In this document: positions 1-64,000 of the stretch, in pieces
How the letters are laid out: each line of letters begins with the position of its first letter
Position numbering within the stretch: the first letter of the stretch is position 1
Assembly (NCBI GenBank): GCA_015075425.1
Contig: JABTUL010000001.1
Span: forward strand, 372,001 to 436,000
Direction of reading: 5' to 3'
Origin: Spirochaetales bacterium
GTDB lineage: Bacteria > Spirochaetota > Leptospiria > Leptospirales > Leptonemataceae
DNA length: 64,000 nt
Program-made: the position numbers and the translations under genes
Notes under the pieces: generated by a model
Told to the model about the DNA's origin: nothing
Databases searched by the model: none
Seen by the model: the letters and a program-made list of their open reading frames with translations, nothing else

Positions 1-164
1 ATAAACTATTTTCTATGACACGTACGCGACCGGAGCTGGCACCGGTAGAAGAGCCGTGGTGGCCCGGCAGTCCCGCTGGCCACAGAAGGAATAGAATAGA
101 CAGTAGCCATAGACCTGCCGCAGCGCACGATGCAACAGGCCTTTTTTCAGCCGGCATCAGGGTC

Positions 165-557
165 TCAGAGCAAAGCTTCTTTCTGGCAATCCTGACGGCA
201 GCTTGCTTCCGCATCCTTGCAGATGGCCCACCAGACTAAAGGGCTGCAAAGATCCGCGGCGGAGCCACTCGACGGATGATGCATGGGCACAAAGCCGGCT
301 CCGCCATAACCCTGCGTGGCAGTCTGCAAATGGCTGCTTGTCGATTCGGCGCTGGCTGGCAGAATACGGCCGCAGTTCTGGGTGGCGTCCAGGATAAGTC
401 CGGCACGGATCAGGCAGCGATTCATTGCCGCGCCACATTTTTTTTCCTGCACGCAGGCTGCCTGGGTTCCAGGAATGACAGAAAGGGCCTGCGTATCCAT
501 GCAGGCAGTCAGGGAAAGGGCCGCGAGGGCCAGCGATAAAAATAGAAATGATTTCAT
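165..557 (-). CDS. small cysteine-rich lipoprotein, unknown function
   Basis: Protein of 130 residues with a lipoprotein signal peptide: a short basic start, a hydrophobic core and a lipobox reading LTAC, so the mature protein would begin at a lipidated Cys near residue 19. The mature part holds about nine further Cys (motifs such as KKCGAAMNRC and CKDAEASCRQDC), which suggests disulphide bonds outside the cytoplasm. A good ribosome site, AGGAGA, lies nine bases before the ATG at 557. It follows the other small secreted gene (603-947) by about 45 bases on the same strand, so the two may be co-transcribed. I do not recognise a family. Confidence 0.6.
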   Translation of the reverse strand: MKSFLFLSLALAALSLTACMDTQALSVIPGTQAACVQEKKCGAAMNRCLIRAGLILDATQNCGRILPASAESTSSHLQTATQGYGGAGFVPMHHPSSGSAADLCSPLVWWAICKDAEASCRQDCQKEALL

Positions 558-602
558 ATAAAAAATCTCCTGTGATAGTATTGAAAGACTTGAAGAGCCA
601 GG

Positions 603-947
603 TCAGACAGGAGGATCACGGCTGCGGGAAAGTCGGGCCGACTGGCCCTGGTTGTGCCACCCATGCCTTGTCTGGTTTACAGTGCTGGCCGGGGGACGCG
701 GAAGGTAGGAAGCGGTTGCCTGGCTGAATAAAAAGATTGATGAAGTGCAGGGAGCCACCGCGCCCTGCGCCGGATGGAGCTGCCCATCGTCCCGAAGATC
801 TGCCGGCACGCTTCTCTGGTAGAGACGATTCAGGAATGACTGTGGGGCGCAGACTTCTTCAGCGGAGGACATTGCCGGACCGGACAGAAAGCCGGGGAGC
901 AAGAGCGGCAGGGCCAGAAGGAACACAAGCAAAGTGCCGCGCCGCAT
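603..947 (-). CDS. putative small secreted protein
   Basis: A 114-residue reading from the ATG at 947; the frame is open to 1058, but this start places a clear signal peptide at the N-terminus (MRRGTLL, a Leu-rich core, then a likely cleavage after AMSSA). The remainder is short, Pro/Ser-rich and of low complexity, with two Cys and no family I recognise. No convincing ribosome site is visible. The gene is supported mainly by the signal peptide and by its place just ahead of the lipoprotein gene at 165-557, so it may be spurious. Confidence 0.35.
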   Translation of the reverse strand: MRRGTLLVFLLALPLLLPGFLSGPAMSSAEEVCAPQSFLNRLYQRSVPADLRDDGQLHPAQGAVAPCTSSIFLFSQATASYLPRPPASTVNQTRHGWHNQGQSARLSRSRDPPV

Positions 948-1094
948 GGTGCAGTGGGTGGCTGGCTTCGGCCGGATGTCAAGGAAAAAGGAGTGGGCAA
1001 GTGGGCAATGAGCAATCGAACGGATCAATCCCTGCCTTAAGCTTTTTTTTGATTGCACAATCGCTTCCTGTTCATAGAAATCACCGCTAGCTGC

Positions 1095-4000
1095 ATGTGC
1101 TTCCCGAACTCAAATTCTACGGGTAAAACCCGGCGGGAAGTATCTGCGGGAGCCCGGGCCGGGAGGCTGAGATTATGCTGCATTGCTTGTCTTGGCTGGC
1201 TTTTCTCTTTTGGGTTTCTGCATTGCAGAGATAACCCGGGTGGTGCTTCCCCTAAAGCCCCGGAAGCCATTCAAGGCACACTGGACCTGCGTCACTGGAA
1301 TTTTGAGCGTGATGGTGATCTGGAGCTAAACGGCGAATGGGAGTTCTACTGGAAGCGTTTTCTTGAGCCCGGCGCCGTTGCTGTGAGCACCATGGCGCAA
1401 CAGGGAGGGCCCCCTGCCAGGGGCAATTATCTGGCAGTACCCGGCACCTGGAATGAGTTCAAACCGGAAGGAAGCGGACCCGTTGGTGGAGCGGGCTACG
1501 CCACCTATCGTTTAAAGATTTTGCTTCCGACAACGGCCCCCCGCTTGATGTTGCGCATTCTGGACCAGGGCTCCGCGCACAAGACCTTCTGGAACGGCAG
1601 AGAAATGGCCCGGGCCGGGCAGGTGGGAGCGGATGAGAACTCGGAAATCGCTTTTTACAAGATTCTTTACGCACCCGTGGAGTCAGCGGCCGGAGAGAAT
1701 ATCTTATTGATACAGATTTCCAACCATTTTCACCGCAAGGGCGGTCTCTGGCTTCCTGTGGAAATCGGTGCAGAGCAGGAAATTCTGGCCCGACGGGATA
1801 GCAAACGTCTTTTCGAAGCCTTTCTTATCGGCGCAATTGGTATCATTGGTCTGTACCAGTTCTTTCTTTTTTTATTCCGCCGGCAGGAGCGTGTGGCGCT
1901 CTACTTCAGTTTGTTTTGCCTGACTATTATGGGTCGCGTGATCTCCACGGGAGAAAGATTGCTGGCAGAATCATTCACAGAATCCCAGACATTTCTTTCC
2001 CGTGTTGAATACCTTGGATTTTATGCCGGGATCCCCACCTCTCTGGCTTTCTTCGCGGCCCTGTTTCCAAATGAATTCGTAAAAAAGCATGTAAGAATTC
2101 TTATCTTCCTGATTCTACCGATGATACTGGCCGTCTGTTTGCTACCGGCTAAATGGTTCACTCTGACCCTGGACATTGTGCAAGTTCTGGCCATCGTCAC
2201 AATTCTTTACGCTTCCGTTGCCCTGATTCTTGCCGCGCGGAACAACCGCCTGGGCGCCCGCCTGATCATTCTTGGTTCTGTGGTTCTCTTTTATTCTATA
2301 TGCAATGATATTGTATATAATATGTATAATATAGGATTGCCATACATTGCTCCTGTCGGTCTCCTCTTTTTTATTTTCACTCAATCGATGGCCCTTTCGC
2401 GACGCATAGCCATAGCCTTCAATACCAGCGAAGAGTTATCCACCGGTCTGGAACAAAAGGTAACCGAGCGCACGCTTGAGTTAGCGGCCAGCGTGGAAAA
2501 AAGCAATCGTCTGCTGGATGAATCTCGTCTGGCCCGCGGTGAAGCGGAAAATGCTCGCCAGGAAGCGGAAATTCTGGCCGATCTGTCGCGCAAGGCCAAT
2601 TCAAGTCGTGATTTAAACGAGATCCTTCTGGCGGTTGCTGAGGTCACCAGCAAGCGTTTTGGAGGCAATACTTGCGCCATATACATCTGCAATGAAAGCA
2701 AAACCATGCTCGAACTGCGAGCACAGCTCATCCAGGCGCGCCGGGCAGACATCTATCGACTACCGCCGGGATTACGTGAGGTTCCCCTGGTGGAAGCAAG
2801 CGGAACCTTATTTCGTACCTATCGACGGCGGAAGCCTTTCTACCTCCGTAGAGTGGACCCTCAATGGTTAAGTGAAAATTCACCGGTAGATCTTGCCATC
2901 TACAATGCGGGACCCTTTAGCTGGTGTGCACAGTATCCGCTGGTCGCGGACAAAGAGACTATGGCCATTCTGGCCATTTCTGGAAAGAATGAGCGGCGCC
3001 TCAGGAAACCAGAACTAAAATTTTTGGAGCAAATGGCCTCGCAACTGGCGGGCGTTGTGCGCACACTGGAACTTTTACAACAGACAGACGAGGCGCGGGC
3101 GCGGGCAGAGTTTGCCAGACGCGAAAAGGCGGCTCTTGCGGACATCTCCAGGCGACTCAATGAGATGACGGACATATCGGCCATAGCAGAGGAGGTCTTC
3201 ACTTTCCTGGCCAGACATTTCGACGTCAGCAGCATGGCTCTTCTTATAGAAAAAAAGGATGGGGCACTTCACGGGGTAGCTGCTCGATCAGAAGACCCCG
3301 CGCAAAGGCAGTTCTGGCTCGATTTCAGTTGCCCGCTGTCCGACCAGTCCGGCAGTCTTTATCGAACCTACAGACGTCAGAAAACTCTATACCTTCCCAC
3401 CATCCCCCGCGTGGATCTGGGTGATGTGGACCGCACCATTGTAAGAGCCAATAACCTGAAAGCATTCCTTCAGGTTCCCCTCGTGGTCCAGGGACAGACT
3501 GTGGGGATTGTGAGCATGGATGCAGATCGCCGCTTCTATAAAAAAGAAATTCAATCTCTGGAGCGTTTTTGCAACCAGATTGCCGGCGCTGTATTACATG
3601 CCCGGCTTGTCTCTGAAATAACGGAGGCGCAAAAAGCAGCGGAGCAATTGCGTCAGGAGACGGAGAAACTCAACCAGTTGCTCAAGCAAATTGCAAGTCT
3701 TGAGGACATCGAAAACATCATGAAGGCAGTTATGGAGTACGTGTCCGATGCTTTTTCCATCCATCTGTACTCACTCTATACTGTGGATCGGGACAGTGGC
3801 AGGATCAATTTTGCCGCAGCCAATTTTCCGGATTCATTCACAGCTGAGGACCGCCAAAAATTCATCGAGACTCCCATTGAACTCAATCACCGCCGGGGTA
3901 CTTTTGCCCACGCATACAAGCAGGGCAGGAAGGTCACCTACTACCCCCGAATTGTCAAAGGCTTCGGGACTGAAATGGAACGCTGGGTCATTGAAAAGTA

Positions 4001-6029
4001 CGGTCTGACGAGCTTTTTGATCTGCCCGCTGTACGCGGAGAATGAGCTGATTGCTTTTTTGAACTTCCAGCCCGGTACGGAAAGGACTCTTGATCGGGAG
4101 GACCTGGACCGGTTGTCCATCCTTGCTGATTTGATTGGCGGGGTTATCCACACCAACAACTTGTTGAAGAGCGTTAAACAGGAGCGTGAACTGGCTGAAT
4201 TGGCCCGGGCAGACGCGGAAAAATCGCGTTTTGAAACAGAACAACTCAATGAAATTGCCCGTCTGATCACTTTAAATCCCGGCATTGATGAAATCGCTCG
4301 CATGGCCTTCACCTACATGGAGACGATGTTTAATCTAAATTATATTGCACTGTATTTTTATGATAAACAATCCAATGAACTCTACGGACATAAAGGACAT
4401 AGCTCTCTGGCAGCCTTTAAGAATGCGGATTTTATTAAAAATTTCCGCATCCCGCTGGACCATCGCATCGGCGGCTTTTTGCGGGCCGTACGCCGCAAGC
4501 GCGTCAGCTTTTTCAAGCATCTTCCTGCTGATGGGGGGCGAAGGCCGCTGCAGGCGGAGTTGATCAAGCTGCTGCAGCTAAAGTCGCTGGTTCTGGCCCC
4601 GCTGTACATTGGCGAGGAGCTGCTGGGAGTCATCGCCGCCAGTCGGCCCGGAGAAACCGTTGAACTCAGCACGAATGAAGTTGCATCCATCGGACGGTTC
4701 AGCCAACAGATTACCGGAGCCCTTTACACAGCCCGCCTTCTGCAGGAGGCACAGGAAGCGCGCAAGGAAACGGAGGTGCTGGCAAATCTGGCACGCAATG
4801 CCAATGCTGCTCCGGAAATTGGTAGTATCCTGGAGGAGGTTGCGAAGGTGACCCAGGAGCGCTACGCGGCCGATTCATTGGCTCTCGTTATTGTTGATGA
4901 AAAAAAGCAGCAATTCAAAATCACATCGTTTTTTTTGCATGGTGTTTCCGGTGAGCTGGAGACCCTGCCAGAAGAGCTGAGGACAATTCCCATCCAGCCA
5001 CAGAGCGGATCGATTTATCGCACGTACCGGCGGGGAAAGATCTTCCATCTGGATCGTATAGTCCGCGAAAGCATACAGTCATCCCCCGTCGACGTTGCTT
5101 TTGTCCGGTTTCAAGATTCCAGCTGGACGGTCCAGCTACCCTTGATCATCGACGGAGCAACAATCGCGCTATTGATTTTTAGCGGCCCGCAGCCCATGAA
5201 GTTGAGTAGAACAGAGAAGCGCTTTTGCGAAAGGATGGCCAGCCAGGTTGCTGGAGCTGTTCGTTCGGCGGAATTATACCGGCAGACAGTGCTCGCCAGA
5301 GCTGAATCGGAAGAGCTACTGAACAACGTGCTGCCGCCTAAAATTGCGGAAGAGCTTAAAAACAGGGGAGAGGTGGAGCCTCTTTTTTATGACGCGGTTT
5401 CCGTTCTGTTTACAGATTTTGCCGGCTTCACCGAAGCGTCCCAGAGGATGTTGCCGCATGAGCTGGTTTCGCAGCTGGACAGTTGTTTCAGTCAGTTCGA
5501 TCATGTAGTGAAACGGAACAATCTGGAAAAACTCAAAACAATAGGCGATTCCTACATGTGCGCCGGGGGGCTTCCGGATATAAGGCCGACACACGCTGTG
5601 GATACGTGTATGGCTGCTCTTGAGTTTCGAGAATTCATGCGCCAGGTGTCTGAAGTGCGCATTGCGATCGGTCTGGATATATGGCAAATACGCATCGGCA
5701 TTCATTCGGGTCCGGTAACAGCCGGGGTAATCGGGAACTATAAGTTTTCTTATGATATTTGGGGAGATACGGTCAACACGGCCAGTCGCATGGAATCCGC
5801 CAGTGAATCAGGCAAAATCAATATTTCCGGGGCAACGTATGAGCTGGTCAAAGATTTTTTCGAATGCGAGTATCGCGGCAAGATTGCGGCAAAAGGCAAA
5901 GGAGAACTGGACATGTATTTTCTCTTACGGATCAGACCGGAACTGTCTGCTGACCCGGAGGGATTCCTGCCTAATGCGAAGTTTGAATCCATGTCCGTGC
6001 GCCTTAGCGATCCCTGGTCTATGGGGTGA
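1095..6029 (+). CDS. 7TM-DISM / five-GAF / adenylate cyclase sensor protein
   Basis: A membrane-anchored class III nucleotide cyclase of about 1,640 residues. After the export/anchor segment come a periplasmic 7TMR-DISMED2-like domain (about 45-225), seven membrane helices (about 236-440), a coiled coil, and five successive GAF-like domains (about 496-660, 682-836, 859-1021, 1052-1216, 1229-1396). GAF1, GAF2 and GAF5 share a motif like GTLFRTYRRRK. The C-terminal cyclase has both metal Asp (D1441 in FTDFAGF, D1485 in KTIGDS), the Lys/Asp pair that selects adenine (K1481, D1554 in YDIWGD) and the VNTASR transition-state residues, so ATP to cAMP is predicted. The start is uncertain: ATG 1095 is used, TTG 1053 is also open, and neither has a good ribosome site. 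Confidence 0.9.
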   Translation: MCFPNSNSTGKTRREVSAGARAGRLRLCCIACLGWLFSFGFLHCRDNPGGASPKAPEAIQGTLDLRHWNFERDGDLELNGEWEFYWKRFLEPGAVAVSTMAQQGGPPARGNYLAVPGTWNEFKPEGSGPVGGAGYATYRLKILLPTTAPRLMLRILDQGSAHKTFWNGREMARAGQVGADENSEIAFYKILYAPVESAAGENILLIQISNHFHRKGGLWLPVEIGAEQEILARRDSKRLFEAFLIGAIGIIGLYQFFLFLFRRQERVALYFSLFCLTIMGRVISTGERLLAESFTESQTFLSRVEYLGFYAGIPTSLAFFAALFPNEFVKKHVRILIFLILPMILAVCLLPAKWFTLTLDIVQVLAIVTILYASVALILAARNNRLGARLIILGSVVLFYSICNDIVYNMYNIGLPYIAPVGLLFFIFTQSMALSRRIAIAFNTSEELSTGLEQKVTERTLELAASVEKSNRLLDESRLARGEAENARQEAEILADLSRKANSSRDLNEILLAVAEVTSKRFGGNTCAIYICNESKTMLELRAQLIQARRADIYRLPPGLREVPLVEASGTLFRTYRRRKPFYLRRVDPQWLSENSPVDLAIYNAGPFSWCAQYPLVADKETMAILAISGKNERRLRKPELKFLEQMASQLAGVVRTLELLQQTDEARARAEFARREKAALADISRRLNEMTDISAIAEEVFTFLARHFDVSSMALLIEKKDGALHGVAARSEDPAQRQFWLDFSCPLSDQSGSLYRTYRRQKTLYLPTIPRVDLGDVDRTIVRANNLKAFLQVPLVVQGQTVGIVSMDADRRFYKKEIQSLERFCNQIAGAVLHARLVSEITEAQKAAEQLRQETEKLNQLLKQIASLEDIENIMKAVMEYVSDAFSIHLYSLYTVDRDSGRINFAAANFPDSFTAEDRQKFIETPIELNHRRGTFAHAYKQGRKVTYYPRIVKGFGTEMERWVIEKYGLTSFLICPLYAENELIAFLNFQPGTERTLDREDLDRLSILADLIGGVIHTNNLLKSVKQERELAELARADAEKSRFETEQLNEIARLITLNPGIDEIARMAFTYMETMFNLNYIALYFYDKQSNELYGHKGHSSLAAFKNADFIKNFRIPLDHRIGGFLRAVRRKRVSFFKHLPADGGRRPLQAELIKLLQLKSLVLAPLYIGEELLGVIAASRPGETVELSTNEVASIGRFSQQITGALYTARLLQEAQEARKETEVLANLARNANAAPEIGSILEEVAKVTQERYAADSLALVIVDEKKQQFKITSFFLHGVSGELETLPEELRTIPIQPQSGSIYRTYRRGKIFHLDRIVRESIQSSPVDVAFVRFQDSSWTVQLPLIIDGATIALLIFSGPQPMKLSRTEKRFCERMASQVAGAVRSAELYRQTVLARAESEELLNNVLPPKIAEELKNRGEVEPLFYDAVSVLFTDFAGFTEASQRMLPHELVSQLDSCFSQFDHVVKRNNLEKLKTIGDSYMCAGGLPDIRPTHAVDTCMAALEFREFMRQVSEVRIAIGLDIWQIRIGIHSGPVTAGVIGNYKFSYDIWGDTVNTASRMESASESGKINISGATYELVKDFFECEYRGKIAAKGKGELDMYFLLRIRPELSADPEGFLPNAKFESMSVRLSDPWSMG

Positions 6030-6105
6030 GGCCCGGGTCTAACTGCATAGCGGTCCTGCTAACATTGGGTTGACCCTTTTGCCTCATGGATTCTTTGTTG
6101 CCTGC

Positions 6106-7452
6106 ATGACCCACCGGCTTGAATCGCCCCGCAATTTACGTCAGGTTATACTCGCTTCCTCTGTGGGTACCATCATCGAATGGTATGATTTCTATATTTT
6201 TGGTGCTCTGGCTTCTGTAATCTCAGCGCATTTTTTTCCTAAAGAGAACCCGACGGCCGCCTTCCTGGCCACTCTGGCCACTTTTGCCACCGGTTTTGTG
6301 GTCCGCCCGTTTGGGGCCATTGTTTTTGGTCGTTTTGGTGATCTGGTGGGTCGCAAGGTTACCTTTCTCGTGACTTTGCTCATCATGGGCGGTTCCACTG
6401 TAGCTATTGGACTCTTACCCTCTTTTGAACAGGCGGGTGTTCTGGCTCCACTGCTTCTCGTTCTTTTGCGCCTGCTTCAGGGACTTGCCCTGGGTGGGGA
6501 ATATGGCGGTGCCGCCACGTACGTGGCAGAGCATTCACCGGATGATCGCCGCGGTTTCTTTACCAGCTTCATTCAGACGACGGCAACCATTGGTCTCCTT
6601 GTTTCCATCGCTGTGATTCTGGTGGTGCGCATGCTGGTCGGGGAAGCGGCCTTCGCAGACTGGGGCTGGCGAATCCCTTTCCTGATTTCATTTTTTCTGG
6701 TGATCGTTTCTTACTACATTCGCCTGCGTCTGGAAGAGTCGCCCGTGTTTATGCGAATGAAATCGGAAGGCAAAGCTTCGCGCCAGCCGCTGCGTGAGGC
6801 ATTTGGCAACAGACGGAATCTGAAGCTCATGATGCTCGCTCTTTTTGGAGCCACAGCCGGTCAGGGTTGCGTCTGGTACACCGGTCAATTTTACGCACTA
6901 ACCTTTCTACAGAAGACACTCAATGTGGAATTCATCACTTCGAATCTGATTGTAGGGGCAGCTTTGATTCTGGCAACACCCTTGTTTCTTTATTTTGGTC
7001 ACCTCTCCGATAAAATCGGCAGAAAGAAAATCATGATCGCGGGCTGTCTGCTGGCGGCTTTCCTCTATGTGCCCATTTACCACGCGATGCGTGCGCTTGT
7101 TCCCGTTTCTGCAGCGGGGGCTGTGGTGAATCCTTCTGTTTTTGCCACCACAATGCTTATCGTTCTTGTCTTTGTTCAGGTTGTCTTCGTGACCATGGTC
7201 TATGGGCCTATCGCTGCATTTCTTGTGGAACTTTTTCCCACGCGAATCCGCTACACATCCATGTCTTTCCCGTATCATATTGGCAATGGCGTCTTCGGCG
7301 GCCTGACTCCTTTTATTGCGACCGCTGTAGTCGCCGCAACGGGCAATCTCTACCTGGGCCTTGTCTATCCCATTGGCGTGGCCCTGACGACTGCAATCAT
7401 TGGTGGTCTTTATGTCCCCGAACGCACCGGCCATCCCATCGATGCGGATTGA
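6106..7452 (+). CDS. MHS-family MFS metabolite:H+ symporter
   Basis: A 448-residue inner-membrane transporter with about 12 helices. It belongs to the metabolite:H+ symporter branch of the MFS (relatives ProP, ShiA, KgtP), shown by the signature EWYDFYIFG near the N-terminus, the loop motif GRFGDLVGRK between helices 2 and 3, and the late motif RYTSMSFPYHIGNG. Substrates of this branch include osmolytes, dicarboxylates and shikimate; the substrate here cannot be told. ATG 6106 is chosen over the upstream TTG at 6070 because family members start shortly before the conserved first helix. A hairpin lies 20 bases after the stop. Confidence 0.88.
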   Translation: MTHRLESPRNLRQVILASSVGTIIEWYDFYIFGALASVISAHFFPKENPTAAFLATLATFATGFVVRPFGAIVFGRFGDLVGRKVTFLVTLLIMGGSTVAIGLLPSFEQAGVLAPLLLVLLRLLQGLALGGEYGGAATYVAEHSPDDRRGFFTSFIQTTATIGLLVSIAVILVVRMLVGEAAFADWGWRIPFLISFFLVIVSYYIRLRLEESPVFMRMKSEGKASRQPLREAFGNRRNLKLMMLALFGATAGQGCVWYTGQFYALTFLQKTLNVEFITSNLIVGAALILATPLFLYFGHLSDKIGRKKIMIAGCLLAAFLYVPIYHAMRALVPVSAAGAVVNPSVFATTMLIVLVFVQVVFVTMVYGPIAAFLVELFPTRIRYTSMSFPYHIGNGVFGGLTPFIATAVVAATGNLYLGLVYPIGVALTTAIIGGLYVPERTGHPIDAD

Positions 7453-7472
7453 TGGTGTTATAGAAAAATATT

Positions 7473-7501
7473 GCATGTTGCCTCAAACTGAGGCTACATG
7501 C
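7473..7501. terminator. hairpin, possible transcription terminator
   Basis: An inverted repeat with arms GCATGT-T-GCCTCA and TGAGGC-T-ACATGC around a three-base AAC loop: 12 pairs with one T/T mismatch. It lies 20 bases after the symporter stop and about 100 bases before the AlkB-like gene. No T-run follows on the plus strand. On the minus strand the hairpin is followed by a T-rich tract, but no minus-strand gene points at it. It may be a weak or bidirectional terminator or an mRNA-stabilising structure. Confidence 0.4.
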
Positions 7502-7600
7502 AAGCTTCAGGTACAAACACAGGAGAGAGTCGGTTTGTTTTTCTTTGATTTGCTTAGCTTTAGTTCTTTGCAAAAATCGTGCCTTCCTGGAAGCCTACCC

Positions 7601-8206
7601 ATGGTTCTGGATCTTATTCCCGTAAGGGAGCCGATTATCATCGCAGCCGGCGAGGCGGATTTGCGTTACCATCCGGCTTTCCTGAATCCTTCCCGGGCCG
7701 ATGCATTGTTCACCCAGCTGCGGCATTCCGTGGACTGGCAGAGCGGACACCTCTATCTGCACGGTGCCGAACGGCGCATTCCCCGATTGTTTCAGTGGTA
7801 CGGGGAAAGGGATTACAGCTACAGCGGGCGTAAGCATCGGGCTCTGCCTTTGCCCGCTGATCTGGACGACTTGCGTAATCTCTTACAAAAGACGCTGGGC
7901 TTGCGCTTCAATTCCGTGCTGTGCAACCTGTACCGTAATGGAAAAGATTCTGTGGCCATGCACAGCGACGATGAACCGGAGCTGGGACCATGCCCCGCTA
8001 TTGCGTCGATCAGTCTGGGCGCTGTACGTCGTTTTGTTCTGCGTCACAAGTCCACCGGCGAACGCATCGTCCTCCCGCTCGAACATGGCAGCCTCCTGCT
8101 CATGTCCGGGCGCACTCAAGCCATCTACCAGCACGGGATTCCCAAAACAACCGTACCGACGGGAGAACGGATCAACTTAACCTTTCGCTGGATTCAGGAA
8201 CCCTGA
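7601..8206 (+). CDS. AlkB-like 2-oxoglutarate/Fe(II) dioxygenase
   Basis: A 201-residue protein of the AlkB family, closest in pattern to the ALKBH2/3-like branch. These enzymes use iron, oxygen and 2-oxoglutarate to remove alkyl groups oxidatively from DNA or RNA bases. Visible: the iron-binding HSD of MHSDDE, the distal His in YQHGIPK, and the 2-oxoglutarate-binding Arg region RINLTFR at the C-terminus, plus the family block SLGAVRRFVLRHK. ATG 7601 is preferred over longer open frames because GGAAG precedes it by eight bases and the extra N-terminal sequence is unlike the family. It is 45 bases upstream of the ArsM gene. RNA versus DNA substrate cannot be decided. Confidence 0.88.
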   Translation: MVLDLIPVREPIIIAAGEADLRYHPAFLNPSRADALFTQLRHSVDWQSGHLYLHGAERRIPRLFQWYGERDYSYSGRKHRALPLPADLDDLRNLLQKTLGLRFNSVLCNLYRNGKDSVAMHSDDEPELGPCPAIASISLGAVRRFVLRHKSTGERIVLPLEHGSLLLMSGRTQAIYQHGIPKTTVPTGERINLTFRWIQEP

Positions 8207-8251
8207 TTTTTTCTTGTAATCTCCGTGGCCCCCGGGGAACCAAATCTACAG

Positions 8252-9286
8252 ATGAATCAAACAGCAGTTCAAGAATACTATGGTCGTGTGCTAAAGAATA
8301 GCAGCGACCTGAAGACTCAGGCCTGTTGCGTTCCGGGCAGTATTCCAGAACGACACCGCAATGTTCTCAATCAAATTCATCCGGCTGTTCTGGAACGATT
8401 TTTTGGCTGTGGCGCACCCATCCCGGAGCTGATCCGGGATCGGCACATTCTGGACCTGGGCTGTGGCTCTGGCCGCGATGTTTATCTTCTGGCCGGCCTT
8501 GCTGGACCGCAGGCGCGAATCATTGGCCTCGACATGACTGCTGAGCAACTCGAAGTGGCCCGGCGGTATGAGGGCTACCACACCGACGTATTTGGCCTTT
8601 CCCGTCCCAATTTTTCCTTTTGTCAGGGTTATATGGAAGATCTGCGCAGTGCAGGAATCGCTGATAGCTCCATGGACCTTGTTATTTCCAATTGTGTGAT
8701 CAATCTTTCTCCGGATAAACCGCAGGTCTTCCGGGAAATCCTGCGCGTTCTAAAGCCGGGAGGAGAGCTGTATTTTTCCGATATTTTCAGCAACCGTCGC
8801 ATCCCTTTAGATGTGGCGCAGGATCCTCTGCTGTACAATGAATGCCTGGGCGGGGCCCTCTACTTCGAAGATTTTCGCCGGATCATGGCAGAGCTGGGCA
8901 TTCTGGATTTTCGCGTGGTGCATAAAACAACCGTGCCCTCTCCTGTCGGTGAGCTGGCAGATAAGCTTGGCAATATTTCATTCGAATCTATAACGATTCG
9001 TTTATTTAAACTACCGCTGGAAGATCGTTGCGAGGACTATGGCCAGATGGCCATCTATCGTGGCTCCATTCCTGGTTATGCCCATCGCTTTGATCTGGAT
9101 GATCATCATACTTTTGAGCGTCAAAAACCCATGGCTGTGTGCGGTAATACAGCGGACATGCTTTCCCGCACAGCTTATGGGGAACACTTTGAGATCCTGG
9201 GTGAAAAAAATACGCATTACGGACTATTTGCTTGCGGCCCGGCGGAGGCCGCGTCTGGTAAAGAATCCTCTCTGGCCTGCTGCTAA
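8252..9286 (+). CDS. arsM: arsenite S-adenosylmethionine methyltransferase (ArsM/AS3MT type)
   Basis: A 344-residue SAM-dependent methyltransferase that should methylate trivalent arsenic. The N-terminus YYGRVLKNSSDLKTQACC and the SAM motif DLGCGSGRD are typical. All four cysteines needed in characterised AS3MT/ArsM enzymes have counterparts: C25 or C26 (ACC), C53 (GCG), C148 (SNCV) and C198 (NECLGG). The long C-terminal part with CGNTADMLSRT and GLFACGP matches AS3MT-like enzymes, and the protein ends in a Cys pair. ATG 8252 matches the usual start; an upstream GTG at 8225 is open. No ArsR repressor is adjacent. The next gene, four bases on, is an arsenosugar-associated glycosyltransferase. 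Confidence 0.92.
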   Translation: MNQTAVQEYYGRVLKNSSDLKTQACCVPGSIPERHRNVLNQIHPAVLERFFGCGAPIPELIRDRHILDLGCGSGRDVYLLAGLAGPQARIIGLDMTAEQLEVARRYEGYHTDVFGLSRPNFSFCQGYMEDLRSAGIADSSMDLVISNCVINLSPDKPQVFREILRVLKPGGELYFSDIFSNRRIPLDVAQDPLLYNECLGGALYFEDFRRIMAELGILDFRVVHKTTVPSPVGELADKLGNISFESITIRLFKLPLEDRCEDYGQMAIYRGSIPGYAHRFDLDDHHTFERQKPMAVCGNTADMLSRTAYGEHFEILGEKNTHYGLFACGPAEAASGKESSLACC

Positions 9287-9290
9287 ATCC

Positions 9291-9953
9291 TTGCATTTAA
9301 GCATCATCATACCGGTCCTGAGAGAAACAGAGCACCTGGGCCGTCTCACAGCCTTTCTGGAAAGAACGGCTCCGGCCGCGGAAATCCTGATTGTGGACGG
9401 GGGCGGAGAAATACCTCCGCTCACCCGGGGTAGATTGCGCTACCTTTCTGCCCCGCGTGGACGGGCCGCGCAGATGCAGGCCGGTGCCAACGTTGCCGGT
9501 GGGGACGTTCTCCTTTTCTTGCATGCCGATACTCGCTTGCCTCCGGACTGGTTCGAAATTCTTTCCCGGGCCTTTGCTGATCCAGCCACGGTCTGGACGG
9601 CTTTTCAGCTGTCTTTTGACAGCGAAAGGTCTGTATATCGCCTGATCGCACGCCTCACTCGGCTGCGCTTTTTCCTGAACCGGGTTCCGCATGGCGATCA
9701 GGCCATTGCTATTCGTCGATCCACCTTCGAGGAGGTAGGTGGTTTTCCGCCCGCCCCCCTGATGGAAGAGTATCTGCTGGCAAAGAAATTAAAACCGATT
9801 GCTCCGGTAAAGCTGCTCGCCACAAGCGTCTATACGGATCCCCGTCGTTACGAACGCAATGGACCTTTGCGTCAGGCTCTGCGCAACACGGGCATCGTCC
9901 TGCTTTTCTCCCTGGGTGTTGCGCCGGAACGCCTGGCGCGGTTTTATCGCTGA
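9291..9953 (+). CDS. TIGR04283-type glycosyltransferase, arsenosugar-associated
   Basis: A 220-residue GT2-fold enzyme. It matches the TIGR04283 pattern: SIIIPVLRE at the start, IVDGGG, PRGRAAQMQAGA, LLFLHADTRLPPDW, PHGDQAI, GGFPPAPLMEE, and an ending GVAPERLARFYR. This family is linked to arsenosugar biosynthesis, where a sugar is attached to methylated arsenic intermediates. The frame is open far upstream (to 9039) inside arsM, but homology begins at TTG 9291, four bases after the arsM stop. This implies co-translation with arsM. The radical SAM enzyme ArsS expected for full arsenosugar synthesis is not in this window. Confidence 0.85.
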   Translation: MHLSIIIPVLRETEHLGRLTAFLERTAPAAEILIVDGGGEIPPLTRGRLRYLSAPRGRAAQMQAGANVAGGDVLLFLHADTRLPPDWFEILSRAFADPATVWTAFQLSFDSERSVYRLIARLTRLRFFLNRVPHGDQAIAIRRSTFEEVGGFPPAPLMEEYLLAKKLKPIAPVKLLATSVYTDPRRYERNGPLRQALRNTGIVLLFSLGVAPERLARFYR

Positions 9954-10007
9954 TTTCTTTTGCTTGCCGCTCTTCCTCCGCACGTTTCCCATGCCGTTGG
10001 AGATCTT

Positions 10008-11249
10008 ATGAATATCGTAATCTTTACAGATACTTTCTTACCCAAGATAGACGGCGTGGGCATTTCCGTGGACCATTTCTGTCGTATCCTTGCCAGCCGC
10101 GGTCATCAATTTGTCATCTGCTGCCCCAAATACGGCAAAGACGATTTTCAACAGATCGGGGATCGCATCCACATCATTCGTTTCAAGAATGCGCCCCTTC
10201 CTTCCTATCCTGATATTAAGATTGTGCTCCCCTCACACAAGAAAATACGCAAGGCCATGACCCTTTTTCCGCCGGACCTGGTACACATTCAGACTCCTGG
10301 ACCTCTGGGTCAGTATGGAGTGCTGGCCTCCAGGATGTACGGGATTCCGCTCATTGGAACCTATCACACTCTGGTTTCTGAGCAGGACACTTATATCTCC
10401 GTTTACAGATTGCTCAAGATGGATACTCTGCTGAACTTTTTCCGTAGCGAGAAGAAAATAAAGAAAAATCTTGATAAAGTGGAAAGAAAGAAAAGTGATT
10501 CCATTAAGAAAAAAGTTATATTTGCGCTGTGCAACCGGCTCTATGAAACGGGGGCAGCCATTATTTCGCCCAGCCATTTGATTCGCGAGGCCCTCTTGAA
10601 GGAGGGTGTCCGTAAACCGGTAGAAGTGATCAGCAATGGAATGGACCTCTCCCATTTTAAGGGGGCCGTGCGCAAAATTAGCGGCCCGCCGCGTTTCTTA
10701 CATGTGGGGCGGATTTCTTATGAAAAGAACTGCGAGGTTGTACTCAAAGCATTCTCCTTGATTCTGGAAGAATACCCCCAGGCTACGCTTTCGATCTATG
10801 GCGACGGTCCGGCCCTGCCATCTTTGAAAATTGAAAGCCGCCAGTTGGGGATTGATGCTGCCGTGACCTTCCATGGTTTTGTGGACCGCAATCATCTTCC
10901 GGAGGTCTATCCGGCTTATGATATCTTTCTCACGGCATCTACAATGGAAACTCAGGGGCTGGTCGTACTGGAAGCCATTAGTTGTGGCCTGCCCTGCGTG
11001 GGGGTCAATGCCTTTGCCCTGCCGGAACTCATTCATCATGAGCGGAATGGTTTTATCGTGGAACCCTTTGACCATATCGCTATGGCAGAAAAGGCCATGT
11101 CCATGGTGGCAGACGCCGATCTCTACAAACGCTTTTCAGAGGAAAGCCTGAGCATCTCTCAGGAGCATGAAATCCATCACTGCGCGGACAAATTGGAAAA
11201 CCTTTACTACCGGGTGGCCGGCAAGACACCTCCGGGAGCTACTGTTTGA
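10008..11249 (+). CDS. GT4-family glycosyltransferase
   Basis: A 413-residue retaining glycosyltransferase with two Rossmann-like halves. The N-terminus NIVIFTDTFLPKIDGV and the motif GTYHTLVSE resemble bacterial glucosyl- or mannosyl-diacylglycerol synthases. The C-terminal half has the donor-site E-x7-E motif (ETQGLVVLE) and HVGRISYEKN. A Lys-rich insert near residues 145-170 may form an amphipathic membrane-binding helix. Start ATG 10008 has GGAG seven bases upstream. The stop overlaps the next start in a TTGA junction, so this gene is translationally coupled to the glycosidase-like gene. The acceptor is unknown; a glycolipid or storage glycan is plausible. Confidence 0.85.
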   Translation: MNIVIFTDTFLPKIDGVGISVDHFCRILASRGHQFVICCPKYGKDDFQQIGDRIHIIRFKNAPLPSYPDIKIVLPSHKKIRKAMTLFPPDLVHIQTPGPLGQYGVLASRMYGIPLIGTYHTLVSEQDTYISVYRLLKMDTLLNFFRSEKKIKKNLDKVERKKSDSIKKKVIFALCNRLYETGAAIISPSHLIREALLKEGVRKPVEVISNGMDLSHFKGAVRKISGPPRFLHVGRISYEKNCEVVLKAFSLILEEYPQATLSIYGDGPALPSLKIESRQLGIDAAVTFHGFVDRNHLPEVYPAYDIFLTASTMETQGLVVLEAISCGLPCVGVNAFALPELIHHERNGFIVEPFDHIAMAEKAMSMVADADLYKRFSEESLSISQEHEIHHCADKLENLYYRVAGKTPPGATV

Positions 11250-13591
11250 AAAAGGCACTATTCAGAACTATTTATAATTTTTTCAGACCGCGACTCCGAC
11301 TTCATCCAGACGTGGATTCCCTCATCCTGGGTGGTTACCGTCTGACCAATCCGAGTAACGCTCTGGTTCCGGCCGAGAATATTACATTTGCATCACGAGT
11401 CATTGCTTCCGGCATGTGGAACTATTGCTTTTTTCAGTTTTACCGCCACTTTGCCGGGCCTTACTGGGTAGAGCGTCAGTACAATCCGGAGGATCCTTCT
11501 TTCATCCCGCGGGCCAATTCCATGCTGAGCCTCAATCTTACCCATCGCACGTGGCTGGGCTTTCGCGGTGCGAATGGTCGTTTCTTTTCTTTGCTGGACC
11601 CGGCAGGCGCGATCGCTCCTGTCGTGGGTTACTACAGCCTCGAATTTGCGGAGCGGACCGGCACCCGGTTGCGTCTGCCTGCTCGCGGAGAATGGAAAAC
11701 AGAGCATCGGTTGCCCCGTGGACTGCCTGTTCCCCGCGTGCGCTACAAAAGCCCCAATCTACAATTGCGTGTCCGCGCGTCTGGCACGGCGAACGATATG
11801 GTCCTCTTTTCCCTGCAGGCCAGGGCCCATACGGACACAGAATGTTTGATCGCGCTGCGTCCTTTCCATACAGAAGGAGCGACACTCTTACATGCACTGG
11901 GCGCGCAGGAACGAGACAGGGGCCTGGAAATTTCCGTGAATGGGAAGAACGAACTTTTCTTCCCGGAAAAGCCGGACAGTGTTTCCTTTTCCAATCTGGA
12001 TCACGGGGACGCTTATTTTCATAGCGCTTCTGAAAAACAGATCGAATGTCCGTACGGTATAGCAACCGCTCTTTTTGTGCTCAAGCTCAAGGCGGGTGAG
12101 GAACGCACTTTTGCCTTTGCCACCAGAACTTATGAACGTGATGAATCCATTAAAAAAGAAAAGAATCCCATCCCCATAATCTGGCCATCTAAAGGGCAGA
12201 TCATAGAATTACTGCAGAAAGAAAAGGATCTCTGGGAGCAAAAGATTTCTGCGGGGGCCCGATTTGTATCTGCGCGTCCACTCTTTAATGATGCGGCCCG
12301 CATCTATCAGGGGTTCCTCCTGTCTTTAGCGCGCGGCCCGGAAATCACTCCGGGGTGCTTCACCTATCGTCAATTTTTCTTTCGTGATGCTGCCTATATG
12401 CTTGCCGCTCTGCAAAACTGGAACCATCTGAAAACAACTCGAACCGTGCTCGATTCTTATCCCGAGCGTCAATCAAGACGAGGATTTTTCAAATCTCAGG
12501 AGGGCGAATGGGATTCCAATGGACAGGCGATCTTCAGTCTTGTTGAATATTCGCGATTGTCTGGAGACAGGGAATTTCTCTCCAGCAACTTTAAGGCCAT
12601 TTCTGCCGGAGTTGAGTGGATTTTGAAAACCCGTGGACACGGTCCGGATAAAAAAATCCTGCCTTCCGGTTTCAGTGCTGAACATCTGGGCCCCGCCGAC
12701 CATTACTACTGGGACAATCTCTGGAGCATTGCCGGCCTGAAAGCGGCCACCTATGCCGCGCGAACTCTGGGCAAACACGAAGAGGCGCGCCGCTGGCGAA
12801 AAGAATGGAAAACGTATGTTCGACATATTCAAGAAGTATCCCGTAAGGACCGCAAGACCTATGGCCTGCTAACAGCAGCCCCAGGACGCCCCATTGATTC
12901 AGGGATGATCGGCAGCATTGCCATGATGTATCCGCACCGGCTGAAAATTTTTCCGCGTCGCGAGGTCCGAAAAACGGTTATGACGATCTATGAACGTTTT
13001 TTCCATCGAGGACTTTTTTTTCATCCGATCATTCATTCGGGATACAACATCTATTTGAGCCTGCAGGTAGCGCAGTGTCTGTTTGAACTCGGCGAGGTGG
13101 GCCGCGCCCGACGCATCCTGAGCCGGGCGCTCAAATTGCGCTCACCCATGTGGACCTTTCCAGAGGCGATACATCCGTTATCCGGTGGCGGCGTCATGGG
13201 CGATGGCTTTCATGGCTGGGCCTATGCGGAAGTTCTTTTGCTTCTAAGGCATCTAACCTTTTATGAAAAGAAAAATACATTCGTTTTTTTTAAAGGATTG
13301 CGTACCCGGGAGTTGCGCGGAGCGGATCTGGAGTTTGGTCCGTTTCCTTATGCGGGAGGGAGCGTCCGACTCTCCGGCAGGCTGGGCCGCCGTAAAGGGG
13401 AGCTTAATATACAAATTCAAGGAAAGATCCCGGCGCGCTACCGTATTCATTTGACCGGCCTGCGCAAAGCCCAACCGGTATTTGCGGCCAGTGAGGGCCA
13501 GATCCGGTTTCGGGATGGCATCCTGACCGTGGAAAGACCGTCCGCTGAGTTGAGGGTTCGCTACCAGGCGATGAATCTGGCAGGCCTGTAA
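11246..13591 (+). CDS. six-hairpin glycosidase-like protein
   Basis: A 781-residue protein resembling amylo-alpha-1,6-glucosidase or GH15-like enzymes. The N-terminal half (about 1-320) looks like a beta-rich domain, followed by an (alpha/alpha)6 toroid (about 340-670) with FFFRDAAYMLAALQNW, EGEWDSNGQAIFSL and HYYWDNLWSIAG, and a small beta-rich tail. It has no signal peptide, so cytoplasmic action on a glucan or other oligosaccharide is likely. Translation starts at TTG 11246 within the stop of the GT4 gene. The pairing suggests that the two act on the same glycan. Exact family and linkage specificity are not determinable here. Confidence 0.65.
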   Translation: MKKALFRTIYNFFRPRLRLHPDVDSLILGGYRLTNPSNALVPAENITFASRVIASGMWNYCFFQFYRHFAGPYWVERQYNPEDPSFIPRANSMLSLNLTHRTWLGFRGANGRFFSLLDPAGAIAPVVGYYSLEFAERTGTRLRLPARGEWKTEHRLPRGLPVPRVRYKSPNLQLRVRASGTANDMVLFSLQARAHTDTECLIALRPFHTEGATLLHALGAQERDRGLEISVNGKNELFFPEKPDSVSFSNLDHGDAYFHSASEKQIECPYGIATALFVLKLKAGEERTFAFATRTYERDESIKKEKNPIPIIWPSKGQIIELLQKEKDLWEQKISAGARFVSARPLFNDAARIYQGFLLSLARGPEITPGCFTYRQFFFRDAAYMLAALQNWNHLKTTRTVLDSYPERQSRRGFFKSQEGEWDSNGQAIFSLVEYSRLSGDREFLSSNFKAISAGVEWILKTRGHGPDKKILPSGFSAEHLGPADHYYWDNLWSIAGLKAATYAARTLGKHEEARRWRKEWKTYVRHIQEVSRKDRKTYGLLTAAPGRPIDSGMIGSIAMMYPHRLKIFPRREVRKTVMTIYERFFHRGLFFHPIIHSGYNIYLSLQVAQCLFELGEVGRARRILSRALKLRSPMWTFPEAIHPLSGGGVMGDGFHGWAYAEVLLLLRHLTFYEKKNTFVFFKGLRTRELRGADLEFGPFPYAGGSVRLSGRLGRRKGELNIQIQGKIPARYRIHLTGLRKAQPVFAASEGQIRFRDGILTVERPSAELRVRYQAMNLAGL

Positions 13592-13628
13592 GGATCGGGG
13601 GATTCAAAAAACCTGCAAAGATCTGCTC

Positions 13629-14315
13629 CTACGCGACCGGGAGCCCCAGACTCAGCCGCAGGCTTTGCCATCGTTTGGGAATGAGCCGCTCCAGAGCATA
13701 AGCAATGGCCAGGGAAGCGGCGACGGTCAGACCAAAACTCAAGAGAAACAGGTTCTGCTCAACGATTCGCAGGACCCATGTATGGATAATGTATATTGTA
13801 AAAGATAAGGAGGCAAACAGAACCAGAAAATCGCGTAACCGCGCAGGCCAGGTGGAGATCCAGGCGGGAGCATAGCGAGCGTAAAAAGCAATGAAAGTCA
13901 GACTGTAGAAGATCACAGTGATGCGGGTGAAATGGTTGTAATGGCCAGGATCAGGAGCCCGGACCGACCAATAAAGATATTCAATAATCATCAGCGCAAA
14001 CAGTACCACTGAGAGAAAAGCCAATGCTCGGGGGAATAAGCGCAGCAGGAAACTTTTGTCCCGGGCCAGGAGCATGCCCAGATAAAAGTAAAGAACCCAG
14101 TAGAGAAGAAAGGCGGAGAAGAATCCAGGACGGCTGAGTCCCAGAGCGCTGAAAAGAATGTGCGCTGGCGAGGCATAGAGAATTGTCAGTACCAACAAAA
14201 AGAGAAGTAGCAAACGACTGCGACGGGGATTTTCCAGGCAGGAAAGAGCCCTCAGTATTTCCGTACTCAGACGATCCACAATCCCGTAATTCAACAGGCA
14301 CCGGAGAAGCGACAA
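13629..14315 (-). CDS. acyltransferase-3-like membrane protein, N-terminally short
   Basis: A 228-residue polytopic membrane protein with about six or seven helices. The layout and the near-terminal motif SFTIYIIHTWVLR resemble the C-terminal two thirds of acyltransferase family 3 (OafA/YrhL), which O-acylates surface glycans. Family members usually have about 350 residues and ten helices, with the catalytic His in the missing N-terminal part. Upstream on this strand the frame runs straight into the mnmC start (14323), leaving no room for the rest. It is probably a decayed remnant or a non-catalytic derivative. Its end converges on the glycosidase gene, 37 bases apart. Confidence 0.55.
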   Translation of the reverse strand: MSLLRCLLNYGIVDRLSTEILRALSCLENPRRSRLLLLFLLVLTILYASPAHILFSALGLSRPGFFSAFLLYWVLYFYLGMLLARDKSFLLRLFPRALAFLSVVLFALMIIEYLYWSVRAPDPGHYNHFTRITVIFYSLTFIAFYARYAPAWISTWPARLRDFLVLFASLSFTIYIIHTWVLRIVEQNLFLLSFGLTVAASLAIAYALERLIPKRWQSLRLSLGLPVA

Positions 14316-14322
14316 GCAAATT

Positions 14323-16266
14323 ATGAATTTTCATCAGCAAAAAGAACCCTCTTTCGCCATGAAGGATGGGTATCCCTACTCCCCGATCTATAACGATGTT
14401 TACTTTTCAGGAGATGGACTGGAAGAAAGTCGAACTGTTTTTCTTGCCCCGCACGGACTGGAGGGTCGCTGGCAGGAGGGGGCATCCTTTCATGTACTGG
14501 AGACCGGGTTTGGAACGGGACTGAATTTTCTGACTACACTGGAGCTCTTCCGGAAGCACGGTCGTGGCTATCTGCACTACTTTGCCTGCGAAGCTTTTCC
14601 TCTACAGGCTCAAGAGATCCGAACGGCTCTGTCCCACGCCAGCTCTTTGCAACCTTTCCTTGAAGAGCTGCTCGCCGTATACGATCCCCGCCTCCGCGGT
14701 TTTCAGCGCTTCTTTCTACAAAAAGGTGTCACGTTGACGCTGCTTTTAGGGGATGCCCGGCATCTGCTGCCGCAGCTGCAGACGATTGTTTCTGGAGCGC
14801 GGTTTGATGCTTTTTATCTCGATGGTTTCGCACCGGATCGAAATCCGGAATTGTGGAATGAGGCTATCTACCTGGAACTTTCGCGGCTGGGCAAAAAAGG
14901 CAGCACGCTTTCCACCTTTACCGTTGCCGGACAGGTGCGCCGGGGTCTGGTTGAGGCCGGTTTTCATGTCGAAAAAAGACCGGGAGCGGGTCGTAAGAAG
15001 GAATTCCTGTTCGCCAGCCTGGTAAATCCAGGGCAGCGTACGGAACGCGCGCCCTGGTATCGCCTGGAATGTCCGTCTGCCCGAGCCGGGAAGGAAGTGG
15101 TCATCATTGGTGCTGGCCTGGCCGGTTGCCTTACCGCGCGCAGCCTGGCCGATCGCGGCTACAGTGTAACGCTGCTGGACCGGGAAAAGTCTGTGGCCCG
15201 GTGCACGTCAGGCAACCCTCTGGGAATTGTGATGCCCGTGCTTTCGCGCAAGGAAAGCATCTTCTCCCGGTTGACCCTGGGCGCATTTTTGAGTTTCCTG
15301 CGAAAATTCGCCCACCTATCTGTCTTTCCCCCGGGGATTGTTCAACTTCATTACGATCAACAGGCCGGTGAGCGGCTTGAGGAAGCGCTGGCCTGGCTGG
15401 AAAGCATGGGTGCCGGGACGCTGGCCCGCCATGTATCGCAGGAGGAAATCGCCGGGATACTCGGGACTTCTGTCAATTTCCCTGGAATTCTTTTTACCGA
15501 AGCCTGTGTTCTTGACCCGGTGGCTTTGTGCCTCGATCAAATCAATCATCCCGCCATCGATTTTCAGCCAGGAACGGAGATTGCACAGATTAGTGCCCTG
15601 CCGGAGGGGATGGAACTTAAAAGTCAGGATCGTGTGTTTATTTCCAATATAACAATTGTTACTACCGGGCATCGCCTGTTCGACCCGCTTGGTTGGCTCC
15701 CGGTCCGTCCTTTTCAGGGGCAACTCACCTACCTGCCGCAGCAGCGATCCGCCCCGGAAAAACCGGTCTGCTACAATGGCTATATGCTTCCGGCCCGCAA
15801 TGGATTTCACGTCTGTGGAGCCACCTACGAGGAAGGTGAAGGCAGCGGGTTTGATCCGCAAAAAAACCAGGAAATTTTAGAATCATTACAATCGGCGTTG
15901 CCGGGCGTTCTCCCGGACAGACCTGTCGAATCGTACGCGGGTCGGGCAGCCGTCCGGGCAGCCAGTACGGACTACACGCCGGTCATTGGCCCGGTGCCAC
16001 TGCGAGAAGCTTTTATGAGCGACTACGCCATCATCCAGAAGAAAGCGCTTCATAAGATATCCCATCTGCCCCTCCCGCCTGTTTTGCCGGGGCTCTACAC
16101 CATGACGGGAATAGGTTCACGCGGCCTTTTGTACAGCCATCTGGGCGCGAATCTCCTGAGCAGTCAGATCAGCGGAGATATCCTTCCGCTTGAAAGCGAT
16201 CTTGTGGCCGCGTTGAATCCGCTGCGCTTTCTCTACCGGGAGTTGCGCAGAAAAATGTCGGCTTGA
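14323..16266 (+). CDS. mnmC: bifunctional tRNA mnm5U34 biosynthesis protein MnmC
   Basis: A 647-residue fusion that finishes the mnm5(s2)U34 wobble modification made by MnmE/MnmG. The N-terminal methyltransferase domain (about 1-240, SAM motif ETGFGTGLNF, then FDAFYLDGFAPDRNPELW) adds the last methyl group from SAM. The C-terminal FAD domain (GAGLAG near residue 261, and GIGSRGL near 597) removes the carboxymethyl group from cmnm5U. Length and domain order match the full-length enzyme. Start ATG 14323 has GGAG about 17 bases upstream. Its last 34 bases overlap the end of the convergent SpoIIE gene. Confidence 0.93.
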   Translation: MNFHQQKEPSFAMKDGYPYSPIYNDVYFSGDGLEESRTVFLAPHGLEGRWQEGASFHVLETGFGTGLNFLTTLELFRKHGRGYLHYFACEAFPLQAQEIRTALSHASSLQPFLEELLAVYDPRLRGFQRFFLQKGVTLTLLLGDARHLLPQLQTIVSGARFDAFYLDGFAPDRNPELWNEAIYLELSRLGKKGSTLSTFTVAGQVRRGLVEAGFHVEKRPGAGRKKEFLFASLVNPGQRTERAPWYRLECPSARAGKEVVIIGAGLAGCLTARSLADRGYSVTLLDREKSVARCTSGNPLGIVMPVLSRKESIFSRLTLGAFLSFLRKFAHLSVFPPGIVQLHYDQQAGERLEEALAWLESMGAGTLARHVSQEEIAGILGTSVNFPGILFTEACVLDPVALCLDQINHPAIDFQPGTEIAQISALPEGMELKSQDRVFISNITIVTTGHRLFDPLGWLPVRPFQGQLTYLPQQRSAPEKPVCYNGYMLPARNGFHVCGATYEEGEGSGFDPQKNQEILESLQSALPGVLPDRPVESYAGRAAVRAASTDYTPVIGPVPLREAFMSDYAIIQKKALHKISHLPLPPVLPGLYTMTGIGSRGLLYSHLGANLLSSQISGDILPLESDLVAALNPLRFLYRELRRKMSA

Positions 16267-17783
16267 AGCATGGTTCGATCGTCTTCCGGACGTAGCGCGC
16301 CAGAAAAGGAAAGCAGATCTTTTTCCACCTGGCGGGCCAGATCTTCCTGCGACATGGAACGGCCCCGACGGCAGGTTTCCACCAGCCGCTTTTCAGAGAA
16401 AAGTTCGCTACGGGCATTAAATGTCTCGGAAATGCCATCTGTAAAGGCGATCAAACGGCTGTCCTCACGTAAGGGTACTTCTGTATCCGGATACTCTACT
16501 TTTTTGAATATCCCCAGAACTTTGCCATTCGGTTTCAGGAATCGGACTCTTGCTTTTCCTATGGCCAGGGAAAACAAAAGGCTGCGGGTATGTCCGGCAC
16601 TGGCGTATTCGATGCGTTTTTTGCGTAAATTGATGATTCCATAGAATGCGGTCAAAAAGTTATCTCCCAGACGGCCGTAGAGTGCAGCGTTAAAATGACG
16701 CATGAAGCGACCCGCTCGTCCCAAATATTTGCGCATGTCCTCAAAGGCATTGGCCACCGTATTCATATACATTGCTGCTCCCAGTCCATGGCCAGCAATA
16801 TCCAGCAGAAAAAGGCCATAGCGATGCTCATCAATGGGAAATATCCGGTAGAAATCTCCACCCAGAGCCATGAGCGGCTGGTACCAGACATGAAAGCGGA
16901 TCCTTGCATCATCGGCAGGCAGTTTACTTTGTAAAAGTCTCGATTGTTGATGGCTGGCCGCCTTCAGCTCAGAATCCAGGTTTGTTTTTTCTGCAGCCAG
17001 ATTGGCCACGATTCTTTTCTGTTCACTCAGGCTGTGCTGCAACTGGCTCTCAAATTCCTGATGTAAAATATGGATGAATTCATCAGTAATCTTAACAATG
17101 TACTCCTTCCCGATAAGGTAGTCCAGGCGGCGCCCGCGGGAATATTCCCTTAGAAGGGTGAACTGGATTTCATCTCTGAGTATCATTTCCGCGCGGTACA
17201 TTTCCTCAAAGGTCATTCGCTCATGTCCTTCTCCTCCGGGATCGCGGGCCATCCGGCGAATGATAGAACGAAAATCCGAATGATCAAGGGACACATTGTT
17301 TAAGAGGGAGTAGATCTGGTGACGGTAAATATCCAGGTAATGAATGATCTTTTCTTCGTTCAGGAGAACTGTTTGTGAAAGATGCTGGTACCATTTCTCA
17401 GGAATGCTCAGGCGACTGTGATCGTCGCGAACGGAGAAAATAGTATCTGCACGAAACTCTCGCAGGGCATTGAGTAAAGCCCGCCGCAGTTGTCCGCGCT
17501 CCGCCATTTTGTCGCTCAGAGTTCCGCCGCGGGCCAGACTTTTTTGTAAAAAATAAATAAGATCGTCGCGGAGGAATTCATAGACGTTTTCGCAAATGCG
17601 TTGTCTATCTACCTCCGGGAAGGATCCCGGGGAGCGACTGCGCAGAGCCAACAGCTCCAGACGCGATTGGAACATGTCGATCTCGAATTGCAGTTCATTG
17701 TGCAGGGGTGGGGGGATGGATTGCACCAGATCCCGGGCCGCCTTCAGGGAAAATGGGTGCGAATCATCTGAGCCTTCCCGCAT
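16233..17783 (-). CDS. SpoIIE-type serine phosphatase with helical sensor region
   Basis: A 516-residue cytoplasmic protein. Residues 1-260 are mostly helical with no recognisable sensor fold and end in a coiled coil. The C-terminal SpoIIE/PP2C domain carries GGDFYRIF (about 304), DIAGHGLGAAMY (about 328), FTDGISE and a final EDDRTML, which supply the metal-binding Asp residues. Such phosphatases usually dephosphorylate STAS anti-anti-sigma proteins; two of these are encoded in this window (32206-32544, 39895-40230). It is the last gene of a minus-strand run from 22625. Its 3' end overlaps mnmC by 34 bases. Confidence 0.85.
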   Translation of the reverse strand: MREGSDDSHPFSLKAARDLVQSIPPPLHNELQFEIDMFQSRLELLALRSRSPGSFPEVDRQRICENVYEFLRDDLIYFLQKSLARGGTLSDKMAERGQLRRALLNALREFRADTIFSVRDDHSRLSIPEKWYQHLSQTVLLNEEKIIHYLDIYRHQIYSLLNNVSLDHSDFRSIIRRMARDPGGEGHERMTFEEMYRAEMILRDEIQFTLLREYSRGRRLDYLIGKEYIVKITDEFIHILHQEFESQLQHSLSEQKRIVANLAAEKTNLDSELKAASHQQSRLLQSKLPADDARIRFHVWYQPLMALGGDFYRIFPIDEHRYGLFLLDIAGHGLGAAMYMNTVANAFEDMRKYLGRAGRFMRHFNAALYGRLGDNFLTAFYGIINLRKKRIEYASAGHTRSLLFSLAIGKARVRFLKPNGKVLGIFKKVEYPDTEVPLREDSRLIAFTDGISETFNARSELFSEKRLVETCRRGRSMSQEDLARQVEKDLLSFSGALRPEDDRTMLQADIFLRNSR

Positions 17784-17831
17784 ACTGCCAGTCAGGGCAT
17801 ATCCCGGGCAAAGGCAAGCGAAAGCAAGGGT

Positions 17832-19046
17832 TCAGGGCAAAACCTGAAACTCCGTACGTCGATTGCGGGCATTGGCCTCAGGTGTGTTTCCGGGGACCAG
17901 CGGCCGCCCCTCTCCGGCACCCTCGACCTGGAAGCGCTCCGTGTCCAGACCGCGTGCGGCAAGGTAATCACGTACTGCCTGGGCCCTCTTGAGTGAAAGA
18001 TTCAGGTTGTACTCCTGCCTGCCGCTCAAATCTGTATGGCCGATAATTTTTAGATTTATCTTATTGTTTTCTTTTAGGTAAGCTGTCAGATCATCAAGGA
18101 TTCCCGTGGACTCCGGCCTGATGCTGGCCTGATCGAAATCAAATTGTATGGCCTGAGTGGTAAAGCCCTTATTTTGAGAAAGGGGAGCGAATTGCTCTTC
18201 CAACCCATAGGTGTAGATATCAAAGCGTCCCTTTCCACCGGAACGATTGGAACACAGAAAAAGACGGTGATCGGCAATGGAAAAGTACATTTCATCTGCG
18301 TCGGTGTTGATGCCGGGAGCCAGAAGTTCCAGTTGTGAAAATTTCAGGCCCTCAAGGGATGCCCGGTACACATCCCAGCCCCTGCTCCCTTTGAGTCGGG
18401 CAGTAAAGAAGAAAGTTTGATCTTTTCCGGGAATGAGAGCATGAATTTGTTCTCCGGCAGAAATCGGCAGGGGAATTTCCTGCAATTTTCCGTAGCCCTG
18501 AGGAGTGAAGGTGGCAACCAGAAGTCGGGCCTGCCCGAATTCTCCAAAAGGCCAGCGCGAGAAAAAAAGACGTCCGGTGGAACGCTGGATCGTTGGCGAC
18601 CTTTCATGAGCCGGCGTATTCACACCACCAGGCACTTTCTCCGGGGTGCTCCAGGTATTTTCTTCCCGGTGTGACCAGTAAAGATCGAAGGACACTCTGA
18701 TCTGTCCTTTTTCATCAGCTGGCAACTCAAAGCTGCCGTCGCGATCCGAGGCAAAGAATATCGTTTTTCCGTCCGGGCTGATGAAAGGCGTTTCATCATT
18801 GAATGCGGAATTCAGGGGTGCGAGCGCCTCAGGCTCGGTCCAGTTTCCCTCTTTAAGATAGCTGATAAAAATATCCTGATAACGTCCTCCGCGGCGGGCG
18901 TTGAAAACAAGCGTCTTCCCGTCTGCTGTAACGGATGGAGCAAACTCGTCTTCCGCCGTATTCAGCACCGACAGGTTGCGCAGGGCAATGGGCTCGGCGG
19001 CCAGGGCCAGAACAAAAAAATGCAGGAACAGGTAACGCGAGAGCAT
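17832..19046 (-). CDS. OmpA-family protein with PD40 propeller repeats
   Basis: A 404-residue exported protein. A signal peptide (MLSRYLFLHFFVLALAA) precedes a WD40-like PD40 propeller, with repeated blocks such as SVTADGKTLVFNARR and FISPDGKTIFFASDR. The C-terminal OmpA domain (about 290-404) contains FDFDQASIRPES, IGHTDLSG and NARNRRTEF, the residues that bind peptidoglycan. It should tie an outer-membrane or periplasmic complex to the cell wall. It lies between an unknown helical protein and the SpoIIE gene on the same strand, with gaps of about 50-60 bases. The binding partner of the propeller is unknown. Confidence 0.88.
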   Translation of the reverse strand: MLSRYLFLHFFVLALAAEPIALRNLSVLNTAEDEFAPSVTADGKTLVFNARRGGRYQDIFISYLKEGNWTEPEALAPLNSAFNDETPFISPDGKTIFFASDRDGSFELPADEKGQIRVSFDLYWSHREENTWSTPEKVPGGVNTPAHERSPTIQRSTGRLFFSRWPFGEFGQARLLVATFTPQGYGKLQEIPLPISAGEQIHALIPGKDQTFFFTARLKGSRGWDVYRASLEGLKFSQLELLAPGINTDADEMYFSIADHRLFLCSNRSGGKGRFDIYTYGLEEQFAPLSQNKGFTTQAIQFDFDQASIRPESTGILDDLTAYLKENNKINLKIIGHTDLSGRQEYNLNLSLKRAQAVRDYLAARGLDTERFQVEGAGEGRPLVPGNTPEANARNRRTEFQVLP

Positions 19047-19104
19047 GCTACAGTGTCGGATGGATGGGAAAAAGGTTTAGCTGCCCGGACAGACCAATGG
19101 GCTT

Positions 19105-20010
19105 TTACACAAGCCCGGCCCGCTGTTCCTGGTAGGTGCGGAGCAAGCACATTTGCTGAAAGGTGAGCAAAAATTCCCGTCGGAGTTTATGGAAAAGGTA
19201 GTCACGGATTTCCGGGCGCATCTCCTGGCTTACCTCCAGAACGGCTGAAAGAAACAGGCGGCTACGGGCCAATCGGTACATAGAATCCAGTTTTCCTTGC
19301 GCAGATTTTTCAAAATCTTGCAGTTCAAGCACGATCCGCTTCTGGTCTAAAGGCAAGTGTTCAAAAACATCTTCTGATAGAAAGGGGCGGTAATCTTCCT
19401 TGATTTTTTGGTTCAAAAAGACTTCCGGGAGTCCAGTAAGCATTGTCGGCTTTTTCTGTATGAAGAGTGAAAAAGCAATTTCCTGCGCTGCAGAGTCCGC
19501 ATAGCACAGGACAACCTGGAGAACCAGCGGATTGCGGTCCAGCATCCGATCCAGGCAGGAGCGGAGCCTGGGCACAGCAAGAAGATTGAGATAAACAAAC
19601 CGATTGTTGGTTCGGCTCTGCCGGGCATAGATAAAATCGATGGCTGCCACGGGCGGCGAATCCAGTGACCCGGAAAGGTCAATTCCATCAAGGAGTTCGG
19701 AAAGCTGATCGAGCAGAGCGCCGGATTCAACCCGTGAAATCTCGCGAATCAACCGCATGCGTAACTCCTCTTCTACAATATAGAGTATTGCCGCATCTGA
19801 TATTTTTTCCAGAAGGGCCATTCTGCGCCGGTTGTCCAGGACATTCAGCAGAAATATGACAATCGAGGAGTGAACGCTGATGAATTCTTCAACATCCTGC
19901 TGTTCCAGAGAGATGAGCAGTCCGGCGGAACGCTTGATGTTGAGTAAGTTCATGCTCTGAAAGATCGATTCAACTTTCTCGCGGTTCACGGTTTCCGGCC
20001 GGGTATTCAT
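19105..20010 (-). CDS. conserved-looking helical protein, unknown function
   Basis: A 301-residue cytoplasmic protein, almost entirely alpha-helical by residue pattern, rich in Leu, Arg and Glu, with no signal peptide or membrane helix. Segments such as ALLEKISDAAILYIVEEEL and FEHLPLDQKRIVLELQDFEKS suggest helical repeats, vaguely like those of FliG, but I cannot assign a family. It starts five bases after the stop of the hydrazine-synthase-like lipoprotein gene, which makes co-translation likely, and precedes the OmpA/PD40 gene. A role in the same envelope-related operon is an inference only. Confidence 0.7.
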   Translation of the reverse strand: MNTRPETVNREKVESIFQSMNLLNIKRSAGLLISLEQQDVEEFISVHSSIVIFLLNVLDNRRRMALLEKISDAAILYIVEEELRMRLIREISRVESGALLDQLSELLDGIDLSGSLDSPPVAAIDFIYARQSRTNNRFVYLNLLAVPRLRSCLDRMLDRNPLVLQVVLCYADSAAQEIAFSLFIQKKPTMLTGLPEVFLNQKIKEDYRPFLSEDVFEHLPLDQKRIVLELQDFEKSAQGKLDSMYRLARSRLFLSAVLEVSQEMRPEIRDYLFHKLRREFLLTFQQMCLLRTYQEQRAGLV

Positions 20011-20015
20011 GAGTT

Positions 20016-22625
20016 TTATTGATTGTTCCGCCAGTATTCCAGCAGCGCCTGCAGCGCCTGGGGCTGGTTATCCGGCTTCTGTCCGCCGCTTTGATCAAAG
20101 CGATTCAAGCCGTGGCAGCCAGCGCAAACCCGCACTTCACCGGCCTTAAATGATACCCAGTTGCGTTCCCTCACAATTGGCGGGTAGGATAACGCACTGT
20201 TGCCCGCATCTTCCGGACCGACAAGCTGCCAGGTCATGGCCCGGTACGCCGGAACAAAAGCGGCAAAGGATCCATCAGGATAGATCTTTGCCATACTTTT
20301 TTCGCGTGCGGGAACTGATTCACCGAGTGTATTATAATCCTGCGCCGTGCTCACATGCAAAGGCACCGCCAGAATTCTGCGACCGGCCACGGCACCACCA
20401 TAACCGTACAGATTGAGCGATGGCTTGTAGGCGCGGATGCGGTCGCCCTGGAAGATTTCCAGATAGCTTACCGGAAGTATGGTCGCATCGCCGGGCAATC
20501 CAGGCACCACACTTTGAACTCCGTTCTGCCCTTCATGTACTACTTTGAGATTGTAAGGCTGTCCGCGGTCGCCACGGTCGCGTGACGTGACATCGCGTCC
20601 CACAATCAGGGCCAGATCACGACTGGCCATCCAGCTTTTCAAATCATCCATATCCAGGGAGGCAGGATCCAGTGTATTCTCGATGACTGTTTTTTCGATG
20701 TCGGGAACCGTGCCTGTTACGGCCGGTGGAACGTTGCGCTCTATAACTTCAACGGGATCCATTTCCCAGAGATTACCCTCAAAGCCCCGCAGCGCACCGC
20801 TGCCATCATACCACTGGACTTTTTTTTGAATCCCGGATGTTAGCGGTGCGCCGGCACGCCAGATGCTCCCCTGGGTAACCAGTTTCTTCAATCGCAAATC
20901 ATAACCATTGATTTCCAGCTTCGTTACTCCGTTCACGGCCGGTTGGAACTTTTGATCACAACCTTTATCATCAATATCAAAGCTGAAGTCCGAAGGAGAA
21001 GGGTAGGGCGTATTGACGGCGATCATCTCGGAAGAGGAGAGGCGCAGCGGGTGACGAAATCCACCATCAGGCCCAAAATCAGTCAGACCGCCGCTGGAGG
21101 TCCTGTTTTCCAGAGCCATATCATCGGGATTCACATCCGGCGCTGCTTGAAAGCAAACGATGTTTCCGGTGGCCGCTTTACGAAATTCCAGGCTGTACAC
21201 TCCGCAAAAAAGACCGGTCGTTCTGTCTTCGCGTACCTGAAAAAGGCCGGCAGACCCGGCCATGAAATGTTTGTTTGCTATAGAACTCAAAAAAGGATGA
21301 TTTTCTTCCAGATATAGCTTGGGGTCAACAATAACAGCGTGGTTAAACGATCCGCCCCATTCATGGCGCCCGATGTGATTGAGCGTTTCCTCCTCCGAAC
21401 CATCCTGGTTGACCATCCACGGATAGAAATGATTGAAGTCGTACTGGCGGATCACCCGGCCCTGAACATCCAGATATTCGTTTTTTCTTTTTTGAAAGGC
21501 AGTCAGAATCTGTTCAGCGGTGTTTGCCCCGGCCAGAGGGTACGCAGAATCAAAATCGCCCCGCGATTGTTCCGGAAAAAAATCGTCGCCGTACTCCAGG
21601 TATTTGGGATCCGTGGGAGGCATTTTCTGGAAAGGCCCCTGGTTTCCGGCCACCAGTGTTGCGGTCGTCGATTCATCCGAGTAGTTGACTCCGCCGCCCG
21701 GTGTGCCTCCCGATTGACCAAAACCATCGACGCGCAAATGGTCCCATTTGGTGAAGACAATGCGACCGTACGAATCCACGAACGGGTCAAAAGCTCCACT
21801 GGGAGAATCTTGAATCATGCGCGGATTGTTTGGACCGGCAGCCTGCAAAGGATCAAGCCTCCAGATCCCTCCGACGGTGGGTGCGCGTTCATACTCGTCG
21901 AGTAGCGGTGCCAGATGGGCTGCCTGACCGCGGGGCGCATCGGATATGAAAAGAATTTTATCGTCTGAAGAGTAGAACGGCGCTATATTATTGAAACTTT
22001 CAGGCTGACCCTGTACTTTCACGATCTGGGGCGTCTCCTCCGGTCCGAATCCGCTAATTTCATAAATCTGCCAGCGAAAGGCAGGGTCGGCAGAATTGAA
22101 GGGATCCACCGGCGAGCCGATTACCATGGAGAAGAGGGCTTTCTTTCCGTTCCAGTGCACTGCAGGCTGGCGCACGGCGATGGGTGAAGTGGCCTGTCCT
22201 GGCAATCCAGCCTGGAGAATGGCGGCTGAACCCAGCCCGGCCGCCAGGGTAAGATTGCGGAGCCCGTCCGGGTAAAGCGCAGCATCGTAGGTTCCCCTGG
22301 CATATTTTATGTAGAGATCACCACCGCGGGGAGCCGATTTGGCCGTGGCTTTTTGATTGAGAAAGGCCTCCGTGACTGCATCCATGGTGGCGCACACGGG
22401 CACCTGCGTTACAAAAAGGATACTTTTTTGTAAATCGGCTGTACTCTGGCCCGACGATCCTCCGCTACCTCCCGCAGAACCAAGGAGCAGTAACAACCAG
22501 GGCAGCAGATTGGCCCCTTTGCGCCCGGAGAACAAATGACTGAACTCCGACAGAGGCCATACGGAGCATCCGTTACAGAAAAGGAGCAAAACAGTACAGA
22601 GAAGGACCAAAAACCGACGACGCAT
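20016..22625 (-). CDS. large lipoprotein, hydrazine-synthase-alpha-like with one haem c site
   Basis: An 869-residue lipoprotein (lipobox ending FCNGC). The body resembles the middle domain of hydrazine synthase alpha, a family also widespread in bacteria that make no hydrazine. Propeller-like stretches (APFYSSDDKILFISD, SYGRIVFTKWDH) are followed by a region with IYPDGSFAAFVPA and WVSFKAGEVRVCAGCHG near the C-terminus. CAGCH is a c-type haem attachment site; it is the only CxxCH seen. A periplasmic or outer-membrane redox or binding role is likely, but the substrate is unknown. It appears to be the first gene of the minus-strand run 22625-16233. Confidence 0.75.
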   Translation of the reverse strand: MRRRFLVLLCTVLLLFCNGCSVWPLSEFSHLFSGRKGANLLPWLLLLLGSAGGSGGSSGQSTADLQKSILFVTQVPVCATMDAVTEAFLNQKATAKSAPRGGDLYIKYARGTYDAALYPDGLRNLTLAAGLGSAAILQAGLPGQATSPIAVRQPAVHWNGKKALFSMVIGSPVDPFNSADPAFRWQIYEISGFGPEETPQIVKVQGQPESFNNIAPFYSSDDKILFISDAPRGQAAHLAPLLDEYERAPTVGGIWRLDPLQAAGPNNPRMIQDSPSGAFDPFVDSYGRIVFTKWDHLRVDGFGQSGGTPGGGVNYSDESTTATLVAGNQGPFQKMPPTDPKYLEYGDDFFPEQSRGDFDSAYPLAGANTAEQILTAFQKRKNEYLDVQGRVIRQYDFNHFYPWMVNQDGSEEETLNHIGRHEWGGSFNHAVIVDPKLYLEENHPFLSSIANKHFMAGSAGLFQVREDRTTGLFCGVYSLEFRKAATGNIVCFQAAPDVNPDDMALENRTSSGGLTDFGPDGGFRHPLRLSSSEMIAVNTPYPSPSDFSFDIDDKGCDQKFQPAVNGVTKLEINGYDLRLKKLVTQGSIWRAGAPLTSGIQKKVQWYDGSGALRGFEGNLWEMDPVEVIERNVPPAVTGTVPDIEKTVIENTLDPASLDMDDLKSWMASRDLALIVGRDVTSRDRGDRGQPYNLKVVHEGQNGVQSVVPGLPGDATILPVSYLEIFQGDRIRAYKPSLNLYGYGGAVAGRRILAVPLHVSTAQDYNTLGESVPAREKSMAKIYPDGSFAAFVPAYRAMTWQLVGPEDAGNSALSYPPIVRERNWVSFKAGEVRVCAGCHGLNRFDQSGGQKPDNQPQALQALLEYWRNNQ

Positions 22626-22814
22626 GCTTCCATTAGTCCGGAGTAGACCCTCTACAGACAGCGGGTCGCGAAAAAATGGCGATTTAAAGGGGAAAGTGGA
22701 TCCCTGGTGCCGGCTGACGGGAAATGCCGCCTGTTTTCGGCCGCTTCAGGGTATCCAGGTTAGAATTTTGTCTGGACTTTTGATAGCAGAAGCTGAGCCT
22801 GCACGAACTCCTGT

Positions 22815-24221
22815 ATGACGGGCCCACAAAAAATTGAGGTGCTCTGCAATGCTGCGGGGAAGCGCTTCCTTCCGCTCATTGTACTTTTGCCGGTGCTGGG
22901 AATATTCCCCCAGGCGGCAGAAGCACCCAGTAATGGGCAGTACAGCGAAAATGAAAAATGTAGATATGCGTTCGAGAGGAATCTAATTCCGGATGCCCAC
23001 AAGGTATGCCAGAAGGCGCATGAAAAAAATCCGGCCGATCCAAATATAAATCTTTATTTAACAATTTTGCATTGGTACGGACAGGATCATGCATCAGCTT
23101 TTGCACAGCTTAACGGTGCAATCAAAAAAATGTCGGCAAAGCCCTTGCAGACTTATTCGCATTTTAGAGAAGCCCTGCAGTCCTGGAAAAAAGCGGATCG
23201 TTCGCGTGCTATAGAGTTTTTGACGCAGGCTGTTCAGATCGACCCGAGTATACCATATTTATTCTTCATGCGCGGTCATCTGTATCAACTGCAATATCAA
23301 GAAGAAATCCTGAATAAAGATTCTATAAAGGAAAATAAAGAGCGGGACTCAATAGTGCACCGCAAAGCTCTCGAAGATTTTGACAGAGCCATATTGGGTA
23401 ATGAAAACTTTCTGCCGGCCTATTTATACCGGGCACAGATGCGCATCGCTGTAGGAGATTACACAGGTGCCCTTGCTGACGCGGAAAGACTGACCAGAAG
23501 CGATCCCAACTGGCACGAAGCTTTGTTCATTCAGGGAGTAAGCATGAATCAACTGAAACCACGTAGCGGCTGCCAGCTTCTGATGCGGAGCAGGGCTCTG
23601 GGGCATGGTCTGTCAGGAATTAGATATATGGAAGATTGCGCCAGGTTTAATCCGCCTCCACTGGCAGAACAGGTCCGTGGCATAGCGTACACTCCCATGC
23701 AAACTGTTTGTATGGATGCCTGGCTCTGCATGACTTTGCCCGGAAACTGGAATTATCGCCGTGAGGAAAAGGCCGCAGAAAAGAAGATCACATTCAGGGC
23801 TCTGCAGATGGCACCGGGGCTGGTTCATGTTGTGTCCGTTGATATCTATCAGGAAAATACTGAAACTTTTGATTCTTTTTTCGAGAAAGTACGAAAGACA
23901 GATTTTTTGAAGGGAGAAACCAGGGATGCCGCTGCGTTCATTCCGGCTAACCTCAGCAACGTCTCCCGCAGCGCCTATGTCACGGGCAAGCATCCTGAAC
24001 TATCCGGGAATGCGGGGGTGTTTCTGGCTGCCGTAAAGGATCGTCCGGCATTCATTAAAATTTCAATATTTAGAGAGCTGATAAAAACGCCCCAGGATGT
24101 TGAGTTTCCGGCGATGGAAGCGCTGTTCATTCTTATGTATGAAAAATTCATATTGGATTCGATCTTTGTTCTGCCAGAAATTCACTCCCAAATATTGAGA
24201 GAACGATCGACTGGTCTCTGA
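22815..24221 (+). CDS. exported TPR-repeat protein
   Basis: A 468-residue protein with a signal-like hydrophobic segment at about residues 16-36 (RFLPLIVLLPVLGIFPQAAEA). TPR-like helical pairs follow (about 45-260; for example FLPAYLYRAQMRIAVGDYTGALADAERL), then a mixed C-terminal domain (about 285-450) of unknown type. Conserved-looking Cys pairs occur in both parts. TPR domains assemble protein complexes; its partners are unknown. It is divergent from the haem lipoprotein gene, with about 190 bases between their starts, and its 3' end borders the restriction enzyme remnant. Confidence 0.75.
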   Translation: MTGPQKIEVLCNAAGKRFLPLIVLLPVLGIFPQAAEAPSNGQYSENEKCRYAFERNLIPDAHKVCQKAHEKNPADPNINLYLTILHWYGQDHASAFAQLNGAIKKMSAKPLQTYSHFREALQSWKKADRSRAIEFLTQAVQIDPSIPYLFFMRGHLYQLQYQEEILNKDSIKENKERDSIVHRKALEDFDRAILGNENFLPAYLYRAQMRIAVGDYTGALADAERLTRSDPNWHEALFIQGVSMNQLKPRSGCQLLMRSRALGHGLSGIRYMEDCARFNPPPLAEQVRGIAYTPMQTVCMDAWLCMTLPGNWNYRREEKAAEKKITFRALQMAPGLVHVVSVDIYQENTETFDSFFEKVRKTDFLKGETRDAAAFIPANLSNVSRSAYVTGKHPELSGNAGVFLAAVKDRPAFIKISIFRELIKTPQDVEFPAMEALFILMYEKFILDSIFVLPEIHSQILRERSTGL

Positions 24222-24249
24222 AAGCGAATCGATAAATCGTCTTTAGTGA

Positions 24250-24571
24250 TTCGCCGAGGCAGCCGAAAAAGTTTACATGATGATGAAGGAATTGGAAGCG
24301 GCAATCAGTAAGATTGACAAAGACATGGTAGAAGCATGGGTCAAGGATTTGGTGGTGAACAAGACGTTCATTGGTTTTCGTTTTCAAGAGTGTTCTCAAG
24401 AAGATCGCAGCGCGAACTGGAAAAAAATATCGGGCATCAACAGCTGAAGAAGAGTCCAAAGGAATTGACGGATACATTGGCGGACAGCCAGTCTCCGTGA
24501 AGCCCGCAACGTACATGGTGAAGCAAATGCTTCCACTGGAATACGACCACGCGACTCTTGGAATTGCTTGA
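24250..24571 (+). pseudogene. remnant of an MjaI-like restriction endonuclease, frameshifted
   Basis: Two frames together read like part of an MjaI-type type II restriction enzyme. From 24250 to about 24390 the first frame gives EAAEKVYMMMKELEAA and WVKDLVVNKTFIGFRFQE. From about 24392 the frame shifts and gives VLKKIAARTGKKYRAS, EEESKGIDGYIGG and PVSVKPATY, which holds the presumed catalytic D...SVK motif. The shift fits loss of two bases or gain of one near 24391. A TGA just before 24250 cuts off the N-terminus, and the C-terminus is lost after 24571. No methyltransferase partner is nearby. Of the 427 bases between flanking genes (24222-24648), the rest shows only a short inverted repeat at 24224-24254. 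Confidence 0.6.
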
Positions 24572-24648
24572 ACAAGGCGACTGATCTTTCTACAGAATCA
24601 GCCGTCATACTTCACGCTGCAACCATAGGGCTTTGCGACTTCGAAGTG

Positions 24649-25359
24649 TCAGATGCTTTTGAAGAGGAACAGGGCTTCGATCCGGGGCTTCAGTGTCAGT
24701 GCATCGTTTAGTGGTAGCGCATCAGGCTGCGGAAGGGCTGTATTGTTATTGAGATGCAGTCGAAAAATCAATGCTGTGCTGGAATAAGTAATCCGGTCCA
24801 CTTTGATTTCAGGAGGCGCCTGCGGCAATGGCAAATGGCGCAGTGTCTCCTCTATGGCCTTGCGATCGGCGCGAGCATCGGGACTATCTCGAAACGTTGT
24901 CGCACTGCCACGCGGTAGATCCACCCTGAAGCGAGCTTCGCCTGGAATGCATTCAATTTTACAGACCAGATATTCCACTTCGAGGTGGCCCGGATTTTTT
25001 GTACCCGGCGGGAGGCGCAAACGCAGAGGTAACAGCACCTTTTTGTGGTAAACGAAGTTGGTGATGCCGGCCACCGTATAGCGTTCCGGGGCTGGCCATT
25101 CGATCTTTTCCAGAATAAGCGTGTCCGTAGTAAAACGCGGAGCCATGCCTGACTCTCCCGGATTGACCCAGTAAATATGCCAGTCCGGTTCCATCGCGAA
25201 GTGGACGGCGAGGGTCAGTTCAGAGCCTTCTGCGACAGTGGCATAGGGGTTGAGCAGGCGCACCAGCGTATGGGGTCCCGCTACAGGATCGCCGATGCCC
25301 GGGCTGAGTGCCGTGATCAGGCCCGCTGCCAGGAACGTCAAAAATCGATTCTGGAGCAT
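24649..25359 (-). CDS. DsbD-like N-terminal domain protein, apparently truncated
   Basis: A 236-residue exported protein. It has a signal peptide (MLQNRFLTFLAAGLITALSPG) and then a periplasmic domain like that at the start of DsbD/ScsB thiol:disulphide interchange proteins, with PDWHIYWVNPGESGMAPRF and EYLVCKIECIPGEA; the two Cys of the latter could be redox-active. Full-length relatives continue with eight membrane helices and a thioredoxin-like domain; here the frame ends at about the expected boundary. The lost part borders the restriction-enzyme remnant, so a deletion or insertion may have cut the gene. ATG 25359 is chosen over the ORF start at 25398 because it gives a normal signal peptide. 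Confidence 0.6.
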   Translation of the reverse strand: MLQNRFLTFLAAGLITALSPGIGDPVAGPHTLVRLLNPYATVAEGSELTLAVHFAMEPDWHIYWVNPGESGMAPRFTTDTLILEKIEWPAPERYTVAGITNFVYHKKVLLPLRLRLPPGTKNPGHLEVEYLVCKIECIPGEARFRVDLPRGSATTFRDSPDARADRKAIEETLRHLPLPQAPPEIKVDRITYSSTALIFRLHLNNNTALPQPDALPLNDALTLKPRIEALFLFKSI

Positions 25360-25412
25360 ACAGCAAGATAGTGGTCCAATGCCGGGATTGTAAAGCACGG
25401 AAATTCAGCCTG

Positions 25413-26561
25413 CTACAGATTCTCTACGGAACCGTAGGTCTGCATCGTATCGCGGAAGCTACTATTGACGGCTCGCAGGTAATCCTCGCTCACGGCAAAG
25501 GGCGCGACACGAGCTTCATCGATAACCCCGTCCAGGGGTCTTGAGCCATCAGGATGCCGGCCCACAACAATGCTCCGTGCGTCCTGGTCAAGCGTGCCCG
25601 TAAAGGCAGTTGATTCAACGAGCGTCCCATTCAAATAAATCTTTCCCGTGGTGCCATCATACGTAGAAACAACATGATACCAGTTACCGGTGGACAGTGG
25701 CCCGGTAACGTCTGTATCCACTATGGCGGTCGTGGTTCCGCCGGTGCGAATCCGCGAGCGCAGATAGTGAGGGCCGCCGCCAAAAGTGGACAGGGCCCAG
25801 GTGTGGTCGGCGTCACTGACAAAAGAGGTAGCCTTGGTTAAAAGTCGTCCGTCGCTTACAGTAAAGCTATTGAATTTCAGGAACAATTCCATGGTGAGCC
25901 CATCATTGCCTGGACCGACAGGAGGGACATTCCAGTTTCCCAGCTGGACTTCATGATTGGAAAACACAGGAGCCGGGCCTTCGCTGAAGCCCTCACCGTT
26001 GGATCTGTTTGCCACCGTTACGGCGGTGGACGGATGGGAGCCAGTGGAGTCGCCATAGGTGCCGGTTTCCTCTGTAAAATGGTACACGGCCGTGTAATCG
26101 GACCAGACCGTAGCAGCATCCTCAGCCGCGGCCGCATTCGGGTTGTTGAAATACAAATAAATAAAATCGGAAGTACTGTTGGCGGCAATCTGTGGCACCC
26201 GGACTTGCAGCTCTGCCTTCTGCTGGGCCGCATCAAACCAGACCAGTTCATGAGAGAGGAGGGTGGTTGCGTCAGAACCGTAAAAGCGGATGTCGGCGCC
26301 CGTGCTCTGCAGATCGTCAAAATCAAGACGGGCCGAGTTTAAGCGAATCGTGGCCGGAAAGTCCGTCAATTGACCCCGACCGGAGTTGTCGAAAGTAATG
26401 GCCATTCTGTTTTTCCAGCCGCTATTTGTGGTTCCAGCGGCCGCACCGGAGGGACCCACCAGTAAAAGGCCCAGGTAGGCCCCGCTACCCATATCCCGAC
26501 AGGCTCCCACGGAGAGACAAAGGATTCCGAATAGAAACAGTCGCGGCACAGGCTCAAGCAT
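25413..26561 (-). CDS. DUF2341 / LamG-domain lipoprotein
   Basis: A 382-residue lipoprotein with lipobox SVGAC near residue 21. The mature part has a DUF2341-like domain (about 50-150, including WKNRMAITFDNS and YLYFNNPNAAAAED) and a LamG/concanavalin A-like jelly roll (about 190-370, including NWYHVVSTYDGTTGKIYLNG and DGVIDEARV). Such domains bind glycans or proteins at the cell surface. It lies 53 bases upstream of the DsbD-like gene on the same strand and is divergent from the sigma factor gene. Confidence 0.85.
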   Translation of the reverse strand: MLEPVPRLFLFGILCLSVGACRDMGSGAYLGLLLVGPSGAAAGTTNSGWKNRMAITFDNSGRGQLTDFPATIRLNSARLDFDDLQSTGADIRFYGSDATTLLSHELVWFDAAQQKAELQVRVPQIAANSTSDFIYLYFNNPNAAAAEDAATVWSDYTAVYHFTEETGTYGDSTGSHPSTAVTVANRSNGEGFSEGPAPVFSNHEVQLGNWNVPPVGPGNDGLTMELFLKFNSFTVSDGRLLTKATSFVSDADHTWALSTFGGGPHYLRSRIRTGGTTTAIVDTDVTGPLSTGNWYHVVSTYDGTTGKIYLNGTLVESTAFTGTLDQDARSIVVGRHPDGSRPLDGVIDEARVAPFAVSEDYLRAVNSSFRDTMQTYGSVENL

Positions 26562-26652
26562 ACCGTAACCGGTTCACAAAGGACAACAGCTTGACCCGTC
26601 CCTTGCTTGTTCGACTGTGCCCCATAGTTTGAAGTAGTCCTGCCACGGAAAA

Positions 26653-27177
26653 ATGCGACACAATTTGGATCCGGACCAACTGATTTTTTTGCGGCCTCTG
26701 GTGGTCCGCTACATTGCGCGAAAGTGCGGATCACAGAGTCAGGCAGAAGACATAACTCAGGAAGCTCTGGAAAATGCCCTGCGCTACGCCCATACATTCG
26801 ATCCACAAAAAGCGAGCGCTGCCGCCTGGCTTTGCACTATAGCCCGGAACATCTGGGTGCGGCGCTATGCCCGGGATGCCCGGCAGGGAATAACTGTGGA
26901 CGCCACGGCAGAACTGACCCAGATTGCGGCTTCGGGAGACGATCCTGGTATGGTTCTGGAAAAGAGCGAGCTCATTCAGACTCTCAGTCAGGCCTTGCTT
27001 TCCCTGCCGGAACCGGAACGAACCATAATTCGACTCAAATATTTTGAGAAAAAGAAACTTTCTGAAATTGCTGTGTCCGTTGACCTGTCAGAGCGGACTA
27101 TAACCAGAAAAGTGACAAAAGCTTACGAAATGCTCCGGAAGGTTCTGGAGGGTGCAGGATGGTACGATGAAACGTAA
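26653..27177 (+). CDS. ECF-type RNA polymerase sigma factor
   Basis: A 174-residue sigma-70 family protein with only regions 2 and 4. Region 2 (about 10-75) contains AEDITQEALENAL and ends with AAWLCTIARNIWVRRYAR. Region 4 (about 109-165) contains LPEPERTIIRLKYFEKKKLSEIA, followed by a helix-turn-helix (DLSERTITRKVTKAYEMLRK) that would read the -35 element. It begins the plus-strand cluster, and its last 11 bases overlap the next gene, a FecR-like membrane regulator that is the likely anti-sigma factor. The 91-base upstream gap shows no promoter I can assign. Confidence 0.9.
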   Translation: MRHNLDPDQLIFLRPLVVRYIARKCGSQSQAEDITQEALENALRYAHTFDPQKASAAAWLCTIARNIWVRRYARDARQGITVDATAELTQIAASGDDPGMVLEKSELIQTLSQALLSLPEPERTIIRLKYFEKKKLSEIAVSVDLSERTITRKVTKAYEMLRKVLEGAGWYDET

Positions 27178-28366
27178 TACAGATGATCGTTTCGAACACC
27201 TGGCCGGACTCAAGTTGTTGCAAGCAGCCACCCCTCAGGACGAAGAGGAGTGGAAGGAGCTGACCCGACAGAGTCCGGATCTGGCTACAAGGTTCCAGAA
27301 ATTGCAGAGCCTGGACCGGTTGCTCGCCAGCCTGCCTGACGATGTGCAGCTGGCCATTCAAGAAAAGGTGGCCGCGCCCGGGTCATCCACCTTATCCCGT
27401 CGCTTTTTTCTTCCAGGTGCAGCGCTGGCCGCAACCATTCTGCTCGCTCTCTGGTTTCTGGTCCGGCAGGAGGATAAGGTAGAGCAGCCTCTGCTGGCCT
27501 ATCAGTTTGAACTCGAAGCCGGGGCCTGCCAGTACAGGGCTGGGGGACAGCTGGAAAAAGGAGCAACCGTGGAGCACGGTGAGTTTCACGTTCCTTTATT
27601 TTGCGTTTTACGCCTGAAGGGCGAAGACCGATTTCGATTGACCCTTACCGCCAACTCCTCCTTCCAGCTTGCCCAACCATCAGGGGGACTGGATATTCGT
27701 CTGGAACGCGGCCAGGCGCTCATTGAAGAAGCCAGTCGTCCGGAAAATTACAGAACCTCCCTGATCATCGGCGATGCGCGGGCGACCCTGATTGGAACAC
27801 GCCTGAGCGGACGCGTGGAAGATAGCCGGGCCCGCTTTCAGGTTCTGGAAGGTGAAATTCGGCTGCAACAATCTCTGCTGAATCTGAGCAGCAGTCCCTC
27901 CCTTCAGAAGCAACGGTCCAGAATGGAAGAGGCCCTGGGCAGGGGCCTGGAAATTTCGCTGCGCTCCGGCCAGGAAACTGCCCTCTCTCTGGGAAACCTG
28001 CCTGAAAAGGAGCGGCTGCTCGGCGAAATCCGCCTGCTTCTGGAGCAGTCGGCCAGTGCGGAGGAAATCGCAACCTGGAAGGAGATGTTGCCCACCGCTT
28101 CGAAGAGCCAACTTTTACTCACGGCCGGGCCAGCGGTAAAGGACCTCAGTCCGGCAGAAATCCTGGCAGCAGAGACCCACTTTCGTTTCCCCGGAGCGCA
28201 AGCGGGAAATGTGGCCCGGGGGATCCTTTTCATCCATCTAAAAAATGGAACGGTTGTTTCTGGTGAGATCCTGGCCACAGAGCCGGAGTACCGCATTCGG
28301 ACAGCGGACGGGCAAATGCTTTCCATTCCAGGAGCAGCAGTGCAAAGAATTTCCAGCGACCCATGA
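27167..28366 (+). CDS. FecR-like membrane regulator with C-terminal Sm-like module
   Basis: A 399-residue protein with a cytoplasmic N-terminus (about 1-80) that probably binds the sigma factor, one membrane helix (about 85-105, LPGAALAATILLALWFLV) and a periplasmic FecR-like domain (about 165-235, including ARATLIGTRLSGRV and FQVLEGEIRL). It ends in a short beta module (about 352-399: HLKNGTVVSGEILATEPEY, then a hydrophobic strand). That module recurs in genes 31305-32222 and 32664-33491. ATG 27167 is preferred; GTG 27152 is also open, and GGAGG abuts it. The overlap with the sigma gene supports a sigma/anti-sigma pair. Confidence 0.75.
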   Translation: MKRNTDDRFEHLAGLKLLQAATPQDEEEWKELTRQSPDLATRFQKLQSLDRLLASLPDDVQLAIQEKVAAPGSSTLSRRFFLPGAALAATILLALWFLVRQEDKVEQPLLAYQFELEAGACQYRAGGQLEKGATVEHGEFHVPLFCVLRLKGEDRFRLTLTANSSFQLAQPSGGLDIRLERGQALIEEASRPENYRTSLIIGDARATLIGTRLSGRVEDSRARFQVLEGEIRLQQSLLNLSSSPSLQKQRSRMEEALGRGLEISLRSGQETALSLGNLPEKERLLGEIRLLLEQSASAEEIATWKEMLPTASKSQLLLTAGPAVKDLSPAEILAAETHFRFPGAQAGNVARGILFIHLKNGTVVSGEILATEPEYRIRTADGQMLSIPGAAVQRISSDP

Positions 28367-28370
28367 TCCC

Positions 28371-29897
28371 ATGAATCTATGGCGAAACCTGGCCAGGCTA
28401 CGTCCGCGGAAATCACTTCGTTTCAAGATTCTCAGTATATACGGGGTGATTGCTCTGGGAACCATTGTCTTTTTTACCGGCCTTATCTTTGAGAATCAGA
28501 CGGATTTACTGACTGCCAATTTTCGTCATGAAATCCATAATCTGGTTCGTTCCGTTTCCGAAACCATCGGCAAACAAAAAGTTACGGCCCGCGATACAGA
28601 ATCTTTCCGTGAGCTGGCCGCCACCCTGTTTGCCCAAAATATTCGGGCCTTCACGGTCTTTGATGATCAGAGCCGAATCGTTTTTCACACTCCAGCGGAC
28701 ACGAACTTCCAGTTACCGCAATGGGTGGGGCAACAAACTCAGGAGTTGCGAGCCGGGAGCGCTCTATTTGAAACCAACCATAATGTCCTTCTGGATGAAA
28801 ATGACTTTGTAGCTTCAGCAGTATTCCGACTGCCGGCCCAGGGAAAGGAGCAGCTTTATCTCCATGCACCGTTGAGTCTGGCCACCATTACGGAACGACT
28901 GCACCAGATTTACTGGCAGGTACTTATCGCCGTCCTCTGGGGACTTTTGCTCAATGTTGTGTTCGGAGTGTTTGTGTACCGGACCATCTTCACTCGTGTC
29001 TTCCAACTTCAGCAGGCAACCGAGGATGTGGCAGCCGGAAATCTCACAGCCAGAGCTGTCTGGAAACGGTCGGATGACGATGAACTGGATCGGATGGGTG
29101 ATGCTTTCAACAGCATGGCAGAAAAAATTGAAGAAACGGTAACGGCCATCTCCCGTATGAATGCGGAAATGCAACAGGAGCTTGCCTTTGGCCGCGACGT
29201 TCAGGAAAGTTTTTTGCCCGATGCGGCCACTTTCAGCCATTTTGCCCCGGCAATCATCTATGAGCCCTTCAGAGAAGTAAGCGGAGACATCTACGGCTTT
29301 TATAAACTGCGCGCTCGTAGTGGCGGTAACTTGCATTGCTTTTTTTTTGCTGATGCCACGGGACACGGAGTTTCCGCGGCGCTGGTCACAACCGTCATCC
29401 TGCAACATCTGCGTTCCGCCATCAATCGTAGCGTGCGACCCGGACAGGTACTCGATCAGGTTGGCGGTAAAATGGAAGCGACATTTCAGGCCAGGTTCAA
29501 TGCTACCGCCGTATTTGGTGTGATTACTGATTCTGGTATTCTCTACATAAGCAATGCCGGCCACCTGCCAGTTATGGTTATCGGAACCGACGGAACTCTG
29601 CGCAAAGCGATCCCCCCTGGCGGACCGGTTCTTGGTGTCATGGATCAGTTTTCCTATGAAGAAGAGCGCCTGCAACTTTTGCCAGGAGATCGGATTGTAA
29701 TTTATTCCGATGGCCTCACAGAAGCCCCTTCTGCCACGGGTCAATTCTTTGGAACAGATAGGATGCAGGATACTGTCGTCAGATATGCACAATTGCCAAC
29801 CCGGGAGATGGTGGAGCATATATTTCAAGAAGTTAAGGATTTTTGCCCGCGCTTTACGGATGATGTCACTCTTTTAGCGCTGAGTGTTCCCGAATGA
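28371..29897 (+). CDS. membrane HAMP/SpoIIE serine phosphatase
   Basis: A 508-residue sensor phosphatase. A first membrane helix (about 20-40) and a second (about 180-205) flank a periplasmic sensor domain, followed by a HAMP linker (about 205-260), a short coiled coil and a C-terminal SpoIIE/PP2C domain. Catalytic motifs are GDIYGFYKL (about 304), DATGHGVSAAL (about 327), YSDGLTEA (about 444) and FTDDVTLLAL (about 495). It should dephosphorylate a STAS protein in response to an envelope signal. The start, ATG 28371, is four bases after the FecR-like stop, and its end overlaps the next gene in an ATGA junction. Confidence 0.9.
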   Translation: MNLWRNLARLRPRKSLRFKILSIYGVIALGTIVFFTGLIFENQTDLLTANFRHEIHNLVRSVSETIGKQKVTARDTESFRELAATLFAQNIRAFTVFDDQSRIVFHTPADTNFQLPQWVGQQTQELRAGSALFETNHNVLLDENDFVASAVFRLPAQGKEQLYLHAPLSLATITERLHQIYWQVLIAVLWGLLLNVVFGVFVYRTIFTRVFQLQQATEDVAAGNLTARAVWKRSDDDELDRMGDAFNSMAEKIEETVTAISRMNAEMQQELAFGRDVQESFLPDAATFSHFAPAIIYEPFREVSGDIYGFYKLRARSGGNLHCFFFADATGHGVSAALVTTVILQHLRSAINRSVRPGQVLDQVGGKMEATFQARFNATAVFGVITDSGILYISNAGHLPVMVIGTDGTLRKAIPPGGPVLGVMDQFSYEEERLQLLPGDRIVIYSDGLTEAPSATGQFFGTDRMQDTVVRYAQLPTREMVEHIFQEVKDFCPRFTDDVTLLALSVPE

Positions 29898-31321
29898 AAG
29901 TTCGTCTGGCTCTGCTCGCGGCCATTTTCATTGCTCTTTTGCTATTCAGTTCCGATTCCATCATGAAGCTCAATGTGAAATTGCTCAAGATAGACATTGC
30001 TCGCGAGCAGATGATGAAGTATGAACTTTCGTCGCGCCTGTTGCGCTACAAATTCAAAAGACTCCTTCACCATTCAGAAGAGATGGAGTCTGAGCTGGGT
30101 TTGTCAGTGGCTGATTCAGCAACGCTGAACCACGCTCATTTAACAGACATCCGACCGGATCCGGGGATCCAGGAAAGGCTGGCCGTGCAAATGGTTAATG
30201 TCATCCGGGCTCTGGGTTTAAAACCACCCCTGCGTCTGGATGATGATCGGCGGCTGCTGGGCCGCCTGCAAGCTGCTTTTTATTTTGAAAGGCTCAAGCA
30301 ATACAAAAGGGCTGCAGATCTTTACAGCAGTCTTATTGAGGAATTGCAGCGGGGTAGCCCCGAACATGGCTTTGCTCTCTTGCATGCGGGCTACTGCGCG
30401 GCTCTGCAGGGCAATGTCGGGCTGGCTTCTGCCCGATTGAAACAGGTGACGAAGGATCATGCCGGTTCCCATTTTGGCGAAAGCGCAGAAATATTGCTGG
30501 AGATTCTGGCGGAACGCGGCCGGCAGAAGGTGCGCATTGAAGCGATTCCCGATGCAGAAGCCCGGGCCAGGGAATACTATCGGTCCGGCCGTTTTCAGGA
30601 AGCGTTACAAACCATGGAGCAGTTGCCCGATCCGCCGCCTGATCTGACATTTATTCGCGCTCGCAGTCTGGAAGAATCCGGACAACTGGAAGAAGCAAAG
30701 AATCTTTACAATACGATCATTCGATCGCCGCAGGCATCACCTCAGATGTTAAAATTCACCAATCGTCGCCTTTTGCTGGTCAATACCATCTACCTGCCAG
30801 ATGAAAAAGAAGCGGCCCGGGCAGCGGATCGGGCCATACAACTGGGGGATACTGCCACCGTTACTTCCGTTCAGAAGGCTGTGGAGCTACGAATGGCACC
30901 GGTCATTAACGGTGATTCCGAAGATCCTCTGCTTGGCTCACTCAGTCAGGAAATTCGCGCAAACGAAACAAGAACGGCTGAGGTGATTCCAGATCGGCCA
31001 CCGCACCGCAGATTACCGGCCTTTTCCGTCCTCCTTGTGGACCAGAGGCTGATCGAAAGTTCACGGCTGGAATTTAGAAATGATCAGGCCCTGGTGGAAG
31101 TGGACGACCTGCAAATGGCCCTGCCGCAGCTTCTGCTCAAGGAATTGCGGTCCCCGCATCAGATTCTTGTGACCGCTGGTGGCACAGAATCCGCCGGCAC
31201 GGCACTGCGTTTTGAAAGAGAGAAAGCCTACTTGATTACAGTGGACGGAGAAAAAGAAATCCCCCTGTCCGATATTGAGAGTGTCCGGATGGACCCTCAA
31301 TGGTATGAAAAACCGCGCTAA
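29894..31321 (+). CDS. TPR-like protein with N-terminal membrane anchor
   Basis: A 475-residue protein with an N-terminal hydrophobic helix (KVRLALLAAIFIALLLFSS) that is an uncleaved anchor or signal. TPR-like helical repeats follow (about 110-330; for example ARAREYYRSGRFQEALQTM and RSLEESGQLEEAKNLYNTI). The C-terminus (about 415-470) is beta-rich, with ILVTAGGTESAGTALRF and PLSDIESVRMDP, reminiscent of the Sm-like module of neighbouring genes. It starts within the stop codon of the SpoIIE gene, so the products are probably made together. It may be a scaffold of the same signalling complex. Confidence 0.7.
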   Translation: MKVRLALLAAIFIALLLFSSDSIMKLNVKLLKIDIAREQMMKYELSSRLLRYKFKRLLHHSEEMESELGLSVADSATLNHAHLTDIRPDPGIQERLAVQMVNVIRALGLKPPLRLDDDRRLLGRLQAAFYFERLKQYKRAADLYSSLIEELQRGSPEHGFALLHAGYCAALQGNVGLASARLKQVTKDHAGSHFGESAEILLEILAERGRQKVRIEAIPDAEARAREYYRSGRFQEALQTMEQLPDPPPDLTFIRARSLEESGQLEEAKNLYNTIIRSPQASPQMLKFTNRRLLLVNTIYLPDEKEAARAADRAIQLGDTATVTSVQKAVELRMAPVINGDSEDPLLGSLSQEIRANETRTAEVIPDRPPHRRLPAFSVLLVDQRLIESSRLEFRNDQALVEVDDLQMALPQLLLKELRSPHQILVTAGGTESAGTALRFEREKAYLITVDGEKEIPLSDIESVRMDPQWYEKPR

Positions 31322-32222
31322 AAGGTTCATGATCGGCTTCATGCTTCTGCTTTCTTCCCTGAAAGCTGATGTGCTTACTCGCAAAACCGGTGAAGTTCTG
31401 GAAGGTCGATTCCAGAGCGCTCAGGACGGTATCATTACCTTTGAACATCAGGGAGTCCTGCTGCGTATACCGGCCACAGAAATAGCCGGTCTTGATCTGG
31501 GATATCCGGGAGCTTCAGTTTGTTACACTCTGCGCTACAGACCGGAAGAGACACATTGCGATGGATTGCTGGTGATTTTGCAAAAAGGTGAAGTGGGCTT
31601 TGCCGATCCATCGGGAATGAAAATAAAAGAACGCCTTCCGGCTTCAAGTCTGGGATCGATAACCTTTCAGAAGAATTCCTCCTGGGAAACGATTGTCCCG
31701 GCCCTGCAGCCCGGAGTCCGGGTCAAGCTGGTGATTCGCGGCAGTGTGCCCGTGGAAGCGGAGGTGACGGCGGTGCGCGGTGATCGGCTGGACTTACGGG
31801 ACACCTCCGGCAAGACCTGGCAGATCAAAGAAGAAGCCATTGAGCGCGGTGAAATTCTGAGCGCAGGCCCGGCGCAAAGGAACTGGGCAATGCTGGTTCC
31901 GGGGCTGCCGCAGTACCGCCGGGGCTCTCGTGTGCGCGGTCTGGTCTGGATGGGCGGCTACCTCGGCGCGGCCGCTCTTGCCGGCTTTTCTTTCCAGCAG
32001 CGCGAGAGGGCCATTGACGCCGCACACCAGGACTTGCGCTTCTGGCTGGTCAATTCTTCTTCCCACGTGTCCGACTACCGGCGCTATGATGGCCAGCTGC
32101 GAGCCACGGTGGCCGTGCTTTTTCTGGCCTATCCCTTTCACCTGTGGGATGGCGGTGCCTTTGAAGTCACGAGCAGCCAGGCTGGTGCCAGTACATTCGT
32201 GGGCATTACGATTCGACAGTAG
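31305..32222 (+). CDS. Sm/SH3-like module membrane protein
   Basis: A 305-residue protein with a signal-like start (FMIGFMLLLSSLKA), then an Sm/SH3-like module (about 18-60: DVLTRKTGEVLEGRFQSAQ, ending LRIPATEIAGLDLG). A second beta-rich region follows, and then a C-terminal membrane segment with LVPGLPQYRRGSRVRGLVWM and a later hydrophobic helix, like the DUF5683-type membrane end of gene 32664-33491. ATG 31305 overlaps the previous gene by 17 bases; ATG 31329 is also possible. The last 17 bases overlap the end of the opposite STAS gene. Function unknown. Confidence 0.65.
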   Translation: MKNRAKRFMIGFMLLLSSLKADVLTRKTGEVLEGRFQSAQDGIITFEHQGVLLRIPATEIAGLDLGYPGASVCYTLRYRPEETHCDGLLVILQKGEVGFADPSGMKIKERLPASSLGSITFQKNSSWETIVPALQPGVRVKLVIRGSVPVEAEVTAVRGDRLDLRDTSGKTWQIKEEAIERGEILSAGPAQRNWAMLVPGLPQYRRGSRVRGLVWMGGYLGAAALAGFSFQQRERAIDAAHQDLRFWLVNSSSHVSDYRRYDGQLRATVAVLFLAYPFHLWDGGAFEVTSSQAGASTFVGITIRQ

Positions 32223-32544
32223 CTCCTGCGGGTATCGTATCCACAAATTCAAAGAGTTTCTCAATAAACATAAGCCGGAACAGACTGCGGATCTCCGTGC
32301 TCGCGGAAACGAGCACAAATCGGGCTCCGGATCGCCCTTTGTAGCTACGCTGGGCTGCTATCAAGAGGGCCATACCGGAAGAATCAATGTGGGTCACGTC
32401 TTTCAGGACCAGGGCCAGCCTGTTGTGCTCTTTCATCCGCCCGTCCAGAAAGCGGCGAAACTCCGCCGCAGCAAAGAGATCCAGGACACCCTTAAGGTCC
32501 AGCACCAGAAAATCGCTCTTCTGGCTTTCAACGTACTCAAACAT
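32206..32544 (-). CDS. STAS-domain anti-anti-sigma factor
   Basis: A 112-residue single-domain STAS protein. The start MFEYVESQKSDFLVLDLKG and the core THIDSSGMALLIAAQ are typical; one Ser of the DSSG motif is the usual phosphorylation site. In partner switching the unphosphorylated form sequesters a GHKL anti-sigma kinase, and SpoIIE phosphatases reset it. The frame is open to 32604, but homology starts at ATG 32544. It is the only minus-strand gene in the cluster 26653-34558, converges on the Sm-like gene (17-base overlap) and diverges from the gene at 32664. Confidence 0.88.
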   Translation of the reverse strand: MFEYVESQKSDFLVLDLKGVLDLFAAAEFRRFLDGRMKEHNRLALVLKDVTHIDSSGMALLIAAQRSYKGRSGARFVLVSASTEIRSLFRLMFIEKLFEFVDTIPAGATVES

Positions 32545-32663
32545 GAACGCACTCCTGGCCCGTTTCCAGGACTTAGTCCCGGGCGCGGCGGTCATAGACA
32601 GCAAAAGGAAAAAAAACCTTCATTTCCCTGTCTGATTTTTTTGGGAGCAGCACTAAAAAGGTC

Positions 32664-33491
32664 ATGCAACTGAGGATTGTGGTTCTCTGGTTCTTTCCGG
32701 CCCTGGTTTTTGCAGATGTTGTTGTCTTGCGGAATGGACAGAGCCTGGAAGGAAGGATTCAGCGACAGGATCGTAGCAGCATCGTTCTGGAGACCACAAA
32801 TGGCCCGCGGACCATCGGTCGTCATGAAGTGCGTAGAATTACCTTTGGCGCTGTAGATCTGGAAGCTGCACAGCGCAGGGAGGAATTGCTGCGTCAGAAA
32901 AAAGCCGCCGAAGAAGAGTCCCGGGCAGAAGAGGAGCGCCTTCTTCTGGAGGAACGGAAAAAAGAAGAGGCCCGGCAGCGCGAGGAATCGAGCAACAGAA
33001 ACCGGGGACTGCTCTTGCGTTCCATGGTGCTACCGGGCTGGGGTCATCTGGCCGCCGGCCAGACCACACCGGGCGCACTGTACGCGGGCACGGCGGCAAT
33101 TATGGCTTCAGCTACAGCCTCCTTGCATACAAGCGCGATTGCGTCCCGCTCCGTCTATCATACCACAGCCTTGCGCAATAACTTGCTGGCCCTGCAGCTG
33201 GGCAGCGGCAATACGCTTTCCGCAGTTAAAGAATCCAGTCTCCTCTACAGCCTGGCCCTCAACCGCACAGCCCGACAGGACTATACCCGCTCTGTGGCCA
33301 ACTACAATGCTTTTCTGGCCGTGGATCTGACCTTTTACCTGGCGCAACTGGCACACCTTGCGATCAGTACCCGGTCGGAATCGATGAAGACAGCGGGCAG
33401 AGTGCATTTTCTCTTACTGCCGGATACACCAGAAACCAGACAGGCGCGACATGGTATTGCCTGGAGTTTTGCCTGGACAAATCAATTATGA
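32664..33491 (+). CDS. Sm/SH3-like module, coiled-coil and membrane protein
   Basis: A 275-residue exported protein. A signal peptide (MQLRIVVLWFFPALVFA) is followed by the Sm/SH3-like module (about 18-65: DVVVLRNGQSLEGRIQRQ, ending VRRITFG), a highly charged coiled coil (about 70-115, Glu/Arg/Lys-rich), and a DUF5683-like C-terminal membrane region beginning LRSMVLPGWGHLAAGQ. The same order of module and membrane region is seen in gene 31305-32222, so the two are probably paralogues. Its stop overlaps the next start in an ATGA junction. Function unknown; an envelope-associated role is likely. Confidence 0.7.
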   Translation: MQLRIVVLWFFPALVFADVVVLRNGQSLEGRIQRQDRSSIVLETTNGPRTIGRHEVRRITFGAVDLEAAQRREELLRQKKAAEEESRAEEERLLLEERKKEEARQREESSNRNRGLLLRSMVLPGWGHLAAGQTTPGALYAGTAAIMASATASLHTSAIASRSVYHTTALRNNLLALQLGSGNTLSAVKESSLLYSLALNRTARQDYTRSVANYNAFLAVDLTFYLAQLAHLAISTRSESMKTAGRVHFLLLPDTPETRQARHGIAWSFAWTNQL

Positions 33492-34558
33492 AACTTTTTA
33501 TTATCATTTATATTGCGCTCTGTGTTTCCTGTCTGGGCGTGGAAAATAGTCCCTACGATACAGCTCGGGGAGGGGTCCAGGGATTCTTTCTTCTGGATGC
33601 ACTGGCAAAAAATCCAGATCACACGCAGCGCATTCGTTTCCTGGTGAGCACGGATGCCCAGTCCATTCTGGAATCGAGCGGCGATGGTCATTGGAAGAAG
33701 ATCGATTACAGCGCTGAACCCTTTTCGCGACTCGCCCTGAGGGGACAGACACTTCTTGCACTGGGCTCCGGAAATGATACCTACTATTCTTCTCTGGACA
33801 TGGGTCGGAGCTTCAGCAGCCAGACGGTTCCCCTCGGTGGTTTTCAGGCCAATCGAATCGCCGCTTGTGGAGATCTTGTAGTCGTGACCACACATGCCGG
33901 GGGTACGGGTTTTCGAGCAACCACCAGTCTAAATGGAGGTCAGAGCTGGACCGGACCCGTACTGATCCAGGGCGGCGGCCCGGCTTCAGCGGACCTGGCA
34001 ACCTGCCCGGAAACTGCGGCGGGTACTTGCAGCGGGTTCTGTATGGCTTCAGGCTCCGGCGGCGGGACACACATAACAGCCCATGCGAGCGACGGCGCTA
34101 ACTGGAACACTATCGCCGGGCTTCCGGCGGGAACACGTAACGGCGCAGCATCAGGACGGCAGGGCATTCTCATTGGAACTTCAACAGGGGGAATTTATCA
34201 TTCCTCCGGTGATCCGACCAATTTTTCTCTGGTCGATACAGCCCTCAGTTACATCGGGCAAATCGTTCATACCGGTGATGTTTTCCTTTCCGTTTCTCTC
34301 AGCGGTGCCGTTGTGCAACTGCGCCGTTCTCATGATCCCGCTTCTGGCATCTGGACACAGACCGACGTTGACTTCTCCGTGGATCCGCCCACGATCAATT
34401 CGCTGACGGCCAAAAATGGCGTTGTCCTTCTTGTGGGCAATCGCAGTGGCAATCCGTTCATTTTGCGCAGTACGGATCACGGTCTGTCCTGGATACAGGA
34501 TGAAATCAGCTTTTCCGGTATTACCAGCCTTTCCGATGCCATGAGCATTCTGGAATGA
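33488..34558 (+). CDS. lipoprotein with BNR/propeller-like repeats
   Basis: A 356-residue lipoprotein (MKLFIIIYIALCVSC, lipid on the last Cys). The mature part looks like a beta-propeller with Asp-box-like turns: SGDGHWKKI, SLDMGRSF, SLNGGQSWTGP, ASDGANWNTI, STDHGLSWIQD. Such repeats occur in sialidase-like and photosystem-assembly (Ycf48-like) propellers; no catalytic residues can be assigned. It is the last gene of the ECF sigma cluster and is translationally coupled to the membrane protein before it. Confidence 0.75.
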   Translation: MKLFIIIYIALCVSCLGVENSPYDTARGGVQGFFLLDALAKNPDHTQRIRFLVSTDAQSILESSGDGHWKKIDYSAEPFSRLALRGQTLLALGSGNDTYYSSLDMGRSFSSQTVPLGGFQANRIAACGDLVVVTTHAGGTGFRATTSLNGGQSWTGPVLIQGGGPASADLATCPETAAGTCSGFCMASGSGGGTHITAHASDGANWNTIAGLPAGTRNGAASGRQGILIGTSTGGIYHSSGDPTNFSLVDTALSYIGQIVHTGDVFLSVSLSGAVVQLRRSHDPASGIWTQTDVDFSVDPPTINSLTAKNGVVLLVGNRSGNPFILRSTDHGLSWIQDEISFSGITSLSDAMSILE

Positions 34559-34563
34559 CGCGT

Positions 34564-34578
34564 TTAGAATAATTCTAA
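34564..34578. promoter_or_regulatory. PerR/Fur-like 15-base palindrome upstream of trhP
   Basis: A perfect inverted repeat, TTAGAAT-A-ATTCTAA. It differs from the PerR box consensus TTATAATnATTATAA at only two symmetric positions and also resembles Fur boxes. TAGAAT within it is one base off a sigma-70 -10 element, although no good -35 is visible. It sits in the 59-base gap between the propeller lipoprotein stop and the GTG start of trhP, 40 bases before that start. A repressor bound here would block trhP transcription. No regulator gene of this family is in the window. Confidence 0.5.
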
Positions 34579-34617
34579 TTGGGTAGACGAAAGCTATACA
34601 GCCTTTTTGCTGGCCCT

Positions 34618-35937
34618 GTGAGAAAACCTGAACTCTTATCTCCGGCCGGAAGCCTGAAGAGTATGCGCTACGCCTTTGCCTATGGAGCCGATGCAGTCTA
34701 TGCCGGGCACCCGCGCTTTAGCCTGCGCGTCCGCAATAATGAATTCCATAAGCAGGAAGCTATCAGCGAAGCCATCGATATGGCCCATCAGGCCGGAAAG
34801 AAATTCTTTATAGCCTGTAATATACTGGCTCACAACAGCAAATTGCGATCTTTCCTTTCCCGTATGGAGCCTATGATGGAAGCCGGACCTGATGCCCTGA
34901 TCATGGCCGATCCCGGGTTGATCATGATGGTGCAGGATCGCTGGCCGCATATCCCCATTCATCTTTCCGTGCAGGCCAACACGATGAGCTACGCAACCGT
35001 CCGTTTCTGGAAAAAACAGGGGCTGGCCCGGATCATTCTTTCGCGTGAACTTTCCCTTGAAGAAATTGAAGAAATCCGTAATGAATGTCCTGATATGGAA
35101 CTGGAAACGTTTGTCCACGGGTCGCTTTGCATGGCTCATTCTGGCCGCTGCCTTTTATCCGGTTATATCAATTCGCGTGATTCCAACCAGGGGAACTGTA
35201 CCAATGCTTGCCGCTGGGACTACAAAGTAGAACCGGCCCGGGAAACGGTGGAGGGAGTGTATATGCTCGAGCAGGATCATCGGCCTGGAGAATATATGCC
35301 CGTATTTGAAGACGAACACGGTACCTACATTATGAATTCCAGGGATCTGCGGGCCGTGCAGCATGTCTCAAGGCTGGTGCGCATGGGGATCGATTCCTTA
35401 AAGATTGAAGGCCGCACCAAGTCACACTACTATGTGGCCCGCACCGCCGGAGTATACCGGCAGGCCATTGACGACGCCGTTTCTGGCAAACCTTTTGATG
35501 TCAGTCTTCTTGAAGAACTTTCACACCTGGCCAACCGTGGTTACACAGATGGTTTTTATACGCGCAGCAAAGAGGATCCTGAGCTTCAGACCTATAGCGA
35601 TGGTTACTCCATGAGTGAAACCCAAAAATTTGTGGGCGAGGTCCTCTCGGGGGACGATGAATGGCTGGATATCGACGTTAAAAATCGTTTTGAAACGGGT
35701 GATCGCGTGCAATTGATCGCTCCCGGACTTAAAAAAATAACTATTTTTACTGTAGGTTCTCTGGAAAACCTGAAGGGTCAGGCAATCCAGATTGCTCCCG
35801 GAAACGGTCATCGCGTGCGCTTGCGCTTGCCGGAGGCACTTCCCGATCTGGACCGGTCCTTTGCTCTACTCATCCGGCACCTCTCAGAGAAGGAAGGGGA
35901 TGTTGTCCGTGCCCGCCGGCAGCTGGCCAGCGTTTAG
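34618..35937 (+). CDS. trhP: tRNA 5-hydroxyuridine-forming protein TrhP (YegQ, U32 family)
   Basis: A 439-residue U32-family protein very like E. coli TrhP/YegQ across its whole length. TrhP helps form 5-hydroxyuridine at wobble position 34 of tRNA. Visible blocks are KPELLSPAGSLKSMRYAFAY, HLSVQANTMSY, ILSRELSLEEIEEIRNE, HGSLCMAHSGRCLLSGYIN, NCTNACRW and SLKIEGRTKS; the Cys residues probably hold an iron-sulphur cluster. GTG 34618 is chosen because the homology starts there; a TTG at 34579 is also in frame. A PerR/Fur-like palindrome precedes it. Its end meets the exporter adaptor gene tail to tail, one base apart. Confidence 0.92.
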   Translation: MRKPELLSPAGSLKSMRYAFAYGADAVYAGHPRFSLRVRNNEFHKQEAISEAIDMAHQAGKKFFIACNILAHNSKLRSFLSRMEPMMEAGPDALIMADPGLIMMVQDRWPHIPIHLSVQANTMSYATVRFWKKQGLARIILSRELSLEEIEEIRNECPDMELETFVHGSLCMAHSGRCLLSGYINSRDSNQGNCTNACRWDYKVEPARETVEGVYMLEQDHRPGEYMPVFEDEHGTYIMNSRDLRAVQHVSRLVRMGIDSLKIEGRTKSHYYVARTAGVYRQAIDDAVSGKPFDVSLLEELSHLANRGYTDGFYTRSKEDPELQTYSDGYSMSETQKFVGEVLSGDDEWLDIDVKNRFETGDRVQLIAPGLKKITIFTVGSLENLKGQAIQIAPGNGHRVRLRLPEALPDLDRSFALLIRHLSEKEGDVVRARRQLASV

Positions 35938-35938
35938 T

Positions 35939-36826
35939 TCAGGGCATGGGGGACAGACGATCTCCGTCCAGGATCCCTTCACCGGGAAACAAAATCACAG
36001 CATCGCCTTCTTTCAGACCATCCTCACCCTGAGCACCCGGAAGTGCATCGTCCGGGCCGCGCATCTCCAGAACCACTTTTAAAAGTCGGGCTTTGTTTCC
36101 TTCCACCCGAAACACCGCCCAATCCTCACCGGAGCGGAAAAGGGCGGCCGTTGGTAAAATAAGACTATCTTTGCGGCTTACCGTTACAATCCGACATTGA
36201 ACACGAAAGCCATCTGCCAGCTGCGGTGGTGCCTGGGGCAGTTCCATGATGATTCGCGTACGTTGTTCTTCCACGCCCAGAGCAGAAATGCGGGTGCGGC
36301 CCGATGGTTCGACTCTTTTCACTGTTGCCTGCAATTCCGGCCCGCCCCAATCAAAGAGGGTTACCGCATTACCGGGCTGCACATGCACCGCTTCACGGGT
36401 GAGCACATCGGCTTCCACTTCCAGATCCTGCGTATTTCCCAGAGTCATAATGACGCTGCCCATTTCTATCGGGCCCTCACTCTCCCTCTCTATGGAAAGA
36501 ATCGCGCCATCCACCGGAGCTGTTACACGGCGGGGAGAATCCCAGCGAATGGTGGCCAGATGATCGCCTTTTTTGACGACATCGCCTGCATGGTGATGGA
36601 TGCGCTCGAGCACGCCACTGACTGGAGAAAGAATGACAAAGCGCTCCTTTACCCGCGTTTTTCCTTCCACCAGGACGTGCTGCTCATAAACACCCTTGCG
36701 TACTTTGCTCAGTTCCACCCGGTGCGGCGACGGACGCATGATAAAATAGAGTATAAAAAGAAGAAGAACACCGCTCACGATCCAGACTTTACGATCCCGC
36801 CAGTTGATAGAACGAATCCATTTCAT
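35939..36826 (-). CDS. periplasmic adaptor (HlyD/MacA type) of an ABC exporter
   Basis: A 295-residue membrane-fusion protein. It has one N-terminal membrane helix (VWIVSGVLLLFILYFIM), then a lipoyl/barrel-sandwich hybrid domain (SPVSGVLERIHHHAGDVVKKG with a second half VTAPVDGAILSIE), and a beta-barrel and membrane-proximal part. The helical hairpin is short. It should link the inner-membrane permease to outer components. ATG 36826 is preferred because GAGGA lies seven bases upstream; ATG 36844, which overlaps the permease gene, is the longer alternative. It is the last gene of the minus-strand run from 42389. Confidence 0.85.
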   Translation of the reverse strand: MKWIRSINWRDRKVWIVSGVLLLFILYFIMRPSPHRVELSKVRKGVYEQHVLVEGKTRVKERFVILSPVSGVLERIHHHAGDVVKKGDHLATIRWDSPRRVTAPVDGAILSIERESEGPIEMGSVIMTLGNTQDLEVEADVLTREAVHVQPGNAVTLFDWGGPELQATVKRVEPSGRTRISALGVEEQRTRIIMELPQAPPQLADGFRVQCRIVTVSRKDSLILPTAALFRSGEDWAVFRVEGNKARLLKVVLEMRGPDDALPGAQGEDGLKEGDAVILFPGEGILDGDRLSPMP

Positions 36827-36836
36827 TTTCATTTCC

Positions 36837-39194
36837 TCATTCATGCAATTTGAGCACGCTGATAAAATCCATTGTTTTTATTTTGCGCCAGACAAGCCAC
36901 AAAGTCAGCAGAACCGAAGCCAGCTGGAGCAAGAAAGCATACATGTAGGTGCGCCCGGAGATGATGAGCGGGATGGTGAAGGTTTCTGTGGGGATCAAAA
37001 GCAGCAATCCCCGCGAAGAGATGTAGCCTAAAAAGGCTCCCAGCGGCAGGGACAGTCCCAGAAGGACCAGAAGTTCAAAAAGAAAAATGCCAAAGACCTC
37101 TTTGCGGTGAAAGCCCAGAACCCGCAGGGTCCCAAACTCACGCATTTGCTCCGACAGGGTGACAACGGCTGTATTGTAAACGATCCCGACAGCAATGGCT
37201 CCGGCCAGTAGAGTGAGAATAAAAACAAAAGAGAGTAGCATGCGTTCCATATTTTCCGTAAAGGATGCAAGAGCCGTGCTGCGCAAACTGACGGCGGAGA
37301 TGCCAGGATAACGCTTGACAATTCTCATAAAATCTTCTTCGGTCCTGGCATCCAGGTGGACAGTCGCGCTGTTCACCAGCCCCTCTTCATCCAGCAAACG
37401 GCGCAGTTCGCCGGCCTCCATGTAGACTCCCGCACCCAGCAGCTCTTCCACAAGGCCCACCAGACGCACACGAAAGGTTTGCCGGCCTTTTTCCAGTAGC
37501 TGGAAGGATACCAGGTCACCCGGACGAAGCCCCAGTCTGGAAGCCATCCCGCGGTTCATCAACAGACCTGTTGCCGGCAGGCGAACGGGCTGAAAGCTTT
37601 GTGAGAGAACTCTGCGCAGGAGGGCTTCCCGATGCAGGCCCATGATGACTGTATTTTTTACTTTTGTTTCATTGGTTATTTTTATCGGGACAGCGCGACT
37701 TCCTTCTACCCGGATAACTCCCGGTAGCAGAGCAAGCTCTTCAAGGGAACGCTCGCTGCTGGGCCTGTCCAGAATCAGTGTGGCAGAGCTGCGGTCCTGA
37801 AAATTAAACTGTAAATCCAGCATATGATCAAATGCGTCCAGCCAGAAGAGTCCCACAATCATGATCATCACCGCAAAACTCATTCCGGTCACCGCAAACA
37901 CCGTGCGCAGGGGACGACCAACCAGAAGCCGAACTGCAATCCGCAGTCGCACACTCAGGACACGGGAAAGGCCCAGTCGGTCCAGGATTCCGTGGCGAAA
38001 ATCGGGCGGTGCTGGAGGTCGCATGGCCACGGCCGGATCCAGACGCAGGATGGAGCGCAGCGAAGAAACCCCGCCGGCAAAGCCAGCGATAAGTGCAGCA
38101 AGCAGCGCAGCAAAAAGGACGTCCGTGCTGAGTTCAAAGGTCAGCGTGGGAAAACGGTAGTATTCCTGATAGAGAGCCGTCCAGGCACCGCCCAGGTAGA
38201 TTCCGTAAAGAATTCCAGGGATAAAGCCGGCGCAAACGATGCAGCCGATCAGCATGGCATAGTGGCTGACAATTTCTGACTGACGATAGCCCAGGGCTCT
38301 GAGTGTGGCCACCACCTCACGCTGCCGGGCGATCAAGCGACCCACTACAACGTGCAAAAGAAAGGCGGCCACACCCAGAAAAATGAGCGGCATGTAGACC
38401 GCTGTTGCTTTTAGCTGATTGATTTCGTCGTGCAGGAACATGTGCGAACTCTGGCGCATACGTCCGTAGGCCCCCGTGCCACCGTGAATCTCCAGCAGGG
38501 CATCGAGTTCTTTGATTATAGCGTCTTCCGAGCGACTGGTGTCCAGAGTGAGAGTAAGATCATTGTAAGTATCACGCATGTTGTAGGCTCCGGCGAGCAA
38601 AGCCTCCGGGAGCCACAGCACGCCAAAATGCGCGTCATCGGGCATGGGGTTACTGCCGCGAAAGGCAAAAACGTACTCAGGAGAGAGAGCTGTCCCGACA
38701 ACCCGCAATTCATAGCTGCGCCCGTTCATGGTGGCAAAAAGTTTGCTGCCTGCTTCAAGCCGATTCGCCAGGGCAAATGCCTCATTAATGACCACTTCAT
38801 CCATGGTCCGGGGCAAATGACCGCTGCGTAAAAAAAGAATATTGAGACGTTGCCCGTAGGGAGGTAAAGAAATCAATCGTCCTGTGGCCGGCTCTATTTT
38901 ACCGGGCAAATCCAGCAAAACCTCGCGAATGATCCGTCCCTCTGCTGCGCGAACACCGGGCATTACTTTGATTTGCTCCAGTAAAGACGCGGGAAATTGT
39001 TTTACGAACACAAAGACATCGGCAAAGTGAGATACATGGTAAAAATCGGAGCGTGCGGCTACCATGGCCTTGTAGGAAGAAAGCGTGGCTACCAGCATGG
39101 AGATGCCGATTGCCACGACAAAAGCCATGGACAGGACCTGCCAGCGCAGGTCTTTGATTTCCCTCCAGAGTTTTTTATAAAGTGTTTTTACCAC
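36837..39194 (-). CDS. ABC exporter permease with two FtsX/MacB-like regions
   Basis: A 785-residue permease. One helix follows the N-terminus (about 20-40), then a periplasmic MacB-like domain, a helix bundle (about 270-380), a second N-terminal-like helix (about 425), another periplasmic domain and a final helix bundle (about 665-780). The duplicated FtsX layout resembles permeases of the LolCE/YbbP type, with both halves in one chain, so one copy may act with an ATPase dimer. It starts at GTG 39194 and overlaps the ATPase gene by seven bases. Substrate unknown; lipid, lipoprotein or small-molecule export are all possible. Confidence 0.85.
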
Positions 39195-39895
39195 TGGATG
39201 TCTGCAGCAGCAAGTCGCTTTTCCGGTTTCTGTATGCTGCTAACCCGACCATCAGCCATGCGGATGACCCTGTCGGCTAAATCGGCAATGGCAGCATTGT
39301 GAGTGATGAGAATGGATGTTGTGCCCAATTCACGGCTGACGCGATCAATGGCTTCGAGGACAACACGACCTGTGGCCACATCGAGCGCTCCCGTGGGTTC
39401 GTCGCAAAAAAGCAGTTCCGGTCGCCGGGCTATGGCCCGGGCGATGGCCACGCGCTGCTGTTCTCCGCCGGAAAGCTGAGCCGGAAAATGATCCGCGCGG
39501 GGACCGAGTCCCACCAGATCCAGAGCTTCTTCTGGTTTCAGTGGCCGCTCGCTAATCTCCGTAACAAGAGCCACATTCTCGCGCGCGGTAAGGGAAGGAA
39601 TTAAATTATAAAATTGAAATACAAAACCAACTGACTCGCGACGGTAATCGGTTAAAGAGGTCTCATCGCCGGGAAAAAGATTCTGGCCGCGAAAGAGCAC
39701 AATTCCGGAACTGGGCCGGTCCAGGCCGCCCAGAATATTCAGGAGTGTTGTTTTGCCGCTACCGGAAGGTCCAAGCAGAACCACCAGTTCACCATCGCGC
39801 AGTTCCAGGTTTATATCGCGAAGCGCATGAACGGCCGTTTCGCCGCTGCCAAATGTCCGTTCCAGATTTTGGGTCTCGAGGATAACCGGAGACAT
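39188..39895 (-). CDS. ABC exporter ATPase (LolD/MacB type)
   Basis: A 235-residue ABC ATPase. Walker A is GPSGSGKTT, the Q-loop is in [18 protein letters not shown], the signature is [15 protein letters not shown], Walker B is [12 protein letters not shown], and the switch His is in ILITHNAA. The Q-loop sequence and overall length match the LolD/MacB subfamily that pairs with FtsX-type permeases. Its gene overlaps the permease downstream and the STAS gene upstream (ATGA junction), so the exporter appears to be produced together with a regulatory protein. Confidence 0.92.
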
Positions 39896-40230
39896 CAGCC
39901 AAACGCAGCCAGTGCTTCGTCAATGTCGTCATAAAAATCGAGTAGCTGGTTGAGCCGGGTCAGGGTGACCACATTGCGAACGGAATCGGTGATGCGGGTA
40001 ATCTTGAGGTCCCCACCGGCCTTCCGTAGCTGGGTACGCGCAGAGATCAAGACTCCCAGCCCGGAACTGTCTATGTAGGCCACACCGGCCAGGTCAATGA
40101 TGACACGGGTTTTGCCGGCGAGCGTTAGATCTGCAATGGCTTCTCTGAGGGAGCGTGACTGAAACAGGTCGATATCCCCTTCCACTTCAATGAGTGCCGT
40201 ACCGGATAAATCCGATTGCCTGATTTCCAT
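39895..40230 (-). CDS. STAS-domain anti-anti-sigma factor
   Basis: A 111-residue STAS protein starting [18 protein letters not shown], with the phosphorylation motif [17 protein letters not shown]. It is a SpoIIAA/RsbV-like switch protein expected to be phosphorylated by a GHKL kinase and reset by a SpoIIE phosphatase. ATG 40230 is used rather than the longer frame to 40272. It is coupled by a 4-base overlap to the ABC exporter ATPase and follows cysN by 54 bases. A GHKL-like ATPase is encoded at 41568-42389 in the same run, and it may be the partner. Confidence 0.88.
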
Positions 40231-40284
40231 GATTCCCGCAATAAAATATGGAGGGTTCCCGTCAATCCGCAAGCCTGGCGGCCA

Positions 40285-41565
40285 TCAGCCAATCATACAG
40301 GCGGCTACGGTTCCGTTTGTCGCTTCATCAATGAGAATGAAGCTACCGGTCTGCCTGTTCCTACGGTATTTATCCACGCAAATGGGCTGGGCCGTCCGCA
40401 CGGTAATGGAAGCAATATCATTCATGCGCACCTGAGGCTCGTCGGTCTCTTTTTCCAGGGTATTGATATTGAGTTTGTAATGCACTTCTTTAAGAACTGC
40501 CTGGGTCGTGCGTGTTGTATGCTGGAGCAGGTAACGGCCACCTTTTTGCAGGGGTTTTTCACTGAACCAGCAGAGCATGGCATCCACTTCCCGCGTAACT
40601 TCCGGCTCATTGAGTGGATCGACAATCATGTCCCCACGGCCTATATCGATGTCGTCTTCCAGGGTAAGGGCGACAGACTGAGGCGGGCCGGCGACTTCCT
40701 GGGCCCCTTCGTAAGATTCTACCGTGCGGACCCGGCTGGAAAGACCGGTAGGCAGGATACGCACCTCCTGGCCTGGCTGGACCTGCCCGCCGGCTATGCG
40801 GCCGGCGTATCCGCGGAAGTCGTGATAGGCTTGAGACTGCGGGCGGATGACATACTGCACGGGAAAGCGCAACTCCAGATGGTTCTGGTCGCCGGCAATG
40901 TGGATGGTTTCCAGAAGATATAGCAGAGTGGGCCCCTGGTACCATGGCATCCGTGCGGATCTGTCCACCACATTGTCGCCTTGCAGGGCACTGATGGGAA
41001 TGGCATGGATGTCCTGCAAATCAAGTTCGGCGGTGAACTCTTCAAATCGCTTGCGAATGGCTTCAAATGTCTCCTGTCTGTAATCTACAAGGTCCATTTT
41101 GTTCACGCAAAGTACAACGTGGGGAATTTTTAATAGGGAGGCGATAACGGCGTGACGACAGGTTTGCTCGATGACACCCTTGCGCGCATCCACTAAAATC
41201 AAAGCCAGATTGGCTGTGGATGCACCCGTTACCATATTGCGGGTGTACTGAATGTGCCCGGGGGTATCAGCGATGATGAATTTACGGCGGGGAGTGGCAA
41301 AGTAACGATAAGCCACGTCTATTGTTATCCCCTGTTCCCGTTCTGCGCGCAAACCATCGGTGAGCAGGGCCAGATTGACCTGCTCTTCACCGCGCGCACG
41401 GCTGGAGTGTTCAATTGCCTCATACTGATCTTCAAAGATTGCTTTGCTGTCATAGAGCAGGCGACCGATCAGCGTACTCTTGCCATCATCAACACTTCCA
41501 GCTGTGGTGAAGCGCAACAGCTCCCAGTTCATATAGGTTTCATTATCAACGGTTTGTGGTTCCAT
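40285..41565 (-). CDS. cysN: sulfate adenylyltransferase large subunit CysN
   Basis: A 426-residue GTPase of the CysN type. CysN uses GTP hydrolysis to drive CysD, which makes adenosine 5'-phosphosulfate from sulfate and ATP. Visible: GSVDDGKSTLIGRLLYDSK (P-loop), REQGITIDVAYRYF, DTPGH and CVNKMDLVD, then EF-Tu-like beta-barrel domains 2 and 3. No APS kinase domain is fused. ATG 41565 is used; ATG 41532 (NWELLRFTTAG) is the usual family start and is a good alternative. cysD is normally next to cysN but is absent here; the neighbours are a GHKL ATPase (two bases away) and a STAS gene. Confidence 0.93.
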   Translation of the reverse strand: MEPQTVDNETYMNWELLRFTTAGSVDDGKSTLIGRLLYDSKAIFEDQYEAIEHSSRARGEEQVNLALLTDGLRAEREQGITIDVAYRYFATPRRKFIIADTPGHIQYTRNMVTGASTANLALILVDARKGVIEQTCRHAVIASLLKIPHVVLCVNKMDLVDYRQETFEAIRKRFEEFTAELDLQDIHAIPISALQGDNVVDRSARMPWYQGPTLLYLLETIHIAGDQNHLELRFPVQYVIRPQSQAYHDFRGYAGRIAGGQVQPGQEVRILPTGLSSRVRTVESYEGAQEVAGPPQSVALTLEDDIDIGRGDMIVDPLNEPEVTREVDAMLCWFSEKPLQKGGRYLLQHTTRTTQAVLKEVHYKLNINTLEKETDEPQVRMNDIASITVRTAQPICVDKYRRNRQTGSFILIDEATNGTVAACMIG

Positions 41566-41567
41566 TT

Positions 41568-42389
41568 TCAGGCCGCTTTCCGGGGCACCGGCAGTTCAAT
41601 AGTAAAAATAGTAGAGTTTCCGGCCGAGCGATACTGGATCAGCCGGGAAAAGGTAATGTCTTCATCGAAAGGAGCATAGCCTTCTTTTAAGAAAAGGACA
41701 ATGCTGCGCAGCCCGGCACCAAAGCCTCCGCCGGCATGGTCTGCGGGTTTATCGTACAGCCGGGCCGCAGCTTCCAGCGGGTTCTTTCCGGAATTGATCA
41801 GGTCCTCTTTGATTTTTTCCAGGTTGTACTCCACCCGGCTTTTGTCCACAACGGTTATGGGAGAGTTATTGATGACATTGAGTATCAGGATTTTCCGTCC
41901 ACTTTTGTCCTTAATCCGCATAGTTAGATCAATTTTTTTATTGAATTTCTCTGAAAGGGCAAAGGAATTCGTTTTATGCATTTCAATCAATTTCAAAATG
42001 GAGGAAGTAAGGTCGATTCCGTCCATATTGTATTTCTTCAAAAAATCCGTCTGATTGTGCTGGATGGCGTAATCAATATCAGCGAAGAGCTTTTCTTGCT
42101 TTTCATCCGGCCTTTCCCGCTGGGCACGCTGAAAAAGCGCATTGCGCAAAAGGGCCCAGCGATTGTTGGCCTTGTTGGCGTTATTGATCAGCTCCCCTAA
42201 AGACCAGAAAACAGCCTCTGCCAGCAGGTCATGGTCACTGATCTCATCGGACACGGTGGTATCGGGATTTTTAAAGATTTCGTAGATGAGCCGGCGCAGC
42301 TCTTTTTCCAGGGCGGAGATGTAATCCCGGCCAATGGACATGACCTGATCTTTTTTTTCCAGATCAGCCAGTTCCAGTCGTTCAGCCAT
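41568..42389 (-). CDS. GHKL/histidine-kinase-like ATPase domain protein
   Basis: A 273-residue cytoplasmic protein. Helical residues 1-130 contain an N-box-like motif, ELINNANKAN (about 64-77), and the C-terminal part has a glycine-rich lid, AGGGFGAGLRS (about 218-228), followed by a strand that closes the fold. These are marks of the GHKL ATPase fold shared by histidine kinases and anti-sigma kinases such as RsbW, though the G1 box is not clear. No phospho-accepting His domain is present. It may act as the kinase/anti-sigma partner of the STAS protein at 39895-40230. ATG 42389 is preferred to 42428. It is two bases upstream of cysN. Confidence 0.6.
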   Translation of the reverse strand: MAERLELADLEKKDQVMSIGRDYISALEKELRRLIYEIFKNPDTTVSDEISDHDLLAEAVFWSLGELINNANKANNRWALLRNALFQRAQRERPDEKQEKLFADIDYAIQHNQTDFLKKYNMDGIDLTSSILKLIEMHKTNSFALSEKFNKKIDLTMRIKDKSGRKILILNVINNSPITVVDKSRVEYNLEKIKEDLINSGKNPLEAAARLYDKPADHAGGGFGAGLRSIVLFLKEGYAPFDEDITFSRLIQYRSAGNSTIFTIELPVPRKAA

Positions 42390-42472
42390 GCCCTGATTCG
42401 AAATTGTGGAAGCGTACAGCCCCTTCAACCTTTTTTTGCGTGCAGGCCAGCCTGCCGGGCGAGCAATGGCCC

Positions 42473-43786
42473 ATGCAGCCCGCCTTCGATTTCAAAAAGA
42501 ACCGCTTTTTACTGCTGCAAATCGTTTTGCTGGACCTCATCGGGTTTTCACTCATCTTTCCCATCACGCCGCATCTGCTGGAATACTACCTGGCCGGCGC
42601 TGGCGGGCATTCTATCGATAGCTGGGTGTCTCCTGTATCCGGGGCCCTGGCCTCCCTCTGGCCCAGCGCCCGGCCCGATGAGCTGATTATTCTCTACGGC
42701 GGAGTCCTTGGTTCCATCTATGCTTTTCTGCAATTTCTCTGCTCCCCGCTCTGGGGGCAGCTCTCCGATTCTCTCGGCCGGCGACCCGTCCTCATACTCA
42801 CCAGCCTGGGTCTGGCTCTCTCCTACTTTTTCTGGCTCTTTTCCACCAGCTTTACCGCTTTCATACTGTCACGAATCTTTGGTGGGATCATGGCCGGAAA
42901 TCTGAGTGTTGCTTCTGCGGCTATCGCTGATATGTCCTCCCGGGAGAATCGATCCGCGCACATGGGCCTGCTTGGAGCCACTTTTGGTCTGGGCTTTATC
43001 ATCGGCCCGCTGGTGGGTGGCCTCGCCGCACAAGTTGATATGCGGGAATGGCTGGACTTCCCGTATTTGCATCCCTTTTCTTTTTGTGCACTTGTTTCCC
43101 TGATACTGTCCGCTCTTTCCGCGGTTCGAAACTACACCTCCCTCAAAGAGACTCTGCCGGCGGGCGGTAGCGGGGAAGTTCGCGGTTTTTTTGCGCAGGC
43201 CCGGCAGGTAAGGGGGGGAGTCCATCGCATTGTTTTATTGAATTTCATCTATCTATTTATTTTCGCCGGCTACGAATTTACCGTTACCTTTTTCTATAAA
43301 CTGGATTTTCACTTAAGCCCGCTACAGATTGGCTTCATTTTTCTGTACATTGGTCTTTTGATTGCCGTCGGGCAGGGTGGTCTGGTGCGGATCCTGTCGC
43401 GCCGCTACACGGAGCGCTGGCTGTGCCTCGTCGGCATTGCCCTTGTGCCTCTGCCTTTGTTTTTATTTTCCCTGAGTGCTCCCTCCGTTCTTTTTTCTCT
43501 GCTTCTTCTGGCTCCGATCACTCTGGGAACCGCCCTCTTCCAGCCGTCCATCACCGCGCTTGCAAGCCTCGTAGCTCAGGAAAACCAGCAGGGCCTTGTC
43601 ATGGGTTACGTTCGTTCCTCTGGCTCTCTGGCCCGCGCGGTGGGACCCATTCTTGGCTCCATCCTGTACTGGGCTTACGGAATTGTTGTGACCTACAGTG
43701 TGCTTGCCATCTTCATGTGTCTGGCTTTTTTTCTGACCCTCACGCTCAAAGAAGCACGCACGATAGAAAAAGACCGGACTGTTTGA
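42473..43786 (+). CDS. MFS drug/metabolite exporter (DHA1/TetA-like)
   Basis: A 437-residue transporter with about 12 membrane helices. The first helix motif DLIGFSLIFPITPHLLEYY, the cytoplasmic loop motif LWGQLSDSLGRRPVL and the fifth-helix block GATFGLGFIIGPLVGGL place it in the TetA-like DHA1 antiporters, which exchange drugs or metabolites for protons. The frame is open from 42404, but ATG 42473 gives the usual short N-terminus. It diverges from the GHKL ATPase gene with 83 bases between starts and ends one base before the convergent coiled-coil gene. Confidence 0.87.
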   Translation: MQPAFDFKKNRFLLLQIVLLDLIGFSLIFPITPHLLEYYLAGAGGHSIDSWVSPVSGALASLWPSARPDELIILYGGVLGSIYAFLQFLCSPLWGQLSDSLGRRPVLILTSLGLALSYFFWLFSTSFTAFILSRIFGGIMAGNLSVASAAIADMSSRENRSAHMGLLGATFGLGFIIGPLVGGLAAQVDMREWLDFPYLHPFSFCALVSLILSALSAVRNYTSLKETLPAGGSGEVRGFFAQARQVRGGVHRIVLLNFIYLFIFAGYEFTVTFFYKLDFHLSPLQIGFIFLYIGLLIAVGQGGLVRILSRRYTERWLCLVGIALVPLPLFLFSLSAPSVLFSLLLLAPITLGTALFQPSITALASLVAQENQQGLVMGYVRSSGSLARAVGPILGSILYWAYGIVVTYSVLAIFMCLAFFLTLTLKEARTIEKDRTV

Positions 43787-43787
43787 T

Positions 43788-44252
43788 CTAACCTATACGG
43801 TTCAAAATTCGCTGGCGATCGTTCTGGAGGGACTTGAGCTCGGCAAGCATATGGGTGAGCTTCTGGCGCGCACTCGCGGCTGAGTCGGGATTTTGTTTCA
43901 ATTCTTGATTTACTGCCTTTAGATTCTCAGCCATGGAGCGCAGTGCGCGCCGATTTTTGCGCAAAAAGGCACGAAGGAATTGCAGGGCTTTTTCATGTCG
44001 CTCGGTCCGGTACTCGGCACGACGCAACTTTTCCCGCAGTGCCTTAAAGGTTATCGCATCGGGACCTTTGAGGCGTTCCAGGCGTGCTTTGCGTTTCCGG
44101 TCCATCTCCACGGATAGTTTTTTGTTTTCCTGTTCCAGTTCCGACAAATATTTCTGTAAGGAGTGATAGGAAGAGGCCAGATCGGCAGTCCGGGTAGCCA
44201 TACCTGGATTATCGGTCACTTTTTTACCTTGCCCGTCTGATTTGCGATCCAT
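43788..44252 (-). CDS. coiled-coil protein, unknown function
   Basis: A 154-residue, very basic and charged protein predicted to be nearly all coiled coil (heptad-like runs such as LQKYLSELEQENKKLSVEM and EKALQFLRAFLRKNRRALRSM). No signal peptide or membrane segment. ATG 44252 is chosen because GGAG lies five bases upstream; ATG 44264 and longer frames exist. Its start region overlaps the start of the divergent lipoprotein gene at 44263, so the two promoters must lie inside each other's coding region or be shared. No family recognised. Confidence 0.6.
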   Translation of the reverse strand: MDRKSDGQGKKVTDNPGMATRTADLASSYHSLQKYLSELEQENKKLSVEMDRKRKARLERLKGPDAITFKALREKLRRAEYRTERHEKALQFLRAFLRKNRRALRSMAENLKAVNQELKQNPDSAASARQKLTHMLAELKSLQNDRQRILNRIG

Positions 44253-44262
44253 CCCTGCTCCC

Positions 44263-45162
44263 ATGCGATGTTCTCTGTCACTCCTGTTTGTCCTGACACT
44301 TTTTTCCTGCCAGCAAAAACCATCGTCGGAAAGGATCAGCATTGCCCATCCAGCCCTCCTGCCAGCACTACCGATTTTGCTCATGGCAGAGGCCGGGGGC
44401 TCCGTTCCTCTGGAAAGCCGACCCTTTCAGGATCATGCCCTGTCCATGGCATCCTTCCTCCGCGGAGAAGTCGATTTGCTCTTTACGGGCACCACCCTCG
44501 GGGCTGCCCAGGCGCAAAGGGGCGTGCAGCTGTGGCGAACCGTGGTCTGGGGTTCGGCCAGCATTCTCACAAAAAACAGGCCAGGCCCGGGCCCCGCCCT
44601 TGAGCAACTTTCCGGGAAAAAGATTGCGCTCCCCTTTGCCGGAAGCCCCAATGATATACAAATGCAACGACTTTCGCAAAAGAGCGGAGTCCGCTGGCAT
44701 AGCGTTTATCAGCCACATTTGCAAAGCGTGGCCAGCCTGCTCGCCGGCCAGATCGATGCCACCGTCATTCCCGAACCGATTGCCTCAAAGCTGGTAGCGG
44801 AGGAAAAAGCCTACCGGCTGGCCGCTCTTTCTGACCTGGAAAAAAAGATCCTGACCGATGATGAGGCCCCGGCACCGCTCGTTTCCTTTTTTGTCAAAAA
44901 AGATTTATCTCCGGATAAGCGCAAAGCGCTGGTCCGGCTGGAACAGGAGTTGCAGGCCGCCCTGACCCGCCTGAACCAGGATCCGACTGCCACTTCCCGA
45001 AGATATGCACAGAACTATCAGGTGAGTCCAGAAGTTCTGGCAATGGGTTTGCAAAACACGCTCTTTGAGCTACCGCATTCTTCGCTTGCACGCAAACGTA
45101 CACTGGCTTTCCTGAGAGCTGGAGGCCTTGTGAATATCGATGATGACTTCTTCATCCCCTGA
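44263..45162 (+). CDS. ABC-type substrate-binding lipoprotein (TauA/NMT1-like)
   Basis: A 299-residue lipoprotein (MRCSLSLLFVLTLFSC, lipid on that Cys). The mature part has the periplasmic binding protein pattern of the TauA/SsuA/NMT1 group: ISIAHPALLPALPILLMAE, FLRGEVDLLFTG, QLSGKKIALPFAGSP, LAGQIDATVIPEP. These proteins deliver sulfonates, nitrate, pyrimidine precursors or similar small molecules to an ABC importer. Its end overlaps the fused permease-ATPase gene by 23 bases. GTG 44242 is an alternative start. The substrate is unknown. Confidence 0.85.
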   Translation: MRCSLSLLFVLTLFSCQQKPSSERISIAHPALLPALPILLMAEAGGSVPLESRPFQDHALSMASFLRGEVDLLFTGTTLGAAQAQRGVQLWRTVVWGSASILTKNRPGPGPALEQLSGKKIALPFAGSPNDIQMQRLSQKSGVRWHSVYQPHLQSVASLLAGQIDATVIPEPIASKLVAEEKAYRLAALSDLEKKILTDDEAPAPLVSFFVKKDLSPDKRKALVRLEQELQAALTRLNQDPTATSRRYAQNYQVSPEVLAMGLQNTLFELPHSSLARKRTLAFLRAGGLVNIDDDFFIP

Positions 45163-46561
45163 GAGAGCGGGGCCTGTCCTCACTCTCTCGGGCTGGCTTC
45201 TGGCTTTGCTATGGATTGCTTTTTGTTTGTATGTGCTGAACAGCCCCATCGTTCCGTCTCCGGCTCTGGTGGGGGAGGAACTGATCCGGCTGCTGGGCGG
45301 ACCTTTGTGGCTCGACCTTTTCTATACAACGATGCGCTCATCTCTGGCTTTTTTCCTGGCACTCGTGGCAGGAATTCTCTGGTCCGCTACTTTTGCCAGC
45401 AGTCAGCGGAAGGAAGCACTGGCCCTGCCTTTGCTCATGCTCCTGCAGGCATCTCCCGTTCTCTTATGGATCGTCCCGCTTGTCCTTTTTTTAGGCAGCG
45501 GTCACGCAGCACCCATTGTCGCGGCGTGGTTGGTCGTGCTTCCGCTGGTTGCTCTGGAATTTCGCGCCGCATTCAGCCTGACAACGCAGGAACGTAAAGA
45601 TTTCTGGAGGCACTATGCCCCGGATCGAAGGGAAAGGTTGGGCAAGCGTTTGCGCTATGAATGGCAGCCGCATCTACAAACCGTGACCGGACTCGGTTTG
45701 CTGCTGGCATTCAAAGCGTCGCTTATCGCTGAATGGTTTGGTGCCCAGAACGGACTGGGCCGTTTGATGCAACAGGCTTTCCTCACCGTCCAGCTTTCCA
45801 CTTTTCTGGCACTCTCAGCTTCTTTTCTTTTCACTGCGCTGGGAATGTCTGCTCTGGCGCGCCGGGCCCTTTCCGGGCGGGAAAAACGCATCCCTTCACA
45901 TTTGCCGGCTCCTGTCATTTCCTTTCCAGGGAAGAAAAAGATCCTCAGGCTGAACCATGTTTCTTTTTCCTATGGAACGCAAAACATTTTAGTTAATGCG
46001 GATCTTACTCTATCTTCTGGAGAATGGTTGCAGCTACGCGGGCCCAGTGGCTGCGGCAAAACGACCCTTCTACGACTCATCGCTGGACTCCTGAAACCCC
46101 GCAGTGGCCATATGGAATATTTTGACCCTGGTAAAAAAGTGGCCAGTTTCCTTTTCCAGTCCGATTTTCTCTTTCCCTCCCGTAACGTTTTTACCAATTG
46201 CTCCTTCTTTCTCCCTGAAGCCGACAAAGGCCGCGCCCTCCCCCTGCTGGAGCAGGTAGGACTCCCACCTCATCTGCCGGCAGCCGAACTCAGTGGGGGA
46301 ATGCGCCGCCGGCTGGCCCTGGCCCGGGCCTTGCTACAGAATACACCGCTCCTCTTGCTTGACGAACCGTTCAACGGCCTGGACGGACCGGCAGTTGCGC
46401 AGTTGATCGAGATTCTTAAAGAAAGGCAAAGACAGGGCCAGTGTATTTTGCTTATCAGCCACCAGACGGAAATCTCCGGTGTTAGCCGGGAGTTGTTTCT
46501 ACGGGAAGGAACGCTTGTGGAAAATCAGCATGATCCGGATCATAATGCCGCGCGGCTGTAG
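45140..46561 (+). CDS. fused ABC importer permease-ATPase (TauCB-like)
   Basis: A 473-residue fusion. Residues 1-245 form a binding-protein-dependent permease with about six helices and the coupling-loop region FKASLIAEWFGAQNGLGRLM, typical of TauC/SsuC. Residues 262-470 form an ABC ATPase with Walker A GPSGCGKTT (about 300), signature LSGGMRRRLALARAL (about 384), Walker B LLLLDEPFNGLDG and switch His in LLISHQTE. These parts are usually separate proteins, so a homodimer would make a complete transporter. It is coupled to the binding lipoprotein and lies 50 bases before the hydrogenase genes, which may share its transcript. Confidence 0.88.
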   Translation: MMTSSSPERAGPVLTLSGWLLALLWIAFCLYVLNSPIVPSPALVGEELIRLLGGPLWLDLFYTTMRSSLAFFLALVAGILWSATFASSQRKEALALPLLMLLQASPVLLWIVPLVLFLGSGHAAPIVAAWLVVLPLVALEFRAAFSLTTQERKDFWRHYAPDRRERLGKRLRYEWQPHLQTVTGLGLLLAFKASLIAEWFGAQNGLGRLMQQAFLTVQLSTFLALSASFLFTALGMSALARRALSGREKRIPSHLPAPVISFPGKKKILRLNHVSFSYGTQNILVNADLTLSSGEWLQLRGPSGCGKTTLLRLIAGLLKPRSGHMEYFDPGKKVASFLFQSDFLFPSRNVFTNCSFFLPEADKGRALPLLEQVGLPPHLPAAELSGGMRRRLALARALLQNTPLLLLDEPFNGLDGPAVAQLIEILKERQRQGQCILLISHQTEISGVSRELFLREGTLVENQHDPDHNAARL

Positions 46562-46611
46562 ACTGTCTAAAGTGCTTTACGTTTCTGCGATCAAAGTCAG
46601 AACTGCAGGGC

Positions 46612-47121
46612 ATGGAAACATTCCAGGAAAATCGTCATCCCGTGGCTCTGGAAGCTCTTGCGCGCTACGGTCACGAAAGAAAAGCCCTCCTGCCTGTGCT
46701 GCATTTCATTAAAGATCACTTGAGTTACATTCCAGAGGATGCCATCCGCACTCTTGCCCTGGAAATGCATCTTTCTCCGGTTGAGATCCAGGGAGTGATC
46801 ACCTTTTATTCTTACCTGCCCCTTGTCCGCAAGGGCAAGCATGTCCTGCATGTATGCGGCTCCATGGCCTGTTTGCTCAAAGGAGCGGATGAAAATCTAA
46901 AATTCCTCTGCGAACTTCTGGGTATTGCACCGGGTGAGACCACGGCCGACCAGCAATTTTCTCTGGAAGAATCGCACTGCATTGGCTGGTGTCACCGGGC
47001 ACCGGCCATGCTTGTCGGTCATACACCGGCCGTCGAGGTGGATAAGGATCTCCTCAACCGAATTGTTAAGGATCTTAAAAAAGATGAACCTTTTGCGGGG
47101 AACTGGCAGGAAGAAATATGA
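46612..47121 (+). CDS. NuoE-like [2Fe-2S] subunit of NAD-linked [FeFe] hydrogenase
   Basis: A 169-residue thioredoxin-fold iron-sulphur protein of the NuoE/HndA/HydC type. The four cluster ligands appear as CGSMAC (about 82-87) and CIGWC (about 123-127), and the region EIQGVITFYSYL is typical. It should pass electrons between the FMN subunit and the hydrogenase. The gene ends in an ATGA overlap with the NuoF-like gene. Together with genes 47118-48266 and 48263-50047 it makes the familiar trimeric, soluble enzyme. Confidence 0.92.
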   Translation: METFQENRHPVALEALARYGHERKALLPVLHFIKDHLSYIPEDAIRTLALEMHLSPVEIQGVITFYSYLPLVRKGKHVLHVCGSMACLLKGADENLKFLCELLGIAPGETTADQQFSLEESHCIGWCHRAPAMLVGHTPAVEVDKDLLNRIVKDLKKDEPFAGNWQEEI

Positions 47122-48266
47122 ATCTGCGTCGCAAAGAACTTCTCTTCCGTCCTTTCCCCCCGGGTCCAGATGCCAGGCGTATTCTTGCTTTCTCCACGGA
47201 AGAAATACTGCAACTGCTGGAAGGAGCCGATTTGCGCGGCCGCGGCGGCGCCGGTTTTCCAGTGGTCCGTAAATGGCGGGCCGCGCTTGGTTACCCGGCC
47301 GATTCGCGTTACGTCATCTGCAATGCAGACGAAGGTGAACCGGGCACTTTCAAAGATCGCGAAATTCTCACCCGAGTACCGGAAAAAGTCTGGCTGGGTA
47401 TGAGTCTGGCAGCGCGAGTGCTGGGAGCGGCCGAGGGATTTGTCTATCTGCGCTATGAGTACCGCTTTTTGGTGGATCATCTGGAAAAAAGTCTGCATCA
47501 TTTTCATGCATTCCTGCGTGAGGCGGGCCTTGATTTTACCATCCGGATTTTCCTGGGGGCCGGCGCATACGTTTGTGGCGAAGAAACAGCTTTGCTCGAA
47601 TCCATGGAGGGCAAACGGGGTGAGCCGCGCAATAAGCCTCCCTTCCCGGTGGAGAAAGGATACCTGGGCCGGCCGACTGTCGTCAACAATGTGGAAACTT
47701 TTACCTATGCGGCGGAACTGGCCCACCTGGGCCGCGAGGAATTTCTTTCCTCTCCCCATAGCGATGGACTGTATCGCCTCTTTTGCCTGGCCGGGGACAC
47801 GGTAAAACCCGGGATCTTTGAACTGGGTGCGCACATGCCCATTGCTGAACTGGTCAGCGAGTTTGGCGACGGACATACCAAAGCAGTTCAAATTGGCGGC
47901 GCCTCCGGATTCTGCGTACCGCAACGCGAATTCAAAACAGCGATTATCGGTCAGAACGGTCTTCCCGGGGGCGGGTCCATCCTTTTCTTCAACCAGAGCC
48001 GCTCCATGTACCGGGTTCTTATGAATTTTGTTGAATTTTTTTCCGATGAATCCTGCGGACAATGCACTCCCTGCCGCGTGGGCGGAAGGCAGTTGCGCGA
48101 TGGCCTCCTGGCCGTGAAATCCGGTCAGAAACCACCGGCCTACCTGGATCGGATGCTCGATTTGTCCGTTACCATGCAGGATGCTTCCAAATGCGGACTG
48201 GGCCGATCTGTAGCCAATTCGTTTCGCACCATTGTGCGTAACTTTCGCGAGGAGATGATCTATTGA
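47118..48266 (+). CDS. NuoF-like FMN/NADH subunit of [FeFe] hydrogenase
   Basis: A 382-residue NuoF/HndC-type subunit. Visible: LRGRGGAGFPVVRKW (NAD/FMN site), CNADEGEPGTFKDR, GAGAYVCGEETALLESMEG, PTVVNNVETF, and near the C-terminus the [4Fe-4S] ligands in SCGQCTPCRVG plus the later Cys in KCGLG. It oxidises or reduces NAD(H) with FMN. It lacks the N-terminal thioredoxin-like and C-terminal ferredoxin domains found in some bifurcating relatives, so it is a compact form. The start overlaps the previous stop (ATGA) and its stop overlaps the next start (TTGA). Confidence 0.93.
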   Translation: MNLRRKELLFRPFPPGPDARRILAFSTEEILQLLEGADLRGRGGAGFPVVRKWRAALGYPADSRYVICNADEGEPGTFKDREILTRVPEKVWLGMSLAARVLGAAEGFVYLRYEYRFLVDHLEKSLHHFHAFLREAGLDFTIRIFLGAGAYVCGEETALLESMEGKRGEPRNKPPFPVEKGYLGRPTVVNNVETFTYAAELAHLGREEFLSSPHSDGLYRLFCLAGDTVKPGIFELGAHMPIAELVSEFGDGHTKAVQIGGASGFCVPQREFKTAIIGQNGLPGGGSILFFNQSRSMYRVLMNFVEFFSDESCGQCTPCRVGGRQLRDGLLAVKSGQKPPAYLDRMLDLSVTMQDASKCGLGRSVANSFRTIVRNFREEMIY

Positions 48267-50047
48267 AACCGGAACTGGAGCTTACTATTGATGGACTCAG
48301 CGTGCGGGTTCCCCGGGGCACCACCGTCCTTGAGGCCGCTCGTCGGCTGAATGTGAACATCCCCACTCTTTGTTACCATGAGGATCTGTCTGTTGCCGGT
48401 AACTGTCGCATGTGCCTTGTGGAAGTGGAAGGACACCACAACCTGGAGGCATCCTGTGCCCTGCCGGCAACGGAAGGAATGAATGTGCGCACCATGAGTG
48501 GCCGCGTTTTCCAGGCCCGGCAGGACATCTCTGCCATGCTCGTATCCGAGCACGGTGGTATGTGTACTACCTGCTATCGTAATACCAACTGCGAATTGCA
48601 GAACCTGTCCGCAAGTTTTAATATCGACCATGAGAAGTACATCCCCCTGCCCCAGGTGATTGCTGATTTCATGGACACGTCTTCCCTGGCCATTGAAAGA
48701 GATATGAGCAAATGCGTACGCTGCCAGCGCTGTGTGCGGACCTGCGCAGAGCTGCAACACGTCAATGCCATCGGTGTTGTGTCCCGTGGCAAGAATATGC
48801 GCATCAGTACTTTTTTTGATCGGCCCATAGCGGAAGTCAATTGCGTGCTCTGTGGTCAGTGCGTAACACATTGTCCCACCGGTGCTTTAACGGAGCATCG
48901 CTACTACCACAATATCTGGAATGCCTTGAACGATCCGGAAAAAACGGTGATTGTTACCACAGCCCCCTCCGTCCGTGCTGGACTCGGCGAAATGTTCGGG
49001 CTGCCCATTGGAGAGCCGGTCACGGGTCGGATGGTAACGGCGCTGCGTCGTTTGGGATTTGATGCCGTTCTTGATACGGATTTTGCCGCTGATCTTACCA
49101 TCATGGAAGAAGGTGCGGAGTTGCTCGGTCGTTTACGACGCGCTCTGGAAAAAAAGGAACCGGTTGTTCTGCCCATGCTCACCAGCTGCTCGCCTGGCTG
49201 GGTGAAGTATATAGAGCACAACTATCATGGCTGCCTGCCGCATCTCTCCTCGGCAAAATCTCCGCAACAGATGTTTGGCGCTGTGGTCAAGACCTGGTAT
49301 GCCAAAAAAATGAATATCGATCCGGCAAAAATGGTGTGCGTGGCCATCATGCCCTGTTCGGCCAAGAAATTTGAAGCCAACAGACCGGAGATGCGCGCTT
49401 CCGGTTTTCAAGATGTGGATTTTGGTTTAACAACACGGGAGCTGGGACGGATGATCAAGATGAGCGGAATGGACTTTGCCCATCTGGAAGATTCGGATTT
49501 TGACAAATTGATGGGCGCGTCCAGCGGTGCCGGTGTGATTTTTGGAGCCACGGGTGGCGTGATGGAAGCGGCGCTGCGCACGGTTTATGAAATCACCACC
49601 GGCCGGCCTTTACCCTTTGATAATCTGGAAATGCATCCCATCCGTGGACTCCTGGGTATTAAAGATGCCAGTTTGACTTTTGAAAATGTAAAACCTGAAT
49701 ATGCCTTTCTGGAAGGCGTGAAACTCAATGTTGCCGTGGCTCATGGCCTGACCAATGCTCACACGATTATGGAAGATATCGCCTCCGGCCAGAGCCCCTA
49801 CCATTTTGTAGAAATCATGGCCTGTCCGGGCGGCTGTGTGGGCGGTGGCGGCGCCCCCATCCCTACCAGTGAGGCCAAACGCAAAGCCCGGGCTGAGGCG
49901 CTTTATAAAGAGGATCGCGGCAAGGCCAGACGCAAATCCCATGAAAACCCGGAAATCATCGCTCTGTATGACGATTTTTTGGGCGAGCCCCTGAGCGAAG
50001 TCTGTCACCATCTGCTGCATACGACCTACACGCCTCGCCGGGGCTGA
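48263..50047 (+). CDS. [FeFe] hydrogenase catalytic subunit
   Basis: A 594-residue group A [FeFe] hydrogenase. The N-terminal [2Fe-2S] domain (CYHEDLSVAGNCRMC), a His-ligated cluster (HGGMCTTCYRNTNC), and two ferredoxin-type [4Fe-4S] sites (CVRCQRCVRTC, CVLCGQCVTHC) lead to the H-cluster motifs TSCSPGW (about 307), MPCSAKKFE (about 363) and MACPGGCVGGGG (about 519). A small-subunit-like tail ends in LLHTTYTPR. The first motif has Ser in place of the second Cys of TSCCPxW. It starts at TTG 48263 with GAGGAGA upstream. The maturation genes hydEFG are not in the window. A terminator follows. Confidence 0.95.
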   Translation: MKPELELTIDGLSVRVPRGTTVLEAARRLNVNIPTLCYHEDLSVAGNCRMCLVEVEGHHNLEASCALPATEGMNVRTMSGRVFQARQDISAMLVSEHGGMCTTCYRNTNCELQNLSASFNIDHEKYIPLPQVIADFMDTSSLAIERDMSKCVRCQRCVRTCAELQHVNAIGVVSRGKNMRISTFFDRPIAEVNCVLCGQCVTHCPTGALTEHRYYHNIWNALNDPEKTVIVTTAPSVRAGLGEMFGLPIGEPVTGRMVTALRRLGFDAVLDTDFAADLTIMEEGAELLGRLRRALEKKEPVVLPMLTSCSPGWVKYIEHNYHGCLPHLSSAKSPQQMFGAVVKTWYAKKMNIDPAKMVCVAIMPCSAKKFEANRPEMRASGFQDVDFGLTTRELGRMIKMSGMDFAHLEDSDFDKLMGASSGAGVIFGATGGVMEAALRTVYEITTGRPLPFDNLEMHPIRGLLGIKDASLTFENVKPEYAFLEGVKLNVAVAHGLTNAHTIMEDIASGQSPYHFVEIMACPGGCVGGGGAPIPTSEAKRKARAEALYKEDRGKARRKSHENPEIIALYDDFLGEPLSEVCHHLLHTTYTPRRG

Positions 50048-50060
50048 CCGCAAAGTTTGT

Positions 50061-50097
50061 TTTCTGGATATTTTTTATCCGGAAATCCCTTTTTTGC
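50061..50097 (+). terminator. rho-independent terminator after the hydrogenase operon
   Basis: Arms TTTCTGGATA (50061-50070) and TATCCGGAAA (50076-50085) pair over ten positions with one G-T pair around a five-T loop. They are followed by TCCC and a run of T residues. It lies 13 bases after the hydrogenase stop and before the PPOX gene, so the hydrogenase transcript probably ends here. Confidence 0.75.
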
Positions 50098-50133
50098 TTT
50101 TCGTTTTCTGACAAAACCTCCGGTTGCGTAATT

Positions 50134-50601
50134 ATGCAATTAACAGCAGAAACCCTTGGACTCACCCGTGGTCCGGTCGCTATTTCCGCTGCGAGTTGCA
50201 GTAAAGATTTGCGTCCCCATTTTGTTCGTGCCTGGGCTGTCCGTGCAGAGGCCGAGGCTTCAGATATGACGGTCGTTTTTCCGCGACTCCTGGGCGGGCC
50301 GCTGCTCATCGACCTTTGCCCCGGTGCCTGGATTGCTGTGAGTATCACCAATCTCACCAATTTCCAATCACGCCAGTTCAAAGGTCGTGTCAAAGAGGTT
50401 CGGGACATGGATGCAGAGGAGCGCGAATGGGTCGCTCTTACCCGGAAGGAATCAGGAGATATGATCGAGCAGTATTTTGGTCCGGGAGCTGGTCAGGGCT
50501 GGAAGAGCTATGCCACAGAGCCGGCCGTGGCCATTACCTTTGCCGTTGAAGAAGCCTACGATCAAACTCCGGGAAAAAAAGCAGGGGAGAAACTGGCATG
50601 A
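50134..50601 (+). CDS. PPOX-like split-barrel flavin-binding family protein
   Basis: A 155-residue protein that resembles small pyridoxamine-phosphate-oxidase-like split barrels: SKDLRPHFVRAWAVRAE, then beta strands TVVFPRLLGGPLLIDL and GAWIAVSITNLTNFQSRQFKGRV. The last block resembles the part of the family that contacts FMN phosphate. The C-terminal third is mixed and Lys-rich. It is coupled by an ATGA overlap to a second PPOX-like gene and then to a GAF-cyclase, so flavin, haem or a reactive compound may feed into cAMP signalling. Which cofactor it binds is not visible. Confidence 0.6.
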   Translation: MQLTAETLGLTRGPVAISAASCSKDLRPHFVRAWAVRAEAEASDMTVVFPRLLGGPLLIDLCPGAWIAVSITNLTNFQSRQFKGRVKEVRDMDAEEREWVALTRKESGDMIEQYFGPGAGQGWKSYATEPAVAITFAVEEAYDQTPGKKAGEKLA

Positions 50602-50996
50602 TTACAGAAGCCATGCAAGCCGGGATGCAGGGTGTCATTCCCAGCATCATCGTCACCTGCGATACGGCCGGAGTTCCCAACGCTACGGTGATCAGTCAGG
50701 TTTACTATGTCGATGAAACACACGTAGCTATCTCCAATCAGTTTTTCTCTAAAACCCATAAGAATCTGGCTGTCAATCCGCTGGCTGCCATTCAAATTGT
50801 GGATCCGGGAAATGCAACGCCCTATCTCCTTGAGGCGCGCTATATTCGCACGGAAACCAGCGGTGAAGTTTTTGAAAATATGGCCATGCAGCTGGAGGTG
50901 ATTGCATCCATGTCTGGCATGAGTGATGTGTTTAAACTCAGCGCCTGCGAAATCCTCGAAGTAACGTCTGTAGCTAAACTGGACGCATTCGGTTAG
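50598..50996 (+). CDS. pyridoxamine 5'-phosphate oxidase-like protein
   Basis: A 132-residue PPOX-family split barrel. The pattern GVIPSIIVTCDTAGVPNATVISQVYYVDE, interrupted by the usual turn, then HVAISNQFFSKTHKNLAVNP and AAIQIVDP is typical of family members that bind FMN, F420 or haem as dimers. It has a strong ribosome site (GGGGAGA) inside the previous gene and overlaps its stop. The next gene, a GAF-adenylate cyclase, starts 13 bases after its stop. A sensory or detoxifying role linked to the cyclase is inferred from the operon. Confidence 0.75.
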   Translation: MITEAMQAGMQGVIPSIIVTCDTAGVPNATVISQVYYVDETHVAISNQFFSKTHKNLAVNPLAAIQIVDPGNATPYLLEARYIRTETSGEVFENMAMQLEVIASMSGMSDVFKLSACEILEVTSVAKLDAFG

Positions 50997-51009
50997 GCGG
51001 AGATTATCT

Positions 51010-52281
51010 TTGGATTACGATGCCATCAAGCAGCAGGTACTCGATAACCAGAAAGTCATTGATGAATTGAACCAGCAGCTGCGGCGTAAAGCCGACGAAA
51101 TCGAAATCATTCAGGCCATTTCCAGCGAAATCTTGAACACCCTTGATCTGGAGCGCATCTTTGAGACCGTCCTGCGTACCATGGATGAAGTGTTTGGATT
51201 CCACCACGCTCTGATTTTGTTAAAGGCTGCGGAAAAAGACCAGCTCATTGTCGCAGCCTCCCGTGGCTATGAACAACCGGGCATTGGCGCCAGGGTAAAT
51301 TTTGGTCAGGGCGTGATTGGCGTGGTGGCGGCCAGACGTAAGATTATTCGTATGGGCGGTGTTGCTTCACAAATGATGTATGCCGGCGCTGTTCGTGATG
51401 CTCTTGGTATGGAAGAAAAAACGGTGGCACTGCCCGGTCTTCCCGGAGCCCTCAGTCAGATGGCTATTCCGCTTCTGTCCCGGGACCATCTGGTCGGCGT
51501 TTTTGCCGTGGAAAGTGCCGAGCCTGCTGCTTTTAAAGCCATGGATGAAAAGATTCTGAGCATTGTAGGCAACCAGATTGCTGCCGCCCTTGAGAATGCT
51601 GCCGCGTACAAAGCACAGAAGGACCTGGCGGAAGCAACCGGCCGCTTTGTTCCTGGCGAATTACTGGAACAGTTGGGTCTGCAATCCATAACGCAGACTG
51701 GCCTGGGCGATCACGTGGAAGGAATCATGACAATTCTTTTCAGTGATATTCGTAATTTCACAACTATTCTTGAGGGCCTTTCTCCCCGGGAAAGTTTCCA
51801 GTTTGTCAATGAATATCTGGGAACAATCGCTCCGGTTATCCGTGAACACAATGGTTTTATCGATAAGTACATTGGCGATGCCATTATGGCCATTTTTCCA
51901 CATCAGCCGCTGGACGCTGTTCAGGCGGCTCTGGCCATGCAGGAACAACTCAAAGTATTCAATCAGGAGCGTATGGATGCGCCTGTGCGCATTGGAATCG
52001 GAATTCATACCGGCCGGGTGATGCTCGGGATTGTCGGTCATGCCAATCGATTGGACGGCACAGCCATTGGAGACAGTGTAAATCTGGCTGCCCGGATCGA
52101 AGGCTTGACCCGGCAGTACAACTGTGATGTGATGGCCAGTGAATCCACCATCGGTATGCTGCCGGTCCCTGCTCCTTTTGCCTGTGAATCTGTGGGGCAG
52201 GTTCAGGTAAAGGGAAAGACTCGTCCGGTGGAGGTCTTTTGCATTCAAGGAGCGGAGGCAGCGGCCGCTGCAGAAAGCTAA
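51010..52281 (+). CDS. GAF-domain adenylate cyclase
   Basis: A 423-residue soluble class III cyclase. A short coiled coil (1-40) leads to a GAF domain (about 40-205, including FGFHHALILLKAAEKDQLIV and GQGVIGVVAARR) and a catalytic domain (about 230-410). Metal Asp residues are in ILFSDIRNF and YIGDAIM, adenine selection is by Lys of DKYIGD with Thr of TAIGDSVN, and NLAARIE supplies the transition-state Asn and Arg. cAMP production is predicted. It starts at TTG 51010 with GGAG eight bases upstream, directly after two PPOX-like genes. Confidence 0.92.
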   Translation: MDYDAIKQQVLDNQKVIDELNQQLRRKADEIEIIQAISSEILNTLDLERIFETVLRTMDEVFGFHHALILLKAAEKDQLIVAASRGYEQPGIGARVNFGQGVIGVVAARRKIIRMGGVASQMMYAGAVRDALGMEEKTVALPGLPGALSQMAIPLLSRDHLVGVFAVESAEPAAFKAMDEKILSIVGNQIAAALENAAAYKAQKDLAEATGRFVPGELLEQLGLQSITQTGLGDHVEGIMTILFSDIRNFTTILEGLSPRESFQFVNEYLGTIAPVIREHNGFIDKYIGDAIMAIFPHQPLDAVQAALAMQEQLKVFNQERMDAPVRIGIGIHTGRVMLGIVGHANRLDGTAIGDSVNLAARIEGLTRQYNCDVMASESTIGMLPVPAPFACESVGQVQVKGKTRPVEVFCIQGAEAAAAAES

Positions 52282-52295
52282 ACGGTCTTGCCAGC

Positions 52296-52934
52296 GTGAT
52301 CTTTATCCGGTTCTGCTTATTTACGTTTTTCTCCTTCTTTACCCTGGCCGGCTCCCCGGGAAATATAGAAGAATCTTTACGTTTAATAGAAGACGCTTAT
52401 CCGCGCAGCGACTACGTGGGCGGTAGTTTTACCGTCATTTTTGCGGCGATGTCCCTTTCGCGCGGGCTGAGTATGTCCGACAATGAACGCCTGAGTTTGC
52501 ACGAACGACACATGGGACAGGCGCTGACGATTCTGGGGGCTGTCCGTTTGATCGATGGGATCAGTCGTTTTTTCCTGGATCCTTACAGTGTACAGGGTAT
52601 AAGATCCTTCCGCCAGAGAGGAGAAGATCCCGCTGTGAATCTAAAAAGCTGGGCCAGTAATGCACGACTGATTCGTTTTGCCCGCGCCCACATGGTTATG
52701 GTCACCGGTCTTATCTATCTGAACCTTGCTGCAAGCGGGAGGAAAGATTACGCAGATCTACCGGAGACCGGTGCCTTTCTGGTTGCTCTGGCCCTTTACC
52801 AGTACGGGAAAGTTTCGCCGGAGGAAGAAGCCTGGCAAAGGCTCCAGCCAGGCGACGCAGATGCCGGGAGTTTGAAATGGAGCTTCTTTGCCCTTCCCGA
52901 CTCTGGTGGAGTTGCCGTCCAGATCAGCTTTTAG
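52296..52934 (+). CDS. exported protein of unknown function
   Basis: A 212-residue protein with a signal peptide when started at GTG 52296 (IFIRFCLFTFFSFFTLAGS). The mature part is helical, with SLRLIEDAYPRSDYVGGSF, MGQALTILGAVRLIDGISRFF and AHMVMVTGLIYLNLAASG; the two hydrophobic stretches could be membrane-associated. It starts 14 bases after the cyclase stop and may be part of that operon. Its stop shares bases with the stop of the convergent lipoprotein gene. No family recognised. Confidence 0.6.
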   Translation: MIFIRFCLFTFFSFFTLAGSPGNIEESLRLIEDAYPRSDYVGGSFTVIFAAMSLSRGLSMSDNERLSLHERHMGQALTILGAVRLIDGISRFFLDPYSVQGIRSFRQRGEDPAVNLKSWASNARLIRFARAHMVMVTGLIYLNLAASGRKDYADLPETGAFLVALALYQYGKVSPEEEAWQRLQPGDADAGSLKWSFFALPDSGGVAVQISF

Positions 52935-53422
52935 TAAATAGAATAAACAGGATAGGTGCGCAGGGAGCCAAAGGCTTTCGCGCAAATCACGTAGGTTGCC
53001 AGTCGTCCGGCGGCCGGCAGGGCCGTACCGCCGACTATACGATCGGCCTCGCAGGGATCTGCAACAATAGCACCAAGGCAGCTCAAAACTCCAGATTTCT
53101 GCAAATAATCCGACGTAGCGCATCCGGTCAAAAAATGTTCCTCACCTTCTGAATCGTAACGGCAGGCATTGATCGCCATGTAGAAATAGTTAAGTTGCCA
53201 GCGCATGGGCGAATCCTGGAAATTACTGCAACGCTGTTGAACGTTCAAGATGGCGCTGGCCACCTGCTGGTGCGCCGCACTGCGATGGATGAGAGCTGGA
53301 TCATTTTGCAAACGCATCTGCTCTACCGGTTCACCCAGCCAGTACAAGCAGCCGGAAAGCCAGCAGCAGGCCAGCACAAGCAGCCACCGTCCCTTTGTAT
53401 TCTGTTGCCCGTTCTGCTTCAT
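52931..53422 (-). CDS. small cysteine-rich lipoprotein
   Basis: A 163-residue lipoprotein when started at ATG 53422: MKQNGQQNTKGRW, a hydrophobic core and a lipobox ending LSGC. The mature part has about seven further Cys (QRCSNF, INACRYD, TGCATSDYL, LSCLG, DPCEADR, VICAKAF), suggesting disulphides in the periplasm or at the surface. The frame is open to 53755, but that extension runs antisense through the YqjD-like gene. Function unknown. Confidence 0.65.
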   Translation of the reverse strand: MKQNGQQNTKGRWLLVLACCWLSGCLYWLGEPVEQMRLQNDPALIHRSAAHQQVASAILNVQQRCSNFQDSPMRWQLNYFYMAINACRYDSEGEEHFLTGCATSDYLQKSGVLSCLGAIVADPCEADRIVGGTALPAAGRLATYVICAKAFGSLRTYPVYSIY

Positions 53423-53479
53423 AAAATGCTTTACCGCAGCTTGCGCCTGTTGTAGACCACAAGTCGTAAGGAGATAACC

Positions 53480-53746
53480 ATGTCTACTGAAGTTGAAAAT
53501 ATGAATCTCGACCAGATGAAGGAACGTTTTATGCATCTTCGTGAGAATGCGGCTGCTTATGGCAACAAAGCTCTCGCGGAAATGGAAGAACTGCGCAAGC
53601 GAATGCTGGTCTATGGCGATGATGCCCGCGAATTTCTGGATGCCACGTCGGAATATATCAAACAAAATCCGCAGCGGGCTACTATGCTGGCTGCAGGCGT
53701 TGGCGTGGCCGCCGGTCTGATACTCGGTCTTTTGATTCGCCGCTAG
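53480..53746 (+). CDS. YqjD/ElaB-like (DUF883-type) membrane-anchored protein
   Basis: An 88-residue protein: a charged amphipathic helix (about 1-65, ending DATSEYIKQNPQRATMLAAG) and one C-terminal membrane helix with a Gly-zipper look (GVGVAAGLILGLLIRR). This is the plan of the E. coli YqjD/ElaB proteins, tail-anchored and reported to associate with ribosomes in stationary phase. A strong ribosome site, AAGGAG, lies before ATG 53480. The next gene, a YqjE-like membrane protein, overlaps its stop by one base, as in the yqjD-yqjE pair. Confidence 0.8.
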   Translation: MSTEVENMNLDQMKERFMHLRENAAAYGNKALAEMEELRKRMLVYGDDAREFLDATSEYIKQNPQRATMLAAGVGVAAGLILGLLIRR

Positions 53747-54138
53747 TGTCAGCATCGCCCGCCCGGCTCGACGATTCCGAAAGGCGTAAGTACTTTCCTG
53801 TTTTTGAGAATCTGGCTCTGTTTCTCCTGGATCTGCATGCTTACGGGCGGGCGCTGCGGGCTTACCTCAAGGAAGAGGCAGAGTACCGGGGTTTACTGCT
53901 TTTCCAGGTGCTGCTCTTCTTTGTGCTGGGTCTGGTCTGCATGGCCCTGGCGATGGTCTTTCTCATGCTCACGACCTTTTTGCTTCTGCGCCTCTTTCTG
54001 GGTAGCGCCATTCTGGCCATGGGCCTGGTTTTTCTTCTGGCTCTGGCCGGGGGTGTGTCTTTGATGTTTCTTTTTGCCGCCCGCATCAGGCTTCTGACCG
54101 ATGCACAGAGGCATCAGAGGATCGATGAAGACTGGTAG
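53746..54138 (+). CDS. YqjE-like (phage-holin superfamily) membrane protein
   Basis: A 130-residue protein with two long membrane helices (about 50-75, LLLFQVLLFFVLGLVCMALAM; and about 85-115, GSAILAMGLVFLLALAGGV) and charged ends. It matches the YqjE plan and follows a YqjD-like gene, starting at GTG 53746 with a one-base overlap. Its role is unknown; the pair is usually linked to envelope stress or stationary phase. Confidence 0.75.
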   Translation: MSASPARLDDSERRKYFPVFENLALFLLDLHAYGRALRAYLKEEAEYRGLLLFQVLLFFVLGLVCMALAMVFLMLTTFLLLRLFLGSAILAMGLVFLLALAGGVSLMFLFAARIRLLTDAQRHQRIDEDW

Positions 54139-54185
54139 CAAATCTGCTTTAGTTCGGCTGGCAAACGACCGTTCCCTTTAGCACG

Positions 54186-54839
54186 ATGAAGGAGCTGGGA
54201 GATTACTATGCTTTGCTCGGGATTGCGCCAGGAGCATCGGCCACAGAAATCCAGAGCGCCTTTCGCTCGCAGATCAAGGAAGCGCATCCGGACCGCTCTT
54301 CGGGCTCTGGAGAGCGGGCCCGTCTGCTCATTGAAGCTTACAAAGCCATCCGCCATGCTCCTCTGGGGAAAACCGTTCCCGGGATCGGTCTGCGTACCGG
54401 CAGACCTGCTCCAGCACCGGGGCCCGTGCGGGAAAAAGGGGGAGCGGTATCTGTCGATGAGCCGCGGCTGAGTCGTTTTTTTGATAAGCTCTCTGATATT
54501 ATCTACGCCGATGACAATGAGTGGGCTGTCTATGGCGCTCACGATGAAATTCAAGAATTTTTACATTTCAAGAGCCGGAAGAAACAGGCCCTGGAGAAGG
54601 AAAAACAGGCTCGCGAATATTTTGATCGGGCGGAAGAGCTTTTGAAACTTACTGTGGCCCGCTACAACCGCATGAGTAATAAGAAAAGTCGCTCCTGGTC
54701 CCGGTCCTACATTGCCAATCTTGTGGAACTCAAAGTTCTCTATCGCGACGTGGTCAATCGCTATCCGTCTATGGCAACTCTGGCCAGTCAGCGTCTGGGT
54801 CAGATTGAGGATTTGATCTGGGAAATTCGTAAAATGTAA
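54186..54839 (+). CDS. J-domain (DnaJ-like) protein
   Basis: A 217-residue protein with an N-terminal J domain (about 5-65: DYYALLGIAPGASATEIQSAF, the HPD motif in EAHPDRS, then ARLLIEAYKAIR). No Gly/Phe-rich, zinc-finger or peptide-binding domains follow. Instead there is a Pro/Gly linker and a charged helical C-terminus (about 125-215). Such class C J-proteins recruit Hsp70/DnaK to one target. The target is unknown. It ends one base before the end of the convergent GH31 gene. Confidence 0.88.
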   Translation: MKELGDYYALLGIAPGASATEIQSAFRSQIKEAHPDRSSGSGERARLLIEAYKAIRHAPLGKTVPGIGLRTGRPAPAPGPVREKGGAVSVDEPRLSRFFDKLSDIIYADDNEWAVYGAHDEIQEFLHFKSRKKQALEKEKQAREYFDRAEELLKLTVARYNRMSNKKSRSWSRSYIANLVELKVLYRDVVNRYPSMATLASQRLGQIEDLIWEIRKM

Positions 54840-57146
54840 CTACCAGTTTGAGGTATAGGGAAATTCCCATTCGGCTTCATCCATACCGACTTTAAACGAT
54901 TGCATTTCTATATTGCGGTCTTCGCGGATCAGATGGAGCGATTCGCCGTCCTGTCTTTGACCCTTATCAATCATGGTGCGATACATGGCAGGAAGTCGCA
55001 GCGTTCTTTCCTGTAGCGGTAGTTCAGCATCTTTTGTGCGGTTTTTGACCCGCAGGCGCAGGTCGCCATTATGCAACCTCGTTCCCTCCAGTTCCTGCGA
55101 GAACGTGGCCGATGATCTTGTTTTTAGGTCGTCGAAAAGAAAGAAGCCGTTCATTGTATCTGCCGGATAGATTTCCAGAGCCCAGCCCGCTTTCAGACTC
55201 TCCTCTGCGTTACGCTCTGCGGCGCAAACGGGGAGGATGGTGCCCGCACGGACAAACAGGGGGTAGTAGCCCGCTTTGAGATCAAATTCATGCTGGCTGT
55301 TACCGCTGTAGAGCATACCGGTTTCGTACTCGTACCAATCTCCGGGGGGCAGGTGGACCGGTCGACGTGTCTGGCCCGGGTAGAGCACCGGCGCGGCCAG
55401 CAGGGAGCTGCCCAGCATGAACTGATCGTCGCTGTGATCCCAGTCCGGGAATTCATAGAAGAGCGGCCGCACCATGGGGGCCCCACTTTCATGGCTTTCC
55501 CGGGCCAGCCGGTAAATGTAGGGCAGCAGGCGGTAGCGCCTCTTCATATGTTTGCGGGCAATGGCCAGCACTTCCTCGCCGAAGCTCCAGGGTTCCTGGC
55601 TGTAAGAGAGCAGGGCGGTATGAACTCTAAAAAAAGGCATCAAAGAACCCAGTTGGATCCAGCGGGCAAATAGTTCCTTATTCTTAAATATTTTCAATAC
55701 TCCGCGCGCTCCCGGGCCGCTGGCAAATCCACCCACATCGGCTCCACAGAAGGGTACACCGGATAGACCCAGGTTGATCACCATGTGCAGATTTTCGCGT
55801 AGATGTTCCCAGGTGCTGTGGTTGTCGCCCGTCCAGACAGCGGCATGCTTCTGAATGCCGCAGAATGCGGATCGTGTTAAGATAAAGGGTCGCTCTGCGC
55901 TTCTGTGCTTTTCGTAACCGAGTGCTGTTCCTTCTGCCTGAAAATTGGCATACAGGTTGCGAAAGCGACGATGGCTGCCGGCGGCATGCTGGATGTCTTC
56001 AGCAAGCGGGTCATAGGTTTTGTTCATCCAGAGAACCGGATCGTTCATATCATTCCAGATTCCGGAAACACCAGCTTCAAATACATCCTGATGGGCGTCA
56101 CCCCACCAGTGGCGGACTTCCGGCCGGGTGAAATCGGGAAAGACAACAGGTCCGGGCCAGACCCGGCCGTTGTAGGCAGAGTCTTCTGCTGTTAAACAAT
56201 AGTAACCACCGACCTTTCCCTGTTCATACGTTTTATAGCCGTCTTCAATTTTTACACCTGGATCGATGATGGCCACCGTGCGCACACCCTGGGCCTGAAG
56301 AGTCCGATGCATTTCTTCCGGTGCTGCAAAATGCCGCGGATGGAATGTAAAGACTTTATAACTATCCATATAATGGATATCCAGATGGATGGCATCCAGA
56401 GGCAGATCAGCACTGCGAAAGCGCCTGGCAATCTCCAGAACTTTTTCCTTTGTTTTGTAGCTCCAGCGCGATTGATGAAAGCCAAGGCTCCAGGCCGGGA
56501 GAAGGGCCGGTCGGCCTGTCAGGCGCGTGTATTCATCGAGAATCCGGGCCAGAGATCCACTGAAGGCAAAGACGTCATAAAGAAATTCTTCCCCCCCATT
56601 TTCTACCTGAAAGCGGACGGCGGGGCCACTGGTTTCATCCGTGGCGCTGTCGATACGGGCCCTGAGCGGAAAGGTGCAAAGAAAGAAAATTCCGGTGAAA
56701 GTATTCTGCCGTTTGACAATGAAAAACGGGAAGGAAGCATAACTCGATCCGGGAATGGAAAAAAGAAGTGTATCCAGATTCATGATGCGGAAGCTCTGGT
56801 CGTTGCGATCCGGCTGACCCGTCGCCTCACCCAGACCAAAGACCCGGTCGCGGGCAGCCAGATTGAAGCTGATTTCCGGGGCCGTGTCAACCCAGCGCAA
56901 TTGGCCGCTCAGAACTTCCTCATTGAGCATGGTTAGCTTGAAAATCCTGGTTGGAGGATCGTAACGAAATATATAGTTCTTCTTCCTGCTGCGCAACATC
57001 CCCTGCTCATCGCGGTGTATGCTGGCCGTCTCCGCCGGCAGGTCCGTGAGAATCGGACTGGAGGGAAAGTTCTCAAATGGGTTCAGTCCCATAGTGAATC
57101 GAAAGGTATGATCGGAATACAGAGCTGTTTTGATTGTCTGGGCCAC
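54840..57146 (-). CDS. GH31 family alpha-glycosidase
   Basis: A 768-residue glycoside hydrolase. After an N-terminal beta-sandwich (YSDHTFRF, GLGEATG) comes the catalytic barrel with SLGFHQSRWSYKTKE, HLDIHYMDSYKVFTF, the nucleophile Asp in GIWNDMNDP (about 365), the acid/base Asp in WTGDNHSTW (about 438) and FCGADVGGF, followed by C-terminal beta domains. No signal peptide, so it is probably cytoplasmic, with an alpha-glucosidase or alpha-xylosidase-like specificity. The nucleophile motif has Asp in place of the usual Glu of WNDMNEP. GTG 57146 is used; ATG 57092 is a shorter option. Confidence 0.92.
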   Translation of the reverse strand: MAQTIKTALYSDHTFRFTMGLNPFENFPSSPILTDLPAETASIHRDEQGMLRSRKKNYIFRYDPPTRIFKLTMLNEEVLSGQLRWVDTAPEISFNLAARDRVFGLGEATGQPDRNDQSFRIMNLDTLLFSIPGSSYASFPFFIVKRQNTFTGIFFLCTFPLRARIDSATDETSGPAVRFQVENGGEEFLYDVFAFSGSLARILDEYTRLTGRPALLPAWSLGFHQSRWSYKTKEKVLEIARRFRSADLPLDAIHLDIHYMDSYKVFTFHPRHFAAPEEMHRTLQAQGVRTVAIIDPGVKIEDGYKTYEQGKVGGYYCLTAEDSAYNGRVWPGPVVFPDFTRPEVRHWWGDAHQDVFEAGVSGIWNDMNDPVLWMNKTYDPLAEDIQHAAGSHRRFRNLYANFQAEGTALGYEKHRSAERPFILTRSAFCGIQKHAAVWTGDNHSTWEHLRENLHMVINLGLSGVPFCGADVGGFASGPGARGVLKIFKNKELFARWIQLGSLMPFFRVHTALLSYSQEPWSFGEEVLAIARKHMKRRYRLLPYIYRLARESHESGAPMVRPLFYEFPDWDHSDDQFMLGSSLLAAPVLYPGQTRRPVHLPPGDWYEYETGMLYSGNSQHEFDLKAGYYPLFVRAGTILPVCAAERNAEESLKAGWALEIYPADTMNGFFLFDDLKTRSSATFSQELEGTRLHNGDLRLRVKNRTKDAELPLQERTLRLPAMYRTMIDKGQRQDGESLHLIREDRNIEMQSFKVGMDEAEWEFPYTSNW

Positions 57147-57236
57147 TGCTGTATTTTATCGGAAACGGGCAGAATTGATTCTCTCCCCCGGCTAAAAAAA
57201 GTGGCCTGTACATGCCGTATCCGGCGATTGGGACCT

Positions 57237-58211
57237 GTGATCCGCCACCTGAAGGTTTTTCTGGTTTTGCTGGCAAGCGGGCTCATCGCCCTCTCTTTTC
57301 TTCCCGACCGCCCGTTCGAACCGGATCCCCAAAATCTCCCCGCCGATTTTGACAGCTATTATGGCGCTCAGCGGACCCTTTCCCGCAGCCTGGGCGTTCC
57401 GGAGCACAGCCAGGAAAAGATTCTGGAATTTGGTGCACAAACGGAGCTATGTTTTTTATACATTCACGGATTTACAGCCAGTCGCGGTGAGGGAGAAGAG
57501 GTAGTTGATGCTTTGGCGCAGAAGTTTCGGGCCAACACCTACTATGTACGTCTGCCCGGTCATGGAAGTAATCCGGAGGATCTGAGAAAGCAAACGTCCA
57601 CAGATTATTTACAGGCCGTGGAGGAAGCTTATCATGCTTTCCGCAATCGCGGCAAACGATGTTTTGTCATTGCCACCAGTATGGGAGGGCTACTGGCTCT
57701 GCATCTGGCCAGTCGGCATCCGGAACTGGCTGGACTCATTCTTGCTTCACCGGCTGCCGGTTTTCACGAATTCTATATACCCTGGATATCACATCCCTGG
57801 GTCCTGCCCTTGCTCGGCACTCTCAGCGGCGATCGCCTTTCCCGGAACGCCAGCCAGGCCACGCCGGAACAATCCGTCCGCTGGTACCAGGAGAAGTACA
57901 CGGCCAGTTATGCTGCCGTTTTTGAACTCTGGCGGCGCGTGGCCAGGCCGGCGGTCTATGCGAAAATTCAGCAGCCGGTTTTACTGATGTACTACTACCG
58001 CGACGAGGAGCATCAGGATTCCAGTGTCGATGTTAAAGCCATGCTGCAAATGTTCAGTGAGCTGGGTGAACGCGGTGGTCATCCTCAGAGCCGGACCCTG
58101 CCCATTGCCCGCGGCAATCATGTACTGCTTTCCCGTTATGTGGACAGTGATCGGGAACTGGCCCGGAGAGAAATGCAGAGATTTATTGAAGATGTAACTC
58201 AGGAAAAATAG
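57237..58211 (+). CDS. alpha/beta-hydrolase (esterase/lysophospholipase-like)
   Basis: A 324-residue hydrolase with an N-terminal membrane or signal helix (HLKVFLVLLASGLIALSFLPD). The fold is shown by the oxyanion region LYIHGFTASRGEGEE, the nucleophile elbow ATSMGGLLALHLASRHPEL (Ser in TSMGG) and the catalytic His in ARGNHVLLSRYVD. It probably cleaves an acyl ester, for example of a lipid, on the periplasmic side. GTG 57237 (TTG 57228 also possible) is chosen to keep the hydrophobic N-terminus. It diverges from the GH31 gene by 90 bases, and the GT2 gene follows five bases after its stop. Confidence 0.82.
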   Translation: MIRHLKVFLVLLASGLIALSFLPDRPFEPDPQNLPADFDSYYGAQRTLSRSLGVPEHSQEKILEFGAQTELCFLYIHGFTASRGEGEEVVDALAQKFRANTYYVRLPGHGSNPEDLRKQTSTDYLQAVEEAYHAFRNRGKRCFVIATSMGGLLALHLASRHPELAGLILASPAAGFHEFYIPWISHPWVLPLLGTLSGDRLSRNASQATPEQSVRWYQEKYTASYAAVFELWRRVARPAVYAKIQQPVLLMYYYRDEEHQDSSVDVKAMLQMFSELGERGGHPQSRTLPIARGNHVLLSRYVDSDRELARREMQRFIEDVTQEK

Positions 58212-58215
58212 GAAC

Positions 58216-58938
58216 TTGAAAGCACTTGTTGTGATTCCGGCGCGCAATGAATCTGCCTCGATTGCGGAGGTAGTGGAGCGCGCTCTACAGTATGCTGATG
58301 TTTCCGTAACCGATGATGGCTCAACAGATGACATGCCCCGCATTCTGGAAGGTCTGGCAGAAAAATCGGCCCGTGGCCTGTATGCTCACCGTTTGCATGT
58401 GATTCGTCATGAGCGTTCCACCCACATCCCCCGCGCCGTTCAGGATGGTCTGTGCTATGGTGTGGAGCAGGGCTACGACTCGTTCATTACCATGGATGCC
58501 GGCCTTTCTCACGATCCTGACGCCATCCCTCTGTTCTTACAGGAAGATCCCGGCTACGATGTTATCATTGGCAGTCGCAAGAAAGTGGCTGGCGTCCCCC
58601 TGTACCGGCGAGTGATCAGTCGGTTGGCGGCTCTCGTGGTCAATTACGCCCTCTCCGCGTCCTGGACGGGAATCCGCAGGCCATTTCTGCGCGATGTTAC
58701 CAGCGGATTTCGTCGCTATTCGGCCCGGGCAGCCCAAATTCTATGTAGCAGTGCCCTTGCCTCCCGGGCTTTTGATTTTCATATGGAAGCACTGGCACTC
58801 TCGCTACGCCAGGGTTGTCGGTGCAAAGAAATTCCTATAGAATATGTATTTACAGGATCGTCGTTTAACATGAAGGTTTTGCGTCTGGGCATTTCTTTCG
58901 GCTGGCAGCTGATTCGCAGCAAAGGAGCTACCTCTTGA
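58216..58938 (+). CDS. GT2-family glycosyltransferase (dolichol-phosphate mannose synthase-like)
   Basis: A 240-residue enzyme with the GT-A fold: ALVVIPARNESASI, VSVTDDGSTDDMP and TMDAGLSHDPDAIP (here AGLS stands where many relatives have DxQ), then VIIGSRKK and VTSGFRRYS. It resembles polyprenyl-phosphate mannose or glucose synthases but lacks the C-terminal membrane helices of some relatives. It starts at TTG 58216 with AGGAA upstream. The next gene, coupled by a TTGA overlap, is a polytopic membrane protein that could use the lipid-linked sugar. Confidence 0.82.
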   Translation: MKALVVIPARNESASIAEVVERALQYADVSVTDDGSTDDMPRILEGLAEKSARGLYAHRLHVIRHERSTHIPRAVQDGLCYGVEQGYDSFITMDAGLSHDPDAIPLFLQEDPGYDVIIGSRKKVAGVPLYRRVISRLAALVVNYALSASWTGIRRPFLRDVTSGFRRYSARAAQILCSSALASRAFDFHMEALALSLRQGCRCKEIPIEYVFTGSSFNMKVLRLGISFGWQLIRSKGATS

Positions 58939-60203
58939 TTGCCTGGCTCAACGAACGCCCGGCGGTATTCTATCTGGGAGCGGGTCTCGGGCTCTATATT
59001 TTCTGTGCTCTGGCGGTGATGAGTCGCTATGAGTGGAACCCTTCCGTTCTCGCGCGGTTTGGATCCGTTTATGTCGAGGCCAATGCGGATTACACACCGA
59101 CGGGTAGCATCCAGTTCGTGGGCAATGAAGAATGGGGTGGCAACGGCTATGATGGCCAGATTTTCTACTACTACGCCCGCACTTTCTTTGAGCCCGGCCG
59201 CTGGCCGGAGGGTTTCAGCAAAGCATACAGAGCACCACGCATTGGCTATCCGCTGCTGGCCGCGCCCTTTGTCGTTTTTGGTTCATGGGGTGTTCTCTTC
59301 GGCCTTATCATCGTACAGCTTGCTTTGTTTGCGCTTTCCATTCATTTGCTGCTGAGTTGGGTTTCCGCGCCCAATAAATATCTTGTAGTATTTTATATCG
59401 CGTCCCCTTTTGCCCTGCAGAGTTTTCTGCTTCTGGTAAGCGATAGCGTTGTCGCCTCTCTTCTTTTGATGGGAACGATTCTGTGGCAGCGCGAAAAATG
59501 GCCGGCGGTTCTTCTGGCCTGGCTGTGTTTTTCCCTTGCGCTCCTTGCCAAAGAGTCGGCTCTCTTCCTTCTCTTTCCCCTGGGACTTCTGACCCTGGTG
59601 GAGAAAAAATACTTTCGTGCGCTTATCATGCTGGGCACCCTCCTTCCTTTTCTGCTCTGGCAGGCTTATTTGCGAACCGCGCATGGCATGGTGCCTGCCA
59701 GTATTCTGACGATCTTTCTCATGCCCCTTGACGGCCTGCTTGGTCTTTTCCTGGAGGGGTGGACGTGGCTTTCCCGGGCTGGAAGTGAGGGTCTGCTCTC
59801 CTTTATCTTACAGGCCTTTAAGCTTTCTGCCCGATTCCTGCTCTTTCTTCTGATTTGCGTCGCTCTATTTGCGGTCCTCCGCCCGCCTCTCTCGCGCGGA
59901 TGGCCCTTTCGACTGGCAACTGTATTTCTACTGGCCAGTGTTCTTTTTGCGGATCACTACTATTTCTGGAGTGTCTATGAAAACATCAGCCGGATGTTTA
60001 CCCTGGTCGTTCCTTTTTTTCTGCTCCTTTTTGCGCGTGAATCCCGCCCGCCCTGGCCTTTTTTTGGCACTCTGACCGTCCTCTTTTTGCTCGTTCTGGT
60101 CCGTATCGTCGTTATGACACCCGTTTTCCCCTACACAATCTTTGAACCCTATAATGGACCTGACTATCTACAAAAAGTACTGCCGACAGACCCGCCTGGC
60201 TGA
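58935..60203 (+). CDS. polytopic membrane protein, possible GT-C glycosyltransferase
   Basis: A 422-residue inner-membrane protein with about ten helices. The first periplasmic loop contains YDGQIFYYYARTFFEPG and RAPRIGYPLLAAPFVVFG, a layout seen in lipid-sugar-dependent GT-C enzymes and in an uncharacterised family found beside GT2 genes. The coupling to a GT2 gene suggests that it transfers a sugar from a polyprenyl-phosphate donor to a surface glycan or protein. This function is inferred from context. Confidence 0.6.
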   Translation: MIAWLNERPAVFYLGAGLGLYIFCALAVMSRYEWNPSVLARFGSVYVEANADYTPTGSIQFVGNEEWGGNGYDGQIFYYYARTFFEPGRWPEGFSKAYRAPRIGYPLLAAPFVVFGSWGVLFGLIIVQLALFALSIHLLLSWVSAPNKYLVVFYIASPFALQSFLLLVSDSVVASLLLMGTILWQREKWPAVLLAWLCFSLALLAKESALFLLFPLGLLTLVEKKYFRALIMLGTLLPFLLWQAYLRTAHGMVPASILTIFLMPLDGLLGLFLEGWTWLSRAGSEGLLSFILQAFKLSARFLLFLLICVALFAVLRPPLSRGWPFRLATVFLLASVLFADHYYFWSVYENISRMFTLVVPFFLLLFARESRPPWPFFGTLTVLFLLVLVRIVVMTPVFPYTIFEPYNGPDYLQKVLPTDPPG

Positions 60204-60263
60204 TCTTTTTTTCTTGCTTCTTCCGGGGCCGGGCCTGTACTACTTTCCTGGGCCACCCGGGAG

Positions 60264-63200
60264 ATGCTGATTTCTGTGCGCTTCATTCTACTTAGAGCTG
60301 TGCCTGTTGGGCTGGCTGGTCTACTCGGCTCGAGTTGTGCCAATTTTGCTGCCCAGAGCCCGTATCTGGCCTTATGGCTGAATGGCTCGCCCCCGGCCGG
60401 CCCCGGCGCTTCCACTCAGACGGGTTTTACTGTAAGCTATGATACGGCTCTGATGACCTCAGAGAGCGGGACATCCACGACCTTTCAGCTTTCTTTACAA
60501 TTCCAGCCGACTGCCTCAGTTCGCATACCTCTTTCTGTCAGTGATAGCTCGGAGGGAGAGGTGTCACCCGCCTCTCTGGTTTTTGATCCGGCAAACTACA
60601 GCGATCCGCAAACCGTTACGATTACCGGACTTGATGACGCATTGGCAGACGGGAATCAACATTACACGGTCAGCATGGGCCCGGCGGCAAGCAGCGATGG
60701 TGGATACAATCTACAAACGGTAGGTGCGGTGACGGTCACAAACACAGACGATGATAGCGGCAGCCGGGTAACGGTGTCCCCGTTATCCGGGCACACCACG
60801 ACAGAGGCTGGCGGAACATCGGATTTTCTGGTGGTGCTCAATACAATGCCCGCGCTCAACGTAACAGTGACTCCGCTCTCCAGTGACACGGGTGAGGGCA
60901 CAGTTCCAGGAGCGATCATTTTCACACCGGCCAACTGGCATGTACCCCAGAAGATAACGGTTTCCGGTCAGGACGACGCCCTGGCCGACGGCGATCAAGC
61001 CTATCAGATCAGTTTTACGTCAGCCAGTGGTGACGCTGCCTACAACGGACTGCCGGTTACGGATGTTGTAAGCCTTACGAACAGTGACAATGACACCCCG
61101 GGAATTACGGTTACGCCGCAGAGCGGCCTGCTTACAACAGAGGCGGGCGGGACGGACAGTTTTACTGTGGTTCTAAACTCACAGCCCACGGCAAACGTCA
61201 CCATCAGCATTACCAGCGATGATACCACAGAAGGGACGCCCGATCAGGCGCTCCTCACCTTCACGGCGGGAAACTGGAGTGTAGCACAGACGGTAACCGT
61301 GACCGGGGTCAACGACTTCATTGTGGATGGGATTCAGAATTACAGCATCGTCACAGGGGCTGCTGTCAGCGCAGATCCAGATTACAACACGATGGTTGTG
61401 GAAGATGTTGCTGTGCGCAACCAGGATAATGACGCTGCGGGAATCACTGTGAATCCAACCAGCGGCCTGAATACAGATGAAACAGGCGGCAATGACACTT
61501 TCACTGTGGTCCTTGCAGCCGAACCTTCTGCCAATGTTGTCATCGGTCTGAGCAGTGACAATACGGATGAGGGGACCGTTTCTCCTGGCAGCCTGACATT
61601 TACTCCCGGTAACTGGAATATTGCCCAGACGGTAACCGTGACGGGAGTGGATGATTCTCCCCCGGTTGCCGACGGTGCGCAATTGTATACAATCATTACG
61701 GCAGCGGCTGTAAGTACGGACTTAAACTACCACGGGATCAATGCAGATGATGTGACAGTGACCAATGCTAATGATGACAACGTTGCCTTTGTTGTCACGC
61801 CTGCGGCCAGTCTGATCACGACAGAAGGTGGTGGGACCGTAACCTTGAATGTTAAACTCTCTACATTTCCTGCCGCAGCTGTTACCCTCGGGGCTCCAGC
61901 CGATCTGATTCGTAGCCTGGATACAGGTGAGGGAACCGTCAGTCCATCCAGCCTGACCTGGACTCCAGCGGAATGGAACACAGATAAGACAATCACAGTC
62001 ACCGGCGTATCCGATGGTGCTGTGGATGTAGACACAGCCTATCAAATTGACCTGGGCAGCGGCGTCTCGACAGATCCTTTCTACAATGGACTGAACCCAC
62101 CGGATTCCAATGGTGCTACAGCCGGAGATGTAACGCTGAACAACTGCGATATAGACGGGGGAGATCGCATTTCGCGCTGCCTGGCACCAGGAGTGACCAC
62201 AATGAATACCAGTGAAGCCGGCGGGACCGCCAATGCTTCCTTCATTCTTACCCAGGCGCCGGCTTCCAGTGTTACCGTGCCTTTTTCCTCCAGTGATACC
62301 ACAGAGTTCACCGTATCTGCGGCTTCCCTTACCTTCACGACAGCCAACTGGTTTACGCCGCAAATGCTTACGCTGACCGGAGTGAACGATTTTCAGGATG
62401 ATGGCAATATTACCAGCCAGCTTTCTATCGGTCCTTTGTCCGGGGGCGGAGCCTACTTTGATGCTTTTGATCCAGCTGACCCCAATACAATCAATACGGA
62501 CAATGATACCCGCGGTTTTACGGTTTCAGCTGTGTCCGGAAATACGAATGAAACCGGAACGACAGCAACGTTTACGATTCGGTTGAGCAGTCAGCCCTTG
62601 CCGGCTGCCGGCACTGTGGTGGTTTCTTTAACCAGTCTGGATACCACAGAGGTCACGGTATCCCCCGCCAGTCTGACTTTTACGGCCAGCGGAGGGGCTA
62701 CTTGCAGCGGATCGGGAGGAAACTGGTGCAGCAATCAAACCGTAACGGTCACCGGAGTGAACGATACTCTATTCGATGGAAACGTCGTGGCAACTATCGA
62801 GACGGGTGATGCTGTTGCTGCCGGAACGGATTACGATGGCCTGACGGTTGCAGACCGCAGCGTGACCAACCAGGACAATGATAAACGCATTTTCCTGAGC
62901 GCAAGCTTACACGATGGAGATTTTGACAATGACGCAACGCTTACCGGCGGAGGTGCCACGAATGCGGATGGAGATCCCGTCGGCGAGGCTGACCGGTTCT
63001 GCGCTCTGGATGGCAACTACCCCGGTAGCGGAACGTACAGGGCATTGCTTGTGGATGGAGTGAATCGTCGTGGATCCTTGAATCCTGATGCCGGGGATGG
63101 GAAGATCAGCTGGGTCTTCAGTTCACTTTATGAATACTATAGACTCGATGACAGTGCGCCGATTTTCACCGCCAATGCCAATGGAATCTTTCCTTTTGGA

Positions 63201-63410
63201 AGCCTGACCGGAGCATTCACTTCCGGGGCATCTTCCTACTGGACGGGCCTTGGTGCAGACTGGACCACTTCTACCAATGATTGCGCAAACTGGACAGGAA
63301 CGGCCGGGAATGGAACAGAAGGCGATGGCAGCAGCACCGGCAGTGCCAGCATTTCCAGTGGAACAACAGTGTGTGCTGCTTCCCGGCGTCTGCTCTGTGT
63401 GGAACAGTAA
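60264..63410 (+). CDS. surface lipoprotein with Calx-beta-like repeats and DUF1554 C-terminus
   Basis: A 1,048-residue predicted lipoprotein (hydrophobic start, lipobox LLGSSC). The body has seven beta repeats of about 110 residues starting near 53, 166, 279, 392, 508, 636 and 750. Each has a TEAGGT-like opening, a GTVSPxSLTFTPxNW-like middle, QTVTVTGVND and an Asp-rich end (TNxDND), the look of Calx-beta-type calcium-binding folds. The C-terminal domain (about 873-1048: ADRFCALDGNYPGSG, YYRLDD, WTGLGADWTTSTNDC, SRRLLCVEQ) matches DUF1554 of Leptospira proteins, likely a disulphide-bonded lectin-like fold. Probably a cell-surface adhesin. GTG 60276 is an alternative start. Confidence 0.85.
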   Translation: MLISVRFILLRAVPVGLAGLLGSSCANFAAQSPYLALWLNGSPPAGPGASTQTGFTVSYDTALMTSESGTSTTFQLSLQFQPTASVRIPLSVSDSSEGEVSPASLVFDPANYSDPQTVTITGLDDALADGNQHYTVSMGPAASSDGGYNLQTVGAVTVTNTDDDSGSRVTVSPLSGHTTTEAGGTSDFLVVLNTMPALNVTVTPLSSDTGEGTVPGAIIFTPANWHVPQKITVSGQDDALADGDQAYQISFTSASGDAAYNGLPVTDVVSLTNSDNDTPGITVTPQSGLLTTEAGGTDSFTVVLNSQPTANVTISITSDDTTEGTPDQALLTFTAGNWSVAQTVTVTGVNDFIVDGIQNYSIVTGAAVSADPDYNTMVVEDVAVRNQDNDAAGITVNPTSGLNTDETGGNDTFTVVLAAEPSANVVIGLSSDNTDEGTVSPGSLTFTPGNWNIAQTVTVTGVDDSPPVADGAQLYTIITAAAVSTDLNYHGINADDVTVTNANDDNVAFVVTPAASLITTEGGGTVTLNVKLSTFPAAAVTLGAPADLIRSLDTGEGTVSPSSLTWTPAEWNTDKTITVTGVSDGAVDVDTAYQIDLGSGVSTDPFYNGLNPPDSNGATAGDVTLNNCDIDGGDRISRCLAPGVTTMNTSEAGGTANASFILTQAPASSVTVPFSSSDTTEFTVSAASLTFTTANWFTPQMLTLTGVNDFQDDGNITSQLSIGPLSGGGAYFDAFDPADPNTINTDNDTRGFTVSAVSGNTNETGTTATFTIRLSSQPLPAAGTVVVSLTSLDTTEVTVSPASLTFTASGGATCSGSGGNWCSNQTVTVTGVNDTLFDGNVVATIETGDAVAAGTDYDGLTVADRSVTNQDNDKRIFLSASLHDGDFDNDATLTGGGATNADGDPVGEADRFCALDGNYPGSGTYRALLVDGVNRRGSLNPDAGDGKISWVFSSLYEYYRLDDSAPIFTANANGIFPFGSLTGAFTSGASSYWTGLGADWTTSTNDCANWTGTAGNGTEGDGSSTGSASISSGTTVCAASRRLLCVEQ

Positions 63411-63452
63411 GCTTACCGGCTTTCCGCGCAGTGCAAGCGCCGCCGGCCCGGG

Positions 63453-64000
63453 TTACGACCAGGTTTCGGAAATGCCATCCCAGCCAGGCGGGGCCGTTGC
63501 CTTCCAGGCTTCCAGGCGTCGTACATAAAGTGCTACAACACTGTCTGCAGGAGTTTTTCTGGCCAGCGCCTGAAACTGTTTTTTTGCGTCTTCAAATAGG
63601 CCGCTTTTGAAAGCGACCAGTGCCTGCTGGAACTCTGATCGGCTTTCCCCCTTCTTTAGCCTCAGAGGTTCCGGATCCGCGCCAAAGAGCTCAAATAAAA
63701 CGACCGGCGTTTTCTTACCCTTGACGCGCACGGCATCGATTTCACGCACACCCGGATCTTCCGTCATACCGGCAGCTTTCAGCGTGCGGTCTGAGACGAT
63801 GAGGCGCGTGCCATAGACTTTGTTCATACTCTCCACCCGCGAAGCCAGGTTTACCGTGTCGCCAATGACAGTCGTTTCCAGGCGGCGGTCAGAGCCTACC
63901 GTTCCAAGGACCAGTGGTCCATAGTGGATGCCGGCGCCTGTTACTACCTCTTCACTGCTATCCGGGACGCTCAGGCCGATAGCTGCCATGCGCAGAGCCG
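63453..64000 (-). CDS. class III adenylate cyclase, C-terminal part (continues past window)
   Basis: About 182 residues of a cyclase gene whose start lies beyond 64000; the frame is open to the window edge, and the edge reads ALRMAAIGL, as in class III cyclases. Visible are [13 protein letters not shown], the adenine-selecting Thr and following motif in [16 protein letters not shown], and [13 protein letters not shown] at the end of the catalytic domain. A C-terminal extension (about 120-178) looks like a short TPR-like pair ([20 protein letters not shown]). The metal-binding half of the domain is outside the window. Confidence 0.85.

Follow-up and report, generated by a model that had tools for sequence, protein, structure and literature searches.

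An ECF sigma/FecR pair and a SpoIIE/STAS set with a common Sm-like barrel in one leptospiral gene cluster

Can an ECF sigma factor with its FecR-type anti-sigma factor and a regulatory set of the SpoIIE/STAS type be governed by one signal at the cell envelope? The question is raised by a gene cluster of an uncultured Leptospira relative, located in a stretch of 64,000 nucleotides that was analyzed as a whole (the window; contig JABTUL010000001.1, positions 372,001 to 436,000), in which two sets that have been investigated in Leptospira interrogans as regulators in their own right sit together. The literature that we found names no sigma factor downstream of the Lb139 phosphatase locus, a regulator of virulence and motility, and no signal source for the LIC_12757/LIC_12756 sigma-FecR pair. 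Relatives of both occur here in one cluster with a common predicted periplasmic domain, so that each could be the partner of the other. All seven plus-strand genes and the STAS gene on the opposite strand are open frames at these coordinates:

26653..27177, plus strand: ECF sigma factor, 174 aa (Pfam Sigma70_r2 2e-15, r4_2 5e-9; TIGR02937 9e-29)
27167..28366, plus strand: FecR-type anti-sigma factor (Pfam FecR 29.1 bits; NCBIfam LIMLP_03685 anti-sigma 3e-24; AF2 model; PDB matches)
28371..29897, plus strand: sensor phosphatase, module A (SpoIIE 6e-43, HAMP 1e-8)
29894..31321, plus strand: TPR protein, module A (TPR_19 1e-7; alignment A1 of 26 relatives)
31305..32222, plus strand: smA, related to the LB_137 family (NF047503 LB_137 6e-18, under the curated cut-off; AF2 model, pLDDT 85)
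32206..32544, minus strand: STAS protein of the anti-sigma-antagonist type, convergent with smA (STAS 7e-13; frame open to 32604)
32545..32663, no strand: short region between the divergent STAS and smB genes (from gene spacing)
32664..33491, plus strand: smB (NF047433 LA_0442/LA_0875 N-terminal domain 7e-10, slightly under the cut-off)
33488..34558, plus strand: putative lipoprotein with Asp-box-like repeats (without Pfam or NCBIfam match)
41568..42428, minus strand: GHKL-like protein outside the cluster, candidate partner (own HMM 5e-25)

The original prediction described seven plus-strand genes, most of them overlapping or within a few bases. All seven are genes, but only five form a tight run, namely sigma, fecR, spoIIE, tpr and smA. 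The sigma and fecR genes overlap by 11 bp, spoIIE and tpr by 4 bp, and tpr and smA by 17 bp; the gap of 4 bp between fecR and spoIIE suggests one transcript. The likely starts of fecR (27167), spoIIE (28371), smA (31305) and the STAS gene (~32544) differ from those of the longest open reading frames. The smB gene starts 441 bp past smA, is divergent from the STAS gene and shares 4 bp with the lipoprotein gene; smB and the lipoprotein gene are therefore probably transcribed separately. Judged by gene spacing, the region 32545..32663 is a probable separate promoter region; no consensus promoter was found in it, and promoter and terminator scans gave no excess over shuffles. Pfam confirmed the predicted ECF sigma factor, FecR, HAMP-SpoIIE, TPR and STAS identities, and the STAS gene lies, as predicted, on the other strand among the plus-strand genes. 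The "propeller lipoprotein" fared less well: Asp-box-like repeats were seen by eye, but no Pfam family matched, and the propeller is a guess.

The phosphatase, the TPR protein, smA and the convergent STAS protein (module A) are the counterpart of lb139-lb136 in L. interrogans, an rsbU-TPR-hypothetical-STAS locus (Eshghi et al. 2014, as cited in PMC13066512, PMC5318464 and PMC5100919). According to what these three sources relate of it, both virulence and the expression of motility genes depend on the locus, and the control of motility and chemotaxis genes by it is reported for L. interrogans only. Lb139 has been suggested, in the account given in PMC5100919, to act on an alternative sigma factor via partner switching. 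Compared by gene kinds and order, and for smA via the LB_137 family, the locus matches the spoIIE-tpr-smA-STAS series of the window. In contrast, the window STAS gene is encoded on the opposite strand, the series is directly preceded by sigma and fecR, and smA scores under the LB_137 cut-off.

Module A is a conserved set in the genomes of families f1 and f2. In all 55 loci found among 48 genomes of the class, a SpoIIE gene lies directly upstream of the TPR-family gene, which argues that the arrangement of the cluster is not due to chance. The phosphatase consists of a transmembrane (TM) segment, a periplasmic region, a second TM segment, HAMP and a SpoIIE/PP2C domain. Its Asp residues of the metal-site type in the GD, DATGHG, SDG and DDV motifs are invariant in 12 relatives, and a profile search with it finds solved SpoIIE-type phosphatases. 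The TPR protein has an N-terminal TM anchor and a C-terminal Sm-like module. In the STAS protein, the acceptor-type Ser of the DSSG motif is invariant in 17 relatives, and a profile search with it finds SpoIIAA and RsbV structures; many relatives have its gene at the same position and in the same orientation. The phosphatase presumably dephosphorylates this STAS protein. In relatives, a GHKL-family gene adjoins and precedes the STAS gene. The window cluster itself contains no GHKL gene, the nearest one being 9 kb off. In this GHKL family an Asn replaces the usual Asp of the G1 box, and searches of solved structures gave weak matches. The module thus resembles the RsbU/RsbV/RsbW and SpoIIE/SpoIIAA/SpoIIAB systems in its SpoIIE-type phosphatase and its STAS protein with acceptor Ser, but differs from them in the kinase-like gene outside the cluster, the altered GHKL motif and an ECF sigma factor with its own FecR. 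A MORN protein, whose gene precedes that of the phosphatase in many f1 genomes, was rejected as a required part, being absent here.

The sigma factor, the FecR anti-sigma factor and the small Sm-barrel protein smB (module B) are of the LIC_12757/LIC_12756 type. The sigma factor contains regions 2 and 4 only and adjoins a protein with a FecR domain (Pfam matches over cut-off; 29.1 bits for FecR against a cut-off of 24 bits). According to the AF2 model and hydropathy, the FecR protein comprises a cytoplasmic helical N-domain, one TM segment, a PupR-like FecR lobe and a C-terminal Sm-like barrel, with a stretch of low confidence between lobe and barrel. The lobe fits PupR (6ovk; Z 14.8, rmsd 2.5) and the C-terminus fits Hfq (3hfo; Z 8.3). 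In PupR, an STN-like lobe that contacts the receptor follows the FecR lobe. The window protein thus shares the FecR lobe and the layout of N-domain and TM segment with the FecI-FecR and PupI-PupR systems, but its C-terminal part is modelled as an Sm-like barrel, and none of the cluster genes encodes a TonB-dependent receptor with an N-terminal signalling domain. Its match to the LIMLP_03685 anti-sigma family spans the length of the protein and scores 85.9 bits against a curated cut-off of 200. As in LIC_12757/LIC_12756 (PMC12155086, PMC13118517), an ECF sigma factor stands beside a FecR-like protein that has a single TM segment and, at its N-terminus, a helical domain of ~70 residues; in the window, however, module A directly follows the pair. 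From its length, LIC_12756 appears to belong to the LIMLP_03685 family.

At the sequence level, homology thus supports well that the cluster consists of two known leptospiral loci joined. The cluster is accordingly less novel than its first description as undescribed-looking implied: both halves have studied L. interrogans counterparts, and NCBIfam already names the LB_137 and LIMLP_03685 families. A small Sm/Hfq-like barrel is common to FecR, the TPR protein, smA and smB, and of this we found no description. Nor did our literature search find a description of FecR combined with an Sm-like barrel. Profile comparison related the barrels of the four proteins at 95-98% in hhalign, compared to <=1.1% in controls; together with the structure models, this bears out the predicted Sm-like modules. 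The five-stranded small-barrel fold is present in the models of smA and of the FecR C-terminus, where it comes after the PupR-like lobe. The smA protein has a signal peptide, three tandem Sm-like barrels and a helical, TM-type end, and its model fits YgdR (3fif; Z 5.7) and Hfq (2qtx; Z 6.2). With 65.1 bits against a curated cut-off of 200, which its relatives at L011 and L012 also fail to reach, smA is by sequence an LB_137 homologue and not a member by the NCBI rule. The smB protein has a signal peptide, one Sm-like barrel, a charged linker and a hydrophobic C-terminal part.

All four barrels are predicted to be periplasmic, and binding of RNA by them is unlikely given this location. Small barrels of the Sm type exist in the envelope in DUF903 proteins. 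The window barrels have the same fold as Sm/LSm (Hfq) and DUF903/YgdR proteins, but are domains of larger membrane proteins and, in smA, arranged in tandem. Tudor, KOW and SH3 barrels score similarly, so that no function follows from the fold by itself. For the helical end of smA, VIA-align gave matches to unrelated proteins (Z up to 7.7), which were disregarded because helix pairs of this sort are common. The barrel occurs abundantly in these genomes, and the smB family is large (11 matches in its own genome); the sharing of the abundant barrel is therefore weaker evidence of contact than it appears.

The joining of the two modules recurs. Sigma-FecR adjoins phosphatase-TPR at four loci, those of the window, L043, L078 and L068, which include Turneriella and two relatives, fall in separate clades of the tree and represent at least three separate joinings. 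Co-occurrence therefore extends to other genera, and the predicted physical joining of two regulatory logics, ECF/anti-sigma and SpoIIE/STAS of partner-switch-like type, holds. Chance would yield ~0.09 direct adjacencies against the 4 seen, an estimate that ignores shared descent and takes the pair count from one genome. Sigma-FecR is missing next to the other 51 of the 55 module A loci, so the coupling is not general. Module B recurs alone as a sigma-FecR-Sm triad at L092, L079 and L080; in the window, module A is placed inside it.

On balance, we favor a reading of the cluster as an envelope-signalling locus formed by the joining of two leptospiral systems, in which contacts between barrels put FecR/sigma and phosphatase/STAS under one signal. 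For such a locus we infer a topology, barrel-to-barrel binding, STAS dephosphorylation, a coupling of the two outputs and a direction of signal flow. The ECF sigma factor would be held by the one-TM FecR-type anti-sigma factor, with smB as a small Sm-barrel membrane protein, and contacts among the barrels of TPR, smA, smB and FecR would bring the two signal converters of the membrane together in a single sensory complex. A signal at the envelope would then have two effects: a change in FecR that frees or activates the sigma factor, and a switch of the phosphatase, by which the STAS protein would be dephosphorylated and could sequester a GHKL (RsbW-like) partner encoded elsewhere.

This model is supported by the conservation of both halves as sets, the recurrent joining and the barrel common to four proteins, as well as by the fit of FecR to PupR and Hfq, the retained phosphatase Asp and STAS Ser residues and the GHKL gene beside STAS in relatives. 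It is also in line with the FecR-like N-domain being the anti-sigma part in L. interrogans (PMC13118517) and with the partner-switching suggestion for Lb139 as given in PMC5100919. The missing GHKL gene in the cluster, the altered G1 box and the probably separate smB-lipoprotein transcript speak against it. A wider proposition, possible though somewhat unlikely, is that FecR anti-sigma factors of Leptospirae take their signal from periplasmic Sm-like barrels (TPR, LB_137/LA_0875-type proteins) instead of a TonB receptor, and that the same barrel complex sets SpoIIE phosphatase activity, so that one envelope sensor would drive both an ECF sigma and a partner-switch output. The common barrel outside the inner membrane, in one cluster, suggests that both sets read the same envelope signal, in which case they become testable as a single pathway.

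Alternatively, sigma/FecR might only control transcription of the operon by autoregulation, module A being an output of the sigma factor and not its switch, with phosphatase/STAS acting on another target such as motility genes, as reported for Lb139. Sigma and fecR do indeed lead the overlapping run, LIC_12757 regulates its own expression in L. interrogans (PMC12655853), and module A occurs without sigma in most genomes. This wiring nevertheless seems unlikely to us, as sigma-FecR lies behind and not in front of the phosphatase-TPR pair at L043 and L078, and FecR itself carries the barrel common to TPR and smA. A chance rearrangement that left the modules as independent neighbours would agree with direct joining in only 4 of 55 loci and with the smB-lipoprotein set standing apart, but is quite improbable in view of the repeated joinings above chance expectation and the close fecR-spoIIE spacing. 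A role of the cluster in building or positioning an envelope structure, its expression being controlled by sigma, is highly improbable: the third protein of some Turneriellaceae versions, Sm-like at its N-terminus and apparently similar to an outer-membrane barrel at its C-terminus, hints that some members may span the periplasm, but no conserved version contains an ATPase, channel or secretion component, and the lipoprotein is not conserved. Of the "transenvelope sensing or assembly" first proposed, sensing is hence the better reading, and an assembly machine is without evidence.

The lipoprotein, without a relative in the 47 other genomes of the class, was rejected as a core part and is an optional passenger; the "unknown envelope parts" do belong to the cluster, but this one is in no conserved set. 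A MORN-FecR-Sm protein at L028 was rejected as a further sigma-FecR case, as it has no sigma gene beside it and matches the lipoprotein LipL45.

All eight genes of the cluster are present as open frames in the window, which covers bases 372001-436000 of contig 1 in a genome of 4.1 Mb, where the original prediction had placed them. The likely starts of four of them are the following:

fecR, plus strand, 27167: FecR-like anti-sigma factor
spoIIE, plus strand, 28371: HAMP-SpoIIE phosphatase
smA, plus strand, 31305: Sm-barrel membrane protein of the LB_137 type
STAS, minus strand, about 32544: STAS protein

The genes from sigma to smA, tpr included, form one run with spacings of -11 (sigma/fecR), +4 (fecR/spoIIE), -4 (spoIIE/tpr) and -17 bp (tpr/smA). 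STAS is convergent with smA and divergent from smB; smB and the lipoprotein gene share 4 bp. The seven-gene plus-strand run proposed initially is therefore tight from sigma to smA, while smB and the lipoprotein gene are set apart, smB starting 441 bp past smA. With this arrangement, one operon of five genes, STAS convergent with it and a separate unit of smB and the lipoprotein gene are more likely than a single seven-gene run. Divergent from sigma across ~90 bp lies a gene for a DUF2341 and LamG-type lectin protein (25413-26561, minus strand), and the two could share a sigma-controlled divergent promoter. Farther upstream, 20016-22625 (minus strand) encodes a large protein, putatively a lipoprotein, that has a CAGCH motif of the haem-binding type close to its C-terminus.

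Both halves of the cluster have relatives in L. interrogans, and we hold these homology statements with high confidence. The order spoIIE-tpr-smA-STAS (module A) equals that of lb139-lb136 (MY479_RS18445-60), given as rsbU, TPR, hypothetical and STAS (PMC13066512). A mutant in this phosphatase is reported neither to have killed hamsters nor to have colonised their organs, and many of its genes, those for motility among them, showed altered regulation (PMC5318464); a partner switch acting on an alternative sigma factor has been suggested (PMC5100919). The sigma-FecR-Sm triad (module B) has its counterpart in LIC_12757/LIC_12756, in which the N-domain of the FecR-like protein acts as the anti-sigma part (PMC13118517). 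The window FecR matches the NCBIfam anti-sigma family LIMLP_03685 over its length (3e-24); at 85.9 bits, the match stays under the curated cut-off of 200. Since LIC_12757 is LA0876 (PMC6941012) and the smB-type domain carries the name LA_0875 in NCBIfam, the entire triad may be present in L. interrogans too. Without module A, a sigma-FecR pair with a small Sm-barrel membrane protein behind it also occurs in the window's own genome (L092) and in two others (L079 in G004, L080 in G006), and we thus read the cluster as module B opened by module A: sigma-fecR-[spoIIE-tpr-smA-STAS]-smB-lipoprotein. The class, Leptospirae, shows a strong expansion of two of these groups: its genomes encode up to 24 FecR-domain proteins each, and the window's genome gave 11 matches to Sm-barrel membrane proteins.

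The phosphatase query matched all 41 relatives, and its close matches (E < 1e-60) constitute a specific family. Loci were fetched around these and around TPR-family matches in the class, and genes were then called; each of the 55 TPR-family genes has a SpoIIE gene directly upstream. The usual order in family f1 is MORN protein, phosphatase, TPR and smA, then STAS on the opposite strand; in f2, smA is often inverted and placed upstream. The third protein in Turneriellaceae, of ~250 aa, has an Sm-like start and, as judged by eye, an apparent outer-membrane-barrel-like end; the related L043 protein gave a weak barrel match. In Turneriellaceae, the small barrel module with such an end is encoded at:

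L063, L060, L064, L069, L044, L066, L067 and L074: third gene in Turneriellaceae
L043, 13265-14281: related protein
L078, about 11988-13052: same architecture

A second, standard copy of module A lies at 750-755 kb of the window's own genome (L011); in the trees, the window copy is not a recent duplicate of it. The window copy is a long branch, sister to L028 with a support of 0.97-0.98 in the phosphatase and joint trees and of only 0.33 in the TPR tree. Next to the L028 copy, 10471-11844 of that locus encodes a hybrid protein in which MORN repeats are combined with a FecR domain and the C-terminus is Sm-like; it matches LipL45.

The joining of two regulatory logics seen in the original prediction recurs outside the window, with sigma-FecR adjoining phosphatase-TPR at three further loci. 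In Turneriella (L043), STAS comes first, then phosphatase, TPR, sigma, FecR and an Sm-plus-barrel protein; L078 shares this order with one extra gene after STAS, and L068 (5339-12217) has a phosphatase-TPR pair with a sigma-FecR pair on each side and STAS after one pair. In the phosphatase tree, the four joined loci are spread over three distinct regions. As a rough guide that ignores shared descent, four direct adjacencies, at least three of them independent, compare with ~0.09 expected in 55 loci. This expectation takes three sigma-FecR pairs for the window's genome, as counted among the FecR matches listed, most of whose neighbourhoods were inspected; if each genome had 12 such pairs, three adjacencies would still have a chance probability of 0.005. 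Two further loci (L023, L027) have sigma-FecR within ~8 kb, not directly adjacent.

Four proteins of the cluster share a small Sm/Hfq-like barrel. Alignments of the FecR and TPR C-termini and of the smA and smB N-termini match mutually with hhalign probabilities of 95-98% (controls: at most 0.5% for unrelated domains of the same cluster, 1.1% for column shuffles). The smA model (pLDDT 85) comprises three tandem five-stranded barrels and a long helical pair; its barrels match Hfq and YgdR-type lipoproteins at a Z of about 6, by itself a middling score. The FecR model consists of a helical N-domain, one transmembrane segment, a FecR lobe and a C-terminal barrel; the lobe fits PupR (Z 14.8, rmsd 2.5) and the barrel Hfq (Z about 8). 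Signal-peptide-like or transmembrane starts predict all four barrels to be periplasmic. In PupR, the second half of the signalling domain forms an STN-like lobe close to the receptor; in the window FecR, this position appears to be occupied by the barrel, the stretch between it and the FecR lobe being modelled with low confidence, and we regard this as the single most interesting observation. The barrels may substitute for the receptor contact of FecR. We lean slightly towards a model in which barrel contacts would place FecR/sigma and the phosphatase/STAS switch under one envelope signal. The alternative, in which sigma does no more than drive the transcription of module A, appears rather unlikely. 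The main doubts on the one-signal model are the missing kinase, an altered GHKL motif, the probable split into separate transcripts and how common the barrel is in these genomes.

The gene preceding STAS in relatives belongs to one family (A6), several members of which are GHKL-like by Pfam:

L009, L011-L015, L017-L019, L027, L039 and L067: A6 members in fetched loci
41568-42428 of the window, minus strand: A6 member

These proteins retain the N-box and the G-rich box and have Asn in place of the expected G1-box Asp; they may bind nucleotides without kinase activity. In the window, 35939-42428 (minus strand) is a run encoding a GHKL-like protein, a CysN-type sulfate adenylyltransferase large subunit, a second STAS protein, an ABC ATPase, a MacB-like permease and an HlyD-like protein, an odd mixture of sulfate assimilation and regulation genes.
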